Source of the DNA: Myxococcales bacterium 68-20 | GTDB lineage: Bacteria > Myxococcota_A > Polyangia > Polyangiales > Polyangiaceae | NCBI GenBank assembly: GCA_001899635.1 | Contig: MKVQ01000048.1 | Location: 248,001-312,000, forward strand | DNA length: 64,000 bases | Direction: 5' to 3' | Shown: positions 1 through 64,000 of the stretch, in pieces | Numbering within the stretch: the stretch's first letter is position 1 | Layout: every line of letters begins with the position of its first letter | Position numbers and translations under genes: made by a program | Notes under the pieces: generated by a model | What the model was told of the DNA's origin: nothing | What the model saw: the letters and a program-made list of their open reading frames with translations, nothing else | Database searches by the model: none

Positions 1-774
1 GACAGCCCCGCCAACGGTTGCGAAGTCAATGCTCGCAGCGACAAGAGCAACTGCGGGGGATGCGGGCGTGTCTGCGCGGAAGGAGAGACCTGTTCGGACG
101 GCGCGTGCATCAACACCTGCAAGCAGCAGGGTCTTCCTGACACTTGCGGCGGGAGGTGCACCAACCTGGAGATAGACGACCGCAACTGCGGGACTTGCGG
201 CACTGAGTGCGATCCAGCGGGCCCCGGCTTGCCGGCACTTCCAGCCGACATGTACTACGGGTGCGGGAGCGGCAAGTGCAATGCGGCGAAGTGTTCCGAC
301 AGCGGCAAGAGCAATTGCAACCGCGATCTGAGCGACGGCTGTGAAGCCACGCTGAAGACGAATGATCATTGCACCTCCTGCAACGATGCATGCTCAACGG
401 GAAAGAACTGCCTCCTCGACGTCCGCACATTTGCTTATCGTTGCCTTTGCGCTGACGGCGAGACGCTCTGCTCCGGCATCATCTGTAAAAATCTCGACGA
501 TGACCCGCTGAACTGCGGTGGATGCAACCACGTCTGCCCTGGGAACCATCGTCCGCACTTCGTGCCAACGTGCACGTTCGGTGTCTGCTCCGGAAGGTGC
601 GAGGACGGCTACGCCGATTGCGACGGGGTCGGAGACAACGGATGCGAGGTCGATACACGCGTGGACAATCGCAACTGCGGTGCGTGCGGAAACGCGTGCG
701 AGGCAAATCAAGTCTGCTCTGCGGGCAAGTGCCTCGTGGCGCCCTGCGATTCGGAAGGGCCGACGACCAAATGA
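1..774 (+). CDS. Cys-rich secreted repeat protein, 5' end outside window
   Basis: The frame is open from base 1 to TGA at 772-774, so only the C-terminal 257 residues are seen and the start is upstream. The protein has repeated CG-rich modules of the type NCGxCGxxC preceded by short D/N-rich loops (for example NCGGCG near the start, NCGTCG, NCGGCN, NCGACG), with about eight Cys per module. Such arrays are common in secreted or surface proteins of myxobacteria and are probably disulfide-bonded. No catalytic motif is visible. The stop overlaps the next start (ATGA), so it is the first visible gene of a coupled surface-protein operon. Exact function unknown. Confidence 0.85.
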   Translation, partial: DSPANGCEVNARSDKSNCGGCGRVCAEGETCSDGACINTCKQQGLPDTCGGRCTNLEIDDRNCGTCGTECDPAGPGLPALPADMYYGCGSGKCNAAKCSDSGKSNCNRDLSDGCEATLKTNDHCTSCNDACSTGKNCLLDVRTFAYRCLCADGETLCSGIICKNLDDDPLNCGGCNHVCPGNHRPHFVPTCTFGVCSGRCEDGYADCDGVGDNGCEVDTRVDNRNCGACGNACEANQVCSAGKCLVAPCDSEGPTTK

Positions 775-1919
775 CGTCCCATGCTTTCCCTACGAACCGC
801 CGTCCCAGGGGCGTCGCGATCGCGATCCTGGGGGGACCGCTCTCGGTCGCCCTGCTCGCGAGCTCCGCGTGTGCCGTCGCGGACGATCAGGGCGGCGACC
901 TCGATCCCGATAGTGGTATCGTCGTTCCCGCTCCTGACACCGGCGACGAGGTATCGCTTGCCGACGCAGGCACCGACGCGCCTGAGACCGAGTCGCCGAA
1001 CCTTCCGTGCGCTGTCGGAAATCTCTGCCGCGTCGAGACTCCCCTCACGCTCGGCTCGGTTGCTTCGCTGAGCGGGCGTTCGAAGGACGACGTCTGGGCG
1101 GGCGCGTCGCGCGGTGTCGTGATGCACTGGAACGGCCAGAAGTGGACGGCACTCGAATCCAACATCGACGAGACGCTGTCGAGCCTCTTCTTGACCGCGG
1201 AGGAGACCTGGGGCGTTGCAGGAGAGCTGCTCGTGCGGCGTGGCATCGAAGCAAGCAGCGTCCGCACGTTCCGCAACCCGGCAATCTTCTTGGGCGGGAT
1301 GTCGGGCGTCGCCGTGCTCGGGAACGGTGATACCTACGCCAGCTTGTTGTCGCCGCCGTCGGTCCCGGGCTTCCCTCTGGCTCTCTTGCAGATCACGGAC
1401 TTCGACAACGTAGGGATCGACGTCGCGCCAGCCCCGGTGCTGGAAGCCAGCGGTCAACCTCAATCGTTGGCCACTCGAGCGCTCTTCTTGGTGCCCGATC
1501 GTGTGCTCTGGCTCGTCGGTAGTTACGGGAGCGTCGCTCGGTATCCGGTATCGGCCGGTCTCGGAGACGGCGTCGTGATGCCCGTCGCATCTCAGGCCGA
1601 TCTCTTCGGGGCATGGGGGCAAGACGATCATCTCTGGGCCGCGGGTAGTGGCGGCACGATTCTCCACTTCGACGGAACGGGTTGGACGATCGAAGATACC
1701 GGTACGAACGTGGCGCTCAACGCCATCTTCGGCTTCGGACTGAACGATATCTGGGCCGCCGGTGACGAGGGGACCGTCCTGCACTTCGACGGGCAGCGCT
1801 GGTCGCAGGTCGAAATCGGCGGATATCGGGGCCAGCTCAAGGCCATCTGGGGAGCGGCTCCCGACGACGTGTGGTTCGGCGGAGAGCGAGCCATGTTCCA
1901 TTGGGGAGCACTTCCATGA
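771..1919 (+). CDS. Exported DVWxxG-repeat protein (beta-propeller-like)
   Basis: 382 residues. The start is ATG at 771, which overlaps the previous stop as ATGA; the open frame reaches further upstream but only as out-of-frame shadow of the Cys-rich gene. Residues 14-34 form a hydrophobic signal ending near Cys34 (SSAC), a weak lipobox. After an Asp/Pro-rich linker come repeated units of the pattern DVWAxG...G.hxHWNGxxW; clear copies lie at about residues 100-130, 280-310, 320-350 and 360-380 (for example DIWAAGDEGTVLHFDG). These resemble BNR/photosystem-stability-factor-like propeller blades typical of myxobacterial surface proteins. Role unknown; probably anchored in or beyond the outer membrane. 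Confidence 0.85.
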   Translation: MTSHAFPTNRRPRGVAIAILGGPLSVALLASSACAVADDQGGDLDPDSGIVVPAPDTGDEVSLADAGTDAPETESPNLPCAVGNLCRVETPLTLGSVASLSGRSKDDVWAGASRGVVMHWNGQKWTALESNIDETLSSLFLTAEETWGVAGELLVRRGIEASSVRTFRNPAIFLGGMSGVAVLGNGDTYASLLSPPSVPGFPLALLQITDFDNVGIDVAPAPVLEASGQPQSLATRALFLVPDRVLWLVGSYGSVARYPVSAGLGDGVVMPVASQADLFGAWGQDDHLWAAGSGGTILHFDGTGWTIEDTGTNVALNAIFGFGLNDIWAAGDEGTVLHFDGQRWSQVEIGGYRGQLKAIWGAAPDDVWFGGERAMFHWGALP

Positions 1920-3088
1920 GATACGCGACCTTCGCATGTGCAGGGCTGATCGCGCTCGTCGCCTGTGCGGCGGACGGGACGACCGACGCGCCGCCCACGA
2001 ACACGGATAGCGGTGAGGGAAACGACGGCGGAGCGCCTATCTCGGACGGCGGACCGGGTGACGCCGACGCGCCGAACATCGGTCCGGACGCGGAGCGGCC
2101 GCTCGCGTGCAGCCCCACCGGCGTATGCGAGACGCGACTCCCGACTTCCGAGCTTGGCGAGCCGCTGTCGCTGCGCAGCGTCTGGGTCGTCGCCTCGAAC
2201 GACGTGTGGAGCGTGAGCGCTCAAGGGCTCGTCTTGCACTACGACGGAACGAGCTGGTCGACGTCCCATCGGGCGAACCATCCGCTCTACGCCGTCTGGG
2301 GGACCGCGACCGACGTCTGGGCGGGCGGCGAGCGGGGCCTTCTGCTCCATCGGAGCGCCGGTGGAAAATGGACGCGTGTCGAGACGGGCCACGTGCAGCC
2401 GATCCGCGCCATCTACGGGACGAGCGCCGGCGACGTATGGTTCACCGGCCGTGCGGGTGCGGTCGACCATTTCGACGGGTCGAAGCTGACGACTCTCTCT
2501 CCCGGCATTCCGGAGCTTCGGATCACGACGGTCTTCGGGCGTCCCGGGTTCGGAACCTACGCCGCGGGGTACGTGGAACGGCCGGTGAATCTGGACGCGT
2601 ATACGGCGGATCACGAGCCCTACGTCTTCGAGCTCTCTCCCACGACGGTCTCGACGTTCAATGCGTCACTGACGACAAGGCTCAGCTTCGTTCCGGTCTC
2701 CGGCGTCGCCACCGACCATCCCGACGAGGATCACCGGGTTCTCCTGCTCGGTTACCTGGATTGGTACTCGACGCTCGTTCCAAGCTACTCCATCGTTGGC
2801 AGAGACAGTGCGGCAGTTGTCAATCGGACGGGGGAGCCTAGCGTTACCGACCACGTCAATTTCGCTCCTCCTCCTCCCGCCTGCCCAGCGTGGGCCAGGG
2901 CATGGAACGACGTTCGTTATCTGAACCACTCCGCTGGTCTCCTGCGTTGGGATGGCACTTCCTTCACGAAGCAAGATATCGATATGGGCTACACCTTCGT
3001 TCCAAGGACGGTCTTCGGTGTCCACGGGAACTCGGCCGACATGTGGATCGTCGGTGAGGGGTTTGCACTGAAGGGAGCAACTCCGTGA
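1916..3088 (+). CDS. Lipoprotein with DVWxxG repeats
   Basis: 390 residues, ATG at 1916 overlapping the previous stop. A short signal peptide ends in a good lipobox (LVAC), followed by an Asp/Gly/Ala-rich tether with repeated Asp-Gly pairs. The body carries the same repeats as the gene before it (NDVWSVSAQGLVLHYDGTSW, TDVWAGGERG, GDVWFTGRAG, DMWIVGEGF), so the two are paralogues and probably arose by tandem duplication. Its stop overlaps the next start (GTGA). No enzymatic motif seen; a structural or binding propeller on the cell surface is the best guess. Confidence 0.87.
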   Translation: MRYATFACAGLIALVACAADGTTDAPPTNTDSGEGNDGGAPISDGGPGDADAPNIGPDAERPLACSPTGVCETRLPTSELGEPLSLRSVWVVASNDVWSVSAQGLVLHYDGTSWSTSHRANHPLYAVWGTATDVWAGGERGLLLHRSAGGKWTRVETGHVQPIRAIYGTSAGDVWFTGRAGAVDHFDGSKLTTLSPGIPELRITTVFGRPGFGTYAAGYVERPVNLDAYTADHEPYVFELSPTTVSTFNASLTTRLSFVPVSGVATDHPDEDHRVLLLGYLDWYSTLVPSYSIVGRDSAAVVNRTGEPSVTDHVNFAPPPPACPAWARAWNDVRYLNHSAGLLRWDGTSFTKQDIDMGYTFVPRTVFGVHGNSADMWIVGEGFALKGATP

Positions 3089-4461
3089 TTTCGAGAAACC
3101 CTTCGTTCCGTATCCTCGCGCCTCACGCATGGGGTCTACTCGGCGTTGCGCTTCTCGCATGTTCTTCCTCGGATGAGAAGCGGGCCCGCTCGATGGAGAC
3201 GGATGCGGGTGACGCGGGAGCCGTGCAGCAGGCCGACGCGGCGAGCGAGGTGGGCGACGCCGGGCAAGACGCTGGCGACGCCGCGGCCGCGCTCCCGCCA
3301 CCGCAGCCCTACGACTTCGCGGTCACGTGCACTGCCAATCCGTGTGTCACTCGGATCGCTGCGAGCGGCGGAGGACACACCTGCGCCGTCCTCCAGGACG
3401 GCACCGTTCGGTGCTGGGGCGCGAATGTGTCCGGGCAGCTCGGCACAGGCGCGAGCGACGCGGGCCCAGCATCCGAGTACGAGGCCACGCCGCGTCGGGT
3501 GGTCGGCGTCTCGAACGCGACGAGCGTGGCCGCGGCGGGCCGAGGCTCTTCGGGCAGCTCGTGTGTCGTCTCGGCCACGGGTGAGGTCGCCTGCTTCGGC
3601 TCCAACGTCTGGGGACAGCTTGGGCGCGCCTCGGCCCCGTCGAACGAGGCGCAGCCGGAGCCCGTCGTGATCGACGCCCTTCGGGCGAAGTCGGTGACGC
3701 TTGCAGGGAAGTTCGCGCTTGCGCTCGGCACCGACGATCGCCTCTGGTCGTGGGGCACGAACGACGCCTTTCAACTTGCTCGTCAGCCCTCCGTCCCACC
3801 GGCGGGGCCTTCGAGCCCACCGGCTCGCGCCGACACGATCTCGAGCTCCGTGCGCGCGTGCGCAGGCACGGGGAGGAACGGCTTCGTCGTCGGTGACACC
3901 GGCGATCTCCTGTCGTGGGGTGGCGGCACCGCCGAGCAGCTCGGCCGAGTGAGCTCGCTCCGCCAGGATCCTCTCCCTGCTCGGGTCGCGCTCTCCGGGG
4001 TCTCGAGCGTGACCGCAGGGGCCACGCACGCGTGCGCGTTGACCCCCGGCAGCGTCCACTGCTGGGGTGGAACGAACGAGCACGGTCAGCTCGGCACGGG
4101 CGTTCGCGCGCAGGAGATGCTCCCGGCGCGCGTCGCACTGCCGAAGGATGTCTATCCCGTCGCCGTGGCGGCCGGCGGGGACGGCGCGTGCGCCATCGCG
4201 GCCACGGGGGAGCTCTATTGCTGGGGCGCGAACGGCGCCGGGCAGTTGGGAATCGAGACTCGTCAGGACCAGCCGAATCCCACGCGCATCGAAGGGCTCA
4301 CGGAGCAGGTGGTGGGCGTTGCGGTGATGGATGACGCCGTCTGCGCCTTGCTTCGCGGCGGCTCCGTCGCGTGCTGGGGAGACAATCTCCTCGGCCAGCT
4401 CGGGCGCGGGAGCCGCGACGGCGACATCCACCTGGAAGCAGCGCCAGTCGTATTCCAGTAG
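3085..4461 (+). CDS. RCC1-repeat lipoprotein
   Basis: 458 residues starting with GTG at 3085, coupled to the previous stop (GTGA). The lipobox LLAC is followed by an acidic, Ala/Asp-rich linker. From about residue 80 to the end there are seven or so RCC1 blades with the typical signatures HTCAVLQDGTVRCWG and SGQLGTG, then VACFGSNVWGQLGR, WSWGTNDAFQL, LSWGGGTAEQLGR, VHCWGGTNEHGQLGTG, YCWGANGAGQLG and VACWGDNLLGQLGRG. This is a complete seven-bladed propeller by count. Bacterial RCC1 proteins are generally binding scaffolds; the ligand is unknown. Position in the coupled surface-protein operon suggests joint secretion. Confidence 0.92.
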   Translation: MISRNPSFRILAPHAWGLLGVALLACSSSDEKRARSMETDAGDAGAVQQADAASEVGDAGQDAGDAAAALPPPQPYDFAVTCTANPCVTRIAASGGGHTCAVLQDGTVRCWGANVSGQLGTGASDAGPASEYEATPRRVVGVSNATSVAAAGRGSSGSSCVVSATGEVACFGSNVWGQLGRASAPSNEAQPEPVVIDALRAKSVTLAGKFALALGTDDRLWSWGTNDAFQLARQPSVPPAGPSSPPARADTISSSVRACAGTGRNGFVVGDTGDLLSWGGGTAEQLGRVSSLRQDPLPARVALSGVSSVTAGATHACALTPGSVHCWGGTNEHGQLGTGVRAQEMLPARVALPKDVYPVAVAAGGDGACAIAATGELYCWGANGAGQLGIETRQDQPNPTRIEGLTEQVVGVAVMDDAVCALLRGGSVACWGDNLLGQLGRGSRDGDIHLEAAPVVFQ

Positions 4462-4491
4462 TCGTGTTGAAGTGAGGAAGGTTCTTTATTC

Positions 4492-6291
4492 ATGCGCAGG
4501 CCCATCATCGCTGTGCTTCTCCTTGTCTCGGCCGCGTGGGTAGGTTGCTCGTCCGGTCGCGATGGCTGGAAGGAGAACGACTCGCTGACGTTCGCTCCCG
4601 ACGCCGGCGCCGACGTCGACGTCCCTTGTTCCGGGCTTTCCTGTTCGCGAGACCTTCGCTCCGTGCTCGATTGCAGCGGCGGGCTCGTCAAGGAATGCGC
4701 CGCCGACCTGGCATGCGGGAACGGCGAGTGTGTCGACCCCTGCACCGCTGCAGCGCTCAACGAAGGCTCCGTGGGTTGCTCCTTCGCAGTTCCGGGCGCC
4801 AACGACGATGGCGCAAATCTGGGTAGCTGTTCCGCCATCTTCGTCGCGAACACCTGGACATCGCCTGCCACGCTCCGCCTCGAATATCAGGGGGAGGAGA
4901 GATCGCTCGATGGCGCCGTCTGGCTGCCGTCCGTGGAAAACGGCATCGTGAAGTACACGAAGGTCGAAGGCCCGATTCCCCCAGCCGGCGGGGCGGTCGT
5001 CTTCCTCTCGGCAGAGGACCACTCGGAAAGGCCGGGGTGGGTTGGGTGCCCCGAGGGCGTCAAGCCGGTCTTCGACAAGGCGCTTGCCCTGCTCGGAACG
5101 GGTATCGGATACGCGCCCCTCGTCCGCTCGGACATCCCCGTATCGATGTATTCGATTTATCCTTACGGTGGCGCGAGCTCCCACTCGCCGAGCGCGACGT
5201 TGCTCTTGCCCACGACATCGTTTCGGAAGAACTATGTCCTGATGAGCTCTTGGGGCGGGAAGGGCGATGTCTTCGGAAAAGGCGTCTTTGCGCCTCCGGG
5301 AGGGGCGACGACGCAGGTCGGAAAGCCAACTATCCAGATCGTAGCAGCCGAAGACGATACGTCGATCGATCTCCTGCCGAAGGTCGACATCGTCGGAGCT
5401 GGAGGTATTCCCGCCGGGGCGCGAAACGAAGTCGCGAGCTATCGATTGCGGCGTGGAGAGATGTTGCAGCTCATTCAAGAGAACGAGCTCGTCGGCTCGG
5501 TCATGGAGACCTCCAAGCCAGTCGGAGTGTTTGGTGGACACACAAGCCTGAACGTTCCGGCTGATATCACCTTCGCCGATTCCGACAACAGCCAGATTAC
5601 TCCGGTATCGGCGTGGGGACGCGAGTACGCCGTCCTGCCCGCACCGAATCGGACCAACCTGATGTCACGCGGGGTAGAAAAGGAGCGCGACCCGAGCCCG
5701 ATTCGCCTCGTCGCCGCCGTGAACGACACCCAGCTCGTCTACGAGCCGTCGCGGCCGGTCGGCGCGCCCGAACGGCTCGACGCGGGGCAGCTCGCCGTGT
5801 TCTTCGCCAACGAGCCGTTCGTCGTTCGGAGTCAGGACGCCAGCCACCCCTTCGTGGTCGCGGTGCTCATGACCGGAACCTTCGCCTCGTCGTATAACAT
5901 CGGCGATCCGGAGACCGCGCTGGCGGTCGCGACCGATCAGTGGCTCGACACCTACGGGTTCTTCTCCGACTTCACCTACGACTCGAGCTCCGTCTTCGTC
6001 ACGCGCCGGAAGGTCAGCGGCGTCTTCCGCGACGTCACCCTCGACTGCGCCGGCGTGCTCACCGGATGGCGGTCCATCACGGACGACTACGAGTGGACGT
6101 ACGCCGAGCTCACGCGCCGCGGCGAGTCGCAGATGTATCCCGCGGGCGAGTGCACCGACGGCGCACATCGGATTCATAGCGAAGGCCCGTTCTCGATCAC
6201 GGTCTGGGGCATGTCGAGAGCTGCGAGCTACGCATATCCAGGCGGGATGGGGCTCCGTCGCATCACCGAGGTGAACGTGCCCGTGCGTTGA
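4492..6291 (+). CDS. IgGFc-binding-domain lipoprotein
   Basis: 599 residues; ATG at 4492 with a purine-rich GAGGAAGG 12 bases upstream, 30 bases after the RCC1 gene. The signal peptide ends at WVGC, an imperfect lipobox, followed by a Cys-rich patch. Residues ~85-590 match the IgGFc-binding N-terminal domain as found in myxobacteria: a CSF start, the ANTW segment, GVFGGH (residues ~345), TPVSAWGREY, the VTRRKVSG...DCAGVL segment and a SITVWG end. Named for similarity to vertebrate IgGFc-binding protein; in bacteria the function is undefined and is probably adhesive. A decayed paralogue lies at 7552-8118. Confidence 0.85.
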   Translation: MRRPIIAVLLLVSAAWVGCSSGRDGWKENDSLTFAPDAGADVDVPCSGLSCSRDLRSVLDCSGGLVKECAADLACGNGECVDPCTAAALNEGSVGCSFAVPGANDDGANLGSCSAIFVANTWTSPATLRLEYQGEERSLDGAVWLPSVENGIVKYTKVEGPIPPAGGAVVFLSAEDHSERPGWVGCPEGVKPVFDKALALLGTGIGYAPLVRSDIPVSMYSIYPYGGASSHSPSATLLLPTTSFRKNYVLMSSWGGKGDVFGKGVFAPPGGATTQVGKPTIQIVAAEDDTSIDLLPKVDIVGAGGIPAGARNEVASYRLRRGEMLQLIQENELVGSVMETSKPVGVFGGHTSLNVPADITFADSDNSQITPVSAWGREYAVLPAPNRTNLMSRGVEKERDPSPIRLVAAVNDTQLVYEPSRPVGAPERLDAGQLAVFFANEPFVVRSQDASHPFVVAVLMTGTFASSYNIGDPETALAVATDQWLDTYGFFSDFTYDSSSVFVTRRKVSGVFRDVTLDCAGVLTGWRSITDDYEWTYAELTRRGESQMYPAGECTDGAHRIHSEGPFSITVWGMSRAASYAYPGGMGLRRITEVNVPVR

Positions 6292-6307
6292 GCTCTCCTC
6301 CGCTCGA

Positions 6308-6332
6308 GCCGCCCGCGAACCGCGCGGGCGGC
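6308..6332. terminator. 10-bp GC hairpin after surface-protein operon
   Basis: A perfect 10-bp stem (GCCGCCCGCG / CGCGGGCGGC) with a 5-base loop lies 17 bases after the IgGFc-domain gene. There is no T-tract, as is usual in very GC-rich genomes, so it may stop transcription weakly or protect the 3' end of the mRNA. Confidence 0.5.
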
Positions 6333-6504
6333 CCACGTGTGAGGAGCGAGCACGAAGGCGCCCGGCTCTGAAGCGAGCGACCAGAGGTCGTGCAACGGGC
6401 AACGGATCGAGATCGCGGAGCTCGAATCGATCGCGCAACACCTACGGCCGAGCTCGCTCGCGTAGCGCGCACGAACGCCTATCGATCCTCTAGACTGGCA
6501 GGCC

Positions 6505-7536
6505 ATGGTGGCACGAGTCCGTGCGGGTGCATGGGTGGCCGCACTCGCACTCTCGGCTGCGCCGCGCGTGGCCGAGGCGGCACCCGTGCTCCGCGTCGAG
6601 TGGCCCACGCTACCGGGGTGCCCCAGCTCTTCCGCTGTCCTCGAGCGGGCTCGTGTCGCCACCTCGCGGACGAACGGTGTCGACGACGTGTACGCCGTCG
6701 CGGAGGTCACTCCCCCTTCCGCAGAGGGCGAGCCGTGGCAGCTCTACATCCGTACGCGGACGGTACGCGGAGCGGGAGAGCGAACGCTCGAGGCGCCGAG
6801 CTGTGACGCCGTCGCGCGGGCCGTAGCGATGATCGTGGGCATCGCGTCGCTTCGCACGCGAGCGCCGGCGACGGAGCACACGCTCGACGAGCTCACTCCG
6901 GCGCCCGATCACGTCGAAGATGCGGGGCCGCTCGTCGCTCCGCTCGCTCCGGTGAGGCCGCCGAAGGACGCCGCGAACGCGGTGACGGCAAGCGCGGAGA
7001 AGCCCATCACGCGCTTGGTGCCGAGCGCCGAGCTCGGCGTTGCGATTGGGCTCTTGCCCCGCATCGCGCCCACAGCGAGCGTGGGCCTCGGCTACGAGGC
7101 GGGCTGGCTCCGCGCACGCCTCGCATTCCGAGCGCTCCTTCCGCAGGAGGTGCTCGACCGCGGACGCGGGGCAGAGCTCGGCGCCTTCGGTGTGAGCTTC
7201 GACGGATGCGGTCGGTTGCCAGTCACCCCCGTTCTTCGCGCGAAGCCCCACGCGTGCGCCGGCGCAATGCTCGACAACGTCCGCGCGCACGGCATCGGCG
7301 CCGACGCCGGCGTGGAAGCCTTCGAAGTCTGGCGCGTTGCGATGATGGCCTTCGCGGGCGTTGGCGCAACATGGGACCTCGGCCGCGCCTTCCGGATCGG
7401 CGCCGATGCACGCCTGGGCGGCTCGGTCTTGCGCCCGACGTTCGTGATCGACTCCGCCTCGGACGGTCAACGCCAGTTTCATCGGCCCGCACTCGTCAGG
7501 GCCGAGAGCACGCTGACGTTCGGCATGGTGTTCTGA
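6505..7536 (+). CDS. Exported protein of unknown function, possible beta-barrel
   Basis: 343 residues from ATG at 6505. An N-terminal signal peptide (hydrophobic Ala/Leu stretch, likely cleaved after AEA near residue 25) leads into a mixed domain, then a Pro/Ala-rich linker around residues 130-160. The C-terminal half (~165-343) alternates polar and hydrophobic residues and ends in Phe (TFGMVF), as outer-membrane barrels do. No known family recognised. It stands alone between a hairpin and the decayed region; the codon use is like that of its neighbours. Confidence 0.8.
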   Translation: MVARVRAGAWVAALALSAAPRVAEAAPVLRVEWPTLPGCPSSSAVLERARVATSRTNGVDDVYAVAEVTPPSAEGEPWQLYIRTRTVRGAGERTLEAPSCDAVARAVAMIVGIASLRTRAPATEHTLDELTPAPDHVEDAGPLVAPLAPVRPPKDAANAVTASAEKPITRLVPSAELGVAIGLLPRIAPTASVGLGYEAGWLRARLAFRALLPQEVLDRGRGAELGAFGVSFDGCGRLPVTPVLRAKPHACAGAMLDNVRAHGIGADAGVEAFEVWRVAMMAFAGVGATWDLGRAFRIGADARLGGSVLRPTFVIDSASDGQRQFHRPALVRAESTLTFGMVF

Positions 7537-7551
7537 CATGCACGAGCGACG

Positions 7552-8118
7552 GTGACTCGAACGCCGGAGGCCTACTCGCTCGAGCTCGCGGTCGAGGACG
7601 ACGGGACGCGGCTCGAGTACGAGCCCGCCATCCCCGCGGGTGCGCCCACGACGATGAACGCCGGAGAGGTGGCATCCTTCCTTCACGAAACAGGCGATGC
7701 GGTCATCGTCCGGCCCCAGGATGCCGAACATCCGATCTACGTCTCCGCGCACATGACCGGGGGCCAGGGCGACCTCCTTGGCATCAATCCGAAATAGGGC
7801 GCGAGAAAGATCTGGAGTTCGTGAACGCCAGTGCGACTGGCCAGCACTAAAACGCATATAGCTTCCACACAGATCCCACGCACGCGAAGAACCCGATCAC
7901 GATCGTTCGACGCAAAGCAACGGCGCGTTTCAAGGACGTACGGCTCGAGTGCGCCGGCAACCTGACGAACTGGAAGCCTGTCGGCACATCGCGACGAGCG
8001 GCAGCGTCGAGGTCCGCCCTAGTAACGACGACACGAACTTCTCCGCCCGGGTGACGACGACTACCGCTTCATCAAGGTCGGCGGAGTCTTCTCGGCGAAG
8101 AAATACGCGCCCCACTAG
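7552..8118 (+). pseudogene. Decayed IgGFc-binding-domain paralogue
   Basis: Three fragments in shifting frames match consecutive parts of the intact gene at 4492-6291. Frame 1 from 7552 to a TAG at 7797 covers the segment with YEP, DAGQ-like and VVRSQDA-like motifs (here VIVRPQDAEHPIYV). Frame 3 around 7890-7990 gives TIVRRKATARFKDVRLECAG, against VTRRKVSGVFRDVTLDCAG in the intact copy. Frame 1 near 8050-8118 gives DDYRFIKVGG before a stop. The N-terminal two thirds are missing. This is what remains of a second IgGFc-domain gene, truncated and frameshifted at least twice. Confidence 0.75.
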
Positions 8119-8180
8119 GCCACATTTCAGGTACATTCTCGATGCAGTATTCACACCTAATGTGGTAGCGACGCGCCGTC

Positions 8181-8596
8181 GTGCTGTTTCTCTGTCTTGG
8201 CTGCTCGTCGGAGACCGATGACCCGGCCGCGAACCATGTGAGGGAGCACCTGCGCGCGTGTTCGAGCGTTGCCCGGATCTCGCGGATCCGGGCGGCCCCA
8301 CCATCGACGGCATCACCGGGCCGTCGTGTGTTCGTGTCAACGAGTCCGCCGATTACGAGATCACATTCCGGGGATCACTGAGCCCGGAGCGGATTGTCGG
8401 ATTTCGCGTCAGGGGTGAGCTCGTCAGGCCGACGAACCCGTGGGAGAGTCGCTGGCCACCCGAGAAGCCTCCGCAGGATCGCCTCACCTATGTGTTTGCG
8501 CCGGCGAAAGCCGGAGAGACGAAGCTAGGGATGCAGTTCATCGACGAGAAGAACCAGTACGGGCCCGCGATGTGCGGCGACATCTCGGTTCGCTGA
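8181..8596 (+). pseudogene. Frameshifted small lipoprotein gene
   Basis: From GTG at 8181 one frame encodes a lipoprotein-like beginning (LFLCLGCSSETDDPA, lipobox LGC) and runs to about 8265. A second frame then continues from about 8258 with a compact domain of ~110 residues (CPDLADPGGP, later YEITFRG and FAPAKAGETKLGMQF) to a stop at 8596. Joined by one frameshift, the two would give a ~138-residue lipoprotein with an immunoglobulin-like C-terminal half. It may be a true pseudogene or a single-base sequencing error. Family not recognised. Confidence 0.5.
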
Positions 8597-8639
8597 GTCG
8601 GAGCCGCGTGCGCTTGCGGAAGTCCGTCTGAATCGCCTG

Positions 8640-9315
8640 ATGGACCGTGAGCACGTCTCGCTCGAGAACGGTGGGGCGTACGTTCTCCAGCGACCTCGTC
8701 GAGAACGGGCACGCGAACGCGCCCCCGGTCCGTACGCTCCCGCGCTCGACGCGCCGTCTGTACCGCCCGACGTGCGATCCGACGACAACGCCCTCTATCG
8801 AAACGGCTCGCCGACGTGCGCCGTGTCTTCCTCGCCCTCCCCGAGCCGGTGAACGTCGCGTCCGCCGTCGGCGCCTTCGCGGGGCTTCGCACCGGCGACG
8901 TTCTCGAGCTCGAGTGGCGCAACATCGACCTCGCCGCCTGCACCTTCAGCGGCGGGTTCCGGAAGGCAAGGTCACGCCCCTCGAGGACGAAGAGTCGCGC
9001 ATCGTGCCGATCCAGAGCTCGCTCCCCCCCCATCCTGAAGTGTCGGCACCTCGAGACTGGTGGCTCGGGCAAGCTGTTCGGGCGCCGAGGCGGCAAGCCC
9101 GGGAGCCCGCCGCAGTCCACGACGGCCGCATCGAGAAGCTCGCGCCGCTCCTCGGCCATAGCTCGACCGTCGTGACCGAGCCGGTACCCCCATGCTCGGC
9201 CCGACCTCTTCAGCCCTCAGGAGAGCGCGACCTCCTCGAGGTGGCCGTCGAGCCCCGCCAGGTCGTGGCACCCCTGTCCGAGACTACGGCCAAGGCCGCC
9301 CGGCACGGCGCCTGA
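8640..9315 (+). pseudogene. Tyrosine recombinase (phage-type integrase), shattered
   Basis: Several frames contain in order the hallmarks of a tyrosine-recombinase catalytic domain: AVGAFAGLRTGDVLELEW (first catalytic Arg, 8865-8925), a VPIQSSL segment (9005), a KLFGRRGGKPGS segment (9070), LGHSSTVVTE (around 9160), and, after a further frameshift, RYPHARPDLF (9180-9222), which carries the position of the nucleophilic Tyr. At least three frameshifts break it. It ends ~80 bases before tRNA-Arg, a classic arrangement for an integrative element whose integrase gene sits next to its tRNA attachment site. Confidence 0.75.
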
Positions 9316-9393
9316 GCGTTTGGTTACGCCGTGGCTGCGCAGCCCCATTGCGCGCCGTCGCCACCGCGTGTAAACCTGCGGAACGTCTCACAC

Positions 9394-9470
<77 letters not shown>

Positions 9471-9689
9471 TCATTCCGAGGACTTGGCGCTGCCGGCCGC
9501 TTAGCCGTGACAGCTCCCGCGTAGCCACCTCCGCTCGCTCGACTGTCTTGATGCTCGCGTGGCGGAGGGCCCCAGCCCGTCTCCTCGAGCGACGAGGGCA
9601 TCCCCACGCGTGCGGATGGGAGCGCGGAGGAGCGGTCGCGTCGAGGACGGCCGGAGACGTCGTCGGCGAGCTCGCGGCCGTGACGAGTA

Positions 9690-10431
9690 ACCACCGAAGT
9701 TCGGCTCGCTCCAGATCCAAGGGCCCCATCGCGTAGTACCCACCACTGCGGTGATCCAGTCGCGTTCTTGGACTTCACCATTCGTGAGTGGAGCACCGGG
9801 ACGAGCAAGCCCATCGAGCTTCCAACGAGCGCGCCGGCGATCGCGTCCGTCGGGTAGTGAAAGCCCCCCTGAACAATGAGTAGCGCGACGCTTGCCGCGA
9901 GCGCATGGCTGCCCCCGAGCACGACGAATCTCCAGGGACTCGCGGGATGGCGCTTCCAGGACGTGAACGTGTACGCGGTCGCCGCCGCGAACGCGAACGA
10001 GGAGTGTCCCGAGACGAAGCTGCGAACCGCGTCGGGGCTCTCGAGATCGGCCTGCGTCGCGTGCGGGCTGTAGACGAACGGTGAGGTGCGATTCACCGCC
10101 GACTTCGTCAGCTGGGTGATCGCTTGCGAGAGCAGAACCGCCTCGAGTGTCACGAAGGTGTCCTCGAACCAACCATCGAAGCGGGTATCGGCGGCGTTGA
10201 TGACCATGGGTGCGAGCACCAGTCCGGCGGCGATGACGGTCGCGAGCTCGCGCGCGGTGGTGAATAGTTGCCGACAACGGCCTCGTCGATGCCGAGCATG
10301 TCCCCGGGTGGCTTGCAGGTCGGGTAGCACGCTGGTTTGGGAGCCTCGAGGATGTGAGGCATTGTCCCGGCTGCACCGAGCGCGACGACGGCGGAGTCGT
10401 ACGCCCACTTGAGTCGGTACGGGCTTGACAC
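9690..10431 (-). pseudogene. PAP2-family phosphatase, frameshifted
   Basis: GTG at 10431, five bases after the histidine kinase stop, opens a frame that reads to about 10262 (MLGIDEAVVGNYS). The phosphatase continues in another frame from LFTTAREL. The second frame contains the PAP2 signatures: KSAVNRTSPF, a VSGHSSFAF motif and GGFHYPTD with the second catalytic His, plus hydrophobic membrane segments. No natural stop follows; the frame runs on antisense through the tRNA gene, so the 3' end is also damaged and the boundary given is approximate. Original role: membrane phosphatidate or lipid phosphatase, co-transcribed with the kinase. One frameshift could be a sequencing error, but the lost 3' end argues for decay. 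Confidence 0.7.
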
Positions 10432-10436
10432 TGCCG

Positions 10437-11525
10437 CTAGCCCTCGCCGCGAGGCGGGACGACGCGCGGAAGCCGGAGCGTGAACGTCGAGCCCATACCG
10501 GGCTCGCTTTCCACATCGATGTGTCCGTTCTGTACCAGCGCTGCGTGCTGCGCGATGCGCAATCCAATGCCGGCGCCCCCGCCGGAACCTGGTTGGATGG
10601 TACTGAAGAGGCTCTCCAGGCGCTCCTTCGAGATCCCCGGGCCCGAATCACGCACGCGCAGCAGGATGTAATCCTGAACCTCTTCCCCTTCGACGATGAC
10701 GAAGCCCTGCCGCGTGAACTTGACGGCGTTCTGTACGAGGTTGCCGAGCGCGTCGAAGAAGAGCGCGCGATCGAGGACAACACGGCACGACCGATCCACC
10801 TGCGCTTCGAAGCGGAGACCTTTGCGCCGCGCGTCGGCATCACTCTCGCACATGACCTCCTGAACGAGCTCCGCGAGGTACATCTCCTCCGGGTGGACTG
10901 GTGTCGACTCCGGCCGGAATCGCTCGACCCGGAGGACCCCATCAACAAGCCTTCGAAGTCGCTGTCCACTTCTTCGGAGCCTCCGGAGATCCTCCGCATC
11001 GACGCTCCCCTTCTGCGAGACCATCTCGACGCCCATCGATAGCGCCGCGAGCGGGTTCCGGAGTTGATGCATGACGCCCGCAAGGTACTCTGCGCGTTCT
11101 TGCATGACGTTCTCTGCTTGGTGCGTCGCGTAGCGGCGTACCGATTCCGCCGTCAGCTCGAACACGGCATCGTAGAAGTACGAGTACTCCGCGAACGAAA
11201 CATCGATCTTCCGCTCTTTAATCCAATCGCGGACGGTCCTCACCGCGATACGGTACTCTTGGACGACCTCTTCTATGGGCACGTCCTGCTCGACGCGCAC
11301 TTCGGGATCGAGGCGCTCTTCGATTTTCCACATGTCCTCGGTGCACTCGGCCTCACAGAGCTGCTGCAGCTGCTTCCCGATGATGCGCAGCTGCACGGGA
11401 AGCTTGTCCTTCAGAGCAGCTTCGCTGAGCTCGGGGTGTGGATGCCGCGAGCGCGTCCAGCGCTCGTACCAACGCTCCACGATCGCATTCGTGTTTTCAA
11501 TCAGCTCAACGGCCAGTGAGGACAT
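10437..11525 (-). CDS. Soluble sensor histidine kinase with RsbRD-like N-terminus
   Basis: 362 residues; ATG at 11525, chosen because the protein family begins there and upstream residues look non-coding. Residues ~8-140 form an all-helical RsbRD-type sensor region (IVERWYERW near 14-23). HisKA has phospho-acceptor His153 (MHQLRNPL), N-box GNLVQNAVKF (261-270), G1 DSGPGIS (293-299) and G2 GGGAGIGLRI (315-324). No membrane segments, so it senses cytoplasmic signals. It autophosphorylates His153 and passes phosphate to an unknown response regulator; none is adjacent. The damaged PAP2 gene follows in the same transcript. Confidence 0.9.
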   Translation of the reverse strand: MSSLAVELIENTNAIVERWYERWTRSRHPHPELSEAALKDKLPVQLRIIGKQLQQLCEAECTEDMWKIEERLDPEVRVEQDVPIEEVVQEYRIAVRTVRDWIKERKIDVSFAEYSYFYDAVFELTAESVRRYATHQAENVMQERAEYLAGVMHQLRNPLAALSMGVEMVSQKGSVDAEDLRRLRRSGQRLRRLVDGVLRVERFRPESTPVHPEEMYLAELVQEVMCESDADARRKGLRFEAQVDRSCRVVLDRALFFDALGNLVQNAVKFTRQGFVIVEGEEVQDYILLRVRDSGPGISKERLESLFSTIQPGSGGGAGIGLRIAQHAALVQNGHIDVESEPGMGSTFTLRLPRVVPPRGEG

Positions 11526-11816
11526 AGGCCCACCTCGGTACGTCCGTAGGCAGTCTGCACGCCCGCGCAAGGTCAAGGACGGACGCTTGCATCGCGCGGG
11601 CCTTCGATCTCCATACGAGCTCACACCGATCGCCACGCACGAGGCCGCGCACGTGAAGGTCGGCTTCAGCGCCCCGCGCCAGACTGCCACGATGCCTGCC
11701 ACGCTTGTGAGTCATGTCGCGCCTCATGCCCGGCTGCAGATGGCTTGCTGCTGGCTCGACCGCACCGGCTGCTCAACGCTTGTACCGTTGCACTCGAGTT
11801 CGGCGCCTTGCTCTGT

Positions 11817-12020
11817 TCAAACTGCAGGCGCTCCGGCCAGCACGAGGTCGGCCAGCGAGAGGATTCCCACCAACCCGATTCTCGTGGTCGACCACGACGA
11901 GCCGCTGACCTGACGGGTCCTCATCTTCTCGAGCACTTCGTCCAGAGGGGGCGCTCGATCCCGAACTCCCGCGACACGAAGACGTTCTCGAAGTCGAGCC
12001 GCCTCGACTTCTCTCGCAAA
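11817..12020 (-). pseudogene. CBS-domain remnant
   Basis: All three minus frames contribute consecutive pieces of one CBS domain: ENVFVSREFGIERPL, then LDEVLEKMRTRQVSG, then QRLVVVDHENRVG, then GILSLADLVLAG. Reading in order needs about three frameshifts in 200 bases, so it cannot encode an intact protein. CBS domains bind adenosyl ligands and often pair in regulators or kinases. The rest of the gene is not visible. The stretch 11526-11816 upstream of the kinase start shows no gene. Confidence 0.6.
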
Positions 12021-12139
12021 GCAAGGCGGGGTCGTCGAGAGATCAACCATCGACCCCCAGTTCCTGTGGGAGCTCACGGCGCAGGAGGATTCGCCTCGCG
12101 GAGCCAACTGCCCATCGTCTCTCGTTGGGGAGGCCGTCA

Positions 12140-13639
12140 CTACTTCGCGCAGACGAGGCTCTCGCCGCCGGGCGCGAGGCCCTTGCAGCGGTCGGTCAGC
12201 TCGCCGCACTGGAGGCCGCTCGCGACGGTGCCGCCTGCGCAGAAGTATCCGCTCCAGGGCGCGAGCTCGCTGCAGTAGAGGCCGTCCGCCTTGCCGGTGC
12301 AGGAGTCCTTCGCCCTGACGCCCTCGTCGACCTTCCCCTTCTTGATGGCGGCGAGCGGGAGCCAGCCGAAGCGCCCTCCGATCGAGCCGTACGCAAAGAT
12401 CATCGACCTCTTCGTCGGATGATAGACGCGCACGCGCACGAGCGTCGGCACCTCGGCGGTGGAGCGCGCGCGCTTGAAGGCGAGCGCGTCGTCGGCGACG
12501 AAGAGCGTGTCGGTCGCGGCGCCACCTACGCCCGGCGTGTGGAACGCGAGGTTGATCACGTTGCCGTCGCGGAGGAGGTAGTCGCGAGCGCGCTTGCTCG
12601 AGTCGTTGCCCTTCGCCACCTTCGCCTGCGCCCACGCTGGTAGCTTGTCCGCAGAGAAGGTCGCCTGCGATTGCCCCAAGTCCTTCGCCGACTTGACGAC
12701 ATAGCTCGTGCTCGACAGGTTCGAGCGCCGCGCCGTCCTGATGTTCGGCATCTTGGAGAGCTCACGTTTCTTCACCACCTTGGAGAGCGGGATCCAACTC
12801 GATGCCGCGAGCTTGCCGGCGATCGACACCGAGAATGCGTACACGTACGTGTGCTTCGCGCTCTCACCGTCGACCTGCATCGTCTTCTTCTGGCCGAAGT
12901 TGATCTTCACGCAGGTCTTGCCGTCGACCTTCTTCGTCTTCGAACCGTTCGCGCCCGCCCACTCGAAGCAGGAGCTCCGCACCGGCTGGCCGCGGCGGTG
13001 GCCGGTGCCGTCGTAGAGCGGCGTGTCGTTCGCGATCTCCCAGCGACCGATCTCGTCGATCGACGCGAGCTTGTTCCCTCCGCGCTTGTCGATCTCGCCC
13101 ACCTGCGATGGCGGAAGGTAACGATTGCGCCCCGGCTGCTCGCTCGGAAGCTCGCAGTTCAGCGGCGATCCCTCGCACACGCAGCTCCGCTTCGTCTTCT
13201 GCCGGCAACGCCACTTCTTCGCGCCGAGGTTCATGCGCTTCTCGCCCTTCGGTATCGCGTCGGGCGCGATCGCCGGACGAACCGAGAGCGCCTCGACGTC
13301 GCCCGCCTCGACCGCGGCGTCTTCGGCGTCTTCGGCCGCGTCCTCCGCCGTCTCCTCTTCGGGGATCGGGTTGTCTGCGATCTCGCCCGACGCATCGCGG
13401 ATCGGCTCGCCGTACTCGTCGACCGCCCCCGCACTTTCGGCCTGCTCGTCCGGGACCGAGAGGTCCTCCTCGTCCGCGATGGGCTCGTCGTCACCGATAT
13501 CGAGCGCTGCAAGCTCGACCCCCTCCTCGACCACGTCGAACGGCGCCGCATCGCCGAGCTCGTTGAAGCGGCAAGCGGAGACGGTGGAGAGGAGACCGAC
13601 GGCGAGGAGGACCGGGACGGCGAAGGGCGACGCGCGCAT
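12140..13639 (-). CDS. Large lipoprotein of unknown function
   Basis: 499 residues. Start ATG at 13639, with GAAGG seven bases upstream; a TTG at 13657 is the alternative. The signal peptide ends at VSAC. Residues ~30-120 are a strongly acidic linker (Asp/Glu/Ala). The rest is a Cys-containing domain with a WRCRQKTKRSCVC patch, basic segments, a FGQKKTMQ stretch, and a C-terminal Cys-rich end with CTGKADGLYC and the tail ESLVCAK. It resembles secreted myxobacterial proteins of unknown role, with no catalytic signature seen. It stands alone between two remnants. Confidence 0.83.
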   Translation of the reverse strand: MRASPFAVPVLLAVGLLSTVSACRFNELGDAAPFDVVEEGVELAALDIGDDEPIADEEDLSVPDEQAESAGAVDEYGEPIRDASGEIADNPIPEEETAEDAAEDAEDAAVEAGDVEALSVRPAIAPDAIPKGEKRMNLGAKKWRCRQKTKRSCVCEGSPLNCELPSEQPGRNRYLPPSQVGEIDKRGGNKLASIDEIGRWEIANDTPLYDGTGHRRGQPVRSSCFEWAGANGSKTKKVDGKTCVKINFGQKKTMQVDGESAKHTYVYAFSVSIAGKLAASSWIPLSKVVKKRELSKMPNIRTARRSNLSSTSYVVKSAKDLGQSQATFSADKLPAWAQAKVAKGNDSSKRARDYLLRDGNVINLAFHTPGVGGAATDTLFVADDALAFKRARSTAEVPTLVRVRVYHPTKRSMIFAYGSIGGRFGWLPLAAIKKGKVDEGVRAKDSCTGKADGLYCSELAPWSGYFCAGGTVASGLQCGELTDRCKGLAPGGESLVCAK

Positions 13640-13657
13640 GCGCACGCCTTCGAGCAA

Positions 13658-14215
13658 GAGCGATACCAGCGGACCTCACCGCCGAGGCGCGCACGGATCT
13701 GCGCAACGGAGCACGCAGGCCGGCTCGGCGACTCGAGAACGACGCCCGACCCGCAGAGAAAACATGGCCAAAGCCGCTTGCGCAAATCCTCGCGCAAGCC
13801 ACCGCTGCCGGGGAGCACACATCGGGGTGGTCGACAAGCCAGGGCAACGACGGCCGCGGCGGAATCGAACCGATGCAACGCGCGGATGCACGAAGCACAA
13901 TGCCGATCGCGACGAGCTCGGCGCTCCGCCTTCACGCATGCGGTCGCTCCCGATCGCCAACGTCGTCCCCGGCATGGAGATCGAAGGTCCGATCTTGGAG
14001 CCACTTGCAGACTGTTGAAAGCGGGAGGCATTGGCGGCTTCGGCCGACCGCTGGCTGCTGCGGAGTCGGCGGATGCGGCGCTGCTTTCGCGTCGCGGGAG
14101 CGAGGATTCGCTCCTCGCCCCATGCCGCCTCACCCGGCTGAGGCGAGTCGGGCGATTCGGACGGGGTTGTAAGTGGCGTCAACGGCGGTGCTCGACAGCA
14201 GGTCCGCGCTTGAAG
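13658..14215. other. Intergenic stretch with no convincing gene
   Basis: Open frames here are antisense shadows. A 26-codon frame from ATG 13938 (beginning MRSLPIANVVPGMEIEGPI) resembles the N-terminus of some regulatory domains but stops at once, so it may be the head of a lost gene. No tRNA or clear hairpin was seen. Confidence 0.4.
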
Positions 14216-14271
14216 TCGTTCGTCGAACGATGGTCCGATGCCTCCGAAAACGATGGTCCGATGCCTCCGAA
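14216..14271. repeat. Palindrome plus 22-bp direct repeat
   Basis: 14216-14230 is a perfect inverted repeat with 7-base arms (TCGTTCG-T-CGAACGA). It partly overlaps the first of two 22-base direct copies of ACGATGGTCCGATGCCTCCG(AA) at 14227-14248 and 14250-14271. They lie directly before the enoyl-CoA hydratase remnant. The palindrome is the size of a TetR-type operator; the direct repeat looks like a local duplication. Confidence 0.55.
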
Positions 14272-14280
14272 GGAGAGCGC

Positions 14281-14540
14281 ATGGGCGACATCAACGTTTC
14301 GCACAAGGACGGCATGCTCGACATCGAGCTCAATCGCTCGAACGAGAAGAACGCGCTCACCTTCGCGATGTACAGACGTTGGCCGAGACACTTCGCTGGG
14401 CCAGCACCGAACGGGCCGTGCGCGTGGTGCTCCTCTCGGCCGAGGGCGACGCGTTCCGCACCGGCAACGACATCGGAGATTTAGCTGGTCGGCTTCGACG
14501 CCATTCTCGTGCGCGCAGTCGCTCATCCGTCGTGCTCGAC
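14281..14540 (+). pseudogene. Enoyl-CoA hydratase/isomerase remnant
   Basis: ATG at 14281 begins MGDINVSHKDGMLDIELNRS, then NEKNALTFAMY, a typical crotonase N-terminus (the LNRxxxxNAL motif). After one frameshift near 14368 the next frame continues TLAETLRWAS, VRVVLLSAEG and FRTGNDIGDL, equivalent to the oxyanion-hole region. A second frameshift gives VGFDAILV. Only ~85 residues remain of a ~260-residue enzyme, so it is dead. A GAGAGC sequence precedes the start. Crotonases hydrate enoyl-CoA in fatty-acid oxidation. Confidence 0.7.
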
Positions 14541-14559
14541 GGCCGCGCGAGCGCGCGCC

Positions 14560-15243
14560 CTACGGCGACGTCGTCAGCGTGCCCAGGACGAACGCGCTCG
14601 GCGGAAGCTCCGGTCCTACGGCATAGACGTCGCTCGACGTCGACAGGCTCGAGACGTCCTGGCAAGCGCCGGTGGTTGGTTGGCGCCAGTACACAGCGCC
14701 CGCGTGCGGCTTGGTCACGGGATAGCGACGAGTGCCGAGGCCCTCGTACTTCTGACCATACTTCGGTGCGGGCAATCCCTTCGCGAGGTAGACGAGCTCG
14801 GTACCGGTACAGCTTGCCGATGCGAAGTACCCGCCGACGAGGGCGGTCGCTGTCGGCATGCATCGCCAGCTCCCATCGGCGTGCTGGAGGAAGGAGCAGT
14901 CCTCACCGCCGCGCGCGGAGTCGGACCATCCGAGGAACTGTTGCGTGCCGTCGTCGCCCTTGAGATAACGCAGCTTCAGCCGCGAACCACCCTTGTGCCA
15001 CTCGCCTGCCATCGCGTTCGGGACGGGGGATCCGGACGATGAGGACGATGACGACGACGAGCCGTCAGCGTTGGCGCCGGGTGCGCCAGGACGGCCATTG
15101 TCCTCGTCGTCGTCCCCGATCAGGGGAAGCGAGCTGCACGCTGCCATGACGAAGTACACGGCACATCCCGAAGCGAGGACGGCCAGAGCTCGAGGGATAC
15201 GCAATCTTAGTTCCTCCCGGGAGCGCGATGCGCACTCCTCCAT
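14560..15243 (-). CDS. Lipoprotein with poly-Ser linker
   Basis: 227 residues from ATG at 15243. A basic N-terminus and hydrophobic stretch end at MAAC near residue 36. A run of acidic residues and then nine Ser residues (~62-70) forms a tether. The folded part (~77-210) has the pattern of small myxobacterial lipoproteins: LKLRYLKGDDGTQQFLGW, a CSFLQHADGSWRCMP patch, and Cys pairs. The C-terminus ends abruptly (TLTTSP) next to the enoyl-CoA hydratase remnant, so the last few residues may have been replaced by rearrangement. Function unknown. Confidence 0.75.
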   Translation of the reverse strand: MEECASRSREELRLRIPRALAVLASGCAVYFVMAACSSLPLIGDDDEDNGRPGAPGANADGSSSSSSSSSGSPVPNAMAGEWHKGGSRLKLRYLKGDDGTQQFLGWSDSARGGEDCSFLQHADGSWRCMPTATALVGGYFASASCTGTELVYLAKGLPAPKYGQKYEGLGTRRYPVTKPHAGAVYWRQPTTGACQDVSSLSTSSDVYAVGPELPPSAFVLGTLTTSP

Positions 15244-15376
15244 AAATCACGAATCGGAGCGCACCTGCCGTCCGCGCACAAGATCGAAGCGCCGCTCGGC
15301 TTCGACCGGGTTCTTCGGTGGTCCGAGACCGACGAACGAGAGTCAGCGGAGGCGCGTGGCGAGGCCCGTCAACGTT

Positions 15377-15553
15377 CTACGCGGCCTCGTCGGGCCACGC
15401 ATCGAGCAGATCGAGGTACTCCTCCCGCGTGATGAGGCCGCGCGCGCGCGCCTCGTCCACTTGCGCGAGCGCAGTGTCGGAGCTCGGTCGGGCAGCGACG
15501 AACCAGTTTCGGAGGACATGGACGGCGGACGTCGAGGCGGCATCGCGGGACAT
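15377..15553 (-). CDS. Small SHOCT-like protein
   Basis: 58 codons from ATG at 15553 to TAG at 15377-15379. The sequence begins MSRDAAST and ends in a short helical motif, DEARARGLITREEYLDLLDA, that fits the SHOCT pattern (a G-(L/I)-IT-EEY helix usually found at protein C-termini). Codon use is strongly GC3-biased, as in real genes here. No strong ribosome site is visible. It may be a free SHOCT peptide or the tail of a lost gene. Confidence 0.45.
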   Translation of the reverse strand: MSRDAASTSAVHVLRNWFVAARPSSDTALAQVDEARARGLITREEYLDLLDAWPDEAA

Positions 15554-15945
15554 GCCCCGACGCTACGCCCCGGCGCACACCCAAGGTGTCATGCGGTTAG
15601 ACGTGGGTGCTCGGCTAGCCTCGCCGAGACGCGGAGCGAACCGTGTAGCGTCGCCACTACAGCGACGAACGACGCGACGCCGTTCTTGCTGCATGCTCGC
15701 TACACCGAGCCGTCTGCTCGCGACTGCGTGCTGCGCGCCCGCTACACCGCGCACGGTGGCGCCGCGACATGACAGCGCCGTCTCGGAACGCGAACTGCAC
15801 AGCGCAGCCGACGCGAGCGCGAAGGTAATCACGCGCTGCGGCGCGTGCATCGGCCGCGTAGGCGCGTGCACGGACAGGTGAACGGGTATCGGCCCCGAGA
15901 TTGCTGAGGGCGCCCCGTCTCGGTCCTTTCTTCGGAGGAACACGC
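15554..15945. other. Leader region of envelope operon, no gene
   Basis: About 390 bases upstream of the outer-membrane operon. It contains the 9-base motif CGCTACACC twice (around 15698 and 15748) and a related inverted copy TGTAGCG near 15643, possibly regulatory. A good ribosome site GGAGGA stands just before the 15946 start. No convincing open reading frame. Confidence 0.35.
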
Positions 15946-17490
15946 ATGCGCTCCGCAATGCTCTGGTCGGCGAGCATCCTCGCCGTCGGGCTCTCTTTTG
16001 TTTCCGTCGACGCCAAAGCTGCCGGCGAAGACTCGCTCGACGAGGCGCTCGAACAGGATCTCACGCCGATCCCTGCGAGCGACGGGGCGGTGTTCATACC
16101 GTCGTTGACCTCCCCGGACGCCGAGCCGCCCGTCATCGTCTATCACGCGGGCGAGCGCGTCGCGTCCGGCTCGACCGGGCAGCGAATCACGCTCCCGCCG
16201 GGCAGCTACCGCCTGTCGATCGGCTCCGAGAGCGACGCCATGCCGGCCACCGTCGACGTCGTCGTCACGCGCGGCAGGACCACCACGGTGACGCCGTTCT
16301 TCGGTGGTGTCCGCGTCGCGCTCGTGGGCGTGAACGGTGAGGCAGTCGCGGGTGACTATGTCATCGCGACTGCGAAGGACCGCGTCGTCGTCGGCCGCGG
16401 CAAGATCGATCCGAAGTCGAAAGCGTCCGCGCGCACGCACATCGTTCCGCCGGGCGAATACGTCGTCGTGTACGGCTCGTCGGCATCGAGCCTCGACAAC
16501 TCGTTCGCGCTCCGCGTGGGCGGCGGCGACGTGATCCGCTATCGCCTCGTCGCCGACGGCGACCAGATCGTGAGGTCCGAGTTCGGCGACGCACCGGTGC
16601 AGAGCACCGAATCGGTGTGGAACGCTCGCTGGATCGTCGGAGCCTCGGGCAGCGCCACCCGGTCGACCAATACGCTCGCGACGGTCCAGGGCGACGCCTT
16701 CCTGATCGATCTGTTCAGTCGCTTCGAGGGCGGGATCAGGACCAAGCAGCACGCTGCCACCCTGCGACTCAATGTGGACCAACGCCTGATCGGGCTCGAG
16801 GAGCGCACCGGGTGGAAGCTCCCGCTGCGCCCTGTCACCAACGAGGTCGAAGGCGAGCTCTTCTACACGTTCCGACTCGGAGGCATCGTCGGCCCCTATG
16901 CGCGCGCGCTCGGAAGGACCGCGCTCTTTGCGACGAACGTGAGGGCTCCCCAACAGCTCGACGTCGTGACGATCGACGCAGCGCAGAACGAGATCGGCCG
17001 AACGACCGTGGCCGCTCAGAACAACGTTCGTCTGTTCGAGCCGCTCGCGCCGCTCCAGTTCGTCGAAGATGCCGGCCTCGCCGTGAGCGTGATCGACAAC
17101 GACGTCGCGACCATCGGCGTGCGCGGTGGTCCGGGGTTCCGCCAGGCCTACTTCGGCAGCGGCCGCTTCATCCGCGAGAACAACGGCTCGCGCCTCCTCC
17201 TCCAGCGGCTCGACGACAGCTCGCAGTTCGGCGGCGTCGGCACCGGCATCGCCGAGCTTCGCCTCTTCTCGACGTTGACCGTCTCATCCCGCTTCGACGC
17301 CTTCGTCGCGGCGAGCCAGCTCGACGGGACGATCGTTCCGGTCTTCCGCTGGGACAACACCGCGGCCATCCGCATCGGCCGCTACGCCTCCGTCGCGTAC
17401 ACGTTCTCGCTCCGTCGAGACGACGTCGCCCTTCCCGAGCTGCAGTCGCTCCAAGGCCTGCAGCTCCGCGCAAGCTACGGGCTCTTCTGA
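15946..17490 (+). CDS. Outer-membrane beta-barrel protein with PEGA-like N-terminal domains
   Basis: 514 residues; ATG at 15946 is preceded by GGAGGA at 8 bases, which decides the start over the upstream frame. The signal peptide is likely cleaved at AKA near residue 24. Residues ~60-220 hold two short Ig-like segments with the PEGA-type phrase LPPGSYRLSIG and later VPPGEYVVVYG. From ~230 to the end, alternating strands and a terminal Phe (YGLF) suggest a barrel or a large periplasmic beta-domain. First gene of a four-gene envelope operon with a small lipoprotein, an OmpA lipoprotein and another barrel. Function not established. Confidence 0.82.
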   Translation: MRSAMLWSASILAVGLSFVSVDAKAAGEDSLDEALEQDLTPIPASDGAVFIPSLTSPDAEPPVIVYHAGERVASGSTGQRITLPPGSYRLSIGSESDAMPATVDVVVTRGRTTTVTPFFGGVRVALVGVNGEAVAGDYVIATAKDRVVVGRGKIDPKSKASARTHIVPPGEYVVVYGSSASSLDNSFALRVGGGDVIRYRLVADGDQIVRSEFGDAPVQSTESVWNARWIVGASGSATRSTNTLATVQGDAFLIDLFSRFEGGIRTKQHAATLRLNVDQRLIGLEERTGWKLPLRPVTNEVEGELFYTFRLGGIVGPYARALGRTALFATNVRAPQQLDVVTIDAAQNEIGRTTVAAQNNVRLFEPLAPLQFVEDAGLAVSVIDNDVATIGVRGGPGFRQAYFGSGRFIRENNGSRLLLQRLDDSSQFGGVGTGIAELRLFSTLTVSSRFDAFVAASQLDGTIVPVFRWDNTAAIRIGRYASVAYTFSLRRDDVALPELQSLQGLQLRASYGLF

Positions 17491-17507
17491 GCCCTCGAGG
17501 AACCGTC

Positions 17508-17888
17508 ATGAATCGAATGACCCTGGTCTACCTGTTGGGCGTCGGCCTGCTCTCACTCGCCGGATGCGGCGCTAGCGCAGCTCCGGCTGCAACCGCGATC
17601 GCCGAGGCCCCGAGCGACGAGATCATCCGCTACCAGTCCGTGGTCCGCGAGCTCGGTGCGCGCCCGGATGCTACCGCCTCGCGGCTCGAGCTCGAGAAGT
17701 GCGATGCGTGGCTCGCCTCGGCGCGCGCGCGGAGCGCCGCCGCTCCCGACTCGCCCGACGTGCGCCTCTACCTCGACGCGGTCGCCGCCGTTCTCGTCAA
17801 GGTCAAGTCCGACATCGCGCTGCGCGAGGCCGAAACCGCTGCGAGCGCGAACGCGCCGGAGTCCGCACCGAAGGAGACGCTCAAGTGA
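17508..17888 (+). CDS. Small lipoprotein
   Basis: 126 residues; ATG at 17508, 17 bases after the barrel gene. A textbook lipobox (LAGC, Cys at ~19) is followed by an Ala-rich, probably helical body with Arg/Glu/Ala heptad-like patterns and an Ala/Glu/Lys tail. Its TGA overlaps the following GTG (GTGA), so translation is coupled to the OmpA lipoprotein. Perhaps an assembly or tethering factor for its neighbours; no known family recognised. Confidence 0.85.
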   Translation: MNRMTLVYLLGVGLLSLAGCGASAAPAATAIAEAPSDEIIRYQSVVRELGARPDATASRLELEKCDAWLASARARSAAAPDSPDVRLYLDAVAAVLVKVKSDIALREAETAASANAPESAPKETLK

Positions 17889-20800
17889 TTCGCTCGAACC
17901 TGACGACCGTACTCGTCCTCTCGCTCGCTACGGGCTGCAGCGCCAGCGCGGTCACTCCGAAAGCCGTCGACGAAGCACGCGCGCTCATGGCGCGCCCCGA
18001 GACGGGAGACCTCGAGCGCCAACGGCCCAAGCTCGTCGGCGAGGCGAAGACGCACCTCGACGAGGCCAACGCCGAAGCCGCGCGCGGCCAGACCGAGCAG
18101 GCAAACCTTCACGCGACGATCGCCGTGGCGAAGTACAAGACCGCGAAGAACTTCGTGCTCCGCGACGAGCTCACCGCGCGCCGGCGCGCTGCCGCCGCGA
18201 ACGAGAGCGGGAACGGAGCGGAGAAGAACGCGCTCTCCGAGCTCGACGAGCGCATCGCGCGCCTCGAGTCTTCCGGAGCGAAGACCCCTGCCCTGACGGC
18301 GGCGCGGGCCACGCTCTCCCGAGCTCGCGACAAGCAAGCAGAGGCCATTCGCGAGGGCGCTCCGACGCGCGCGACGGCCAGGTACGAAGAAGGCCGGAGG
18401 CTCGTGGAGCTCGCGGTCGAGGAGCTCTCGACCGGCTCGGCGGAGACCGCACCCCGCTACCTCGAGCAGGCCATCACCGCGTTCGACCTCGCGATCGAAG
18501 AGACGAAGCGAGGCCAGGCGCCTGCCCCCGTCGATACGGCGGCTCGCTCGGCACTGCAGCGGGCAGAAGACGCGCGCGCGGAGGCCCTCGGTCGCGACGT
18601 TCCGACGCGCGAGCTCGCGCGCCCGGATGCGCTGCTCGAGAACGCACGCCGCGCCCTCTCGGAAGGCGATCGTGACCGTGCGATCGCCGCCGCGAACGAC
18701 GCGCGCACGGCCTACATGCAGGCCGGATCCTCCCGCCAGAAGGCGCCGGTGCCCATCGCGCCCCCGACGAGCAGCCCCGACAGCGGTGTTCGCGCGCTCG
18801 CCGATCAGCGCATCCTCGAGCTGGAGCTCCGTCGCGCGGAGCTCGTCGGAAAGGGGCGTGACGAGACCTGCAAGGCCGGATTCAAGGAGTTCGAGTCGAC
18901 GCTCGACATCGCGAAGAGCCGCTTGCGCGAAGGCGACGCCGTTCACGCGCTCGAGATCGCCACACGCGCAGGTGAACGGCTCCGCGCATGCGATCCGCCC
19001 GTCTCCGCGCAGCCGGCAACGCGAGCGAGCGAGCAATCGCACGCCGCGGACGCGGCGCGTACCAAGACGGCCGCGGCCGCGCTGCAGAAGGCTCACGAGC
19101 AGCGCATCCGCGCCGAGCTCGCGCTCGGCGACGACCGCCGCCTCGAACGCGCGGCTGCCGCGCTCGCGAAGGCCGAACAGTGGTTCGAGCGTGCCGGATA
19201 CGAACAAGCGGAGGTCTACGCCCGACAGGCCGAGATCGAATACGGAGCGCTGGCGAGCGCGAAGGAGAAGGACAAGGACAAGAAGGCAGCCGCCCCGACG
19301 GCGACGCCGAACGACGCGGCTGCCCTTGCGACGAAGGCGATCCTCTCTGCGCAGGAGAAGCTCGCACGCGTGGGCGCTCGGCATCCCGACGATCCCGCAG
19401 TCGCCGAGGCGCGAGGTCTCATCGATCTCGCCGAGAAGGTGATGGCACGCGGGGATCACGAGACGGCAAAGTCGCTCGCGACCAAGGCCTCTCAGGCACT
19501 CGACGGGGTCAAGGGCGAGACTGACGCCGACAAGTGCGGCGTGGCATCTTCCGGTGGCGACGACGTTCGAGCGCGAGTCTCGCCGATCGGCGCGACGAAC
19601 ACGGCGCAGGAGCGCAAGGCGCGCGACGAAGCCTTGGCTGCGCTCAAGGACGCGTCCACGCAGAGCCGCGAGGGCAAGTGCGAGGCCGCGATGGCGTCGC
19701 TGGAGCGCGCGAAGAAGGCCGCCAAGCTCGTCGGCAAGGAGACGAGCACCGAGACGGCCGATCCGTCCGCACGCGTGCTCGACAAGCTGAAGAATGCGGA
19801 GCGTGTGCGCGATACCGTTCGCGTCGACGACGCCAACCGCACGGCGTTCGAGCGCGCATCGGATCGACTCCGCGTCGCGAAGGATGCCTACGCCCGACGG
19901 GCTTGGGGCGAGTCCGAATCGAACGCCGACGCCGCGCTCGGCGCGTTCGAGGCGATGGCGAGCGTCGGAGCGACCGGCGCAGTCGCCAAGACGGACAAGG
20001 ACAAGGCGTCCGACAAGCAACCGAAGAAGGAGCCCGAGAAGTCGGCACCGAAGGAGCCGGCCACGAAGGAGCCCGAGAAGGTCGCCGTCGTCGCGCCGGC
20101 GCCTGGAGCGACGAGCCCGGCACCGACGACGGCGGCCTGGGGTCAGCCATACAAGCGCATCCAGGACGCGCTGGCGGCGCGCGCCGAGGCCCTCGCCGTG
20201 GCGAACGACGACGATCGTGCCGCCCTCGATACCGCCGAAGGAAACATGGGACGCGCACGGGGTGCCTGGAGCGTGGCGGACTACCCTGCGGCGGACTCCT
20301 ACGCCCAAGCTGCACTCTCGACGTACGGAACCGTGATCGCCGCGGCGAAGAAGCGCGCGCAGAAGAACGCGCCCGCCGACAGCGCCGTGGCCGCGAAGGA
20401 GGTCGATGCAGCGATGCGTGAAGCGAGCTTCGCCCTCGACGACTGCCAGCGCGAGGCTTGCGACGACCGTGACGCCGCCGCGTACAGCCGGGGCAAGCGC
20501 CTCTACGAAGCAGCGCAGCAGGCCTCGGACGGCAAGGACCACGCGTACGCGCACGAGCTCGCACGCGAGTCGCTCAAGATGCTGAGAGCTGCGCTCGCGA
20601 CGCCGCGGAAGAACGCGCCGAAGGATCCGAAGGAGATCGCGCGCGCGCGCCAAGCCGCCGACGACGCCCTCCGTGAGGCAGCCATCCAGATGGACCTCTG
20701 CAAGGGCGAACGCTGCGAGACGTTCGCGGCGGAGGACTGGACTCGCGGGACCAAGGAGCTCGACGGGGCGAAAGATGCCCTTCAGCGTCAGGACCACGAG

Positions 20801-21259
20801 CTGACGAAGTCGCTCGCCGAACGCGCGGCCACGTCCTTCAAGGCGGCGCTCTCGAAGGCACCGAAGCTCACCGTTCCTCCTGGTGTCACGCACGTCCGCG
20901 TCGAAGGCAAGCAGCTCATCGTCTCGCCGCAGCCGGACTTCGCCAACGGGACCGCCAAGCTCTCGGCGCAGAGCACGGCGGTGGTGAAGGACCTCGCTGC
21001 CGTCCTCAGGGCGAACAAGGATCTCATCGCCCGGGTGAGCCTCACTGGCCACACCGACAACGTCGGAAACGCCGCGCAGAACACGACACTCTCCCGCTCA
21101 CGAGCGCAGTCGATCGCGACCGCACTGCAAGCAGAAGGGATCTCCTCCTCGCTGCTCGCGGTCGACGGCAAGGGCTCGTCGATGCCCATCGCCGACAACG
21201 CTACCGACGCCGGACGGAAGGCAAACCGCCGCGTCGAAATCAACTTCGAGTTCAAGTGA
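17885..21259 (+). CDS. 1124-residue OmpA-family lipoprotein with long helical repeats
   Basis: GTG at 17885 overlaps the previous stop. Lipobox LATGC near residue 18. Residues ~30-1000 are helical, Ala/Glu/Lys/Arg-rich, with repeated DUF4398-like pairs (EARALMAR, A..A...A spacing), several Cys-bearing segments (for example CDPPVSA, CQREACDDRDAAAY, CKGERCETF) and Lys/Pro/Glu-rich linkers near 700-740. The last ~125 residues are an OmpA/MotB peptidoglycan-binding domain: FANGTAKLS, GHTDNVGN, LSRSRAQSIATAL, a GKGSS segment and NRRVEI. It probably links the outer membrane to the cell wall, with the coiled region spanning or scaffolding the periplasm. Far longer than ordinary OmpA lipoproteins (~200 residues). 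Confidence 0.9.
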   Translation: MIRSNLTTVLVLSLATGCSASAVTPKAVDEARALMARPETGDLERQRPKLVGEAKTHLDEANAEAARGQTEQANLHATIAVAKYKTAKNFVLRDELTARRRAAAANESGNGAEKNALSELDERIARLESSGAKTPALTAARATLSRARDKQAEAIREGAPTRATARYEEGRRLVELAVEELSTGSAETAPRYLEQAITAFDLAIEETKRGQAPAPVDTAARSALQRAEDARAEALGRDVPTRELARPDALLENARRALSEGDRDRAIAAANDARTAYMQAGSSRQKAPVPIAPPTSSPDSGVRALADQRILELELRRAELVGKGRDETCKAGFKEFESTLDIAKSRLREGDAVHALEIATRAGERLRACDPPVSAQPATRASEQSHAADAARTKTAAAALQKAHEQRIRAELALGDDRRLERAAAALAKAEQWFERAGYEQAEVYARQAEIEYGALASAKEKDKDKKAAAPTATPNDAAALATKAILSAQEKLARVGARHPDDPAVAEARGLIDLAEKVMARGDHETAKSLATKASQALDGVKGETDADKCGVASSGGDDVRARVSPIGATNTAQERKARDEALAALKDASTQSREGKCEAAMASLERAKKAAKLVGKETSTETADPSARVLDKLKNAERVRDTVRVDDANRTAFERASDRLRVAKDAYARRAWGESESNADAALGAFEAMASVGATGAVAKTDKDKASDKQPKKEPEKSAPKEPATKEPEKVAVVAPAPGATSPAPTTAAWGQPYKRIQDALAARAEALAVANDDDRAALDTAEGNMGRARGAWSVADYPAADSYAQAALSTYGTVIAAAKKRAQKNAPADSAVAAKEVDAAMREASFALDDCQREACDDRDAAAYSRGKRLYEAAQQASDGKDHAYAHELARESLKMLRAALATPRKNAPKDPKEIARARQAADDALREAAIQMDLCKGERCETFAAEDWTRGTKELDGAKDALQRQDHELTKSLAERAATSFKAALSKAPKLTVPPGVTHVRVEGKQLIVSPQPDFANGTAKLSAQSTAVVKDLAAVLRANKDLIARVSLTGHTDNVGNAAQNTTLSRSRAQSIATALQAEGISSSLLAVDGKGSSMPIADNATDAGRKANRRVEINFEFK

Positions 21260-21270
21260 GAGGACCCCTC

Positions 21271-22044
21271 ATGCATCGCCTCACGCCTACGCTTCTCTTG
21301 TCTGCACTGTTCACCGCGATGGCGGCGCCCTCCACCGCGTGGGCGGACGCAGCATCCAGCCCGAAGCCGGTCGCAAGCCCGGCAAGGGCGGGCGCTGCCG
21401 CCGATCCGTTCGCCGACTTCGAGGCGGCCAATCCCGACGTGACACCGGTCTCGGCGATCTCGGTGCCGGCACCGGTCGCGTCGCAGGAGGTCGCCGTCCC
21501 CACTCGACGCGGGACGTTGTCCTTCGGAGGCATCGCGTCGTTCGACTACTCCGGATCCAATCTCGACGCGCTCGACGGGAGCTCGATCTCGAACTCGAAC
21601 TTCTTCGCCCGCGCTGGCGGGCGCGGCAGCTACATGATCACCGATCGGTTCGACATCGGCGGCACGCTCGGGATCCTGTGGCGCGACGCCGGGCGCGGCA
21701 CCTCGCAATCGGGTGGCTTCCTCGAGCTCAACGCAGGTTACCTCGTGCCGCTCGTCCCCCGAGCCGCGTTCGCCCCGCGCGTGGGCCTCGGCTTCTATCG
21801 TGGCGGCGCCGAGCGCGACCTCGTCGTCGCCGGGAACAGGGCCACCGAGTCGACGACGGTGAACGGTCTCACCGCGACGCTCTACCTGATGGGGGCCTTC
21901 CAGGCGTCACCGTCTCTTCAGGTACGGAGCGGCCTCGCGCTCACCAGCCTCGTCGGCTGGGAGAGCGTCGCGAGCGCGGATCGCACGCTCTCGTCGACGT
22001 CCTTCATGGTGGGCATCCCGATCGAGATCGACTGGACGCGCTGA
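21271..22044 (+). CDS. Outer-membrane beta-barrel protein
   Basis: 257 residues. ATG at 21271 is preferred because GAGAGG sits 7 bases upstream; an in-frame GTG at 21256 overlaps the previous stop and is possible. The signal peptide ends near AWA. A Pro/Ala linker is followed by about eight amphipathic strands (FGGIASFDYSG, GRGSYMITDRFDIGG, VGLGFYRGG, TSFMVGIPIEI), as in small OmpW/OmpX-like barrels. Last gene of the envelope operon; the convergent gene begins 19 bases on. Confidence 0.83.
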   Translation: MHRLTPTLLLSALFTAMAAPSTAWADAASSPKPVASPARAGAAADPFADFEAANPDVTPVSAISVPAPVASQEVAVPTRRGTLSFGGIASFDYSGSNLDALDGSSISNSNFFARAGGRGSYMITDRFDIGGTLGILWRDAGRGTSQSGGFLELNAGYLVPLVPRAAFAPRVGLGFYRGGAERDLVVAGNRATESTTVNGLTATLYLMGAFQASPSLQVRSGLALTSLVGWESVASADRTLSSTSFMVGIPIEIDWTR

Positions 22045-22062
22045 CCCTCGACCCTCGCTCGA

Positions 22063-22605
22063 CTAAGAGCGCGGTGGACGGTTCGAAGAACGTTGCTCGC
22101 CGGGGACCGGCTCTCCGGCGAGCTCGTTGCGTAGGCGCGACACCCACAGCGAGCAGATGACCACGATCCCCCACGCCAGGGAGAACGCGACCGCCGCGTC
22201 CACGATGCAGCGCCACGTCGGCGGTAGCTGCCGGACGACGAGGACGATCGCGACGATGCCTGCCACGAGCGCCCAGCTCCGCGCCATCTGCTTGCGGGAG
22301 TCCCCCAGGAGCGACATCGCATAGAGGGGGGCGAAGACGACGTGGAGCAAGGCTGGCGCCCGGGCGAGCTCGAAGGAGCGCGCGACCACGCGCGGGCCGA
22401 AGGAGCGCGAGAATGCGCGGTAGCCCTCGACGTACCCCATGAAGAGCGTGGTCCCGACGAGCGCCGCCCACTCGGAGGGCTCCAGGCCCTCCGCAATCCG
22501 CGCCAGGGCGAAGCGGGAGAGGCGAACGACCGACTCCGCCAGCATCAGGACGACGCCGAGCACCGCCCAAGATGCCAGAGCCACACGCCGACGCTTCACC
22601 TTCAT
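22063..22605 (-). CDS. Integral membrane protein, unknown
   Basis: 180 residues; ATG at 22605 follows the purine-rich GGAGAGTCGAGG, while the longer upstream frame looks non-coding. It begins with a basic MKVKRRR and has about four hydrophobic helices (~8-28, 42-60, 78-95, 108-150), with loops rich in Arg. No motif tying it to a known family; the C-terminus is basic and probably cytoplasmic. Its 3' end is 18 bases from the end of the envelope operon on the opposite strand. Confidence 0.7.
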   Translation of the reverse strand: MKVKRRRVALASWAVLGVVLMLAESVVRLSRFALARIAEGLEPSEWAALVGTTLFMGYVEGYRAFSRSFGPRVVARSFELARAPALLHVVFAPLYAMSLLGDSRKQMARSWALVAGIVAIVLVVRQLPPTWRCIVDAAVAFSLAWGIVVICSLWVSRLRNELAGEPVPGEQRSSNRPPRS

Positions 22606-22937
22606 CCTCGACTCTCCGTCACGAGCCCAGCCCGCGCCCCGGCTGACCTCCGCGCGCTCGGGCGAAACGCCGCGCGCGCCGCTGCGGTCTCCCTCCGTAG
22701 CATGGCCCGTGAGCGCGAGGGCAACGCTCGTCGCTCGGAGGCCTCCCTGCCCCGGATCGGAGCGCGGCGGTAGCGGGCCCTGCATCGCGACGCCGGGAGG
22801 CGCGAGCACGCCTGCGCACATCGTATCGAAGTGAGGGAGGACCGGTCGTCCGCCACGGGCGGCGGTCAGGGTTACCCCCCAGGGATGATGGACATCCGTC
22901 GAGCTTGAATCTCGAGCGCGGTCGTCGTCTGTTGATA

Positions 22938-24503
22938 ATGATGGCGACTCGTGTCGACGGTGAGATGGAAGAACCAGGCGAACGATTCCGAGCTGTCTTC
23001 GACTGTGCGCTCGACGCAATGGTCCTCGCCGACGACGAGGGGCGATACGTCGAAGCGAACCCCGCCGCGCTCGCGATGATGAACATCACGATCGAGGAGC
23101 TTCGACAGAAACACGTCCTCGAATTCCCGACGCTCGTCACGGAGTCGGCGGACGCAGCCTGGGCGGCATTCCTACAGGCGGGCGTGCAGTCGGGCGAGTT
23201 CGAAGTACTGCATCCCGACGGCAGAGTCCTTGTCGTCGAGTTCCGCGCCGTCGCCCATGTCATGCCCGGACGCCACCTCTCAGTGCTTCGGGACGTGACC
23301 GAGCGACGCCGGGCCGAGGCAACACGAGAGAAGCTGGCCGCGATCGAGGCCGAGAAGATCGTGATGGAGAAACGGCTCGCGATCGCCGATCGGATGGCGT
23401 CGGTCGGGACGCTCGCCGCCGGCATCGGCCACGAGATCAACAATCCCCTCGCCGTGATCATCGGGAACCTCGAGTACCTCGCTCGCGAGATCGCGGCTCT
23501 CAAGGCCGCGACCCCGGGCCCCTCGCTGAGCGCACTCGACGAACCGCTCGACGATGCGCGCACCGCTGCGGATCGCATCCGCGAGGTGGTGCGCGACTTG
23601 AAGCTGTTCTCACGACCAAACGAGCAGCGTCGCGGGCTCATCGACGTGAAAGGCGTGCTCGAATCCTCGCTGCAGATGGCGTCGACGGAGATCCGCCACC
23701 GAGCTCGGCTGGTGAAGGACTACGGACCGACACCGCAGGCGTACGGGAACGATGCTCGGCTCGGGCAGGTGTTCCTGAACCTCGTCGTGAACGCGGCGCA
23801 GGCGATCGCGGAAGGCAACGCGGAGAAGAACGAGATCCGCATCCTCACCTATACCGGCGACGACGGAGGCGCGGTGGTGGAGGTGGTCGACACCGGCGCG
23901 GGCATCGCGGCCAAGGACCTACCCCGAGTCTTCGAGCCGTTCTTCACCACGAAGGAGATCGGCATGGGCACCGGTCTAGGGCTCTCGATCTGCCAGGGCA
24001 TCGTTCACGAGATGCGCGGCAACATCATCGTCGAGAGCGAGCTCGGAAGAGGGACCCGCTTTCGGGTGCTCCTTCCGCCCGCGCCCACCGACGCGCTCGC
24101 TTCCGCGGTCCCCGGGGCGCAGCCCGCGGCTCCGGTACGTCGCGGGCGAATCCTCGTCGTCGACGACGAGCCGATGGTCCTCAACGCGGTGCTTCGAAGC
24201 CTGGGAAACGCCCACGACGTGAAGGCCGTCCTCACGGCCCGAGAAGCGCTGCGGCACATCGAAGACGGCGAGCGCTACGACGTGATCGTCTGCGACCTCA
24301 TGATGCCTCAGATGACCGGGATGGAGCTCCACGAGGAGCTCTCGAGGCTCGCACCGGACCAAGCAGAGCGGATGATCTTCATGACGGGCGGCGCGTTCAC
24401 GCCCCGCGCACGAACGTTCCTCGACAGCAGCTCCAATCAGCGCGTGGAGAAGCCCTTCGACTCGATTCACCTCCGAAGGCTGATCGACGATCGCGTGCGT
24501 TGA
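22938..24503 (+). CDS. Hybrid histidine kinase (PAS-HisKA-HATPase-receiver)
   Basis: 521 residues from ATG 22938 (another ATG at 22941; a TTG at 22905 and ATG at 22965 are alternatives; no clear ribosome site decides). PAS domain ~15-125 (DAMVLADDEGRYVEANPAA). HisKA with His165 (GHEINNPLAV). HATPase with an N-box (VNAAQAI), DTGAGI and GTGLGLS. Receiver domain from ~403, with Asp409/410, phospho-acceptor Asp453 (CDLMMPQ), Thr483 and Lys505 (EKPF). No membrane segment. The receiver at the C-terminus suggests an internal phosphorelay or feedback. No partner regulator is next to it. Confidence 0.93.
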   Translation: MMATRVDGEMEEPGERFRAVFDCALDAMVLADDEGRYVEANPAALAMMNITIEELRQKHVLEFPTLVTESADAAWAAFLQAGVQSGEFEVLHPDGRVLVVEFRAVAHVMPGRHLSVLRDVTERRRAEATREKLAAIEAEKIVMEKRLAIADRMASVGTLAAGIGHEINNPLAVIIGNLEYLAREIAALKAATPGPSLSALDEPLDDARTAADRIREVVRDLKLFSRPNEQRRGLIDVKGVLESSLQMASTEIRHRARLVKDYGPTPQAYGNDARLGQVFLNLVVNAAQAIAEGNAEKNEIRILTYTGDDGGAVVEVVDTGAGIAAKDLPRVFEPFFTTKEIGMGTGLGLSICQGIVHEMRGNIIVESELGRGTRFRVLLPPAPTDALASAVPGAQPAAPVRRGRILVVDDEPMVLNAVLRSLGNAHDVKAVLTAREALRHIEDGERYDVIVCDLMMPQMTGMELHEELSRLAPDQAERMIFMTGGAFTPRARTFLDSSSNQRVEKPFDSIHLRRLIDDRVR

Positions 24504-24656
24504 GCCTGACGGCCGCGCTCGCTCCCTCCCACCACCGGAGCGGGTCGCGCTCGGCCCCGCGCCCGCCGCCATCTAGGTGAGCGGCCGCATCTCGAGCTCG
24601 AAGCCCGAGAGGGCATTTGGACTGGCGTTCGATGCGCGATATGGTCGCGACGCCAC

Positions 24657-25370
24657 ATGCTCCTCAGCCGTATGAAGAGCGGAGATCCGGAGATCTTCGC
24701 GACCGTCCAAGGCGAAGGCACGAGCGCAGGCGTCCCGAGCGTCTTCGTCCGACTCGCCGACTGCAACCTTCGCTGCAGCTGGTGTGACACCAAGTACACC
24801 TGGGACTGGATCAAGTACGACCGCGCCTCCGAGACGATCGAGATCGAGGTCGACGAGATCGCGCGACGGGTGCTCGAGGCCTCGGGGGAGGGCGTGAGGA
24901 ACGCGGTCTTCACCGGCGGCGAGCCGCTGCTCCAGCAGGACGACCTCGTCCTCCTCGCGACGCGGCTCCGCGAGCACGGCTTCCGCATCGAGGTCGAGAC
25001 CAACGGGACCGTGTCCCCGACGGAAGCGTTCGCAGCGTGCGTCGATCAGTGGAACGTCTCGCCGAAGCTCGCAAGCTCCGGCAACACCGATCGCGCACGA
25101 CACCGGCCGCTCGTGCTCCAGTGGTTTGCCGCGCGCCCGAACGCGCAGCTCAAGTTCGTCATCACGTCGGACGCCGACGTCGCTGAGGTACATGAGCTCG
25201 TGGAGACGCTCGGCGTTCCGCGCGAGCGCGTCATCCTCTCGCCCGAGGGCATCGACGCGACGACGCTGTCCGAGCGTTCGCGCTGGCTCGCGGACCGGTG
25301 TCGCTCGCACGGCTACCGGCTCGGCAGCCGCCTCCATGTCTTCCTCTGGGGCTCCGAGCGCGGGCGCTGA
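24657..25370 (+). CDS. queE: 7-carboxy-7-deazaguanine synthase
   Basis: 237 residues. A radical-SAM enzyme that rearranges carboxytetrahydropterin to 7-carboxy-7-deazaguanine in queuosine (preQ0/preQ1) biosynthesis. Seen: the substrate motif TVQGEGTSAGVPSVFVR, then the iron-sulfur cluster cysteines C36, C40 and C43 in CNLRCSWCDT, FTGGEPLLQ (SAM-binding GGE), and WNVSPK. Size fits the family (~200-240). Start ATG 24657; MKSGD at 24672 is a possible later start. No other queuosine genes are adjacent. Confidence 0.95.
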   Translation: MLLSRMKSGDPEIFATVQGEGTSAGVPSVFVRLADCNLRCSWCDTKYTWDWIKYDRASETIEIEVDEIARRVLEASGEGVRNAVFTGGEPLLQQDDLVLLATRLREHGFRIEVETNGTVSPTEAFAACVDQWNVSPKLASSGNTDRARHRPLVLQWFAARPNAQLKFVITSDADVAEVHELVETLGVPRERVILSPEGIDATTLSERSRWLADRCRSHGYRLGSRLHVFLWGSERGR

Positions 25371-25408
25371 TCCCCGCTCGCTCGTCCGCTGCCGGCGGAT
25401 CGACCCGC

Positions 25409-25493
25409 GCTGACACGCCGTCGATCGCGAGCCGACACGTGCTCGTCACATAGGCTCGATTTGAACTGAGCCGACACGATTTCGTCACCGTAG
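25409..25493 (+). promoter_or_regulatory. Pho-box-like repeats before the porin gene
   Basis: Three copies of GC(T/C)GACACG begin at 25409, 25431 and 25470. The last two belong to a longer direct repeat (GAGCCGACACG...TCGTCAC..TAG), 39 bases apart. In each, CGACAC and CGTCAC are 11 bases apart, the spacing of PhoB half-sites, and resemble the TGTCAC core. Location 30-115 bases before a phosphate-type porin supports a phosphate-response operator; this is inference. Confidence 0.5.
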
Positions 25494-25524
25494 AGCCCTG
25501 CTCTCGCCCCATCTCTTGACTGAG

Positions 25525-26775
25525 ATGGCCGACGTGCATCGGCAACGTCACGCGCTCGTGGCAGCATTCGGGTCACTTCTCACAATCGTCACATTTCTCT
25601 TCCACCCCGGGGACGCCTCCGCCGACGAGAAGGTCGCTGCGGCCGCGACGGCGGTTGGTGGCAACGGCCAGACCGGCGACAAGGCGCCGGGCGAAGTCGA
25701 CAAGCCCTGGTACGAGCGGTTCAATGTCCGCGGGTATACACAGATCCGCTACAACCGCATCGGCGCAACGAACCCGCACCTGAAGAACGAGCAGGGCGAC
25801 AAGTCGATCGGGGCCCCCGGCGGCCTCTTCCTCCGCCGCGCGCGCCTCGTCGTGCACGGCGACCTCACGTGGTTCCTCTCGGTCTACCTCCAGCCCGACT
25901 TCGCCGGGGCGGTGCAGGACACGCTCAACATCGTCCAGATGCGAGACTGGTACGGCGACATCTTCCTCTCCAAGGACAAGATGTTCCGGCTCCGTGTCGG
26001 CCAGCAGAAGGTGCCGTACGGCTTCGAGCTGATGCAGTCGAGCAGCAACCGACTTCCGTTCGACCGCAGCGACGGCATGAACAGCGCGTTCGTCAACGAA
26101 CGCGACCTCGGCGCCTTCTTCATGTTCGAGACACCGGAGGTGCGGAAGCGCTTCAAGCGGCTCGTCGACTCCGGGCTCAAGGGATCGGGCGACTTCGGAA
26201 TGACCGCAGTGGGCATCTCGAACGGACAGCCGGCCAACTCACGCGAGAAGAACGACAACAAGCACTTCTTCGCGCGCGTCAGCTACCCGTTCGACATCGG
26301 CTCGCAGACGCTCGAGATCGGCGGCGGCGGCTACACCGGTCTGTACGTCCCCTCGATGGCGCAGGGGATCGAAGGCCGGAGGGAGATCGCCGACTACCGC
26401 CTCCACGGCACCTTCGTCCTCTACCCGCAGCCGTTCGGGATCCAGGTCGAGTACAACGCCGGATACGGTCCCGAGCTCGTCGGCAACCGGGTCGAGAAGC
26501 GACCGCTCGACGGCGGATACGCGATGGCGATGTGGCGGCAGAAGACCGCCGTCGGCTACGTGACGCCGTACGCCCGCGTGCACCGGTACGACGGCGGAAA
26601 GAAGTTCGAAGAGAACGCCCCGCGGCACGAGGTCCGCGAGCTGAACCTCGGCGTCGAGTGGCAGATCCGCCGCTGGATCGAGCTCACGACGGAGCTCATG
26701 GCGAGCGAGCGCACCGTGAACGGCAAGACCGAGGAAGGGCGGATGCTCCGCCTCCAGGTGCAGCTCAACTACTGA
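25525..26775 (+). CDS. Phosphate-selective porin O/P family outer-membrane protein
   Basis: 416 residues; ATG at 25525 chosen over TTG at 25516. The signal peptide is cleaved near DASA (~33). The mature protein starts with a NVRGYTQIRYN strand, then GGLFLRRARLVVHGDLTWFLSVYLQPDF, a stretch typical of OprO/OprP porins, and a LRVGQQKVPYGFEL loop with basic residues. Many strands follow and it ends in LQVQLNY with a C-terminal aromatic. It would form a trimeric 16-strand anion/phosphate channel. Pho-like boxes upstream fit phosphate control; substrate specificity is not proved by sequence. Confidence 0.9.
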   Translation: MADVHRQRHALVAAFGSLLTIVTFLFHPGDASADEKVAAAATAVGGNGQTGDKAPGEVDKPWYERFNVRGYTQIRYNRIGATNPHLKNEQGDKSIGAPGGLFLRRARLVVHGDLTWFLSVYLQPDFAGAVQDTLNIVQMRDWYGDIFLSKDKMFRLRVGQQKVPYGFELMQSSSNRLPFDRSDGMNSAFVNERDLGAFFMFETPEVRKRFKRLVDSGLKGSGDFGMTAVGISNGQPANSREKNDNKHFFARVSYPFDIGSQTLEIGGGGYTGLYVPSMAQGIEGRREIADYRLHGTFVLYPQPFGIQVEYNAGYGPELVGNRVEKRPLDGGYAMAMWRQKTAVGYVTPYARVHRYDGGKKFEENAPRHEVRELNLGVEWQIRRWIELTTELMASERTVNGKTEEGRMLRLQVQLNY

Positions 26776-26824
26776 CGCGGCTGGACGCGGCGCGCGCGCG
26801 AGGAGCGAGCCGGCGACGCGCCGC

Positions 26825-28294
26825 TCAAGCGCCGCGCAGCTTCGAGTGCTTGTATCCGTAGCCGAAGTAGATCGCGAGCCCGAGCGCGAGCCACACCCCG
26901 AGGCGCGCCCAGTTCGGCCAGCCGAGCCCGAAGATCATCGCGGCGCAGAGGAGCGCACCGAGGGTCGAGACGACCGGCACCGCCGGAACGCGGAACGGGC
27001 GCGGGAGCCCCGGCTCCTTCACGCGCATCACCCACACGCCGATGGACACGAGGATGAACGCGAAGAGCGTCCCGATGCTCGTCATGTCGCCGACGATGTC
27101 TCCCGGCACGAACGCCGCGAAGAGGCCGATGAAGGCGAGGAAGAGGATGTTCGCCTTGTACGGGGTGCGGAAGCGCGGGTGCAGCGCCGAGAACATGTTC
27201 GGCACGAGCCCGTCGCGGCTCATCGAATAGAAGACGCGTGACTGCCCCATCAGCATGACGAGGATGACAGAGGAGAAGCCGCCGAGGATCGCCACCGTCA
27301 CCAGGCTCGAGAGCCACTTGTAATCCGGCATCGCGAGATCGATCGCCTGCGCGACCGATGCCTCGCTCCCGGTCGTGCGGAAGAACTCGACCGGGGCGAG
27401 ACCGGTGAGCACGTGGGCGAACAGCACGTAGAGCACCGTGCAGATCGCAAGCGACCCGAGGATTCCGATCGGCATGTCGCGCCGCGGGTTCTTCGCCTCC
27501 TGGGCGGCAGTCGAGACGGCGTCGAAGCCGATGAACGCGAAGAAGACGATCCCGGCAGCTCCGAGGATGCCCATCGCTCCACCGAAGGAGTGGGTGACGC
27601 CCTGCTTGTCCGTGTACTCGGTTGGGGCCGGGATGTACGGCGTGTGGTTCGCCGGATCGATGAAGCTCCAGCCGAGCGCGATGATCAGCACCACGATGAC
27701 GACCTTCACGATCACGATCAGCGTGTTGACGATCGCCGACTCCTGGATGCCGCGAACGAGGAGGATCGTGAGGACGGCCAGGATGCCGAGCGCCGGAAGG
27801 TTGATGATGCCGTGCGCGCCGGTGACGTGGTCTATCTCGAACGGCGAGTGACACAGCGCATATGGGATCTGCATCCCGAACAGCTGGAGCAGCTTGTTCA
27901 GATACTCGCTCCACGCGATCGCCACGGTGGCGGCGCCGAGCGCGTATTCGAGCGTGAGGTCCCACCCGATGATCCACGCGATGAGCTCGCCCATCGTCGC
28001 GTACGTGTACGTGTACGCGCTGCCGGCGATCGGCAACATCGACGCAAGCTCGGCATAACAGAGGCCGGCGAACGCGCAGCCGATCGCGGCGACGACGAAG
28101 CCGAGCGTGACGGAGGGGCCGGCGCTCGAGGCTGCAGCCGCAGCAGTTCGAACGAACAGCCCTGCTCCGATGATGGCACCTACCCCGAGCGCGACCAGCG
28201 AGCCCGCGCCGAGGGTTCGCTTCAAGCCCTTTTCGGACTCGTGCGCCTCGGCCTCGAGCTCAGCGAGCGGCTTCCGACCCCACAGGTGATTCAT
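26825..28294 (-). CDS. APC-family amino-acid permease (CAT/YfnA-like)
   Basis: 489 residues from ATG 28294. Twelve predicted membrane helices. The first has the APC signature GVGAIIGAGLFV (~37-48); the second region reads GPSVTLGFVVAAIGCAFAGL and CYAELASMLPIAGSAYTYTY, then FFAFIGFDAVSTAAQEAKNP in the sixth-helix loop, as in cationic amino-acid transporters. A proton- or sodium-coupled uptake or exchange carrier of the inner membrane; substrate not certain. Length fits the CAT family. It stands alone, 36 bases upstream of the fbp stop on the same strand. Confidence 0.93.
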   Translation of the reverse strand: MNHLWGRKPLAELEAEAHESEKGLKRTLGAGSLVALGVGAIIGAGLFVRTAAAAASSAGPSVTLGFVVAAIGCAFAGLCYAELASMLPIAGSAYTYTYATMGELIAWIIGWDLTLEYALGAATVAIAWSEYLNKLLQLFGMQIPYALCHSPFEIDHVTGAHGIINLPALGILAVLTILLVRGIQESAIVNTLIVIVKVVIVVLIIALGWSFIDPANHTPYIPAPTEYTDKQGVTHSFGGAMGILGAAGIVFFAFIGFDAVSTAAQEAKNPRRDMPIGILGSLAICTVLYVLFAHVLTGLAPVEFFRTTGSEASVAQAIDLAMPDYKWLSSLVTVAILGGFSSVILVMLMGQSRVFYSMSRDGLVPNMFSALHPRFRTPYKANILFLAFIGLFAAFVPGDIVGDMTSIGTLFAFILVSIGVWVMRVKEPGLPRPFRVPAVPVVSTLGALLCAAMIFGLGWPNWARLGVWLALGLAIYFGYGYKHSKLRGA

Positions 28295-28331
28295 GCTCTG
28301 ACCGGATTACCACGGCCAGGGCTCGACGGCG

Positions 28332-29390
28332 TCAGCTGCGTTCGCCGACCATGAACTGTCGGTACGCGGCGACATCGTCCTTGGAGCCGATCACGAGCGG
28401 CGTCCGCTGGTGGAGCTCGGTCGGCATGATGTCGAGGATGCGATCCTTGCCGTTCGTGGCGCCGCCCCCCGCCTGCTCGAAGAGGAACGCCATCGGGTTC
28501 GCCTCGTAGAGGAGGCGAAGCTTGCCGTTCTTGCTCTTCGAATCGGCCGGGTACGCGAAGATGCCGCCCTTCATGAGCGTGCGATGCGCGTCCGCGACGA
28601 GCGATCCGACGTAGCGCGCGCCATACGGCGTCTTCGGCGCCTCGCCGTCCTTGTCAGCCCCGATCGCCGGTCCGTCGCCCTTCACCCACCGGGCCCAGCT
28701 CTGGATCTCGGGCGTCCAGCGTGAGTAGTTGCCCTCGTTCACCGAGTAGCAGTTGCCGCGATCCGGGCAGCGGATGTCGGGCTGCGAGAGGAAGAACTCG
28801 CCGATCGACGGGTCGAGCGTGAAGCCATGCGCGCCCTGACCGGTCGAGAGAACGAAGAGCGTCGACGGTCCGTAGAGGACGTAGCCCGCAGCGGCGATCT
28901 CGCGGCCCGGACGCAGCGCGTCAGCGAGGGTGGGAGGAGTCAGCTTCGGCTCGGAGCGCCGGAGAATGGCGAAGATGGTGCCGATCCCCACGTTCGTGTC
29001 GATGTTGCTCGAGCCGTCGAGCGGGTCGAAGAGCGCCACGTACCGGCCGTGGTTGTTCTCGATGATCGCCTCGTCGAGCTCTTCGCTCGCGATGACACCG
29101 CAGTGACCGCTGCGCTGGAGGACGTTGAGGAGGACTTCGTTCGAGAACGCGTCGAGCTTCTGAACCTCCTCGCCCTGCACGTTGGTCTCGCCGGTGTACC
29201 CGAGCAGGCCCGCGAGGCCGGCTGAGCGCACGCGCGAGTTGATGATCCGGATGGCGAGCGAGATGTGATTGAGGAGCGACGTGAACTCCCCGGTCGCGCC
29301 GGGTGCGGCGTGCATACCGTGAAGCACGTGCTCGCGAAGGGTTGTGCCTACGACTGGAGGCGGGCGGACGGAACTCGAGTGCTCTCCCAT
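28332..29390 (-). CDS. fbp: Fructose-1,6-bisphosphatase, class I
   Basis: 352 residues; ATG at 29390 is preferred (MGEHSSS) since the upstream frame is poor. It hydrolyses fructose-1,6-bisphosphate to fructose-6-phosphate, the irreversible step of gluconeogenesis. Seen: Glu103/104 (SEELDE) and the metal motif DPLDGSSNID (122-131), a YxxYxR-like region (GNYSRW), KGGIFAYPADSKS and KLRLLYEANPMAFL. Length and motifs are complete. It is divergent from fructose-bisphosphate aldolase, so the 258-base gap can coordinate both. Confidence 0.95.
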   Translation of the reverse strand: MGEHSSSVRPPPVVGTTLREHVLHGMHAAPGATGEFTSLLNHISLAIRIINSRVRSAGLAGLLGYTGETNVQGEEVQKLDAFSNEVLLNVLQRSGHCGVIASEELDEAIIENNHGRYVALFDPLDGSSNIDTNVGIGTIFAILRRSEPKLTPPTLADALRPGREIAAAGYVLYGPSTLFVLSTGQGAHGFTLDPSIGEFFLSQPDIRCPDRGNCYSVNEGNYSRWTPEIQSWARWVKGDGPAIGADKDGEAPKTPYGARYVGSLVADAHRTLMKGGIFAYPADSKSKNGKLRLLYEANPMAFLFEQAGGGATNGKDRILDIMPTELHQRTPLVIGSKDDVAAYRQFMVGERS

Positions 29391-29470
29391 GGCGCTGTAC
29401 CGTTTCGCCCATTGCGCGGAGCTAAGCAAGCGACGCCGGAAAATTTCGACACGGGCCGTAGGCCCACCAC

Positions 29471-29500
29471 TGCGGGTGGTTGGGGCGCGAGCCCCAAGTT
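29471..29500 (+). repeat. Dispersed hairpin repeat, copy A
   Basis: TGCGGGTGGTTGGGGC-GCGA-GCCCCAA: a perfect 7-bp stem at 29480-29497 closed by the tetraloop GCGA, a GNRA loop. The same block recurs at 30738-30765 (3-base loop) and inverted at 36033-36061. It lies between the divergent fbp and fbaB genes. Confidence 0.7.
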
Positions 29501-29648
29501 CTCGACGGTGCGGCGGAAGCGATGCGAACACCGACGTAGCACCTCGCCGCGGCACTCATGCCTGAGTGGCGAAATGGTCCGACCGGGCGTTGATTCGATT
29601 GAAGGTGCGGACTAGCCTCCGCGCCACTTTCGAAGGAGAAAGCGAATA

Positions 29649-30572
29649 ATGGCGCTGAGCGACCGCGTTAAGCAGATCCTGTCCTGGTACGGCTCGGATT
29701 CCCCTGGTGTGCGGGCGAACCTCGTACGCATGCTGAACCACGGCAACCTGGCCGGGACGGGGAAGATGGTCATCCTCCCAGTCGATCAGGGCTTCGAGCA
29801 CGGCCCAGCTCGCTCCTTCGAGCCGAACCCCGAAGGCTACGATCCCGACTACCACGTGCAGCTCGCGATCGACTCGGGCTGCAACGCCTACGCGGCACCG
29901 CTCGGATTCCTCGAGGCCGTGGCCGACCGCTTCGCCGGCGAGATCCCGCTCATCCTCAAGCTCAACAACTCGGACACGCTCGCGAAGGTCGACCAGCCCG
30001 CGAGCGCCGTCACCAGCACGGTGAAGGACGCCGTGCGTCTCGGCTGCACCGCGATCGGCTACACGATCTATCCGGGCTCCGGCCTCCGCAACGAGATGTA
30101 CGAGAGCCTTCGCGAGATCATCCTCCAGGCGAAGGACGCGGGCCTTCCGTCGGTCGTGTGGGCCTACCCGCGCGGCGCGGGTCTCTCGAAGGAAGGCGAG
30201 CAGGCGATCGACGTGACCGCGTACGCGGCGCAGATCAGCGCGCAGCTCGGCGCCCACGTGATCAAGGTCAAGCCGCCGAAGGAGCACATCGAGCAGGCCG
30301 AGGCGAAGAAGGTCTTCGAGAAGTACAACATCCCCACGAAGACGCTCTCCGATCGCGTCCGTCACGTCGTGAAGTCGGCCTTCAACGGCAAGCGCATCGT
30401 CATCTTCTCGGGCGGCGAGGCGAAGGACACCCCGGCGGTCCTCGACGAGGTGCGCGAGCTCGCGAAGGGCGGCGCGTTCGGCTCGATCATGGGACGCAAC
30501 GCGTTCCAGCGTCCGAAGGCCGAGGGGCTCAAGCTCCTCCAGGACGTCCAGGAGATCTTCAAGAAGGCCTGA
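29649..30572 (+). CDS. fbaB: Class I fructose-bisphosphate aldolase (DhnA/FbaB type)
   Basis: 307 residues from ATG 29649, with AAGGAG upstream. It cleaves or forms fructose-1,6-bisphosphate via a Schiff-base Lys. Sequence features: LPVDQGFEHGP (43-53), GCNAYAAPLGFLE, LILKLNNSDTL, GYTIYPGSG, a WAYPRG segment, and HVIKVKPP with Lys206/208 as the Schiff-base candidates; IFSGGEA and GGAFGSIMGRNAFQR bind the phosphate. This is the archaeal-type/DhnA enzyme, not the metal-dependent class II. Divergent from fbp: the pair covers adjacent steps of glycolysis/gluconeogenesis. Confidence 0.95.
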   Translation: MALSDRVKQILSWYGSDSPGVRANLVRMLNHGNLAGTGKMVILPVDQGFEHGPARSFEPNPEGYDPDYHVQLAIDSGCNAYAAPLGFLEAVADRFAGEIPLILKLNNSDTLAKVDQPASAVTSTVKDAVRLGCTAIGYTIYPGSGLRNEMYESLREIILQAKDAGLPSVVWAYPRGAGLSKEGEQAIDVTAYAAQISAQLGAHVIKVKPPKEHIEQAEAKKVFEKYNIPTKTLSDRVRHVVKSAFNGKRIVIFSGGEAKDTPAVLDEVRELAKGGAFGSIMGRNAFQRPKAEGLKLLQDVQEIFKKA

Positions 30573-30573
30573 A

Positions 30574-30604
30574 GATCGCCCGAGCGATCGCTTCGTCTCG
30601 AAGC
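30574..30604 (+). terminator. Paired hairpins after fbaB
   Basis: Two adjacent perfect hairpins: GATCGC-CCGA-GCGATC (30574-30589) and GCTTCG-TCT-CGAAGC (30590-30604), right after the aldolase stop. No T-run. Likely 3'-end or termination signals of the fbaB transcript. Confidence 0.55.
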
Positions 30605-30691
30605 GTGCTCGAGCCACTGAGAGGCGAGCGCGTCACCGCCTGGTGACCGCTTGCCTCTTCTCATTTCGACGCGCGCCGAAGACGCACCTCT

Positions 30692-30765
30692 GTGGGTGGT
30701 TGAGGCAACGGCTGCGGGGTGGCTGGGGCAACGGCTGCGGGTGGTTGGGGCGCAGCCCCAAGTTC
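30692..30765 (+). repeat. Tandem GTGGTTG repeat and hairpin copy B
   Basis: Two imperfect ~23-26-base units of GGTGG(T/C)TG(A/G)GGCAACGGCTGCGG are followed by the dispersed hairpin TTGGGGC-GCA-GCCCCAA at 30745-30761. The region 30605-31089 has, apart from this, one small minus-strand reading frame. Confidence 0.6.
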
Positions 30766-30778
30766 ATCGCCCGCCGGA

Positions 30779-31051
30779 TCACCGAGTCTCGCGCGAGAGT
30801 CCGTCGGGGCTCGTGAGCGCGGCCTCCTCGCCCATCGACGCCTCGGCGGGTGCCGCCTGCTCGGCGTGCTTACGCGGATTGTCGGAGCGCTTGCTCCGGA
30901 TGAGGGCTTGAAACAGCTCCTTCGTCGCGACGTACGTGATGTGCATCCCCAGGTCGTGCTCCTTTCTCTGCGGGCGCCGAGTCGAGAACACTGTGTACTC
31001 GCGCGCGCCCAGCGGCAGTCGCCCGAACGATGTCGCCCGGACGGGTGACAC
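30779..31051 (-). CDS. Possible small protein
   Basis: A 90-codon frame from GTG at 31051 to TGA, 38 bases after the receiver/J-like gene and on the same strand. An internal ATG at 30946 would give 55 residues, beginning MHITYVATKELFQAL. Third-position GC is high, as in real genes. The segment RKEHDLGMHITYVATKELF reads like protein, but no family was recognised and no ribosome site stands out. Confidence 0.4.
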   Translation of the reverse strand: MSPVRATSFGRLPLGAREYTVFSTRRPQRKEHDLGMHITYVATKELFQALIRSKRSDNPRKHAEQAAPAEASMGEEAALTSPDGLSRETR

Positions 31052-31089
31052 GCTCGCCAGCGACGACGCTCGAGCGGGGCCGCGCCGAG

Positions 31090-33303
31090 TTAGCCCGGCC
31101 GCGCCTCGATCGCTCGCCGGTAACGCTCGCGACGCGCCACGTCGCGCAGGATCTCGTACGCCTCCTCGAGGACCACGACGATCTTCCGCACGTCACGTTC
31201 GAGATCGTGGAGACGCGGGGAGAGGATGCGGGTCGGCTCGAACGCGCGGCGCAGCTCGACGAACGCGCGGCGGACCTCGTAGCTCGTGGCGTCGCGCGGC
31301 ACGCCGAGCAGGGAGAAGTAATCACCCTCGTCGACGAGCTCGAGTCGCGCCCGGATGCGCGCGCGGATCGCCTCTTCGTCGAGCGCCGCAGCCTCGGCAT
31401 CGACGGCATCGGCCGTGGAGGCCTTGCTCGGAGCGGCTGCCGGCAGCACGTCGAGGACGCCGAGCAGCGCGAGCCCGTGGACCACCGAAGCGATCTCGGC
31501 GTCCGGTGAACGCGCGAGCAAGTCGCCGACCGTCGCGCCGCGCGACCGCGAGACGAGCTCGAGCTCCGCGGGAGGCAGCGCGCATTCGGTGAGCAGCGAC
31601 GGTGCACGACCGTCGCCGATGCGGCTCTCCTCGCCGCCGAGGGCCTCGACGGCCTCTTCGGGCGAGACGGCTCGACGTACGAGCTCGACGAAGAGCTCCG
31701 CGCCGGTCGAAGCACCGAAGACGCTCGGCTCCGAACGAAGACGCCCCGGCGGCTCGGCCTCGAGCTGCGCGGTACCTCCGGTGAGACGAAGCACGCCCAT
31801 CGCGATCCACTCCGCATGCGAGCGGAGGGCGCTCCAGAGCTGATCCTGACCGAGCCACCCGTGCGCCACGAGCGCGGCGCCTGCGTGCCGGCCATACGGC
31901 GGGACCTTGCCTGCAAGTCGCTCGACCTCGTCGCGAGGGAGCTCGCCTCGAGCACCGAGGAAACACACGAGCGACTCGCGATCGGCGCCCGACGCTGCGG
32001 TAACGAGATCGCCGTCGCGGAGGACGAGGCGACGAACGACGCGCTGGTGCTCGAAGCACAGCGCGCCGCTCAGCCTGCGCGCGATCGCTTCTGCGAGGAA
32101 GCGACGAGCATCGACGGGGCTCGACACGACGACCCCCGTGATGGGCGCGCGGGCGGGGGCTTCGCTCAGTCCGCGGCCCGGCCCCTGGCTCGGCGGCGGG
32201 AGCTCGATCGTCGCCATCGTCACGCTTTCCGGACGAGCGACCTCCGACCGCGGAGGATCGTCGAGCAACGACGGCACCGGTGGAGGTCGCGGAGCAAGCA
32301 CGGGCGCCACCGGCGGCTCTCGCACGATGGGGATGTCGGTCGTGCGCCGGCTCGGCGTCGGATCGCGAGAGGGGTCGGTCAGGACACGCCGCTCGTACGT
32401 GTGCTGCGGTGCCGACGACGCCGAGCGGCCTGAAGCCGTCGTGAGCTTCGAGCCCCCGGCGGTGGTCGGCTTTCCGTGCCCGGTTCCCTCACGATCGTGA
32501 CCGACGCCCGTCCCGGGGCGCTGCTCGTGCTCCTCGTCCTCTTCGCCTTCGATCGGCTCGTCGAGCGACGCGAGGACGTCCGCCGGAAGGACGGCCTCGA
32601 TCTCCTCTTCGGGAGTGGGCAGCGGCGCATCCGCGTGAGGCATGATCTCCGCGCGGAGCTCGGCGTCCGCGAGGAGCTGCTGGAGCTCGCTCGAGACGGT
32701 TCCGAACGTCGCCAGGGAGCGTGGCTGATCCACGAGATCCGCGAGCGAGGGAACGCTCATCGGAAGAGGAGGACCAGGCGTTCGGAGCCCGGGTGCCGGC
32801 AGCGACGGCATGTTCGGTCGCGACGGCGGCGCGCTCCCGATGCGAGGAGGCGGCGTCGAGAGCCGCGCCTCGGGCCGAATGGAGGGACCACCGGTCAGCG
32901 CCTCCACACGCCTCACGAGCGCAGCGATGTCGACCGGCCTCATGAAAAACGCGCTGCCCTCGTTCGAGATCGCATCCTCGATGCTCTTGATCGGTCCCAC
33001 CCCCGTTCCGAAGTAGACGAAGTCGATCGCACCTGCCCCCGGAAGCCGGCGCAAGCGGCCAACCTCGGCGAGCGCCAACTCGGTGTCGACGTCGACCAGC
33101 ACGACGTTCGGGCGCTCGATCTGCGAGCGGGCGACGAGCATCGGAAGCGGCACATCGACGACGAGGTAGCCAGCCGTTCGCAACGTGTCGGCGACGCGCG
33201 AGCCCTCGGGCGCGACATCGGTCACGAAGACGGTGGGGGTCCTCGCGGACGAGCGACCGTGCTCTCCAGACGCTCGATGCGCCTCGTACGTCTCGTCGGC
33301 CAT
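31090..33303 (-). CDS. Receiver-like / DUF4388 / degenerate J-domain protein
   Basis: 737 residues. Residues ~22-140 look like a receiver fold (TVFVTDVAPEGSRVADTLRTA, VVLVDVD at the phospho-Asp strand, ending in a VDIAALVRRVEAL helix). Pro/Ser/Arg-rich disordered linkers follow from ~145 to 400. Residues ~410-560 are a DUF4388 (PATAN-like) domain (LSGALCFEHQ, LVLRDGDLVTA). The C-terminal ~75 residues resemble a J-domain: DYFSLLGVPRDATSYEVRRAF, then LEEAYEILRD. The HPD motif that activates Hsp70 is replaced by FEP, so it probably does not stimulate DnaK. Common layout in myxobacterial regulators of surface motility or signalling; exact role unknown. Confidence 0.85.
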   Translation of the reverse strand: MADETYEAHRASGEHGRSSARTPTVFVTDVAPEGSRVADTLRTAGYLVVDVPLPMLVARSQIERPNVVLVDVDTELALAEVGRLRRLPGAGAIDFVYFGTGVGPIKSIEDAISNEGSAFFMRPVDIAALVRRVEALTGGPSIRPEARLSTPPPRIGSAPPSRPNMPSLPAPGLRTPGPPLPMSVPSLADLVDQPRSLATFGTVSSELQQLLADAELRAEIMPHADAPLPTPEEEIEAVLPADVLASLDEPIEGEEDEEHEQRPGTGVGHDREGTGHGKPTTAGGSKLTTASGRSASSAPQHTYERRVLTDPSRDPTPSRRTTDIPIVREPPVAPVLAPRPPPVPSLLDDPPRSEVARPESVTMATIELPPPSQGPGRGLSEAPARAPITGVVVSSPVDARRFLAEAIARRLSGALCFEHQRVVRRLVLRDGDLVTAASGADRESLVCFLGARGELPRDEVERLAGKVPPYGRHAGAALVAHGWLGQDQLWSALRSHAEWIAMGVLRLTGGTAQLEAEPPGRLRSEPSVFGASTGAELFVELVRRAVSPEEAVEALGGEESRIGDGRAPSLLTECALPPAELELVSRSRGATVGDLLARSPDAEIASVVHGLALLGVLDVLPAAAPSKASTADAVDAEAAALDEEAIRARIRARLELVDEGDYFSLLGVPRDATSYEVRRAFVELRRAFEPTRILSPRLHDLERDVRKIVVVLEEAYEILRDVARRERYRRAIEARPG

Positions 33304-33312
33304 CCCCTCCCC

Positions 33313-33462
33313 TCACTCCCCCTTCGGCTTCGCCGCCGTGTCCTCGTCACTCCCCTTCGCGAGGCGTGCTGCGATCCTCGGAAGCAGCCCCGCTACGTAG
33401 ATGAGCCCGAAGATGATCGCTACGAGAATGAGCTCTCCGCGGGTCAGGCCAAGGATCACCAC
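33313..33462 (-). CDS. Single-helix membrane mini-protein, TatA-like
   Basis: 49 residues from GTG at 33462 (or GTG 33459) to TGA at 33313-33315. The start MVILGLTRGELILVAIIFGL is followed by IYVAGLLPRIAARLAKG and an acidic/Lys tail. One transmembrane helix then an amphipathic basic segment is the TatA/TatE layout, but the Phe-Gly hinge is only partial, so twin-arginine function is not claimed. Ten bases upstream of the receiver/J-like gene and on the same strand, so probably co-transcribed with it. Confidence 0.6.
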   Translation of the reverse strand: MVILGLTRGELILVAIIFGLIYVAGLLPRIAARLAKGSDEDTAAKPKGE

Positions 33463-33567
33463 TTCTTATTAGCACTGCCGGAGCCCCAAGGGGGCACGTG
33501 TCGGGGGCAGCCGATCGTCCCGTAGGGGACGTGCCTGTGCTCTCATGAGCACGTGCTGTATCTGAGG

Positions 33568-34830
33568 ATGGACGGCGTCGCAAAGCGCCACGCCTCCGCG
33601 GACCTCATGGCCGAGGGCGGCTCGGTCCGTGTCGATGTCGAGACCCCGATCGCCCTGCGCGAGGTGGGCCCGTTCGAGCCGCTCGCCATCGCGATCGAGA
33701 ACGGCGCAGTTCGTGACGAGCTCGCGAGCGGGATCCCGATCCCGAGCCTGAGTGGCTACCGGCGGCTCCGCTTCGGCTTGCTGGCGGCCACCGCGGCGCC
33801 GATGGCCATGCTGCTCGAGCTCGACCGCGAGCTCGTGATGGCCCAGCACGCGACCGTCGGCCGGTCCGTCATCGATCTCGTCCTCGTCGCCTTCGTGGTG
33901 TTCGAGCTGTCCCGGCGAACGCCGCGCATGCCCGGCATCTGCGCGGTCGCGCTCGTGGCGATCGGGCTCCGCTGGGCGCTCGTCGCTGCCCGGCTTTGCG
34001 GTGCCGGGGTACATCCGCTCGTGTACGCCGCAGCCGCGCTGTCGGTCCTCGCAGCGCTCGTGCTCCTCGCGCGCGCTCCGTCACGTGCACGCGTTGCGCT
34101 CGAGCTCTTCGGAAAGCTCGGCATCTCTCGCTCCGAGCACTTCGCCGCGACGCACGAGAGGGACGAGCCGCCCGGAGCGCTCGTCGCTGCAGCGGTGGCG
34201 TGTGCCGCCGGCCTCCCGGCGCTCCTTCACGTTGCGCGGAGCTTCGATTTCGGGCTCTTCGGGCAGGCCGCGGTCTTCATCGCCTTCGCGACGATCGCTC
34301 CCGTGATTGCTCGACGGACGACCGATCCCAATGCGGCCCCCACGACGCCGACGCGCATCGAGCCGGTCCGAGTCCTGCTCGGTGTCGCCGCGGGCCTCGC
34401 GCTCACCGCGGCTGCCGTGACGGCCGGACGTCTGTTCCTCGACGTCGGCGCGGAGGTCGCCCGATGCGTCGAGCGTCTCGACACCGAGACGAAGATCGCT
34501 CGCGCGGCCGAGTCCGCCGAGCTCGCGCGCGCCATCGCGAAGGTGCGCGCCTCGGCACCGCTCATGCTGATGACCTCGGCGATCTTTCCGTTCGCCGAGG
34601 AGCGCGTCTACCGGGGGCTCCTCCAGGACGTGCTCGTACGGAAGTACGGGCGCGCGTACGGCGTCTTCGCGGCGTCGCTCGCCTTCGGGGTCGCGCATCT
34701 CGGCGTCTACCAGATCGCGCTCTATCAGACGGTGCTCCTCGGAATCGGCTTCGGCATCGCGTACGTCGAAGGCGGCCTGATCGCGGCCTTCATCGTCCAC
34801 GCGACGTGGAACCTCCTCCAGCTCGGGTGA
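33568..34830 (+). CDS. CPBP-family intramembrane protease
   Basis: 420 residues from ATG 33568 (425 from GTG 33553; neither has a clear ribosome site). The N-terminus has ~65 polar residues. About eight membrane helices follow. The C-terminal Abi/CAAX protease block carries all three signatures: EERVYRGLL (EExxxR), AFGVAHLG (FxxxH) and FIVHATWNLL (HxxxN). These residues form the active site of Rce1-like glutamate proteases, used for prenyl-protein or signal-peptide processing or immunity. The natural substrate is unknown. Stands alone. Confidence 0.88.
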   Translation: MDGVAKRHASADLMAEGGSVRVDVETPIALREVGPFEPLAIAIENGAVRDELASGIPIPSLSGYRRLRFGLLAATAAPMAMLLELDRELVMAQHATVGRSVIDLVLVAFVVFELSRRTPRMPGICAVALVAIGLRWALVAARLCGAGVHPLVYAAAALSVLAALVLLARAPSRARVALELFGKLGISRSEHFAATHERDEPPGALVAAAVACAAGLPALLHVARSFDFGLFGQAAVFIAFATIAPVIARRTTDPNAAPTTPTRIEPVRVLLGVAAGLALTAAAVTAGRLFLDVGAEVARCVERLDTETKIARAAESAELARAIAKVRASAPLMLMTSAIFPFAEERVYRGLLQDVLVRKYGRAYGVFAASLAFGVAHLGVYQIALYQTVLLGIGFGIAYVEGGLIAAFIVHATWNLLQLG

Positions 34831-34843
34831 GGACCGCTCGTCT

Positions 34844-35017
34844 CTAGGCGAGGCCGCTCGACGAGCTCGGCGCGCCGTCCATGGTGACCGGGCGCACGGC
34901 GTTCGCGAGCGTGCCTCGCTGCTGCTTCGGTCGCGGCCGTCGAACCGCGCTCGACCTCTCCGCCCGCCAGCCGGGCGCCGAGGCAAAGCCCAGGGAGGGT
35001 GTGAGGGAGAGCTTCAT
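34844..35017 (-). CDS. Possible 57-residue protein
   Basis: ATG at 35017 to TAG at 34844-34846 encodes a basic, Ser/Pro-rich peptide starting MKLSLTPSLGFASAPG and ending SSSSGLA. Codon choice follows the high-GC3 pattern of neighbours, yet no family, signal or ribosome site is clear. It occupies most of the 34831-35195 gap, which otherwise holds nothing recognisable. Confidence 0.35.
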   Translation of the reverse strand: MKLSLTPSLGFASAPGWRAERSSAVRRPRPKQQRGTLANAVRPVTMDGAPSSSSGLA

Positions 35018-35195
35018 GTGTGACAACGTAACACCACGAGCTACCACGACAATCCCCTGGCGCCGGCTCGGAACGAACCGAGATCTTCATTGCTTCAGAG
35101 CACTTGCGCGACATCCCCGGCGTCCCGGCGACGGTTTCGGCTGCTTCCACGGATCTGCTCGCGCTCACCGCCTCGAAGCGAGCTAGAGCATTCCG

Positions 35196-35870
35196 GTGCC
35201 TCGAAGCGCTCTCGTCCTCGGTGCCACCGGTCTCGTCGGCGCGCGTTGCGTCGCTCACCTGCTCGAGAACCCGGCCTACGACCGGGTGACGAGCCTCGTA
35301 CGGCGCGCGGGACAACCGACAGGCGAGAAGCAAAAGTCCCAGGAGCGCGTGGTCGACTTCTCGCAGCTGACCGCCGAGGACATCGAACCGGCGAGCGACC
35401 TGTTCTGCGCCATCGGCACCACGATGAAGAAGGCCGGAAGCCGTGAGGCGTTCCGCCGGGTCGATCTCGAGATACCCCTCCACGTCGCCAAGCTCGCCGT
35501 CGCGACCGGCGTGAAGCGCATCGCGCTCGTGTCGAGCGTGGGCGCCGATGCGCGTTCGAGCAATTTCTATCTGAGGACGAAAGGCGAGCTCGAAGACGCG
35601 CTCGCGAAGCTCCCGCTCGCAGCGCTGCACGTCATGCGTCCGAGCCTCTTGCTCGGAGATCGCACGGAGTCGCGGCCCGGCGAGGCGATCGCGAGCGTGT
35701 TCGCTCGAGCGACGAGCGGCCTCTTGATCGGAGGCCTGAGGCGATGGCGAGCGATCGAAGGCGACCAGGTCGGGCGCGCGATGGTGGCGGCGATGCTGAG
35801 CCCGGATCCCGAGCCGCCGCTCCAGATCCACGAGTACGACGCCATCCGCGCGCTCGCCGCGCGTGCGTGA
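35196..35870 (+). CDS. NAD(P)-binding oxidoreductase (atypical SDR, HTATIP2-like)
   Basis: 224 residues; GTG at 35196 is the start. It opens directly with a Rossmann nucleotide-binding loop, VLGATGLVGARC (GxxGxxG), then a DLFCAIGTTMKKAG segment, LVSSVGADA, and a Tyr-containing FYLRTKGELE (catalytic Tyr/Lys pattern YxxxK). The family includes TIP30/HTATIP2 and YbjT-like proteins that act on quinones or cofactors in the cytoplasm; substrate not predictable. No operon partner. Confidence 0.85.
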   Translation: MPRSALVLGATGLVGARCVAHLLENPAYDRVTSLVRRAGQPTGEKQKSQERVVDFSQLTAEDIEPASDLFCAIGTTMKKAGSREAFRRVDLEIPLHVAKLAVATGVKRIALVSSVGADARSSNFYLRTKGELEDALAKLPLAALHVMRPSLLLGDRTESRPGEAIASVFARATSGLLIGGLRRWRAIEGDQVGRAMVAAMLSPDPEPPLQIHEYDAIRALAARA

Positions 35871-36388
35871 GCGACACACGCGAGCCGAACGCCGACACGT
35901 TGCATCGAGGTAGGCCAAGCGCCCACGGGGTGCTCTTCCCCCGGAGAGGAGCGGGTGAGCGCGCTGGATCGTCGTCGATCAGCGTCCACAGACCATGGAC
36001 GAGCGTTGGCCGAACCTGAACAGACGAACCATTTGGGGCTCGCGCCCCAACCACCCGCGGAGGTACCAACGGTTTCCGAACGTTGTCGGGGGCCGGGAGC
36101 GGCCGGATTGTGCAATCGGGCGCGTCGCTGCGCCGGCAGACAACATGCAAGGTGGGAGGGCGTGAAGAAGTCCCGCCGTCGTCTTGTTAGCCAGAGGCTC
36201 CAGGGGCCGTGGATGAGCGTCCTCGCGCTGATGGCCGCCGAGTCTCGATCCGACGGTGGGCTGGGCCTTCAGCTCCTCCTCAGCCGCGCGCGGTTCAACG
36301 AGCGCCCGCACCTGTCGATCAACAAGCGCGAAGCGGCCTGAGCCCATCTCGGCCTGCCGCTCTCGCCGGCGCGCGCGGCCGCCCGTCG
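35871..36388. other. Intergenic stretch with hairpin repeat copy C
   Basis: No convincing gene. It holds the inverted copy of the dispersed hairpin (TTGGGGC-TCGC-GCCCCAA, 36033-36050) followed by CCACCCGC, the complement of the GCGGGTGG flank in copies A and B. The remaining reading frames are antisense shadows. Confidence 0.6.
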
Positions 36389-38779
36389 TCAGTCCTTCCG
36401 ACGTCGTCGCTGCGTGCGCGGGACCTTGCCCTCGAGCGGCTGGCGCTGCGCCGTCGGCATCATGTGGAAGCGGCTCGACGGACGCGCCGCCTGATCCGCG
36501 ACCTTCACCTTGTCGCGCGAGATCTCCATGAAGCGTTGCTGCGACCGGATCAGTGAAGCGTTGGCCTTCGGCTGCGTGCGCGCGTAGCCGCCGTACGGGC
36601 CGAGCGTCCACGACTTGACGTTGTCGGACCACTGGATGCCGAGGATGTCGATGAGCCGCGCTCGGATGGCCGGATCGTCGATCGGGGTCATCACCTCGAC
36701 GCGACGATGGAAGTTGCGAGGCATCCAGTCCGCGCTCGAGATGTAGACCTCGTCCTTGCCTGCGTTCGCGAAGTGGAAGATGCGACCGTGCTCGAGGTAG
36801 CGGTCGATGATCGCGCGGACCTCGATGTTGTCGCTCACGCCGGGGACCCCCGGCCTCAGGCAGCAGATGCCGCGAACGATGAGCGAGATCGGAACGCCTG
36901 CCTGCGATGCGCGATAGAGCGCCTCGATTGCGTCCTCGTCCACGAGCGCGTTCATCTTCGCGACGATGCGCGCGGGTCGTCCCTGCCTCGCGTGCTCGGC
37001 CTCGCGTGCGATCAGGCCCAGCGTCGCCTCGTGCAGGCCGAGCGGCGCGACGATGAGCGAGTTCCACTTCGCCGGCGCGCTGTAGCCGGTGAGCAGGTTG
37101 AAGAGCGACGACGCGTCGGCGCCGAGCGCGGGGCGCGCCGTGAGGAGCCCGATGTCGCCATAGAGACGCGCGGTGCCCGAGTTGTAGTTGCCCGTCGCGA
37201 GGTGGACGTAGCGGCGGAGGCCCCCGCGCTCGCGCCGGATGATGAGGAGGCACTTCGCGTGCGTCTTCAGCCCGAGGAGACCGTAGACGACGTGGACACC
37301 GCTCTGCTCGAGCGTGCGTGCCCACTGGATGTTCGACTCCTCGTCGAAGCGGGCCTTGAGCTCGACGATCGCCGTGACCTGCTTGCCCGTCTCGGCCGCG
37401 CGCGCGAGCGCCTTCACGATCGGCGAGTCCCCGCCAGCGCGGTAGAGCGTCTGCTTGATCGCGAGGACGTCGGGATCCTCCGCAGCACGCGTCACGAGAT
37501 CGACGATCGTGTCGAACGACTCGTACGGGTGATGGAGCAGCACGTCGCCCTCGCGGATGACGGCGAAGATGTCCTCGGCGTCACGGAGCGGCGGGACCAC
37601 GAGCGGGCTGTACGGGTCGTCGCGCAGGTCGCGGCGCTCCTCGCGCGGCACCCAGCCCATGAGATCGGAGACGTTGAGGAGCGGCGTCCGGTAGACGTCG
37701 CGCTCGGGATCGAGCTTGAGCGCGCGAACGAGCTTCGCGAGCGAGTCGGGCGTCGGCTCGCCGGCGACCTCGAGCCTGACCGCGGCACCGCGCTCGCGGC
37801 GACGGAGCTCCTGCTGGATCGTCTGGAGGAGGTCCTGCGCCTCTTCCTCGTCGATCTCGAGATCGAAGTTGCGCGTGACGCGGAAGACGTAGACCCCCTT
37901 GAGGCGTACGCCCGGAAAGATCATCCCGACGTGGCGCGCGATGAGGTCCTCGAGGAGGACGAACGCGTGCTTCGCCGGTCCGCCCGGTGTCTTGACGCCG
38001 TGCACCTCGAGGAGGCGCGGCAGCATCATCGGCACCTGCACGACGCCGAACCCCGGCTCGGTCTCGCCTTCGCGCGAGAACATGACGCCGAGGTTCAGGC
38101 TCTTGTTGCGGACGTGCGGGAACGGATGGCCCGGGTCGATCGCGATCGGCGTGAGGATCGGGAAGACTTCGTTGTGGAAACGCTCGTCGAGCGCCGCGAG
38201 CGCATCGGGCGGGAGCGTGTCGGGGCGCACGAGCAAGAACGTGCCGTCGGCCCCGAGCGCGGGCAGGAGGCCGCTCATGAGCCCCGACATCTGCTGGCCG
38301 ATCAGCTCGTGAACGCGCGCCGAGATCTTGACGAGCTGTTCGTGCGCGGTGAGGCCGTCCGCCGCAAGCTCACCGACTTCTCCCGTGAGCTGCTGCTTGA
38401 GGCCCGCGACGCGGACCATGAAGAACTCGTCGAGGTTCGAGGAGACGATTGCGTGGAACTTCAACCGCTCGAGGAGCGGCACCGCCTCGTTCTCGGCCTC
38501 GGCGAGGACCCGCGCGTTGAACTCGATCCATGACAGCTCTCGGTTCAGATAGAGCAGCGGAGAGCGCAGGTCGGGCGTTTCACCGGAAGCCGGAGGCGGC
38601 ACGCTCGCCATCGGTATCGTGCCGGATGCAGGTCCGTTGCTCGAGCTCGAAGGCCCCGTCGACGGCGTCGAAGGAACGATCGCGACCGGCGACATGGCCG
38701 GCGGCGCCACCGCAGGAGCGGACGGCGTCGTCGACGAGGCCGGGGGTAGATCGTGGCCGTGCGGAGGCATTGTGCTCAC
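36389..38779 (-). CDS. ppk: Polyphosphate kinase 1
   Basis: 796 residues from ATG 38779. It polymerises the terminal phosphate of ATP into polyphosphate. After a ~70-residue Pro/Ser-rich extension that most PPK1 proteins lack, the body starts with LYLNRELSWIEFNARV, then SSNLDEFFMVRVAG. It has the autophosphorylated His507 in LKTHAKCLL, the second essential His664 (YLEHGRIFHF) and DEVYISSADWMPRN, and the GYAR...S tail. The C-terminus is basic (QRRRRKD). All catalytic residues are present. No exopolyphosphatase gene is adjacent; the phosphate-type porin is 10 kb away. Confidence 0.96.
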   Translation of the reverse strand: MSTMPPHGHDLPPASSTTPSAPAVAPPAMSPVAIVPSTPSTGPSSSSNGPASGTIPMASVPPPASGETPDLRSPLLYLNRELSWIEFNARVLAEAENEAVPLLERLKFHAIVSSNLDEFFMVRVAGLKQQLTGEVGELAADGLTAHEQLVKISARVHELIGQQMSGLMSGLLPALGADGTFLLVRPDTLPPDALAALDERFHNEVFPILTPIAIDPGHPFPHVRNKSLNLGVMFSREGETEPGFGVVQVPMMLPRLLEVHGVKTPGGPAKHAFVLLEDLIARHVGMIFPGVRLKGVYVFRVTRNFDLEIDEEEAQDLLQTIQQELRRRERGAAVRLEVAGEPTPDSLAKLVRALKLDPERDVYRTPLLNVSDLMGWVPREERRDLRDDPYSPLVVPPLRDAEDIFAVIREGDVLLHHPYESFDTIVDLVTRAAEDPDVLAIKQTLYRAGGDSPIVKALARAAETGKQVTAIVELKARFDEESNIQWARTLEQSGVHVVYGLLGLKTHAKCLLIIRRERGGLRRYVHLATGNYNSGTARLYGDIGLLTARPALGADASSLFNLLTGYSAPAKWNSLIVAPLGLHEATLGLIAREAEHARQGRPARIVAKMNALVDEDAIEALYRASQAGVPISLIVRGICCLRPGVPGVSDNIEVRAIIDRYLEHGRIFHFANAGKDEVYISSADWMPRNFHRRVEVMTPIDDPAIRARLIDILGIQWSDNVKSWTLGPYGGYARTQPKANASLIRSQQRFMEISRDKVKVADQAARPSSRFHMMPTAQRQPLEGKVPRTQRRRRKD

Positions 38780-38881
38780 AGTCTACCCCAGTCTGGAGCT
38801 TTCCGTCGGTGACGAGTCCGCGACGTATTGCCCAGATGGGATTCCTCCGAACGCCGCCTCTGGCGGACCGACTCTTCGTCC

Positions 38882-40666
38882 TCAGTCGCCTGGCGCGTCT
38901 GGCGTGTGGCCGGGCTCGCGCGCGGCAAGGTCGTTCCTGAGCCAGACGCGGATCCCCTCGAAGTCGGCCGTCTGTCGGTAGCGCGAGGAGAGCCATACGG
39001 CCGCTTCGGGGCATTGCGCCGCGAAGTCCGCAACGGCATCCGCCGAGCTCATCAAAGGCGATCGGTCCACGAAGACGAACGCGGCCGGCGGCGCGCTCTC
39101 GAGGCGGGTGGCAAGGTCCTGCGCATGAGCATCCCGGATGGCCCGGATGCGGCCGATCTCTTCGTCCGTGGGCGAGAGGCCACCCGGGTCGAAGCTCCCG
39201 TGCAGCGCCGCATCGGCGTTGAGGTCGTAGGCGTAGATGTACGGCGTCGCGCTGCGCCGGCCGGCGAGGAAGAGCAGATACGCGTCCATCGCGTAGGACT
39301 GGACCCGATCGTCGGGCTTCGTCCGAGCAGCGACGTATTCGGCGGCGTCGCGCATCGCGCGTGGGAAGTAGTCGATTCGGTCGAAGGCGGCGAGGCGTTC
39401 GCCGCTCTCGAGCGATGCCTTGTCACGCGCCTCGGGCGCCGGCACCGGCGGGTAAGGCGCCAGCCACGCGAGGTATGCCGCGCGTGCACCGACGAGGATC
39501 GCCGCGATGATCACGGCTGCCCGTCGCGCGATCACCGCAGCGGAGCGACCCGACGAGGCGAACGAGGCGGACGAGCCGAACGTGCCCTCCCAGATCGTCA
39601 CGAGCGCGACGAGCCATCCGAACGAGACGCCGAGCGTGACGGGATGGAAGTGATACGGGAAGCCCTTGGCCTGGACGACGACCGACACGAGACCGAGCAC
39701 CGGCATCGCCGCGATCGGAATGGCTCGCCGCGGGAGGCGTCGAAGCGCGATGAGGACGCCGAGGCCAGCGCTCGTGACGACAGCGACACGAGCGAGCGCC
39801 GCGTAGCCGGGCATCGAGAGGATCGTCGATGCCGGTCGCGGCCAGATGAAGCGGTACATGGCCGGCACATCGACGAACGTGATCCGCGCCCAGGCGCCAA
39901 GATCGCCCCGCAGCGCGACGAAGGCGAGGGGGATCGCCACGCCGACCGCTCCGCCGGCGAGGAAGACGACGAGCCTCCGCCCCCGAGCACGAAGCGGTCC
40001 GGCCTCGACGAGGAGCGCAACGAGCTGCGACGCGGTGAAGATCGCGAACGTCGGCTTTCCCAGCCACGGCACGAAGGACAGGAGCCCCGATGCGAACAGC
40101 GTCGCCGTCGTGAGCCTCGAACGCGGATCGTCGCTCGCCGCACGTGTCGCCTGGAGCGCGATCGAGACGAGGACGAACCAGTCGAGGAAGCTCTCGCGCT
40201 GCGCCGTGTCCCAGAAACCGTAGACCGCATACTGAGCGCTGAGCGCGACCCACGCAGCAAGGGCCCACGCGCCACGAACGAGGAAGCCGGGCCGCCGGCG
40301 CGGCTCGTAGCCGGCGATCGACGGGAGGAGCGCGCCCGCGATGACGAAGGAGAGCCCCGTACAAACGAGGTCGAGAACACGGAAGCGATGTTCGTCGGCG
40401 CCGCCGAGGAGCTGGAAGACCAGGTGCACCATCGAGATGACCGGGCCGTTGACATCTCGGACGTCGCGGTACGCAACGTCCCCCTCCCCGACCGCCCATG
40501 CGACGTACTGGAAGATGCCCTGGTCGCGCCCGAGCGAAGCCCACGAGGCGCGGACGGTGGCCTCCCAGACCCAGCCGATCGCAGGGATGGCGACGGCGAG
40601 CGCTGGCGCCGCGGCGCCGAGCCGCGCGGCGACCCACGAGGGCGCGGATCGTGCGATTCGGCTCAT
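38882..40666 (-). CDS. GT39-like membrane glycosyltransferase
   Basis: 594 residues; ATG at 40666 chosen although the open frame runs on to 42250 as a shadow of the opposite strand. About 10-12 membrane helices. The first loop reads GRDQGIFQYVAWA then YRDVRDVNGPV, the acidic DxG...YRDV pattern of dolichol/polyprenol-sugar-dependent glycosyltransferases. The last ~170 residues are a soluble periplasmic domain. It would move a sugar from a lipid carrier to protein or cell-wall glycan in the inner membrane. Upstream of ppk on the same strand by 102 bases. Confidence 0.8.
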   Translation of the reverse strand: MSRIARSAPSWVAARLGAAAPALAVAIPAIGWVWEATVRASWASLGRDQGIFQYVAWAVGEGDVAYRDVRDVNGPVISMVHLVFQLLGGADEHRFRVLDLVCTGLSFVIAGALLPSIAGYEPRRRPGFLVRGAWALAAWVALSAQYAVYGFWDTAQRESFLDWFVLVSIALQATRAASDDPRSRLTTATLFASGLLSFVPWLGKPTFAIFTASQLVALLVEAGPLRARGRRLVVFLAGGAVGVAIPLAFVALRGDLGAWARITFVDVPAMYRFIWPRPASTILSMPGYAALARVAVVTSAGLGVLIALRRLPRRAIPIAAMPVLGLVSVVVQAKGFPYHFHPVTLGVSFGWLVALVTIWEGTFGSSASFASSGRSAAVIARRAAVIIAAILVGARAAYLAWLAPYPPVPAPEARDKASLESGERLAAFDRIDYFPRAMRDAAEYVAARTKPDDRVQSYAMDAYLLFLAGRRSATPYIYAYDLNADAALHGSFDPGGLSPTDEEIGRIRAIRDAHAQDLATRLESAPPAAFVFVDRSPLMSSADAVADFAAQCPEAAVWLSSRYRQTADFEGIRVWLRNDLAAREPGHTPDAPGD

Positions 40667-40906
40667 CGGCGCGACCTTAACATGCCGCTCCACTTCCGCC
40701 GCGAGCAGCCCGGTCGGGATGCCTGGGGTCCGAGTCGCCTTGCGTTGGCCGTGCCATGGATGAGCTGTTCGTCGGGTACTTGCTGGTAACACTCGACCTC
40801 GAGCACGAAGTCGGGGGAGAATCATCCGAGACGCAGATGCGTCCAGACGTCGCCGCCCGGGCCGAGCTTGACTTGGATACGCGACGAGCGACGCTAGGAG
40901 CGAGCC

Positions 40907-42040
40907 ATGAACGAGCCGGTCCGTCGGTTGCCGTTGCCTCACCACGATCGCGCAGAACGAGCCCGCGGCTTCGCGGAAGCGCTTGGCGCTGCCAAGGGGA
41001 AGCATCTGCTCATCGCCCTCCGCGGGCATCCTGATCCCGACGGGATCGCGTCCGCGTTGGCACAGGCCCACATCGCGCAGCGGCTCGGCGTCGCGAAGAC
41101 GACCATCAGCTACTGCCACGAGCTCAGCCATCGCGAGAACCGCGCGCTCGTCAAGCTTCTCAACGTCGAGATGAAGAAGCTGAAGAACGTGCACGACCTC
41201 GCCGAGCCGGCGGACTTCGTCGGCCTCGTCGACGCGCACGATGTCGACCCGGAGATGATCGGCGTCGATCAGATCGAGCCGCTCACCATCGTCGACCACC
41301 ACCGTGCGCATGCCCCGCCGCGCGCGCGCTTCGTCGACATGCGAAACGACGTCGGCGCGACCGCGACGATCTTCGTCGAGTACCTCCAGGAGCTGTGCCC
41401 GCTCTCGGCCGACAGTGACGACGATCGCCGGATCGCGACCGCGCTCATGCATGGCCTCGCGACGGACACGGACGACTTCTCGCTCGCGCGCACGACGGAC
41501 TTCCGCGCCGCCGCGCAGCTCGCCGACATCTGCGATCGCGATCTCCTCCAGGATCTTTCCCGTCGCCTCATCGCGCCGAGCGCGATGGACGTCATCGCTC
41601 GCGCGCTCGCGGCCCTCGTCGTGCGCCGCAACTTCGCCATGGCCGGCGTCGGCTTCGTCTCCGAGAGCGAACGCGACACGATCGCGCAGGCCGCCGACTT
41701 CCTGATCCGCCGCGAGGACATCGACACGGTCGTCGTCTACGGCATCGTCGGCGATCGCTTCATCGAAGGATCGCTCCGCACCCACTCGCCGAGCGTCGAT
41801 CCGGCGGTATGGCTCGAGCAGGCGTTCGGTCACGACGAGCGCGGCAAGGCATACGGCGGTGGACGACGGGACAAGGGCGGCTTCCGCATCCCGATCGGCT
41901 TCCTCGGACGCGCCACCGATCGCGCCCAGCTCTGGGCGCTCGTCGAACACGCCGCACGCCAGGCGCTCCTGAAGCAGCTCGGCGAGGAGCCGCTGCCTTC
42001 GCTCGGGACGCAGGGCGGTATCCCTTCGAACGCCAGCTGA
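40907..42040 (+). CDS. DHH/DHHA1 phosphoesterase, NrnA-like (oligoribonuclease/PAP phosphatase)
   Basis: 377 residues; ATG 40907, preceded by AGGAG. DHH catalytic motifs: HPDPDGIASALA (His41, Asp43, Asp45), LVDAHD (Asp109) and VDHH (130-132), with GLATDTDDFS. The C-terminal DHHA1 domain ends with KAYGGGRRDKGGFRIPIGF, the Gly-rich substrate loop. NrnA enzymes degrade nanoRNA and 3'-phosphoadenosine 5'-phosphate; some family members cleave cyclic dinucleotides, so specificity is open. Followed 20 bases later by a formyltransferase-fold gene. Confidence 0.9.
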   Translation: MNEPVRRLPLPHHDRAERARGFAEALGAAKGKHLLIALRGHPDPDGIASALAQAHIAQRLGVAKTTISYCHELSHRENRALVKLLNVEMKKLKNVHDLAEPADFVGLVDAHDVDPEMIGVDQIEPLTIVDHHRAHAPPRARFVDMRNDVGATATIFVEYLQELCPLSADSDDDRRIATALMHGLATDTDDFSLARTTDFRAAAQLADICDRDLLQDLSRRLIAPSAMDVIARALAALVVRRNFAMAGVGFVSESERDTIAQAADFLIRREDIDTVVVYGIVGDRFIEGSLRTHSPSVDPAVWLEQAFGHDERGKAYGGGRRDKGGFRIPIGFLGRATDRAQLWALVEHAARQALLKQLGEEPLPSLGTQGGIPSNAS

Positions 42041-42060
42041 TCCCGGCGCCTGCGAACGAC

Positions 42061-42951
42061 ATGCGCATCGCGTTCGTGGGTCTGCCGCTGGCGGCGCTCC
42101 TCCTCGCGCAGGACGGACACACCATCGTGTGGGCGGGGATCTGCCGCCGCGACGCGATCGGCACGCGACGGCTGAAGAAGCTGCTCGGTGACGACCGCGT
42201 CGTGGTCGTCCCCGATCTCGCGAAGAGCGCTCGCGCGATCCGCGCTGCAAAGCCGGATCTGATCGTGAGCTGGTTCTGGACGAAGAACATCCCCCGCTCG
42301 GTCCGCGAAGCCGCGCCGCTCGGGGCGTTCGGGGTTCATCCCTCCCTCCTGCCGCGCCACCGTGGCCCCGATCCGACCTTCTGGGCGATCGACTCGGGAG
42401 ATCGCGAGACGGGCGTCACCGCTCACATGCTCGAAGACGAGTACGACACCGGTGCAATCCTCGGGCAGAAGCGCATCGCGATCGATCCTTCGTGGAGCGC
42501 GTGGCGGCTCGCGAAGAAGCTCGATCGGCCGTCGCTCGCGCTCCTCCGCGAGACGGCCCTTGCCTACGCACGCGGCGAGCCGCCGACCCCACGCGGACAA
42601 GACGAGGCGCTCGCGACCGAAGCGCCAGCACCGGAGGACGAGCTGCTCGAGATCCGCTGGGCGGATCCAGCCGAGAAGATCGCGCGACGCGTCCGGGCCG
42701 CGAGCCCGTGGCCGGGAGCCTTCACCGAGGTGGCAGGCACGGTGGTCACCCTCACGAGCGCACGAGCCACGGACGACGTCCCGCGCGCGCTCGACCAGGG
42801 CGAGGCGTGCGTGCGCGGCGACGGCGTGGTGGTGGTCCGCGCGGGCGACGGCGGGGTGGAGCTCCTCGCCGGCCGGATCGAATACGACGATGCCGAGCGC
42901 GAGCTCGACGCGAACGCGCTCGCCGACCTCGTCCGCGCCACCGCGCACTGA
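42061..42951 (+). CDS. Formyltransferase-fold protein related to Met-tRNA formyltransferase
   Basis: 296 residues; ATG 42061 fits the family start (MRIAFVG). Has the family's HPSLLPRHRGPDPTFWAI motif with His93, ETGVTAHML and YDTGAIL with Asp129, plus an Fmt-like C-terminal segment (ASPWPGAF). The N-terminal nucleotide-binding part is shortened compared with Fmt. The usual catalytic Asn two residues before His93 is Gly91 (GVH instead of NxH), so formyl transfer may be altered or lost. Co-transcribed with the DHH gene. Role unknown. Confidence 0.75.
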   Translation: MRIAFVGLPLAALLLAQDGHTIVWAGICRRDAIGTRRLKKLLGDDRVVVVPDLAKSARAIRAAKPDLIVSWFWTKNIPRSVREAAPLGAFGVHPSLLPRHRGPDPTFWAIDSGDRETGVTAHMLEDEYDTGAILGQKRIAIDPSWSAWRLAKKLDRPSLALLRETALAYARGEPPTPRGQDEALATEAPAPEDELLEIRWADPAEKIARRVRAASPWPGAFTEVAGTVVTLTSARATDDVPRALDQGEACVRGDGVVVVRAGDGGVELLAGRIEYDDAERELDANALADLVRATAH

Positions 42952-43045
42952 CGACCACGCAGCCGTCCCGCGACGCGACGGCCGACGCAGGGGCCCACTC
43001 CGTCGCGATCGAGGTCCTGGATCTTCGGATGGGCGAGCGCTCGCG

Positions 43046-43810
43046 TCAGACTCCCAGCAGCACGAACGAGGTCACGAGCGCGAGATCCGGGTTCGAGGAA
43101 TCGTCATGGCGGATCTTCAGCCGGTTGTGCACGCGATGAACCCCGCTCACGCGCTGAACCGCTTCACCGGCGACGCGCTTCGAGCGTCGATCGGGGACCG
43201 TGCCTTCGAGGGTCACGTCACCGCTCGCAACGCTGACCTCGATGTCGGACGCGTCGAGGTCATGGCAATGCCTCAGCGCGTAGCTCACGTCCATCTCGAC
43301 GCGAGGGTCCGGACGGTCCACGCGCTCCGGAGCACGCAGGGCGTCGATCATGCGTGAGACGCCCGCCCTCAAGCGACGCCAGAGGCTCTGCGGAGGGCGC
43401 TCGAGATACGCGAAGTACGGATCCGCCTGCGGCTCCTTGTAGACGAGCCACGGCCACGCTTCCTTCTCGTAGAGCGACGCATGGCTGGCGTTGACCGCGA
43501 TGACGCCGGGATGGGGCGCGCGGTGGTAGGCGTAGCTCCCCTCCTCCGGGTGGATGCTGGGACCGCATCCATATCCCCGCTCGTCGATCTCGGAGTTGCG
43601 CGTGTACGTGTCCCGCTGGTCGTACCAAGCGGTGCCGATCGCCCAGGGGCTCTGATTGATCAGGTTCAGTCGATCAGCGAGGCACTGACGATCACGCCGC
43701 TCGACGTCGGGGTCCCGCTCGATGCGGCTCGTACCGAACCGCTCGCGCTCCTCACGTTGGGCGTGATCCTGCCGTGTCGACTCGTCCCATCGATGATCGA
43801 TCGTTGCCAT
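43046..43810 (-). CDS. BON-domain protein
   Basis: 254 residues from ATG 43810 (MATIDHRWDE), chosen because the upstream frame is Arg-rich non-coding. The first ~60 residues are highly charged, and ~80-140 contain Trp/Tyr-rich SPWAIGTAWYDQRD and an RGYGCGPSIHPEEGSY stretch. The final ~70 residues are a BON domain: SYALRHCHDL, SVASGDVTLEGTVPD, AVQRVSGVHRVHNRL. BON domains bind lipid or membrane surfaces (OsmY-like). No signal peptide, so a cytoplasmic stress protein is likely. Confidence 0.8.
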   Translation of the reverse strand: MATIDHRWDESTRQDHAQREERERFGTSRIERDPDVERRDRQCLADRLNLINQSPWAIGTAWYDQRDTYTRNSEIDERGYGCGPSIHPEEGSYAYHRAPHPGVIAVNASHASLYEKEAWPWLVYKEPQADPYFAYLERPPQSLWRRLRAGVSRMIDALRAPERVDRPDPRVEMDVSYALRHCHDLDASDIEVSVASGDVTLEGTVPDRRSKRVAGEAVQRVSGVHRVHNRLKIRHDDSSNPDLALVTSFVLLGV

Positions 43811-44146
43811 CCAGCACCAGCTCACTGCGAAGCGCATGCCGATCGAAGGAGGCCTGGCTGAGAGCGCGGCGACGCGCGAATGCCGGTCGCGTCTGTCGTC
43901 CTGATGGGACGAATGTGCACCTCGTGTCGCACCTCGCCGCGCTCGAGGCGTGACCATGCGCCGCGGCGGAAGGTCTTCCTTGGGACACCGGGCCCCCGCC
44001 CATCCGCAGAGGAGGGCCCTCGGATGGCGTCGATTTTCCCGAGCGAAACGGACCGACGAAAGCGGTGTTTGTTTCGACCATACCGGTTCGCCTACGATGC
44101 GGTCGCGGCGCCTGCGGCGCACGCGAACCCCAGCTTCGAGGCGACA
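43811..44146. other. Divergent gap, no gene seen
   Basis: 336 bases between the BON gene and the PilZ gene, which point away from each other; promoters for both should lie here but no clear elements were recognised. The PilZ frame could be extended upstream to ATG 44024, adding a basic low-complexity N-terminus; judged less likely. Confidence 0.4.
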
Positions 44147-45319
44147 GTGAGCGATCCTCTTTCGACGTCACGCACGGCACGCGAGTCGCTCGCGCGCGGA
44201 CTCAATGCACTGCAGGCTGACCCGAGCGTACCGAGCCACCTCGTCGACCTTGCGGCCCCGATCGCGCAGGCGATGGGTGCACTCCACCAGCTCGAGCGAA
44301 CGAACCAGCTCACGCCTCATGCGGACGTCGCGCTGAACCACGTCCGAGGTGCGCTCGCGCAGCTCCAGGCTGCACCGGCGAACCACCCCGCAGTCAACGC
44401 AGCGCTCGAGTCCGTCGCGAAGTCGCTCTCGCTCGTGCACTCGCTGAGCCGCATGGCGAACGGTCCGGCTCCCGCTCCGCAACACGCCGCGCCCGCGCCT
44501 GCTCCGCAACACGCCGCGCCCGCGCCTGCTCCGCAACACGCCGCGCCCGCGCCTGCTCCTGCTCCGCACCACCCCGCGCCTGCGCCCGCTCCGCACCAAG
44601 CCGCGCCTGCACCTGCTCCGCAACCGGCGCCCGCGCCTGCTCCGCAACCGGCGCCCGCGCCCCAGGCGCTCAACGTGACCGCGGGGATGCCGGGCCAGAA
44701 CGCGGGGGCTTCACCTCGCGGCGGGACCGCCGGCATGGCCGCGCAGGCTCCTGCAGCGGGAGCGCAGCCGTCGTTTCCCCAGGCGCAGCCTGCTGGAGCG
44801 CCCGGCGGCTACGGGGCAGCGAACGTTGCGCGCGATCCGTTCGCGGCTCCCGATCCCTTCGCCTCTCCTCCGCCGGGAGTCGGACCGACCGGGGCACATC
44901 CGCAGGCACCTCCCGCGGGCGCACATCCCGGCGCAGTGAGCGGCAAGGCTGCGACGCCGAGCATGCCCGTCCCGGCTCCGCCCGCCGTCGGCAACATGCA
45001 GGTCATCGCGGCCGACCTCGGAGCGCACAGCCCGACCAACTTCTACAAGGGCCTCTCGGGCAACGACATCATCGATCACGGCGGCCTCTTCGTCTCGACG
45101 TACGTCGCGCCGAAGATCGGCACGCCGGTCCGGCTCAGGGTGTCGCTGCCGGGCGGCTACGAGTTCGAGGCGAACGCCGTCGTGAAGTGGACGCGCGATC
45201 TCGGCGGAGACGCGCTTCCTGGCTTCGGCGCGCAGTTCACGGCGATCACGCCCGAGGCACGCCAGCTCGTCTATCGCTACGTGCGCAACCGAGAGCCGAT
45301 CTTCCACGACGATCTCTGA
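44147..45319 (+). CDS. PilZ-domain protein with Pro/Ala-repeat linker
   Basis: 390 residues from GTG 44147 (ATG at 44024 would add 41 residues). Residues ~1-105 are helical. A repeated APAPQHA linker (~107-175), then a Pro/Gly/Ala-rich region to ~285. The last ~105 residues are a PilZ-like domain of the myxobacterial type (NDIIDHGGLFVSTY, LRVSLPGGYEFEANAVVKW, GFGAQF). The N-terminal Arg pair (RxxxR) that contacts cyclic-di-GMP is not visible, so it may be a non-binding member that acts as an adaptor. Cytoplasmic. Confidence 0.85.
   Translation: MSDPLSTSRTARESLARGLNALQADPSVPSHLVDLAAPIAQAMGALHQLERTNQLTPHADVALNHVRGALAQLQAAPANHPAVNAALESVAKSLSLVHSLSRMANGPAPAPQHAAPAPAPQHAAPAPAPQHAAPAPAPAPHHPAPAPAPHQAAPAPAPQPAPAPAPQPAPAPQALNVTAGMPGQNAGASPRGGTAGMAAQAPAAGAQPSFPQAQPAGAPGGYGAANVARDPFAAPDPFASPPPGVGPTGAHPQAPPAGAHPGAVSGKAATPSMPVPAPPAVGNMQVIAADLGAHSPTNFYKGLSGNDIIDHGGLFVSTYVAPKIGTPVRLRVSLPGGYEFEANAVVKWTRDLGGDALPGFGAQFTAITPEARQLVYRYVRNREPIFHDDL
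44474..44660 (+). repeat. 27-bp tandem repeat coding APQHAAPAP
   Basis: Three near-identical 27-base units begin at 44474, 44501 and 44528, followed by four degenerating units that keep the Pro/Ala rhythm to about 44660. In frame, so it shortens or lengthens the linker of the PilZ protein without breaking it. Confidence 0.8.
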
Positions 45320-45497
45320 GCCTGCGGCGCAGCACGTTTGGTGCTGCGCATCGCAAGGCTCGCCGTGGTGTCGCCGCGAGATTGCTCACGGGGCTCTCGA
45401 CTCGTAGGGGCTCGTGACGACGCGCGATCGCGTCTGCTCGTCGAGCCCCCATATGGCTCGGCGCACTCGACGGTCGTCGATTTCGACCGAGCCAACC

Positions 45498-45530
45498 TTG
45501 ACACTAACCACTGTCACGGTCATAAGTGTT
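45498..45530 (+). promoter_or_regulatory. Promoter with nested inverted repeats before desaturase
   Basis: TTGACA at 45498-45503 (perfect -35), a 17-base spacer, then CATAAG at 45521-45526 as a -10-like box. The spacer contains TGACA-N8-TGTCA (45499-45516), and a wider pair ACACT/AGTGT spans 45501-45529. Operators in the spacer are the habit of MerR-type activators, and a MerR gene follows the desaturase. The start ATG is 63 bases on. Confidence 0.5.
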
Positions 45531-45592
45531 CCACCGTGCGGGGTGACGACGTCCTGAGGACCAGGGCGCCCCCGGCCGTGGGAGGCATTCAC

Positions 45593-46723
45593 ATGCACGC
45601 ATTCGCGAACGAGGCCGCGCGCCTCGAGAGCTTCGGCCGCTCCATCGATCGCATCAAACGCGATGTCGAGGCACGCGTCGGCGCCGAAGATCTGCGCCGC
45701 GTCCGGCGGCTTCGCTGGCTGTCGCGCACCTGCGAGGTCATCGGACGCGCGGCGATCCATTTCAGCTTCGAGCCGATCGGCTTCACCGCCGGAGTGCTCG
45801 CCCTGTTCGTCCACAAGCAGCTCGAGGCGACCGAGATCGGCCACACCGCTCTCCATGGCGCCTACGATCGCTTCGGCAAGGCGACCGGCTTCCACTCGTC
45901 GTCCTTTCGCTGGAGAGTGCCGATCGATGAGCCATCCTGGCGCTACGGTCACAACGTCCGCCATCACGGCAACACGAACGTCGCCGGCAAGGACCCCGAC
46001 ATCCACTTCGGCCCGATCCGCCTGACGGAGCACACTCCCTGGAGACCGACGCACCGGCTCCAGGTGCCGTTCGCGCTCTTCATCCTGTTCCCGAACTTCG
46101 GGTTCCTGATGAACACCCACTTCACGGGCGTGACCGACTCGTGGTTCGGCAACGGGCGCGGTGGGATGGACTTCCTCGCCGATCGTTCCTTCCGAACCAG
46201 GCTTCGCGCGCATTGGCATGCGCTCCGGAAGTACATCCCGTACTACGCGTACGAGTACCTCCTCTTTCCGATCCTGGCAGGGCCGTTCTGGTGGAAGGTC
46301 CTGCTCGGCAACTGGCTCTCCGAAGTCCTGCGCGACGTCTACTCCGCGGCGACGATCTTCTGCGGCCACGTCGGTCACGACGTCGCCGCGTACCCCGAGG
46401 GTGACAAGGCGAGCGGACGCGGCGCCTGGTACGCGAGGCAGGTCGAGGCCTCGAACGACTTCGAGGTGAACCAAGTGCTGAGCGTCCTCTGCGGCGGCCT
46501 CGACCGTCAGATCGAACACCACCTCTTTCCGAAGCTCGCGCCGGAGCGCCTACGGGAGCTCGCGCCGCTCGTGAGGCGCGCCTGCGAGGAGCACGGCGTG
46601 CGCTACAACACCGCCAGCTGGCCGGCGACGCTGAAGAAGGCCTTCGCCCACATCGCCGCGCTCTCGAAGGAGGCGCCGAACACCACGACGGTCCTCCGCG
46701 GCGCGATGCGCGTGATGAGTTGA
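45593..46723 (+). CDS. Membrane fatty-acid desaturase
   Basis: 376 residues; ATG 45593 with GGAGG eight bases upstream. Three His boxes for the di-iron centre: GHTALHG (84-89), HNVRHHGN (120-127, HxxxHH) and QIEHHLFP (306-313), with hydrophobic helices between. The QxxHH third box is the front-end/acyl-lipid type, but the N-terminus has no cytochrome b5 domain. It introduces a double bond into membrane acyl chains, needing ferredoxin or another electron donor. Overlaps the next frame; a MerR regulator is the likely partner. Confidence 0.93.
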   Translation: MHAFANEAARLESFGRSIDRIKRDVEARVGAEDLRRVRRLRWLSRTCEVIGRAAIHFSFEPIGFTAGVLALFVHKQLEATEIGHTALHGAYDRFGKATGFHSSSFRWRVPIDEPSWRYGHNVRHHGNTNVAGKDPDIHFGPIRLTEHTPWRPTHRLQVPFALFILFPNFGFLMNTHFTGVTDSWFGNGRGGMDFLADRSFRTRLRAHWHALRKYIPYYAYEYLLFPILAGPFWWKVLLGNWLSEVLRDVYSAATIFCGHVGHDVAAYPEGDKASGRGAWYARQVEASNDFEVNQVLSVLCGGLDRQIEHHLFPKLAPERLRELAPLVRRACEEHGVRYNTASWPATLKKAFAHIAALSKEAPNTTTVLRGAMRVMS

Positions 46724-46875
46724 GCTCGCTCGCGGCCACGGTCTTAGGCTACGTGTTCGGGGTGGCCGAGGAGAACGCCCCGGCGGATGGGAGTGGTTCG
46801 CGCACCGCCACGGTGCTAAATGCGGCGGAGCCCTCCACGGGAGAAGACGATCCCGCTCCGGAACGACGAGAGCCG

Positions 46876-47643
46876 ATGCGCGAGGCGAAGCCCCAGACCG
46901 AAGGCGAGACGAGCGCTGCCGACGCGAGCGTCGAGTACACGATCGACGACCTCGCGAGCGTCTCGCAGGTCCCGAGCCGTACGATCCGCTTCTATCAGTC
47001 GAAGGGCGTGCTCCCGAAGCCGATCATCAAGGGACGGGTCGCGTTCTACGGGAAGGCGCACCTCGAGCGCCTCGAGCTGATCGCGTCGCTGCAGGATCGC
47101 GGTCTCCGCATCGAGGCGATCCGCGAGCTCGTCCAGCGCATCGACAAGGGCGAGCTCGACATCGGCGAATGGCTCGGGCTCGAGGCGCAGCTCCAGCAAC
47201 CCTGGGCGAACGACCAGCCCGTGACCGTGAGCGAGGACCAGCTCTACGAGCTCGCGGGACGCAAACGGGCCGGGCTGCTCAACGATCTCGTCCGCGGCAA
47301 GCTCGTCGAGCGACGAGGCAACGTCTTCTTCGTGCCGAGCCCCGCGCTCCTCGCGATCGGCGCGCGCCTCGAGGCTGCGGGGATCGACATCGACGACGTC
47401 GTCCGCGCCAAGGCGATCCTGGAGAAGTACGTCGGTCGGGCCGCGAAGGAGCTGACGGAGCTCGTCGTCTCGCGAGCGAACGACGGCACCGACGGCGACC
47501 TCGGCAAGGCCGTCGAAGAGCTCCGGCCGCTCGCGATGGAAGGCGTGCGCGTGATCTTCGCGCAGGCGATGCAGGCGGAGCTCCGCGAGCTCGCCCTCTC
47601 GGGCCGCTCCGCCAAGGTCGCGCGCCGACGCGCAAAGAAGTAG
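46876..47643 (+). CDS. MerR-family transcriptional regulator
   Basis: 255 residues from ATG 46876; an open frame also runs upstream to TTG 46720, overlapping the desaturase stop, so the true N-terminus may be longer. The MerR helix-turn-helix is clear: YTIDDLASVSQVPSRTIRFYQ, then KGVLPKP and RVAFYGKAHLERL, with a RGLRIEAIRELV helix. The C-terminal half is a helical effector-binding region without the Cys of metal sensors. Position suggests it controls the desaturase operon, perhaps sensing fatty acid or temperature; not shown. Confidence 0.85.
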   Translation: MREAKPQTEGETSAADASVEYTIDDLASVSQVPSRTIRFYQSKGVLPKPIIKGRVAFYGKAHLERLELIASLQDRGLRIEAIRELVQRIDKGELDIGEWLGLEAQLQQPWANDQPVTVSEDQLYELAGRKRAGLLNDLVRGKLVERRGNVFFVPSPALLAIGARLEAAGIDIDDVVRAKAILEKYVGRAAKELTELVVSRANDGTDGDLGKAVEELRPLAMEGVRVIFAQAMQAELRELALSGRSAKVARRRAKK

Positions 47644-47683
47644 GCCCGCGCGAAGCATTGAGGCTCCGCGCTCACGCCCGGCC

Positions 47684-48460
47684 TCACGTCACCGCTGCGC
47701 GCTCGCGGCAGAGCGTTCGCGGATCGTCCGTCATCACGCCGTCCGCTCCCATCGCGAACAGGCGAGCCGCCTCCGCCGGCTCGTCGATCGTCCAGAAGTC
47801 GACGCGCAGCCCGAGCGCATGGAGGCGGTCGATCGCGGCCTGACTGGCGAACACGATGCCGTACGCCCGGCGGGGGACCTGGGCCGCGTGGCCGCTCACG
47901 CGCAGCCAGCGGAGCGCCGCGCGCGGCACGAACATAATGCGCGCGATCTCGTTGGCCGAGAGCCCCGTCTCGCCCGGGTAGCCGAGCCTTCGTGTCCGCA
48001 CCAGGTTCTTCGTGGAGAAGCTCGCGATGCGGACCCGGTCCTCTGCACGTGCTCGCCGAATCGTGCGGAGCAGCGCCGGGATCATGTCCGGCGATGTCTG
48101 CTTTGCGTCGACGTTGAACATCGCATCCGGGAACGCGTCGAGCGCCGCGTCGAGCGTCGGCATCTTGAAGCGCTGCCCCGCGCGGAAGATGCCGGGGCGG
48201 CGCGGAACGAAGAGCGCGCCGACGTCCCAGGCGCGGATCTCGGCGAGCGTCGCGTCCGCGATCGCGCGCTTCACTCCGGCGGCGCGCTCGCCCGTCGGAT
48301 CGTGCGAGAGGACTACGGCCCCGTCACGCGTCATGTGCGCGTCCGTCTCGATCGCATCCGCGCCGAGGTCGAGCGCGAGCTGGAACGCCTCGAGCGTGTT
48401 CTCCGGCAACTCGAAGCTCGCACCGCGATGCGCGTAGATGATGGGCGACAGGCGAGACAT
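47684..48460 (-). CDS. Glycerophosphodiester phosphodiesterase
   Basis: 258 residues from ATG 48460. Hydrolyses glycerophosphodiesters to sn-glycerol-3-phosphate and alcohol. GDPD motifs: [17 protein letters not shown] (His11, Arg12, Glu20), [21 protein letters not shown] (Glu38, Asp40, His53), FNVDAK, and the C-terminal VDFWTID and [10 protein letters not shown]. No signal peptide, so cytoplasmic like UgpQ. Convergent with MerR; 41 bases lie between the stops. Could supply glycerol phosphate and phosphate from lipid turnover. Confidence 0.95.
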
Positions 48461-48523
48461 GACGAGAAGCTACCTCGGCACGATCGCGGGCGCCCGCCGA
48501 AACGCGGCTGGGGCGCAGACGCC

Positions 48524-49087
48524 TCAGGCGGAGTGGTGCCGGGACTCGAGCTCGAGCAGGAGTCGCTTGTTCTCGATCCCGCCCGCATAGCCCGTGAGCG
48601 TCCCGTCCCGACCGATCACGCGGTGGCACGGGACCACGATCGAGAGCGGGTTGCGCCCGTTCGCCGCGCCCACGGCGCGGATCGCAAGCGGCTTCCCGAT
48701 CGCGCGCGCGATCTCCGCGTACGTGGTCGTCTCGCCGTAGGGGATGGCAGTGAGGGCGCGCCATACCGCACGCTGGAAGTCCGTCCCTCGCGGCGCGAGC
48801 TCGAGATCGAACGACGTCCGGGTTCCGTCGAAATAGGCGCGGAGCTGCGCGACGACGGACGCGAACGCGGGCTCGTCCTCGTGCGCCTCGGCGATCGCCC
48901 CCACCGCGTGCGCCGCTCGCTCGAAGTAGATCCCGTGGAGCACGACCTGCGATGCGCGAACCTCACCGAGGAGGAGGAGATCGCCGACGGGCGTCGCCAT
49001 CCGCGCGAAGGATCGCCGGAACGGCACCACCTCGACGGATCGTTTGCTCGAGGTACCCACGTTGCCTCGTTCGGTGCTCATCATCAT
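48524..49087 (-). CDS. ogt: Methylated-DNA-protein-cysteine methyltransferase
   Basis: 187 residues; the first of three successive ATGs (49087, 49084, 49081), with GGAG five bases before. It removes alkyl groups from O6-alkylguanine onto its own Cys154 in the motif IVVPCHRVIG, a one-use repair. The helix-turn-helix (AIPYGETTTYAEIARAIG) and RAVGAANGRNPL arm are complete. The start overlaps the stop of the Ada-AlkA gene (ATGA), so both repair functions are made together. Confidence 0.96.
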   Translation of the reverse strand: MMMSTERGNVGTSSKRSVEVVPFRRSFARMATPVGDLLLLGEVRASQVVLHGIYFERAAHAVGAIAEAHEDEPAFASVVAQLRAYFDGTRTSFDLELAPRGTDFQRAVWRALTAIPYGETTTYAEIARAIGKPLAIRAVGAANGRNPLSIVVPCHRVIGRDGTLTGYAGGIENKRLLLELESRHHSA

Positions 49088-50544
49088 CCCGTCTCCTCCG
49101 AGAGTCCCGACCAGAGATGCGCAGCGGCATAGGCACGCCACGGCCGCCACCGCTCGGCTCGCGCTTCACACTCCGCCGTCGACACTCCGCCGAGGGCCTT
49201 CCGCAGGCCGAGATCGCCCGAGGGGAAAGCGTCCGGCCAGCCGAGAGCGCGCATCTCGATGTACTCCGCCGTCCAAGGACCGATCCCCGGCAACGCGAGC
49301 AGGGCCTCACGCGTCGCCACCGGATCGGCTGTGCGATCGAGCGTGACCTTTCCGTCGGCGACCGCACGAGCGAGCTCGCGAACGGTGCGCGCGCGCGAGC
49401 GGGTGAGCCCGATCGACCCGATCGCCTCCTCGCTCGCGTCCGCGAGCCGGGGTGCGTCCGGCCAGGCCCACGCCGGCGCGCCCTCCCGGGTGGGTCCCTT
49501 CACCGGCACGCCGAGCTTCGCAACGAGGCGGCCCGCGATCGTCAGCGCGGCACGCACACTGACCTGCTGCCCGAGCACTGCGCGCACGGCCCACTCGAAC
49601 GGGTCGAACGCGCCCATCACCCGCTGCGCCGGCCGAGCCCGCACGCGCTTCTCGAGCAGCGGATCGCGCGCGAGGTGTGCGCCGATCAACGTCGGGTCCG
49701 CATCGGAGTCGAAGACTCGACGCACGCGCGCGGCGATCGTCATGAGCGACGGCGCGAGCGAGGAAGACACCTCCACGACGATCGCGTCACGCCCCTTCGC
49801 GGGTGTGACGGCGACGATGCCCGTGTGCCCGTTCATCAGCGTGGCGCGCAGATAGGTGTCGCCCGAGAACGCCTCTGCTCCCTCGACCGCGCGCGCTCGA
49901 AGGAACGAGAACGCGAGCGAAGCGTCGAACGGTGCCCGCGCGTCGAGCACGACGCGAAGCTCATCGCCGGCGGACACACCGGACGCGCCCGGGCGCCGGA
50001 CCTCCGAGGGCGTCATCCGCTGATGCGCTCGATAGGCGTCGTTGAAGCGCCGCACGCTTGCGAAGCCGCTCGCAAACGCGATCTCGGCGATCGGCAGCGT
50101 CGTCCCGAACAGGAGCTCGCGCGCGAGCGCGACCCGCTTCGAGAGCCCGAGCTCGAGCGGCCCCAGCCCGAGCTCGTCCTGCATGGCCCGGCGGAGGTGG
50201 CGCGCGGAGGTGCCCAGCGAAGACGCCAGGTCCTCCACGCTCCCGTCGTTCAACGCGCCCTCGTCGATCTTTCGCAGGGCGGTCGCGACGAGCCGCGAGA
50301 CAGCGTCCACGCTCGCATGCCCGGGCGCCCGCTCCGGCCGGCAGCGAAAGCACGCCCGGAACCCCGCGCGCTCCGCAAGCGCTGCCCGTGGAAAGAACTC
50401 GCAGCGGTCGCGCCGCGGCGTCCGCGCGCGACACACCGGGCGGCAATACACGCCGGTCGTCTTCACACCGACGAAGAACGCTCCGTCGAAGCGGGCATCG
50501 TGCGCGACGAGAGCGCGGTAGCAGGCGTCGGGGTCGAGCGTCAC
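49084..50544 (-). CDS. AdaA-AlkA fusion: methylphosphotriester sensor plus 3-methyladenine DNA glycosylase
   Basis: 486 residues from ATG 50544. Residues 1-75: Ada zinc domain with Cys34, Cys38, Cys65 and Cys68, which take methyl from phosphotriesters. ~85-185: AraC-type helix-turn-helix (LLFGTTLPIAEIAFASGFAS). ~195-300: AlkA N-terminal domain. 300-480: HhH-GPD glycosylase, with hairpin ALPGIGPWTAEYI (~417-428) and catalytic Asp444 (PSGDLGLRKAL). It excises N3-methyladenine and senses alkylation to activate its operon. Overlaps ogt by ATGA. The fusion is known in several bacteria. Confidence 0.95.
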   Translation of the reverse strand: MTLDPDACYRALVAHDARFDGAFFVGVKTTGVYCRPVCRARTPRRDRCEFFPRAALAERAGFRACFRCRPERAPGHASVDAVSRLVATALRKIDEGALNDGSVEDLASSLGTSARHLRRAMQDELGLGPLELGLSKRVALARELLFGTTLPIAEIAFASGFASVRRFNDAYRAHQRMTPSEVRRPGASGVSAGDELRVVLDARAPFDASLAFSFLRARAVEGAEAFSGDTYLRATLMNGHTGIVAVTPAKGRDAIVVEVSSSLAPSLMTIAARVRRVFDSDADPTLIGAHLARDPLLEKRVRARPAQRVMGAFDPFEWAVRAVLGQQVSVRAALTIAGRLVAKLGVPVKGPTREGAPAWAWPDAPRLADASEEAIGSIGLTRSRARTVRELARAVADGKVTLDRTADPVATREALLALPGIGPWTAEYIEMRALGWPDAFPSGDLGLRKALGGVSTAECEARAERWRPWRAYAAAHLWSGLSEETG

Positions 50545-50782
50545 GCCCCTCTCTTAGCGTCGGAGCGGGCGCCCGTCTGGCCGTTTTCGGACATGGCAGC
50601 AACGCCGCGCCCGAGCCGAGGCCGGCCATCTCAGCCGGGAACCGGACGGGAGCACGAAGCGAGGCCTGCCCCCCCGTTGCCCGACCTCTCCCGTTTTCCG
50701 GCCCACCCGCGCGGGTCCGCACGTGGGACGCAACTCTTCCGGCGCCCGGCCGACGGGGGAGGACACCAAACGGGAGGGCGCG

Positions 50783-51556
50783 ATGAGCGAAGTGGGTGGA
50801 GTGGGGGCGCGGCGGCACTTCTCGACAGACGAGGAGGAGGCGCTCCGGCGCGACGAGTCGACGAACAGCATCGTCAAGCGTGACGCCAAGACGAACGTGA
50901 ACATCTCCGGGACCGATCTCTCGTGGGTTGCCACCAAGCACCATCAGCAGAGCCCGATGGACAACAAGATGACCGTGCTCGACGTCGGCCACGTCGCGTT
51001 CGAGGGGCTCGAGATCGCAGGTGTCATCCACCTCGGCGCGGCGGGACCGATCGGCGGAATGCTGGTTGGAATCGCCCTTGGTTCGTATGGACTCGTAGAG
51101 GCGCATGCGAAAGGGGATGAGCAGGCCCAGGCGCTCGCAAAGGACAACGCGCACGTCGCCCTGATCGGTGCGCTCGATCTGCCGGAGTCCTACAAGGCGG
51201 CGCGCCTCGACGGCGAGTACAAGCACGTCGCGAAGGGGAACGGCTCTCCCGCGTTCAAGATGGCAGAGGCCATTTGCCAGGACAAGAAGGGGCTCGCCAC
51301 GCTCCAGCTCCATGCCGATCGCGGGATGAACGCTGCACGCGACCTCTCGTATTCGGGGATGACGAAGGATGCGTTCCTGAAAGCGAATCCGAAGATCGCC
51401 GAGAGCTACAAGAACGATGCCGCGTTCCATGAGGGCTTCGATGCGTACCTCCATGCGAAGGCGCACCTCCCGCCCGCCGAGATGAAAGACTTCGAGAAGA
51501 AGCTGAGCGAGCGAGACGGATGGTACACGCAGAGCCAGGTAAGCTTCCGCGTATGA
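50783..51556 (+). CDS. Uncharacterised protein with glycine-rich hydrophobic segment
   Basis: 257 residues; ATG 50783 after GGGAGGGC. The N-terminal ~60 residues are polar; ~85-120 form a hydrophobic, Gly-rich stretch (IHLGAAGPIGGMLVGIALG) likely to enter a membrane. The rest is a charged helical domain with KDNAHVALIGALDLPESYKA and an MKDFEKKLSERDGWY end. No signal peptide. No family recognised. Couples tightly to the next gene (its stop and a weak alternative ATG overlap), so they probably form an operon. Confidence 0.75.
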   Translation: MSEVGGVGARRHFSTDEEEALRRDESTNSIVKRDAKTNVNISGTDLSWVATKHHQQSPMDNKMTVLDVGHVAFEGLEIAGVIHLGAAGPIGGMLVGIALGSYGLVEAHAKGDEQAQALAKDNAHVALIGALDLPESYKAARLDGEYKHVAKGNGSPAFKMAEAICQDKKGLATLQLHADRGMNAARDLSYSGMTKDAFLKANPKIAESYKNDAAFHEGFDAYLHAKAHLPPAEMKDFEKKLSERDGWYTQSQVSFRV

Positions 51557-51579
51557 GGGGCGAGAAGGAGGAGCCGCCG

Positions 51580-52041
51580 ATGGCGACGCCGTACCGATCT
51601 GCCGGCGTGCGCGTCGAAGGCCCGCGCCCACTCGAGCCGGAAGACGAGATGAGGCTTCTGCTCGAGGCCCCCGTGTGGCCTCGAGGTGCTCGCAAGGCGG
51701 TGGTGATCGGCCTGGCGCTCATGGGCGTGGCGTTGGTGGCCGTCAGTCTGAGCTCGACGGACCACACGCTCTTCCGCCCCGTGGTCCACGCGTGCCTCTT
51801 CCTCACGCCGCTGGTGTCCTTGCTCTCGGCGGAGCTGAAACATCGGCGGCGTGTGGCGAAGCTTCGTGCAGCCGGCTACGACGTCGAAGGCGCGGCGACC
51901 GCTCACCTCCGCGTCGCCGACGCCCCTCTCATTCGCGTCGCCGCCGAGCCGGTCACCGAGAGCATCGACGACGAATGCGCCCTGGACGAGCACGGGCGCG
52001 ACGACGAGACGACGTCCTCCAAGGCCGCAGCGAGGCGGTAG
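51580..52041 (+). CDS. Two-helix membrane protein, unknown
   Basis: 153 residues. ATG 51580 is preferred because AAGGAGG lies eight bases before; an ATG at 51553 overlapping the previous stop would add nine residues. Two transmembrane helices (~40-58, and ~67-87 with ACLFLTPLVSLLSAEL), then a basic HRRRVAK and an acidic cytoplasmic tail. No motif. Partner of the upstream gene; possibly a small membrane complex. Confidence 0.72.
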   Translation: MATPYRSAGVRVEGPRPLEPEDEMRLLLEAPVWPRGARKAVVIGLALMGVALVAVSLSSTDHTLFRPVVHACLFLTPLVSLLSAELKHRRRVAKLRAAGYDVEGAATAHLRVADAPLIRVAAEPVTESIDDECALDEHGRDDETTSSKAAARR

Positions 52042-52596
52042 CGGGAAGTCGCCCCCCAACGGCCAGAACGACGGCGGCCCGACTACGAAGAGCAGCACAT
52101 CGCGCTGACGAAACGGTCGTGGCCGAAGATGGCGGCCCATTGCTCCAGTAGCGGACACGCTCGGACGGCGTTGGCGAGTCGGCGAGGCCTCGCGAGCAGT
52201 TCGTAGACACGCGCCCGGAAGCCGATGAGTGAGCTACATCAACCCGCCGCGGCGGCGGGGGCCTTACGCAGACCGCCTCCGATGATAACGCGCCCGGAGC
52301 TCATCGGGAGCGCCTCACGCCGAACGCCTTGAACGCGATCCGCTGACTGTTGCTCGCCGGCCAGGGCCGCGGGATTCGTCGAGCCTGCGCACCGGCGAAG
52401 GGCGACGGCACGCGCTCATCCTCCGCTTCGCCCACTCCGGGGGTCGATCTCGCGTGGGGCCGAGCCCCCGCTAGTGATGGGCGCAGCAACCGTTCCCGTG
52501 CGTCGTCTGGTCGCCAGCTGGGACGAGGTCGTCTCACATGATCGCGAGAGCATCGTTGACGCGGAGGGGCGCGTGGCGCGATGGTCACGATGACTC
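52042..52596. other. Intergenic stretch, no gene supported
   Basis: 555 bases of lower coding character. A 38-codon frame from ATG 52479 (MGAATVPVRRLVASWDEVVS) stops just before the exonuclease start. A minus-strand frame ends in RVIIGGGLRKAPAAAAG near 52230. Both lack supporting features and may be remnants. Confidence 0.4.
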
Positions 52597-53208
52597 ATGA
52601 CGCTAGAGCGGCTCGACACCGGTGGTTCCGCCGGACCGCGTGACGTGTACTTCTCGGTCGACGTCGAGACGGACGGCCCCATCCCCGGCGAGTTCTCGAT
52701 GCTGAGCTTCGCGCTCGTCTACGCCGGCAGTTACGACGGCACGTCGTTCGAAGCGCCGGCACGCTACGACACGTTCTTCGAGAGAACGCTCAGGCCCATC
52801 TCGGAACGGTACGAGCAAGAGGCGCTCGACGTGAACGGACTCGATCGGAGCGCGCTCGTGGAGAGCGGAGGCGATCCTTCACGTGTCATGGCAGAAGCTG
52901 CGGCGTGGCTCGAGCAGCACTCCGGAGGTGGGACGCCGATCCTCGTCGCGTATCCGCTGAGCTTCGACTGGACGTGGCTCTACTGGTACTTCGTGCGCTT
53001 TCTCGGAACGTCCCCGTTCAAGCACTCGCGGTGTCTCGACCTGAAGACCGCGATCGCGATTCGAGGCCGGCGCACGGTGTCAGCCTCGGGCCATGACCAA
53101 CTTCCGCCGGCGCTTCGCTCGGCGTTGCCTCACACCCATCGCGCGCTCGATGACGCGATCGAGCAGGCAGACATTCTCGCGAAGCTCTTCACCTGGGATG
53201 GCACATGA
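52597..53208 (+). CDS. DEDDh-family 3'-5' exonuclease
   Basis: 203 residues from ATG 52597. Nuclease motifs: VDVETDG with Asp22 and Glu24 (after YFS), Asp124 (LSFDWTWLYW), and HRALDDA with His181 and Asp186. These are the metal-binding DEDDh residues of RNase T/oligoribonuclease/Rv2179c-like enzymes. The protein is short and lacks extra domains. It overlaps the nucleotidyltransferase stop-to-start (ATGA), so the two are made in step. Substrate may be RNA 3' ends; see the next gene. Confidence 0.88.
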   Translation: MTLERLDTGGSAGPRDVYFSVDVETDGPIPGEFSMLSFALVYAGSYDGTSFEAPARYDTFFERTLRPISERYEQEALDVNGLDRSALVESGGDPSRVMAEAAAWLEQHSGGGTPILVAYPLSFDWTWLYWYFVRFLGTSPFKHSRCLDLKTAIAIRGRRTVSASGHDQLPPALRSALPHTHRALDDAIEQADILAKLFTWDGT

Positions 53209-54212
53209 CGTCGTTCGACACGCGCGCAACGAGCACGCAAACCACTCTCGATGAGCTCGCGAAGCAGCTCTTGGACAACCTGGGTGCCGACGCGGAGCGC
53301 ATCCTCCGCAACGACACGAGCATCTACGTCGTAGGCTCCGGTGGTCGCGGCGAGATGTCGGAGCACAGCGACGTCGACCTCTTCGTCGCGCGCGTCGGAC
53401 GCTCCACCTCCGACGTGGACGCGTTCCTCGTGCGCCAAGCGATTGCGCGAACCCTGTACGCCATGAAGCGGCCGGATCCGTCTCAGGGCGGCGCCTTTCT
53501 GAAGATGCACACGGACGCGAGCCTGTGCGATCGCATGGGCACGGCCGAAGACGACGCCGAGAACACGTTCACCGCCCGCATGCTTCTTCTCCTCGAGAGC
53601 CAGGCGCTTCTCGGAGAGGCCGCCTACGCCGAGCTGCTCGATAGGGTGCTCGAGGCGTACTGGAAGGACGCGGCGACACACGCGAGCGACTATCACCCCT
53701 ACGTCCTCGTCAACGACGTCGTTCGCTACTGGCGCAGTCTCCTCCTCAACTACGTCGCGAAGAACGCGAAGAAGGCAAAGGAGCTCCGCGCTCCCGAGCG
53801 CCGCCATGGAGAGCGGGAGCTCCGAAGCTACAAGCTTCGGTTCAGCCGCTGCCTCAGCTGCTTCTCGGTGCTCGCGTCGCTTCTCGTCCTGACCGGCAGA
53901 GGTGGCGTGCGCAAGGACGACGTACGCGCCCTCGTGCGAAGACGTCCGATCGAGCGCCTTCGCGACATCGGCGAAGCGCGTGCAGGCACCGAGGCCGCCG
54001 CGTACGTCGACAAGCTTCTCGCGTTGTACGACGGCTTTCTGACGACGACCAACGCGCCGACGAAGGACCTCGAAGCCAAGTTCGGTGAGATCGAGTTCAC
54101 GAAGGCAAAGCTCGACGAGGGGTACGCCTTCGGCGACGCGATGTTCGACCTGCTCCAGGTGCTCGGCCGCGAAGGGCGCGCGCGCAACCTGTTCCGCTAC
54201 ATGGTCGTTTAG
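53205..54212 (+). CDS. Nucleotidyltransferase (DUF294/GlnD-type fold)
   Basis: 335 residues; ATG 53205 overlaps the exonuclease stop. Nucleotidyltransferase motif: VVGSGGRGEMSEHSDVDLFV, giving the GG-loop (44-50) and metal Asp56/Asp58. The rest is mostly helical (VLNDVVRYWRSLL, LLLLESQALLG), as in DUF294-linked transferases and the catalytic core of GlnD. No ACT or cyclic-nucleotide domain is present. It would transfer a nucleotide to protein or RNA. A partner that removes 3' nucleotides suggests an editing or modification pair; not proved. Confidence 0.83.
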   Translation: MTSFDTRATSTQTTLDELAKQLLDNLGADAERILRNDTSIYVVGSGGRGEMSEHSDVDLFVARVGRSTSDVDAFLVRQAIARTLYAMKRPDPSQGGAFLKMHTDASLCDRMGTAEDDAENTFTARMLLLLESQALLGEAAYAELLDRVLEAYWKDAATHASDYHPYVLVNDVVRYWRSLLLNYVAKNAKKAKELRAPERRHGERELRSYKLRFSRCLSCFSVLASLLVLTGRGGVRKDDVRALVRRRPIERLRDIGEARAGTEAAAYVDKLLALYDGFLTTTNAPTKDLEAKFGEIEFTKAKLDEGYAFGDAMFDLLQVLGREGRARNLFRYMVV

Positions 54213-54257
54213 TCCCGCCAGCGCGGCTCGGCGGCAGCGAGCACGCACTCGTGGACG

Positions 54258-54752
54258 TCACCTGCGAGTGTTCAATCGCGCCCTCTCCTTCGAGCTCGAG
54301 CGGGGCGGCTGCCTGGACTGACCGATTGGCTGCGTGGCGCGTTCTCCGTGCGGGACGCGGCGGCTGAGCGCGCGCGGAACCACTCGGCGATCCCCCCATG
54401 TGCGGCTCGAAGTCTCCGGGCACCGAGAGCTTGAGCGCCCCCGCCCGCTCGGCCGTGCGGTTCTCGAAGTCGTGCGCCGTGCCTCCGGGCGCGGCGCGTC
54501 GATCCACGTGCCGCCTACGAAGAACCTCATCGTCCCCTCGATCACGAAGAAGACGTCGTCTTCCTCGTGTGTGTGCGCGCCGGGGCCGCGCGTGTAGGGC
54601 TCGATCCACCACTCCGAGATCGAGTACCGCCCGCGCGTCTCGTCGCCGTCCGCCTTGAAGACGGCGTGCAGCGGGCCCATCGCATACGCGCGGCCTGCGC
54701 CCGGAGGCAGATTGATCGGAGCACGCGTCTTCTCGCGCGGTACGCACGGCAT
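54258..54752 (-). pseudogene. Cupin-domain protein, frameshifted
   Basis: ATG 54752 starts MPCVPREKTRAPINLPPGAG, and the frame runs through the cupin motif 1 HTHEEDDVFFVIEGTM and FFVGGTWIDA. Motif 2 then continues only in another frame (PGGTAHDFENRTAERAGALK), and the tail (HMGGIAEWF) in the third. Two frameshifts thus break a ~150-residue cupin. Unless sequencing error is involved, it is a pseudogene. Cupins bind a metal and act as dioxygenases or isomerases. Confidence 0.7.
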
Positions 54753-54779
54753 GTTCACCGCTCTGTGATTCGACCGCAA

Positions 54780-54824
54780 GCGCCGACGAGCGCCGACGAG
54801 CGCCGACGAGCGCCGACGAGCGCC
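54780..54824 (+). repeat. 10-bp tandem repeat
   Basis: Four and a half copies of GCGCCGACGA in a row, just before the broken cupin start, between the cupin and the transposase gene. Confidence 0.9.
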
Positions 54825-54908
54825 TTCGCGGCCACGCGATCATCGCGAAAATCTGGTGGAGCGTTCCGCTCTGGTAGAGCGCGCACCGAGCGGTGTGCAG
54901 CGTCGGCC

Positions 54909-55643
54909 TCAGCGCACCACAGCACGACGACGAGGTCCTGGCACATCTTCGGTATGGATGAGGCCGTGCCGCTTCCAGCCCGTACCGAGAAGCCAGGTGC
55001 GCGGCCTGACCTGCGTCCATGGCTCGGGCTCTTCGAACCAATCGAACAGCGCATCGCTCCAGCCGTCGAAGTGCTGGGCCGACGAGTAGTAGTCGAAGGC
55101 CCCCGCTCCGAAGGTCACATGACCGTGCTTGCGAAAGTTGTTCATCACGTAGCGCAGCGAGGTCTTCACCTCGTGCGGGCTCTCGAGGTCATGGCGGTGG
55201 TACCGGTCGTCCCAGACCTTGCCCTTACGTCCGAGCAGCTTGTTGAGGCGACGCGCGAACGAGATGAGGAAGCCGCTCACGCCCGAGCGCAGCGCGTTTC
55301 GTGAGCGAGTGGCCGGTGTCTTCGTCGGTCCGTCGTCCGCCTCGAGGATGACGTGGAGGTGGTTGGTCTGGATCGAGAAGTGGACGATCCGGAAGTTGTC
55401 CTTGTACGCCCGCTCACGCTGATCGCGGAGTACCTGGAGAACGAGCGCGTGAACGAGCTGCTGCCGAAATGAAGGCAACCCATGACGTGCGCGCAGGGTC
55501 ACGTGCACGGGATGCCGCCCCTTGTGAACCGGACGCGCTCGGTGCGGCACGCGCCCGAACGCACGAAGCTTCGGACCGCGCCGCCGAGGACGCTCCACCC
55601 GAGGAAGCTCCAGCTGTCGAGACGTACGCCCGCCCCCTGACAT
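54909..55643 (-). CDS. REP-associated tyrosine transposase (RAYT, IS200-like Y1 fold)
   Basis: 244 residues; ATG at 55643. The Y1 transposase core is recognised by VHFSIQTNHLHVILEA (His95, His97: the HuH pair) and SLRYVMNNFRK with Tyr165 as the nucleophile. GRKGKVWDDRYHRHDLESP matches RAYT proteins. Full length and frame intact. Its N-terminal codons are themselves one copy of the nearby repeat (55601-55632), and the repeat array lies upstream. RAYTs cut single-stranded repeat palindromes and mobilise REP sequences, so it is likely the maker of the array. Confidence 0.88.
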   Translation of the reverse strand: MSGGGRTSRQLELPRVERPRRRGPKLRAFGRVPHRARPVHKGRHPVHVTLRARHGLPSFRQQLVHALVLQVLRDQRERAYKDNFRIVHFSIQTNHLHVILEADDGPTKTPATRSRNALRSGVSGFLISFARRLNKLLGRKGKVWDDRYHRHDLESPHEVKTSLRYVMNNFRKHGHVTFGAGAFDYYSSAQHFDGWSDALFDWFEEPEPWTQVRPRTWLLGTGWKRHGLIHTEDVPGPRRRAVVR

Positions 55644-56830
55644 GTCACTCCCCCGAACGCGCCCCATCCGCGCGGCCCGCACTTCGCCCCGATCCAGCCA
55701 GCCCCCGCGCCCGCGCCATCGCTGCGAGGCGCGAGAATGATTGTAGCCCTGATTCGTCGGGCGGCAACGTCGCCGGCATCGGAAGACGCGCGACCGTTCC
55801 AACTGTGCGCGCCTCCCGACGCTACACCTCCACCAACCGCGGCACGCGAGGCACGCGAGGCACGCGAGGCACGCGAGGCACGCGAGGCACGCGAGGCACG
55901 CGAGGCACGCGAGGCACGCGCAGCACGCGAGGCACGCGAGGCACGCGCAGCACGCGAGGCACGCGAGGCACGCGGCGCACGCGGCGCACGCGGCGCACGC
56001 GGCGCACGCGGCGCACGCGGCGCACGCGGCGCACGCGGCGCGAAGATTGTAGCCCTGATTCCTCGGTGCCACGTCCCCGGTACCGGAAGGCCTTCACCAC
56101 GAGGCAGTCCAACCGTCCGGGTTCATCAGGGGGACGTCGCGAGTGCAGACGCGCCCCCCCAAGGAAGCTCCGGTGGTCGAGATGTGCGCTCGATCGCCAA
56201 CGCGAAAGCTCACCACCGCGCACGCGCGGCACGACGAGAGAGAGATTGTAGCCCTGAGTCCTTGGTGCCACGGCCCCGGTACCGGGAAGGCGCTCCACAC
56301 GAGGCAGTCCGTCCGGCAACGACCGATTCATCAGGGCGCGACGTCGCCAACGCAGCCCCGCCCCCCGGAGGAAGCTTCAGCTGTCGAGACGTGGGCTCGA
56401 CCGGTTGGCGCACGCCTGGATCGAGCCGAACGAGAACGCGTCCAGCTACGGCTGTGGGGGCAGGCTGGGCACTCGTACGCGTGGATGTCGACGGCGAGCA
56501 CGCGACACGCATTCCGGGCTGGAGGCGCAATTGGTCGGCGTGCGGGACTGCTCCCCGACGCGACACCTCCGCCAACCACGCGGCACGAGGCGAGAAGGAT
56601 TGTAGCCCTGATTCCTCGGTGCCACGTCGGCACGTCCCCCGAAGGCGCTCCACACGCAGCAGGCCATCTGTCCCGGCAACGCTCGACTCATCAGCGAGCG
56701 ACGTCGCCGCCGCAGACGCGCCCCCCGAGGCAGCTTCAGCTGTCGAGACGTGCGCTCGATCCCCAGCGCGGCACGCGCGACGCGACACGAGAAGGCTGAT
56801 TCCTCGGTGCCACGTCGCCAGTACGAAAGG
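55601..56830 (+). repeat. Array of ~150-350-bp repeat modules around RAYT
   Basis: A module seen 4-5 times. Element A (GATTGTAGCCCTGATTC, then CTCGGTGCCACGT...CGGTACCGGAAGG) begins near 55739, 56045, 56244, 56598 and, truncated, 56797. Element R (GAGGAAGCTTCAGCTGTCGA, then GACGTG) begins at 55601, 56161, 56368 and 56727. Between A and R lie CACGAGGCAGTCC and ATTCATCAGGGCGACGTCGC. Within A, GGTGCC...GGTACC can pair as a 6-bp hairpin. Stops differ between frames and copies, so it is not protein coding. The module overlaps the transposase N-terminus. Confidence 0.8.
55842..56039 (+). repeat. 22-copy 9-bp tandem repeat (GCACGCGxx)
   Basis: Exactly 22 units of 9 bases: eight GCACGCGAG, one GCACGCGCA, two GAG, one GCA, two GAG, then eight GCACGCGGC. 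It grew from a single copy of the same motif (CGCGGCACGCGAG) that precedes element A of the array elsewhere. A blocky order of variants indicates stepwise slippage. All six frames are open through it, which creates spurious Ala/Cys or Arg/Glu/Ala frames. Confidence 0.92.
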
Positions 56831-57030
56831 CGCCCCCGACGCAGTCGAGCGGTCAGACAGCAACCTCGCCAGTACCGGAAGGCGCCACACCACGACGGCT
56901 CCAATCGTCGAGCCATCGCTCGCTCCCAGCCGCGCTCGGCTCGCCGGTACCGAGCTCGGCCCGGCCGAGGCTGAGCTCGTGCGCCAGAGGAGCGTCCGGA
57001 CGCGGTGGGATCGGGTTATAGTCCGCGGCG

Positions 57031-57966
57031 ATGAAGCCCCTGTACGAGCGCCTCTTCCCGCGCTTCCGACCGAAGCGTGAGCTCAGGCCTCAGGGCAGCG
57101 GCGTGGGCTGGGGGGCGCGGATCTCGTGGCTTGGCACCGCGGGCTTCATCATCGAGTCGCGCGAGGCGACGGTCCTCATCGACCCGTTCGTCACGCGGCC
57201 CGGGCTGCCCGGCATCGTGAAGCCGTTCGTGCCGGACGAGGCCGCGATCGCGCGCTACGTCCTCGGGAACGGGCGCCGGTCGATCGACGCCATCCTCTGC
57301 GGACACAGCCACTACGACCACGTCGCCGACGCGCCGCGGATCGCGAAGCTCGCGAAGGCGAAGCTCGTGGGCTCCGCGTCGACGTGCGCCTGGGGGCGCG
57401 CGGAGGGCCTCTCCGAGGACCAGCTCGTGCGGATCCCTCCGGCGGGCGCCGTCGTTCGCTTCGGGGACATCGAGGTGCGCTTCGTCGCGAGCCGTCACGG
57501 GCGGATCGCCTTCGGGCGCGTTCCCTTCCCCGGCGAGGTGCGCGCGACGCCGAGCGCGCCGAAGCGCATCTGGCACTACCGAATGGGCGGCGCGTTCGGA
57601 CTCTTGATCCGCGCGCCGGGGGTCAGCATCTATCACAACGGCAGCGCCGACCTCGTCGACGCCGAGCTCGAAGGAGAGCAGGCCGATGTCCTCCTCGCGT
57701 GCCTCGCCGGGCGCAAGGGCACCGAGAACTACGTCGGCCGACTCGTCTCTGCGCTGTCGCCCAAGCTCGTCGTGCCGACACACCACGACGCTTTCTTCGC
57801 GCCGCTCGAGCGCGGACTTCACTTGCTCCCCGGCATCGACGTCGAGGGCTTCGTCTCCGAGGTCTTCACGCGGGTCCCGGACGCCGCCGTGATCACGCCG
57901 GACTACGAAGAGCCGATCTGTGTTCCCCCCGGGGATGCGCGCGGATCGGTCCTCGCCGAAGGGTGA
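57031..57966 (+). CDS. Metallo-beta-lactamase-fold hydrolase (UlaG-like)
   Basis: 311 residues from ATG 57031. MBL signature CGHSHYDHVAD (His92, His94, Asp96, His97), a WLGTAGFIIE start, FVASRHG (His of motif 3), a YHNGSADL segment and VPTHHDAFF late in the chain. Of the UlaG/phospholipase-like type that hydrolyses esters or lactones with zinc or manganese. No signal peptide is evident. The next gene follows 4 bases later, so an operon with the gluzincin-propeller-barrel protein is clear. Confidence 0.88.
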   Translation: MKPLYERLFPRFRPKRELRPQGSGVGWGARISWLGTAGFIIESREATVLIDPFVTRPGLPGIVKPFVPDEAAIARYVLGNGRRSIDAILCGHSHYDHVADAPRIAKLAKAKLVGSASTCAWGRAEGLSEDQLVRIPPAGAVVRFGDIEVRFVASRHGRIAFGRVPFPGEVRATPSAPKRIWHYRMGGAFGLLIRAPGVSIYHNGSADLVDAELEGEQADVLLACLAGRKGTENYVGRLVSALSPKLVVPTHHDAFFAPLERGLHLLPGIDVEGFVSEVFTRVPDAAVITPDYEEPICVPPGDARGSVLAEG

Positions 57967-57970
57967 GTCG

Positions 57971-60955
57971 ATGCGAGGGGTGGTCGTGCGAGGTTTGCTC
58001 GCGGCGCTCGTCGCCCTGATCGCGCTCGCGCTTCCTCCGGGGCGCCGCGCGGAGGCGGCGTTCGATCCCGCGCTCCGCTTCTACACGATCGAGACCGAGC
58101 ACTTCCGGGTCACGTACCACACGGGGCTCGAGCAGGTCGCGCAGCACGTCGCGAACACCTGCGAGAGCATCCACGCCAACATGACCGAGGCGATGGGGTA
58201 CACGCCGACGAAGGACAAGACGGAGGTCGTCCTCACCGACACCTCGGAGAGCGCGAACGGCTCTGCGACGGCGCTCCCGTACAACGCGATCCGCCTCCTC
58301 GTCACTGCTCCCGAGGACTTCTCGCCGCTCGGCGACGTCGACGACTGGTTCCTCGAGCTCGTCACCCACGAGTACACGCACGTGCTCCACACCGATCACA
58401 TCCGCGGGATCCCCGCGCTCGTGAACACGGTGATCGGCAAGACGATGTCGCCGAACCAGATGCAGCCCCGATGGATCCTCGAGGGCTACGGCGTCTACTT
58501 CGAGAGCGCGCGCACGAGCGCCGGACGCCTCCGGAACTCGATGTGGGACATGTACATGCGGACGGACGTGCTCGACGACAACCTCGCGTCGCTCGATCAG
58601 ATCTCGAACGTCGTCCGGCGATGGCCGCAGGGCAACATCTTCTACCTCTACGGCTCGCACTTCATCCAGTGGATCGCCCGGACGTACGGTGAGAAGGCGC
58701 TTCGCCAGGTCACCTACGACTACGGCGGGCAGCTCATCCCCTGGGGCATCCAGCGCACGATCCGGCGCGTGACCGGCAAGACCTACGACGAGCTCTATCC
58801 GCTCTGGATCGAGAGCATGAAGCGCGAGTACGGCGCGCAGGCGGCCGAGGTGAGGCGCCGAGGGATCCGCGAGGGCACGCGCCTCACGCACCACGGGCAG
58901 GTCGCGCGCTACCCGCGCTGGATCCCGGACAACGCCTGGCCCGAGCACGCGGGCGGCCTCCTCTACTACCGCGACGATCAGCGTTACCGCGCCGGCCTCT
59001 TCGCGCTCGACGTCACGCGCGACGCGAGCGGGCGCGTGCTTCGCGCCGACGAGAAGGGCTCCGAGCTCGTCGCGCGCACGAACGTCGAGTCGTTCGCGAG
59101 CTTCCTCCCCGACGGCGGGCTCGTCTTCGGCGGCGCCGAGGTCTACCGGAACGTCTTCGTCTTCGGCGACCTCGAGCGGATGGAGCCGGGTCAGAAGAGC
59201 CCCTACGGCGCGCCTGACGGCCAGCGCGTTCAGCTCACCGCGCCCGCGATGCGCGCGGCCGATCCCACGACATCGCCCGACGGCCGTCGCGTCGTCTTCA
59301 CGCAGAACAAGGCGGGGACGCGCACGATCCACATCGGTGATCTCGAGCCCACCGGGGTATCGAACATCCGGCCGCTCGTACCGACCGCGTTCCTGGAGCA
59401 GTCGTTCACTCCGCGCTGGTCACCCGACGGGACGCACGTCGCCTATAGCGTCTGGAAGCGCGGCGGGTATCGCGACATCCGCTACGTCGACGTCAGGGAC
59501 GGCACCTCGCGCGAGATCACGAACGACCGCGCCGTCGACGGCTCGCCCTCGTTCTCCGCCGACGGCAAGTGGCTCTTCTTCCACTCCGACCGCACCGGCA
59601 TCATGAACGTGTTCGCGTACGAGCTCGCGACCGGCCGCCTGATGCAGGTCACGAACGTGCTCACCGGCGCGTATTCGCCCGAGCCGTCGCCCGACGGAAA
59701 GACGCTCGCGTACATCGGCTATGGGAAGAACGGCTTCGATCTCTACGCGATGCCGCTCGGCCCACTCGACGGGAGCACGTGGCTCGAAGCCCCGGAGTAC
59801 ATCGATACTCACCCGATCCCTCCGCCGGTCACGGATCGGCGCTGGGAGCCGAAGCCGTACAACCCTTGGCGCACGCTCCTCCCGCGTCGCTACGGCGTCC
59901 AGGTCACTCCCGGCAACTTCGGTCAGGCCGTCATCGTCACCGCCGCCGGCAGCGACATCGCCGGGCTCCATGGAGTCTCGGCGACCTCGACCGTCGAGCT
60001 CGAGAAGCCCCAGATCCAGGGCTCGCTCGCCTACTCGTATAGCGGGCTCCCGGTCGACTTCGGCGCCTCGGTGTTCCGCTCGATCACCCCTCGCGCGGGC
60101 TACGCGATCGGTCAGTACAAGCCGACGATCATCCAGGAGACGCTCGGTGTCACCACCTCGCTGAGCTACGCGCAGCCGAAGGCGTTCGACGGTCGAAGCT
60201 ACGTCGTCAGCCACACGGTCTCCCGCGTCGGCGCGAACCTGCCGATGCCCGCGGACAAGCTCGATCCCTACGAGACACCGAGCATCCCCGTGCGCGGACT
60301 CGCGAGCACGATGCACTTCGGCTACGCGTTCTCCAACGCCGAACGCTACCTGTGGAGCATCGGTCCAGAGCGCGGGTATGCGCTCAACCTGAACTTCGAC
60401 ATCACCGATCCGCTCCTCGGCAGCGATTTCGCCGGCTTCGCGACCAACGGAGACTTCACGACCTATTTCCTGATGCCGTGGCTGAAGCATCACTCCCTCG
60501 CGCTCCATGCCGGCGGCGGCACGAGCGGCGGGAGCTTCCCCGGACGCGGTGCGTTCTTCGTCGGCGGGTTCGTCGATCTCCCCGTCGTCGACATGGTCCG
60601 GAACGTCATGATCCAGGGCGGAATCACGCTCCGCGGATACGCACCGGTCGCCGTGGCCGGCCGAAGCTATGCGCTAGGCAATGCGGAGTACCGCTTCCCG
60701 ATCGTGAACATCGATCGCGGGCAGTCCACGCTCCCCGTCTTCCTCAACCGGATCAACGGCTCGCTGTTCGTCGACTACGGCAGCGCGTTCGACGTCTTTC
60801 GCGACGCGCGCTTCAAGACCGGCGTCGGCGGCGAGCTCTGGTTCGATACCCTGCTCGGCTACGTCGTCCCGTTCACCTTTCGCCTCGGATATGCGAAGGG
60901 CCTCGCGAGCCTCGGCATCGACAAGGTCTACTTCGTCGCCGCCGTGCCCTACTGA
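57971..60955 (+). CDS. Gluzincin-TolB propeller-outer-membrane barrel fusion
   Basis: 994 residues; ATG 57971 (GTGAGTCG before it). Signal peptide to ~30. Residues ~35-290: zinc metallopeptidase-like domain with THEYTHVLH (His133, Glu134, His137) and WILEGYGVYFE (Glu171) as the gluzincin triad. ~330-650: PD40/TolB-like blades (FTPRWSPDGTHVAYSVW, PSFSADGKWLFFHSD, PEPSPDGKTLAYIGYG). ~650-994: BamA/Omp85-like C-terminal strands with LYGSAFD-like and GVGGELWFDTLLGY segments, ending in PY. It would be an outer-membrane protease or assembly factor facing the periplasm. Catalytic residues are intact. Partner of the MBL enzyme. Confidence 0.87.
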   Translation: MRGVVVRGLLAALVALIALALPPGRRAEAAFDPALRFYTIETEHFRVTYHTGLEQVAQHVANTCESIHANMTEAMGYTPTKDKTEVVLTDTSESANGSATALPYNAIRLLVTAPEDFSPLGDVDDWFLELVTHEYTHVLHTDHIRGIPALVNTVIGKTMSPNQMQPRWILEGYGVYFESARTSAGRLRNSMWDMYMRTDVLDDNLASLDQISNVVRRWPQGNIFYLYGSHFIQWIARTYGEKALRQVTYDYGGQLIPWGIQRTIRRVTGKTYDELYPLWIESMKREYGAQAAEVRRRGIREGTRLTHHGQVARYPRWIPDNAWPEHAGGLLYYRDDQRYRAGLFALDVTRDASGRVLRADEKGSELVARTNVESFASFLPDGGLVFGGAEVYRNVFVFGDLERMEPGQKSPYGAPDGQRVQLTAPAMRAADPTTSPDGRRVVFTQNKAGTRTIHIGDLEPTGVSNIRPLVPTAFLEQSFTPRWSPDGTHVAYSVWKRGGYRDIRYVDVRDGTSREITNDRAVDGSPSFSADGKWLFFHSDRTGIMNVFAYELATGRLMQVTNVLTGAYSPEPSPDGKTLAYIGYGKNGFDLYAMPLGPLDGSTWLEAPEYIDTHPIPPPVTDRRWEPKPYNPWRTLLPRRYGVQVTPGNFGQAVIVTAAGSDIAGLHGVSATSTVELEKPQIQGSLAYSYSGLPVDFGASVFRSITPRAGYAIGQYKPTIIQETLGVTTSLSYAQPKAFDGRSYVVSHTVSRVGANLPMPADKLDPYETPSIPVRGLASTMHFGYAFSNAERYLWSIGPERGYALNLNFDITDPLLGSDFAGFATNGDFTTYFLMPWLKHHSLALHAGGGTSGGSFPGRGAFFVGGFVDLPVVDMVRNVMIQGGITLRGYAPVAVAGRSYALGNAEYRFPIVNIDRGQSTLPVFLNRINGSLFVDYGSAFDVFRDARFKTGVGGELWFDTLLGYVVPFTFRLGYAKGLASLGIDKVYFVAAVPY

Positions 60956-61059
60956 TCCACGCCCCGCAGGGCGCATTCCCGAGCCCTCCTCGGTGTAAGC
61001 CCCTCGAGCATCGCCCGCAGCGTCGTGTACCTCGGGCGCGACGTACGGTGGCGAGGGCG

Positions 61060-61386
61060 GCGCGCCCAACAATCGCTTTGGCAGCAGCACCAAGAACGGC
61101 AGGCGCGATTCGCGCGCTCGGCGGTGCGGGTGGCGAGGCGCTCGGTGAGGTCGACGACGGTGACGATAGCGGCGCATGGGGCTGGGGCGGCGGCGGCGGC
61201 GGCGGACGCGTGAAGGTCTTCGCCGTCGCGAGCTCCTTCACGGGCTCGATGCTCGCGACCGGCGGCGCGGGCGGCGCCGCTCCGGCGGCCGAGGACAGCA
61301 GCCCCGGTGACCCGGGCTCGGACGGCACGGTCCACTACGCGAGCGCGCAGCCCGCAGACTTCACCGCCCTCACCTGCGTGCCCTGA
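61060..61386 (+). pseudogene. Remnant of a Gly-rich repeat surface protein
   Basis: One frame gives a Gly-rich run, then RVKVFAVASSFTGSMLATGG, AGGAAPAAEDSSPGDPGSDG and TVHYASAQPADFTALTCVP before a stop. These phrases fit the end of large Gly-rich myxobacterial surface proteins (blocks of GGGGxGGG and RVKxFA). No upstream part remains and the frame has no start of its own, so it is a 3' fragment. The stretch 60956-61677 is otherwise without a gene. Confidence 0.5.
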
Positions 61387-61574
61387 TCACGAGGCGTTCG
61401 ACGCGCGGTAGCCGGCGCGCCATCCCGAAGCTCACGCCCGGCGCACCGCCGGCGCCCTCGAGAGGGCCCGTTCAGCAGGCGAAGACCAGAGGTCCCGCCG
61501 TGCGATCGCTCCGTATTTTCGCGCAGTTGCCGCGAGATGCGGCGAAGCGTCCAGAGGGCGAAGCGCCACATAAG

Positions 61575-61589
61575 TGAAAACGGTTTTCA
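61575..61589. promoter_or_regulatory. Fur-box-like palindrome
   Basis: TGAAAACGGTTTTCA is a perfect 15-base inverted repeat (6-base arms, 3-base centre). It agrees with the Fur 7-1-7 consensus at 11 of 14 arm positions. It lies about 90 bases before the delta-60-repeat lipoprotein, whose downstream gene is an imelysin, a family that is iron-regulated in other bacteria. Confidence 0.5.
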
Positions 61590-61677
61590 TCTTCATCCAT
61601 GTTGGGCTAGAGCGGGGCCATCGCTCGACAGCCAACCGGTCTGCCCGCGTCGGCGGCCCCTTAATGAGGAACCAGTG

Positions 61678-63210
61678 ATGCAGAAGCGTGCCTTGATGAG
61701 TAGCTTCGTTGCGCTCGCGATGAGCGCCGGTCTCGTGGTCGCGTGCGGCGACGACGACGACTCGAACACGAACGTCACGCCGTCCCCCGACGGCGGCTCG
61801 CAGCCCCCCGACTCGGGGTCGCCCGATCCCGGGAACGAGAAGGACGCCGCTACCCCCGACAGCGAGGCCCCTGCCGCTGCCGAGATCACGCCGCTCACGA
61901 CCACGCGGATCGCGAACGCGATCAACCCGTACGGCCTCCTCTACGCGAGCGACGGCTTCCTCTACGCCTCGGGCGCCACGAACGTCGCCGGCACGCCGAA
62001 GCTCGCGGTGTGGCGCTTCAAGGACGGCGCGCTCGACACGACCTTCGGCACCGACGGCGTGGTGGTGGCCGTTCTTCCCGGCAGCTGGAGCTCCTTCGAC
62101 ATCGTCGAGGTCTCCGCCGGAAACTTCGTCGTGCACGCGGTCAGCAGCGGCAAGATCTACCTGCTGAAGCTGACGAAGGACAACGCCGGAGCGTTCTCGT
62201 TCGGACCGGCGGTGTTCGTGAAGCTCGGCTACGACGAGGGCGAGGGCTGGCCCGCGGGCACCCCGAACGTGCCCGCCTCCGCGCCGAGCTACACCTCGTG
62301 GGGCATCGGGCTCGACAAGAGCAACGCGGCCTCGCCGAAGATCGTCGTCTTCGCAGCCGGCGCGCCCGCGAAGGCCGCGAACGTCGCCGAACAGCGGGTC
62401 GACAACGATCGCTGGATCACGCGCGTCGACGCCAACACCCTCGCGTTCGACACGACGTTCAACGGCGGCGCCCCGTACACCGCCGACGCCGACGGAAAGG
62501 GCCTCGCCGACAACGGGCGCCGCGGCCTCGTCCTCGCGGACGGCAGCATCGTGTCGTCGGGCTACACCAACTTCGGGACGGGCCTCGGCAACCATGTCGT
62601 GCTCATCCGCCTCCTCGCGAACGGCACGGTCGACCAGGCGTTCGGCTTCGGCACGACGGCGCCCGGCATCCCCGGCCAGACCAAGTTCAACCCGTTCGTC
62701 GCTTCCGGCGGCTCCGCCGAGGCGTACGGCGTCGTGCACCAGTCGTCGGGCCGCTACGTCACGACCGGCTACGGCACGTCGAACTTCGAGATCGCGAGCA
62801 AGAGCGTCGACCTCGTCTCGTTCGGCGTGAAAGCGGACAGCCTCGACACGACGTACGGCAAGCAGGGCTCGTTCGCGTGGCAGAGCGAGAACGACAAGGG
62901 CGCCGGCCTCGGCGGCAACCCGTTCACGGATCGCGGTCGCGACATCGCCGTCCTCCCCGACGACCGCCTCGTGCACGTCGGCGTCTACGACGACTACGCC
63001 AGCGTCTTCGTCACCGACAAGGACGGCAAGCCCGATCCGAGCAGCGGCAACAACGGCCTCATCGAGTACTCGTACCCCGCCGGCTTCTTCAAGGTCGTCG
63101 TCTCGCCCGACGGCAAGCAGATCGCCGCCACAGCGCAGAGCTTGAACCAGACCACCGACGCGAACGCGCCCGTCGGCTCTGTCCTCGCGACGCTCAAGGT
63201 CGGCCAGTAG
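61678..63210 (+). CDS. Lipoprotein with delta-60 repeats
   Basis: 510 residues; ATG 61678 with TGAGGA upstream. The signal peptide ends at LVVAC, then an acidic Asp-Pro-Gly-rich tether. From ~75 on there are delta-60 repeats (pattern LDTTFGTDGVVV, later DQAFGFG and LDTTYGKQG) that build a beta-propeller-like fold. The stop is TAGTAGTAG, three stops in a row. It precedes an imelysin gene by 15 bases, so both may share iron control. Function unknown; surface binding likely. Confidence 0.85.
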   Translation: MQKRALMSSFVALAMSAGLVVACGDDDDSNTNVTPSPDGGSQPPDSGSPDPGNEKDAATPDSEAPAAAEITPLTTTRIANAINPYGLLYASDGFLYASGATNVAGTPKLAVWRFKDGALDTTFGTDGVVVAVLPGSWSSFDIVEVSAGNFVVHAVSSGKIYLLKLTKDNAGAFSFGPAVFVKLGYDEGEGWPAGTPNVPASAPSYTSWGIGLDKSNAASPKIVVFAAGAPAKAANVAEQRVDNDRWITRVDANTLAFDTTFNGGAPYTADADGKGLADNGRRGLVLADGSIVSSGYTNFGTGLGNHVVLIRLLANGTVDQAFGFGTTAPGIPGQTKFNPFVASGGSAEAYGVVHQSSGRYVTTGYGTSNFEIASKSVDLVSFGVKADSLDTTYGKQGSFAWQSENDKGAGLGGNPFTDRGRDIAVLPDDRLVHVGVYDDYASVFVTDKDGKPDPSSGNNGLIEYSYPAGFFKVVVSPDGKQIAATAQSLNQTTDANAPVGSVLATLKVGQ

Positions 63211-63225
63211 TAGTAGGGTACCGCC

Positions 63226-64000
63226 ATGGCAGTCGAACGTTCCTCCAAGACGCCCTTCTTCATCGCCGGCATCGCCGGAGCCGCGCTCGCCGCCGTCTCG
63301 GCAGTGGTCGCGTGCTCGACCGAGGATCCGCGCGCCGGGACACGCTCGGGCACGAGCAGCGGGGGAACGAGCTCATCTGGCGGTAGCAGCAGCGGCGGCA
63401 TCGACGCGACCGCCCCGGAAGGGCCCATCGAGTGTGGGCCCGCCCCGGGCGCGGCCGCGCCGTTCACCAAGCAGGCGCTCCTCTCCGCCGCGAGCGAGTG
63501 CGCGGCGTGGCACGCGTGCACGTTCCAGAACGCGGCCACCGCGCTCCGGACGAGCATCCGCGATCACGCCGCCGCGCCGGACGACGCGAAGCTGACCGCG
63601 GCGCGGACCGCATGGGCGACCGCGATGAACGAGTGGTCGAAGATGGAGCTCTTCCAGTTCGGCCCGGTCGCCAGCAAGGCGATCGACTCGTACCAGGGTC
63701 GTGGCCTCCGCAGCTTCGTGCACTCCTGGCCCGACCACAACCGCTGCCAGGTGGAGACACAGGTCGCGACGAAGGGCTGGGAGAAGGAGGGCATGGGGTC
63801 GGTGCTCCCGAGCGCCCGCGGCCTCTTCGCGCTCGAGTACCTCTTTCACTATTCGGGCCCCGACACGGCGTGCTTGCCCGCCTCCGCCACCGGCCAGGCA
63901 TGGAGCGCGCTCGCGCCAGCCGACCTCGCGAAGGCGAAGAACGACTACGCGGTCGCCGTCGCCGACAACGTCGTCGCGGTCGCGCTCGAGATCCGAAACG
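63226..64000 (+). CDS. Imelysin-family lipoprotein, 3' end outside window
   Basis: The frame is open from ATG 63226 to the window end (258 residues seen). Signal peptide ends near VVAC, followed by a Ser/Gly-rich tether. The imelysin domain is recognised by LSAASECAAWHACTFQNA, TAARTAWATAMNEWSK, the SWPDHNRCQVETQV region and RGLFALEYLFH, which corresponds to the GxHxxE motif but with Phe in place of His. Imelysins bind iron or handle haem at the cell surface in other bacteria. Probably co-transcribed with the delta-60 lipoprotein. Confidence 0.85.
   Translation, partial: MAVERSSKTPFFIAGIAGAALAAVSAVVACSTEDPRAGTRSGTSSGGTSSSGGSSSGGIDATAPEGPIECGPAPGAAAPFTKQALLSAASECAAWHACTFQNAATALRTSIRDHAAAPDDAKLTAARTAWATAMNEWSKMELFQFGPVASKAIDSYQGRGLRSFVHSWPDHNRCQVETQVATKGWEKEGMGSVLPSARGLFALEYLFHYSGPDTACLPASATGQAWSALAPADLAKAKNDYAVAVADNVVAVALEIRN

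Follow-up and report, generated by a model that had tools for sequence, protein, structure and literature searches.

A formyltransferase-fold gene family of Polyangiales with glycine at the place of the catalytic asparagine

We analysed a window of 64,000 nucleotides of DNA from Myxococcales bacterium 68-20 and focused on a formyltransferase-fold gene and the genes around it. The features are listed with positions counted from the first nucleotide of the window.

40907..42040, plus strand: DHH-family phosphoesterase of 377 amino acids, 20 bp upstream of the formyltransferase gene (Pfam DHH, model, conserved residues).
42061 (ATG) to 42951 (stop), plus strand: formyltransferase-fold gene, 296 amino acids (Pfam domains, orthologs, tree, model).
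42331..42333, plus strand: codon 91 of the formyltransferase gene, counted from the ATG at 42061; GGG (Gly), where relatives have an Asn codon.
43046-44122, minus strand: BON-domain frame between the formyltransferase and PilZ genes (54.2 bits).
44024..45319, plus strand: downstream PilZ-domain protein (Pfam PilZ 26.7 bits, cut-off 22.5); the ATG at 44024 is assumed, and a longer frame runs from 43880.

A longer frame for the formyltransferase gene opens at 41809, inside the DHH gene, and homology to orthologs starts only at 42061. The 296-amino-acid protein exceeded the curated Pfam cut-offs for Formyl_trans_N (PF00551; 87.9 bits against 26.1) and Formyl_trans_C (PF02911; 44.1 bits against 21.1). 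No further Pfam domain was above cut-off in this protein, and it has no carrier or aldehyde dehydrogenase fusion of the kind found in 10-formyl-THF dehydrogenase (FDH). The motif GAFGVHPSLLPRHRG carries Gly91 at the place of the Asn and retains His93, and Asp129 lies within a DTG. Ser95 and Arg101 are also retained, and with Gly91 for Asn the catalytic Asn/His/Asp set is incomplete. The original prediction had named Gly91, His93 and Asp129, and its numbering was exact: residue 91 aligns with the Asn of E. coli ArnA and Fmt, and the alignment placed no Asn at this position of the window protein. None of the NCBIfam models that we compared assigned the protein to a known type. It scored 118.1 bits against PRK06988 (NF005414; cut-off 316), 110.2 against the Fmt model TIGR00460 (cut-off 201.5), 21.4 against the PurU model TIGR00655 (cut-off 285.95) and 44.7 against the PurN model, well below equivalog level. 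The score against the ArnA model NF005998 was 110.5 bits with a cut-off of 777, which a single domain cannot reach since the model describes the whole bifunctional protein.

The genome that contains the window (11.9 Mb in 52 contigs) has four PF00551 matches. A normal fmt lies elsewhere in it, as the original prediction required: a genuine Fmt is encoded separately on contig C5 (G000:C5; TIGR00460 280 bits, cut-off 201.5). A PurN above cut-off is encoded on C21 (237 bits), and a formylation-like domain opens a 1553-amino-acid frame on C48, the remainder of which looks like NRPS sequence. We found no PurU above cut-off in this genome, and formate-THF ligase is present. PurU varies within the genus, being above cut-off in G003 and G006 and not in the genome of the window. 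The other three PF00551 loci of the genome keep the Asn. Over the whole scan it was kept at 18 of 18 other formyltransferase-fold loci, including six of six PurU hydrolases. Another divergent formyltransferase-fold protein, encoded in G038 (L090, 949-1845), also has the Asn; it sits on a long branch and falls below the NCBIfam cut-offs of the models it matches.

A homolog of the formyltransferase at an E-value of 1e-40 or better was present in 38 of 58 genomes of relatives, the genome of the window included. In a sample of the phylum, 30 of 282 genomes reached 1e-33; 28 of these, again counting our own, belong to Polyangiales and two to family f36. The combined set comprised 54 genomes of the order and the two f36 genomes. 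A search of genome contigs returned three loci, two from Labilithrix and one from Clostridiales (L007), the last being a PurN-like frame with Asn. Our survey of residue 91 covers the sampled Myxococcota, E. coli and L007. Among the full-length rows of the clade, residue 91 was Gly in 48 of 51 and Asn in three (L021, L036 and L037), and both f36 rows (L082 and L083) have Asn. Three genomes have partial copies that were kept out of the tree: G022, where the gene is split over contigs (L035 and L052), G018, where it is broken (L053), and G053, where it is truncated (L054). L035, L053 and L054 cover the motif, and all three have Gly. Because Gly recurs across independent genomes, Gly91 is not a sequencing error.

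The clade of 51 rows had support of 100/99, and the residue-91 label required three changes on the tree, a number that was the same across the bootstrap range. With Asn in the outgroups, the simplest reading of the tree is a single basal change from Asn to Gly followed by two returns to Asn. These returns could instead reflect gene transfer; each amounts to two base changes. Conservation was scored in an alignment (A1) of 51 rows that includes L082 and L083; A1 lacks L047 and L051, which the tree contains. Mean column identity was 49%, and nine residues never varied in the 51 rows: H93, P94, S95, L97, P98, R101, G102, P105 and D129. Column 91 ranked 44th of 296 (entropy 0.32, median 1.75). Over 53 rows its codons were GGC (33), GGG (11), GGT (3), GGA (1), AAC (3) and AAT (2), and all four Gly synonyms are therefore in use.

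We also estimated dN/dS by NG86 for 11 pairs of rows and found it to be below one in all of them. For the window gene and its two nearest relatives the ratios were 0.10 and 0.13 (dN 0.054 and dS 0.523 with L009; 0.070 and 0.521 with L010). Values of dN and dS for the other pairs were 0.049 and 0.374 (L009-L010), 0.088 and 0.412 (L046-L081), 0.167 and 1.367 (L015-L016), 0.170 and 1.117 (L077-L080), 0.147 and 0.606 (L014-L017), 0.184 and 0.691 (L013-L014), and 0.213 and 0.920 (L072-L078). The two pairs with Asn-bearing rows gave the highest ratios, 0.35 for L036-L037 (0.347 and 0.995) and 0.42 for L020-L021 (0.379 and 0.908). That the window gene is the sole fmt, or a decayed one, is ruled out by the separate Fmt and by dN/dS below one. 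Judging by codon use, dN/dS and conservation, position 91 is a maintained site and not a product of decay. The Gly91 trait is wider and better conserved than a view limited to the two genes of the window suggested, and among the matches listed in the open-licence literature we found no description of a Polyangiales Gly91 formyltransferase family.

A structure prediction returned the formyltransferase fold that had been anticipated for this protein. The model (pLDDT 96.9) matched ArnA (2bln) with a Z of 30.4 and an rmsd of 2.2 over 286 residues, Fmt (3tqq) with a Z of 30.4, and the hydrolase domain of FDH (4qpd) with a Z of 29.3. These Z values are too close to rank ArnA, Fmt and FDH by fold. 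Profile scores to the solved relatives were 183.8 bits for ArnA, 168.4 for Fmt and 116.9 for FDH. Among the solved relatives, the N-terminal formyltransferase domain of ArnA (UDP-L-Ara4N formyltransferase), which shares the two-domain architecture, accordingly has the highest profile score and is level with Fmt for the top fold match; the window protein retains the His and Asp of ArnA and has a similar S-aromatic loop. It differs from ArnA in having Gly91 rather than Asn and in standing alone, without the dehydrogenase half. With Fmt it shares the same two Pfam domains, but it lacks the Asn and is shorter in the segment between residues 30 and 55. The N-terminal domain of HypX, a CO-producing maturation factor of NiFe-hydrogenase, also has a 10-formyl-THF fold with His and Asp (Z 21.9 to 6j1g). 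HypX, however, carries a second, enoyl-CoA-hydratase-like domain, and the Ser of its triad is replaced by Asp80.

The original prediction suggested that the gene pair may serve a changed chemistry, for example with a different one-carbon donor or nucleotide target. It is borne out insofar as the genome encodes, besides its Fmt, another formyltransferase-fold protein whose active site is changed and conserved. A changed donor finds no support: His, Ser, Asp and the Arg do not vary in any of the 51 rows, and the modelled fold matches 10-formyl-THF enzymes with Z values of about 29-30.

The closest parallel for the missing Asn is FDH (ALDH1L1), which also lacks this residue and has an HxSLLPxxxG motif with His, Ser, Arg and Asp (PMC4388273). 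According to this paper, Ile104 of FDH occupies the position at which FMT, ArnA and GART have an Asn termed crucial, and His106, Ser108 and Asp142 are said to possibly form a kind of triad. By motif position, FDH His106, Ser108, Asp142 and Arg114 correspond to His93, Ser95, Asp129 and Arg101 of the window protein. The window protein thus has the FDH-like combination of a His-Ser-Asp set with a residue other than Asn ahead of the motif, that residue being Gly91 and not Ile. Unlike the window protein, FDH has carrier and dehydrogenase domains, and its profile match is the more distant. The Asn-bearing neighbours L082 and L083, in a tree without an FDH sequence, suggest that the loss of Asn in our family was separate from that in FDH. 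As described in PMC6802093, FDH moves the formyl group from 10-formyl-THF to a phosphopantetheine thiol, and for HypX the thiol of CoA is proposed as the formyl acceptor. On these accounts (PMC4388273, PMC6802093), an enzyme of this fold may be active without the Asn, and in FDH the loss is paired with another acceptor.

These parallels raise the main rival to the reading that we prefer, namely that the protein acts like the hydrolase domain of FDH, with water or a thiol as formyl acceptor, and regenerates THF from 10-formyl-THF alongside PurU or in its place. Along with the matching residues and the fold match to 4qpd, this reading draws on the behaviour of Ile104 variants of FDH, which retained about 50% of the hydrolase activity as I104A and less than 10% as I104N (Reuland 2006, as quoted in PMC4388273), and on the genome of the window, with its formate-THF ligase and no PurU above cut-off. 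The six PurU loci, however, all retain the Asn, and hydrolysis therefore does not need its loss. The protein is also nearer by profile to ArnA and Fmt than to FDH, and three members of the clade have Asn. Had the gene taken the place of PurU, few genomes would be expected to carry both. Of the 38 genomes with the gene, 13 have PurU, as do 11 of the 20 that lack the gene (p 0.16; the PurU of G047, divided between two frames, was scored as present). This is no clear avoidance, and G003 and G006, of the same genus as the window, have both genes. Replacement of PurU is thus unsupported by co-occurrence. Taken together, we regard an FDH-like hydrolase as possible, though on the unlikely side.

The DHH protein exceeded the Pfam DHH cut-off (34.0 bits against 28.1). 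DHHA1 scored 18.8 bits, below its cut-off of 25.9, and the fold match spans residues 12-360. D43, D45, D109 and the D130-H131-H132 triplet were invariant in 38 of 38 DHH rows. The model (pLDDT 88.9) matched the catalytic domain of GdpP (5xsp, Z 28.4), TM1595 (5o25, 24.8) and mycobacterial NrnA (4ls9, 23.9), which are DHH-DHHA1 phosphodiesterases, and the protein has the Asp residues and the DHH triplet. An NrnA-like gene had been predicted, and a DHH-family gene is indeed present. NrnA-type proteins have His first in motif I and a C-terminal GGGH. The window DHH protein, in contrast, has Arg for the first His of motif I (residues 36-46) and GGGR at residues 317-320, and the replacement of the His and the GGGR both hold in its close homologs. 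Based on the model, the DHH protein is likely a nucleotide phosphodiesterase of GdpP/NrnA-like type.

We asked how firmly this gene is tied to the formyltransferase. In the window, the spacing of 20 bp on one strand indicates that the two genes are probably co-transcribed. In 22 of 54 genomes a DHH gene immediately precedes the formyltransferase gene on its strand; the adjacent DHH proteins are 70-97% identical to that of the window and their formyltransferases 51-91%. Among 58 relatives, 26 have both genes, 12 the formyltransferase alone, four a close DHH homolog alone and 16 neither (Fisher p 0.0007, kinship ignored). Adjacency and co-occurrence could be taken to mean that the two enzymes act in a single pathway whose chemistry is changed, in line with the original prediction. 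All 22 adjacent cases, however, belong to family f1; elsewhere in f1 the genes upstream include FtsE, FtsX and an M23 peptidase, and a NUDIX gene is near in f3-f6. Considering also that 12 relatives with the formyltransferase lack a close DHH homolog, we find the case for a working pair weak and a shared pathway highly improbable. An obligate pairing is ruled out by this distribution, and we conclude that the two genes are neighbours in certain genera, with no obligate tie between them.

Among the other neighbours we used only frames with Pfam matches, since the frames run from stop to stop and some are spurious. The FtsE, FtsX and M23 peptidase genes upstream in other f1 genera (L079, 1252-3040; L062, 2563-3555) include a peptidase that we take to be EnvC-like. 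Families f3-f6 have a NUDIX hydrolase gene close to the formyltransferase gene (L058, 7060-8160, with matches in seven other loci), accompanied in places by a zinc-ribbon protein. The commonest neighbour was a PilZ-domain gene, which follows the formyltransferase gene on its strand in 33 of 54 genomes (32 by a scan within 2.5 kb, and G005 at about 2 kb downstream). It was found in 33 of 41 genomes of f1 and in none of 13 outside f1; the count leaves out a weak PilZ-like match that in L054 lies 4 kb from the gene. Of the f1 genomes without it, G008 and G010 had more than 3 kb in view and G012, G022, G111 and G188 at least 2.9 kb; in the other two, G018 has the broken copy and the sequence of G021 ends 58 bases on. 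The PilZ protein of the window scored 49.7 bits against TIGR02266, under the cut-off of 68.7, and has a long, low-complexity Pro/Ala linker. As read from their domains, the neighbouring genes do not point to a formyl acceptor or substrate.

PilZ is a regulatory type of domain, which together with the absent Asn could fit a protein that is no longer catalytic and instead senses or sequesters folates. Because the Asn is termed crucial in FMT, ArnA and GART (PMC4388273), its loss could equally mean lost activity, and the invariant residues of the family may serve binding without catalysis. Several observations nevertheless argue for an active protein. His93, Ser95 and Asp129 do not vary in 51 rows, the two returns to Asn given by the simplest reading of the tree fit continued catalysis, and in FDH the fold works without the Asn according to the same paper. 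We therefore consider a folate-binding pseudoenzyme to be quite unlikely.

We lean, without great confidence, towards the window gene encoding a working 10-formyl-THF-dependent enzyme of Fmt/ArnA two-domain architecture with an Asn-free site. Our data show the fold and architecture, the replacement of the Asn, the probable single origin of this change and its conservation, and from them we infer 10-formyl-THF binding, catalytic activity and a substitute for the Asn. In such an enzyme, the formyl group would be positioned and activated by His93, Ser95, Arg101 and Asp129, while the Asn that is thought to stabilise this group in relatives would be absent and Gly91 would leave its space free. The role of the Asn might be taken by His93, by a water molecule or by the acceptor itself, and the formyl group would then pass to an acceptor, which may differ from those of Fmt, PurN and ArnA. 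A broader and rather unlikely proposal is that of an Asn-free 10-formyl-THF class that arose in Polyangiales separately from animal FDH, in which the emptied space makes water or a thiol, and not an amine, the formyl acceptor, and in which the lineages that regained Asn reverted the reaction.

The loss is notable given the crucial role ascribed to the Asn in those 10-formyl-THF transferases that have been studied best (PMC4388273). The family apparently lost this residue once, holds Gly under selection and has returned to Asn twice, which makes it a natural mutagenesis series. Close relatives that differ at this position (L020 with L021; L072 and L078 with L036 and L037) could reveal whether the residue matters for amine transfer, for hydrolysis or for neither.

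Follow-up and report, generated by a model that had tools for sequence, protein, structure and literature searches.

The stretch analysed here (the window) comprises 64,000 nucleotides of Myxococcales bacterium 68-20. Near its right-hand end lie two adjacent open reading frames on the forward strand, both found where an initial annotation had placed them (Table 1). The first encodes an MBL-fold hydrolase and the second, ending at 60955, a protein that we call Glz (gluzincin-propeller-Omp85 protein). At its full extent the Glz reading frame opens at a GTG at 57920, but the likely start is the ATG at 57971, upstream of which lies the Shine-Dalgarno sequence AAGGGTGAG; the stop codon of the MBL gene falls within AAGGGTGAG. 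Promoter and terminator scans found nothing. Glz is not a chance open reading frame, since 31 homologues (39-64% identity) align with it end to end with more than 80 invariant columns. Its closest named relative, at 84% identity, is from Labilithrix sp. ACE_MYX5, which points to a Labilithrix-like member of Myxococcota as the host.

Table 1. Genes, domains and motifs discussed in the text, with their positions in the window.
Feature	Position	Strand	Residues or size	Basis and remarks
Formyltransferase-like gene, upstream of PilZ	41809..42951	+		neighbourhood comparison; homology from 42061
PilZ-domain protein	43880..45319	+		neighbourhood comparison
MBL-fold hydrolase (UPF0173/UlaG-like, Lactamase_B_3)	57031..57966	+	311 aa	profile matches
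MBL metal motif HSHYDH	57304..57321	+	aa 92-97	orthologue alignment
Glz (from the likely start)	57971..60955	+	994 aa	
Glz predicted signal peptide	57971..58060	+	aa 1-30	AxA site near AEA, no lipobox Cys; helix 2-20 in model
Glz gluzincin peptidase domain	58061..58861	+	aa 31-297	fold matches of model
HEYTH zinc/catalytic motif	58367..58381	+	aa 133-137	H133, E134, H137 invariant
Putative third zinc ligand, in W-x-x-E-G...E, 34 residues past H137	58481..58483	+	E171	invariant
Y225-L-Y227, invariant helix, candidate oxyanion tyrosine	58643..58651	+	aa 225-227	invariance
TolB-like beta-propeller	58862..59800	+	aa 298-610	Pfam, model, structural match
Omp85-type 16-strand beta-barrel	59885..60952	+	aa 639-994	Pfam, model, structural match
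LRGY motif of L6 loop, Omp85 hallmark	60629..60640	+	aa 887-890	alignment and model

The initial annotation had described Glz as a single polypeptide that ends in an outer-membrane barrel and also has TolB-type blades and an intact HExxH...E site, and both the sequence and the structure model bear this out. An AlphaFold model built on 32 homologues (mean pLDDT 87, pTM 0.85) begins with a signal helix and an alpha/beta N-terminal domain, followed by a propeller and a barrel of exactly 16 strands, so that all three domains (peptidase, propeller and barrel) are backed by the model, which contains the zinc site as well as the barrel. Pfam recognizes four PD40 repeats (1.8e-17) and Omp85 (7.9e-9). 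The signal peptide is predicted from the sequence together with the modelled helix.

The N-terminal domain, when modelled alone (pLDDT 89), matches the folds of the M30 peptidase lugdulysin (Z 16.5), M1 aminopeptidases (about 15) and M9 collagenases (about 14.6). With an HExxH motif, a downstream Glu ligand and this matching fold, Glz belongs to the gluzincin clan MA(E). E171 would act as the third zinc ligand on the evidence of the fold match, and Y225 or Y227 may serve as the oxyanion tyrosine by precedent of families M1, M9 and M30. Families M30, M1, M9 and M61 share with Glz a common fold and the HExxH...E...Y arrangement, but none of them can be assigned to Glz at the sequence level: M30 and M9 are matched by fold without a sequence-level match, and the best Pfam peptidase match, M61, is sub-threshold (E 0.01, 16.7 bits versus a cut-off of 22). 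Among the 32 members of the alignment (31 homologues plus Glz), one matches M61 and one M48. The best PDB match of the peptidase profile, the uncharacterised 4l7a (E 0.014), was set aside.

Seven residues of the site do not vary in any of the 32 sequences (H133, E134, H137, E171, E178, Y225, Y227), and the HE..H...EG...E residues are also kept in 14 further, more distant Glz sequences from distant orders. The peptidase is the best-conserved domain of the protein, with 14.2% invariant columns across the 32 sequences versus 6.4% in the propeller and 6.7% in the barrel. Together these patterns argue for retained catalysis, as predicted from sequence conservation. The Glz sequence lacks GxMEN, the exopeptidase motif of M1, which makes an endopeptidase the more likely type of activity.

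The propeller has about six blades by strand count in the model. Its residues 298-576 superimpose on TolB with Z 25.9 (241 residues aligned, 2.3 A, VIA-align); the fold is common to both, but TolB is a soluble periplasmic protein without a peptidase or a barrel. It is plausible that in Glz the propeller is a tethered, putative substrate-binding part. Residues 639-994 match the BamA of Deinococcus (Z 23.3, 319 aligned, 4.2 A, VIA-align), and the 16 strands, at residues 640-991 of the model, form the C-terminal barrel expected of the Omp85 superfamily. Strands 11 and 12 of the barrel are separated by a long L6 segment, as they are in Omp85 proteins, and within it R888, G889 and Y890 are invariant in 32 sequences, in agreement with the Omp85 pattern (V/L/I)RG(F/Y); the barrel ends in an aromatic residue in 30 of the 32. 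No POTRA domain was matched in Glz with Pfam or NCBIfam families and the N-terminal part up to residue 610 is occupied by the peptidase and propeller, for which reasons Glz was not filed under the BamA, TamA or TpsB type. Its TolB-like propeller directly before the barrel corresponds to the WD40-Omp85 arrangement.

PF00149, which we take to be the calcineurin-type phosphoesterase family, is one enzyme domain that has been found on a barrel of this kind. In the 'Metallo' Omp85 subfamily an enzyme domain is attached to an Omp85 barrel, as in Glz, but the enzyme is PF00149 rather than a gluzincin and the main text of the source describes no propeller (PMC4104836). The same paper, by Heinz and Lithgow in 2014, defined the WD40-Omp85 subfamily and likened it to a BamA-BamB fusion; as its main text presents them, these proteins, like Glz, carry a TolB-like propeller N-terminal to an Omp85 barrel and lack any detected POTRA (PMC4104836). 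The main-text description mentions no gluzincin, whereas Glz has a conserved one at its N-terminus, and it reports the minor Omp85 subfamilies as conserved only at the genus level, whereas the distribution of Glz is phylum-wide (PMC4104836). Some published WD40-Omp85 members may belong to the Glz family. PlpD, a patatin-Omp85 protein, resembles Glz in bearing an N-terminal enzyme on an Omp85 barrel, but that enzyme is a patatin lipase, accompanied by one POTRA, and there is no propeller (PMC11116518). No description of the three-part gluzincin-propeller-Omp85 architecture was found in the open literature, most subscription papers lying outside the search. Nor did that open literature describe a gluzincin module or phylum-wide conservation for this Omp85 type; WD40-Omp85 itself has been known since 2014.

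Strong matches to Glz (E below 1e-50) occur in 38 of the 41 genomes of the host's family, and propeller-level matches only in two more, for a tally of 40. Across Myxococcota, 104 of 140 genomes match Glz at E 1e-40 or better. Most of these have one match; where there are two, each covers a different part of the protein, in several cases as fragments on separate contigs. Glz is essentially single-copy across most of the phylum. The host genome (an 11.9 Mb assembly) encodes one copy of Glz along with eleven further Omp85 matches, among them a full-length BamA-type protein. Outside Myxococcota, the plasmid collection that was searched yielded only a peptidase-propeller protein of Salinibacter ruber and propeller-only matches. 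The S. ruber protein, WP_118831798.1, shares the peptidase and propeller with Glz (23.5% identity over 60% of the query) but ends, after 633 aa, without a barrel. It is encoded on plasmid pSR116 (L157:5863-7764) and annotated as basic secretory protein-like.

The gene neighbourhood of Glz was compared over the best 80 loci, which are weighted to Polyangia. In most Polyangia the PilZ gene lies directly upstream of Glz; among the best 80 loci, 44 of the 68 with enough flank have a PilZ-domain gene within 1 kb upstream, and in 7 further loci of those 68 it is farther away and an MBL gene is present. In the window the two are about 12.6 kb apart, and the order formyltransferase, PilZ, Glz is kept. 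Likewise among the best 80 loci, a small putative lipoprotein follows Glz in 39 of 67, and FtsE is divergently oriented upstream in 25 of 48 with enough flank, usually accompanied by FtsX and an EnvC-like gene. The host's lipoprotein homologue is not adjacent to Glz and sits on another contig. In distant orders Glz lies next to frr-pyrH-tsf-rpsB and RNase E/G, and the PilZ protein found close by is a different one.

Several Polyangia loci (L078, L084, L090, L109 and L112, with others) display a conserved neighbourhood composed of EnvC-FtsX-FtsE, formyltransferase-PilZ-Glz-lipoprotein, thymidine kinase and a penicillin-binding protein; in the PilZ-like proteins of these loci the usual NxSxxG motif is replaced by DHGGLF. 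The roughly 12 kb that separates PilZ from the MBL/Glz pair in the window (45320-57030; the corresponding gap in locus L059 is about 5 kb) contains genes for a fatty-acid desaturase, a MerR regulator, GDPD, an Ada-AlkA fusion, an exonuclease-like protein and a nucleotidyltransferase. Positions 55574-56883 form a REP-like mosaic of 24-64 nt direct repeats spaced about 200 and 355 nt apart, GATTGTAGCCCTGATTCCTCGGTGCCACG being one example, in the midst of which (55841-56037) lies an array of about 22 copies of a 9-bp unit. The reading frame at 54909-56072 on the reverse strand, situated in this repeat region, has no Pfam match; by eye, its NHLHVIL stretch is like that of REP-associated (Y1-type) transposases, and it may be a decayed element.

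The MBL protein scores 71.9 bits against the UPF0173 equivalog (cut-off 144) and is a member of the Lactamase_B_3 family only. Most aligned members have HYDH or HFDH with the first His of the motif, and L066 has A-H-Y-D-H. At the fourth metal motif NGSADL replaces the usual GD in 11 of 11 aligned orthologues, which may alter the metal site. Since the protein has, as judged by eye, apparently no signal peptide, it would be cytoplasmic and away from an outer-membrane Glz. The initial annotation regarded this gene as coupled to Glz and as a possible partner, a view that proved mostly wrong. It adjoins Glz in 10 of the best 80, Polyangia-weighted loci, at a spacing of 8-140 bp in the loci measured; close MBL orthologues are present in 8 of the 41 family genomes and lie next to Glz in 6. 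On the Glz tree the pairing is confined to one clade of 21 rows and calls for 7 changes, at least 4 of them forced by well-supported branches. The gene order is therefore kept patchily inside that clade and is not conserved outside it. Clustered on the tree yet unstable, the pair is a local operon arrangement and not a conserved system; the adjacency counts and the patchy one-clade distribution rule out MBL as a general partner, and it is an accidental or clade-specific operon neighbour.

What Glz does may be read in several ways, and the one that we favour, with modest confidence that it is the right one, is that of a periplasmic, outer-membrane-anchored endopeptidase for the maturation, processing or quality control of envelope proteins. 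The periplasmic side, the catalysis and the substrates are what we infer. Omp85 proteins normally have their N-terminal part in the periplasm. In PlpD, the one enzyme-bearing case that has been tested, the N-terminal enzyme stays in the periplasm (PMC11116518), and by analogy with both, the peptidase and propeller of Glz would be periplasmic too. Glz would be secreted and then anchored in the outer membrane by its C-terminal 16-strand barrel, with the zinc endopeptidase and the propeller hanging in the periplasm. The propeller, placed between the catalytic domain and the barrel, would dock or position substrates or partners on the periplasmic face of the outer membrane, where the peptidase would cleave envelope proteins as a step in the maturation of outer-membrane proteins or lipoproteins or in their quality control. 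The lipoprotein and divergent FtsEX neighbours found among the best 80 loci count in favour of such an envelope protease. Against it, many proteases perform quality control without an Omp85 barrel, and the lipoprotein is not adjacent in the host's own genome. BepA, an M48 zinc peptidase that acts on BAM at the outer-membrane assembly site, offers a functional analogy only, as it is soluble, of another peptidase family and without a barrel (PMC8423444); Glz might build a role like that of BepA on BAM into one chain.

Alternatively, the barrel might export its own peptidase and propeller to the cell exterior in a type Vd-like manner, making Glz a surface protease for feeding or predation. Myxobacteria do secrete many hydrolases. 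PlpD was first read in this way, according to the main text of an earlier account (PMC4104836), but it proved periplasmic (PMC11116518), and near-universal single-copy conservation and housekeeping neighbours are unlike a variable predation enzyme, so that a surface protease seems unlikely. We similarly doubt that Glz is an assembly factor resembling a BamA and BamB fusion, with a peptidase fold that serves less as an enzyme than as a chaperone or clamp. The BamA-type barrel with its intact L6 RGY motif and the TolB/BamB-like propeller are consistent with this, as is Heinz and Lithgow's interpretation of WD40-Omp85 in their main text (PMC4104836); the invariance of all catalytic residues in what is the most conserved domain, the lack of any detected POTRA domain and the additional full-length BamA-type Omp85 in the host genome speak against it. 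A factor for cell division or peptidoglycan remodelling, working with FtsEX-EnvC at the septum, is suggested by the divergent FtsE-FtsX-EnvC genes and by a penicillin-binding protein downstream in many loci, but neighbourhood alone is weak evidence, the FtsEX linkage is lost in distant orders and absent in the window, and we consider this role improbable. Finally, despite the shared strand, the overlap of the MBL stop codon with the ribosome-binding site of Glz and the close spacing, the two-gene MBL-Glz system proposed at the outset is very hard to credit given its repeated loss or gain, and the case warns how a gene-pair story arose from a local neighbour.

As a single-copy protein retained in most of the phylum, Glz looks like an uncharacterised housekeeping cell-envelope protease, consistent with the outer-membrane-anchored endopeptidase that we favour. 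More tentatively, it is possible that Myxococcota possess, throughout the phylum and in single copy, an outer-membrane machine that unites an Omp85 barrel, a TolB-like propeller and an active gluzincin in one built-in protease. It might link proteolysis to the assembly of outer-membrane proteins or, as the FtsEX-EnvC neighbourhood hints, to constriction of the envelope at the septum, a role without an E. coli counterpart. The literature covered presents the Omp85 subfamilies that lack POTRA domains as uncharacterised, and Glz would be a tractable case for the function of WD40-Omp85 proteins, one catalytic-dead mutant being enough to separate an enzyme from an assembly factor. Its protease site is fully conserved, and the protein occurs almost throughout a large phylum that is noted for social and predatory behaviour.
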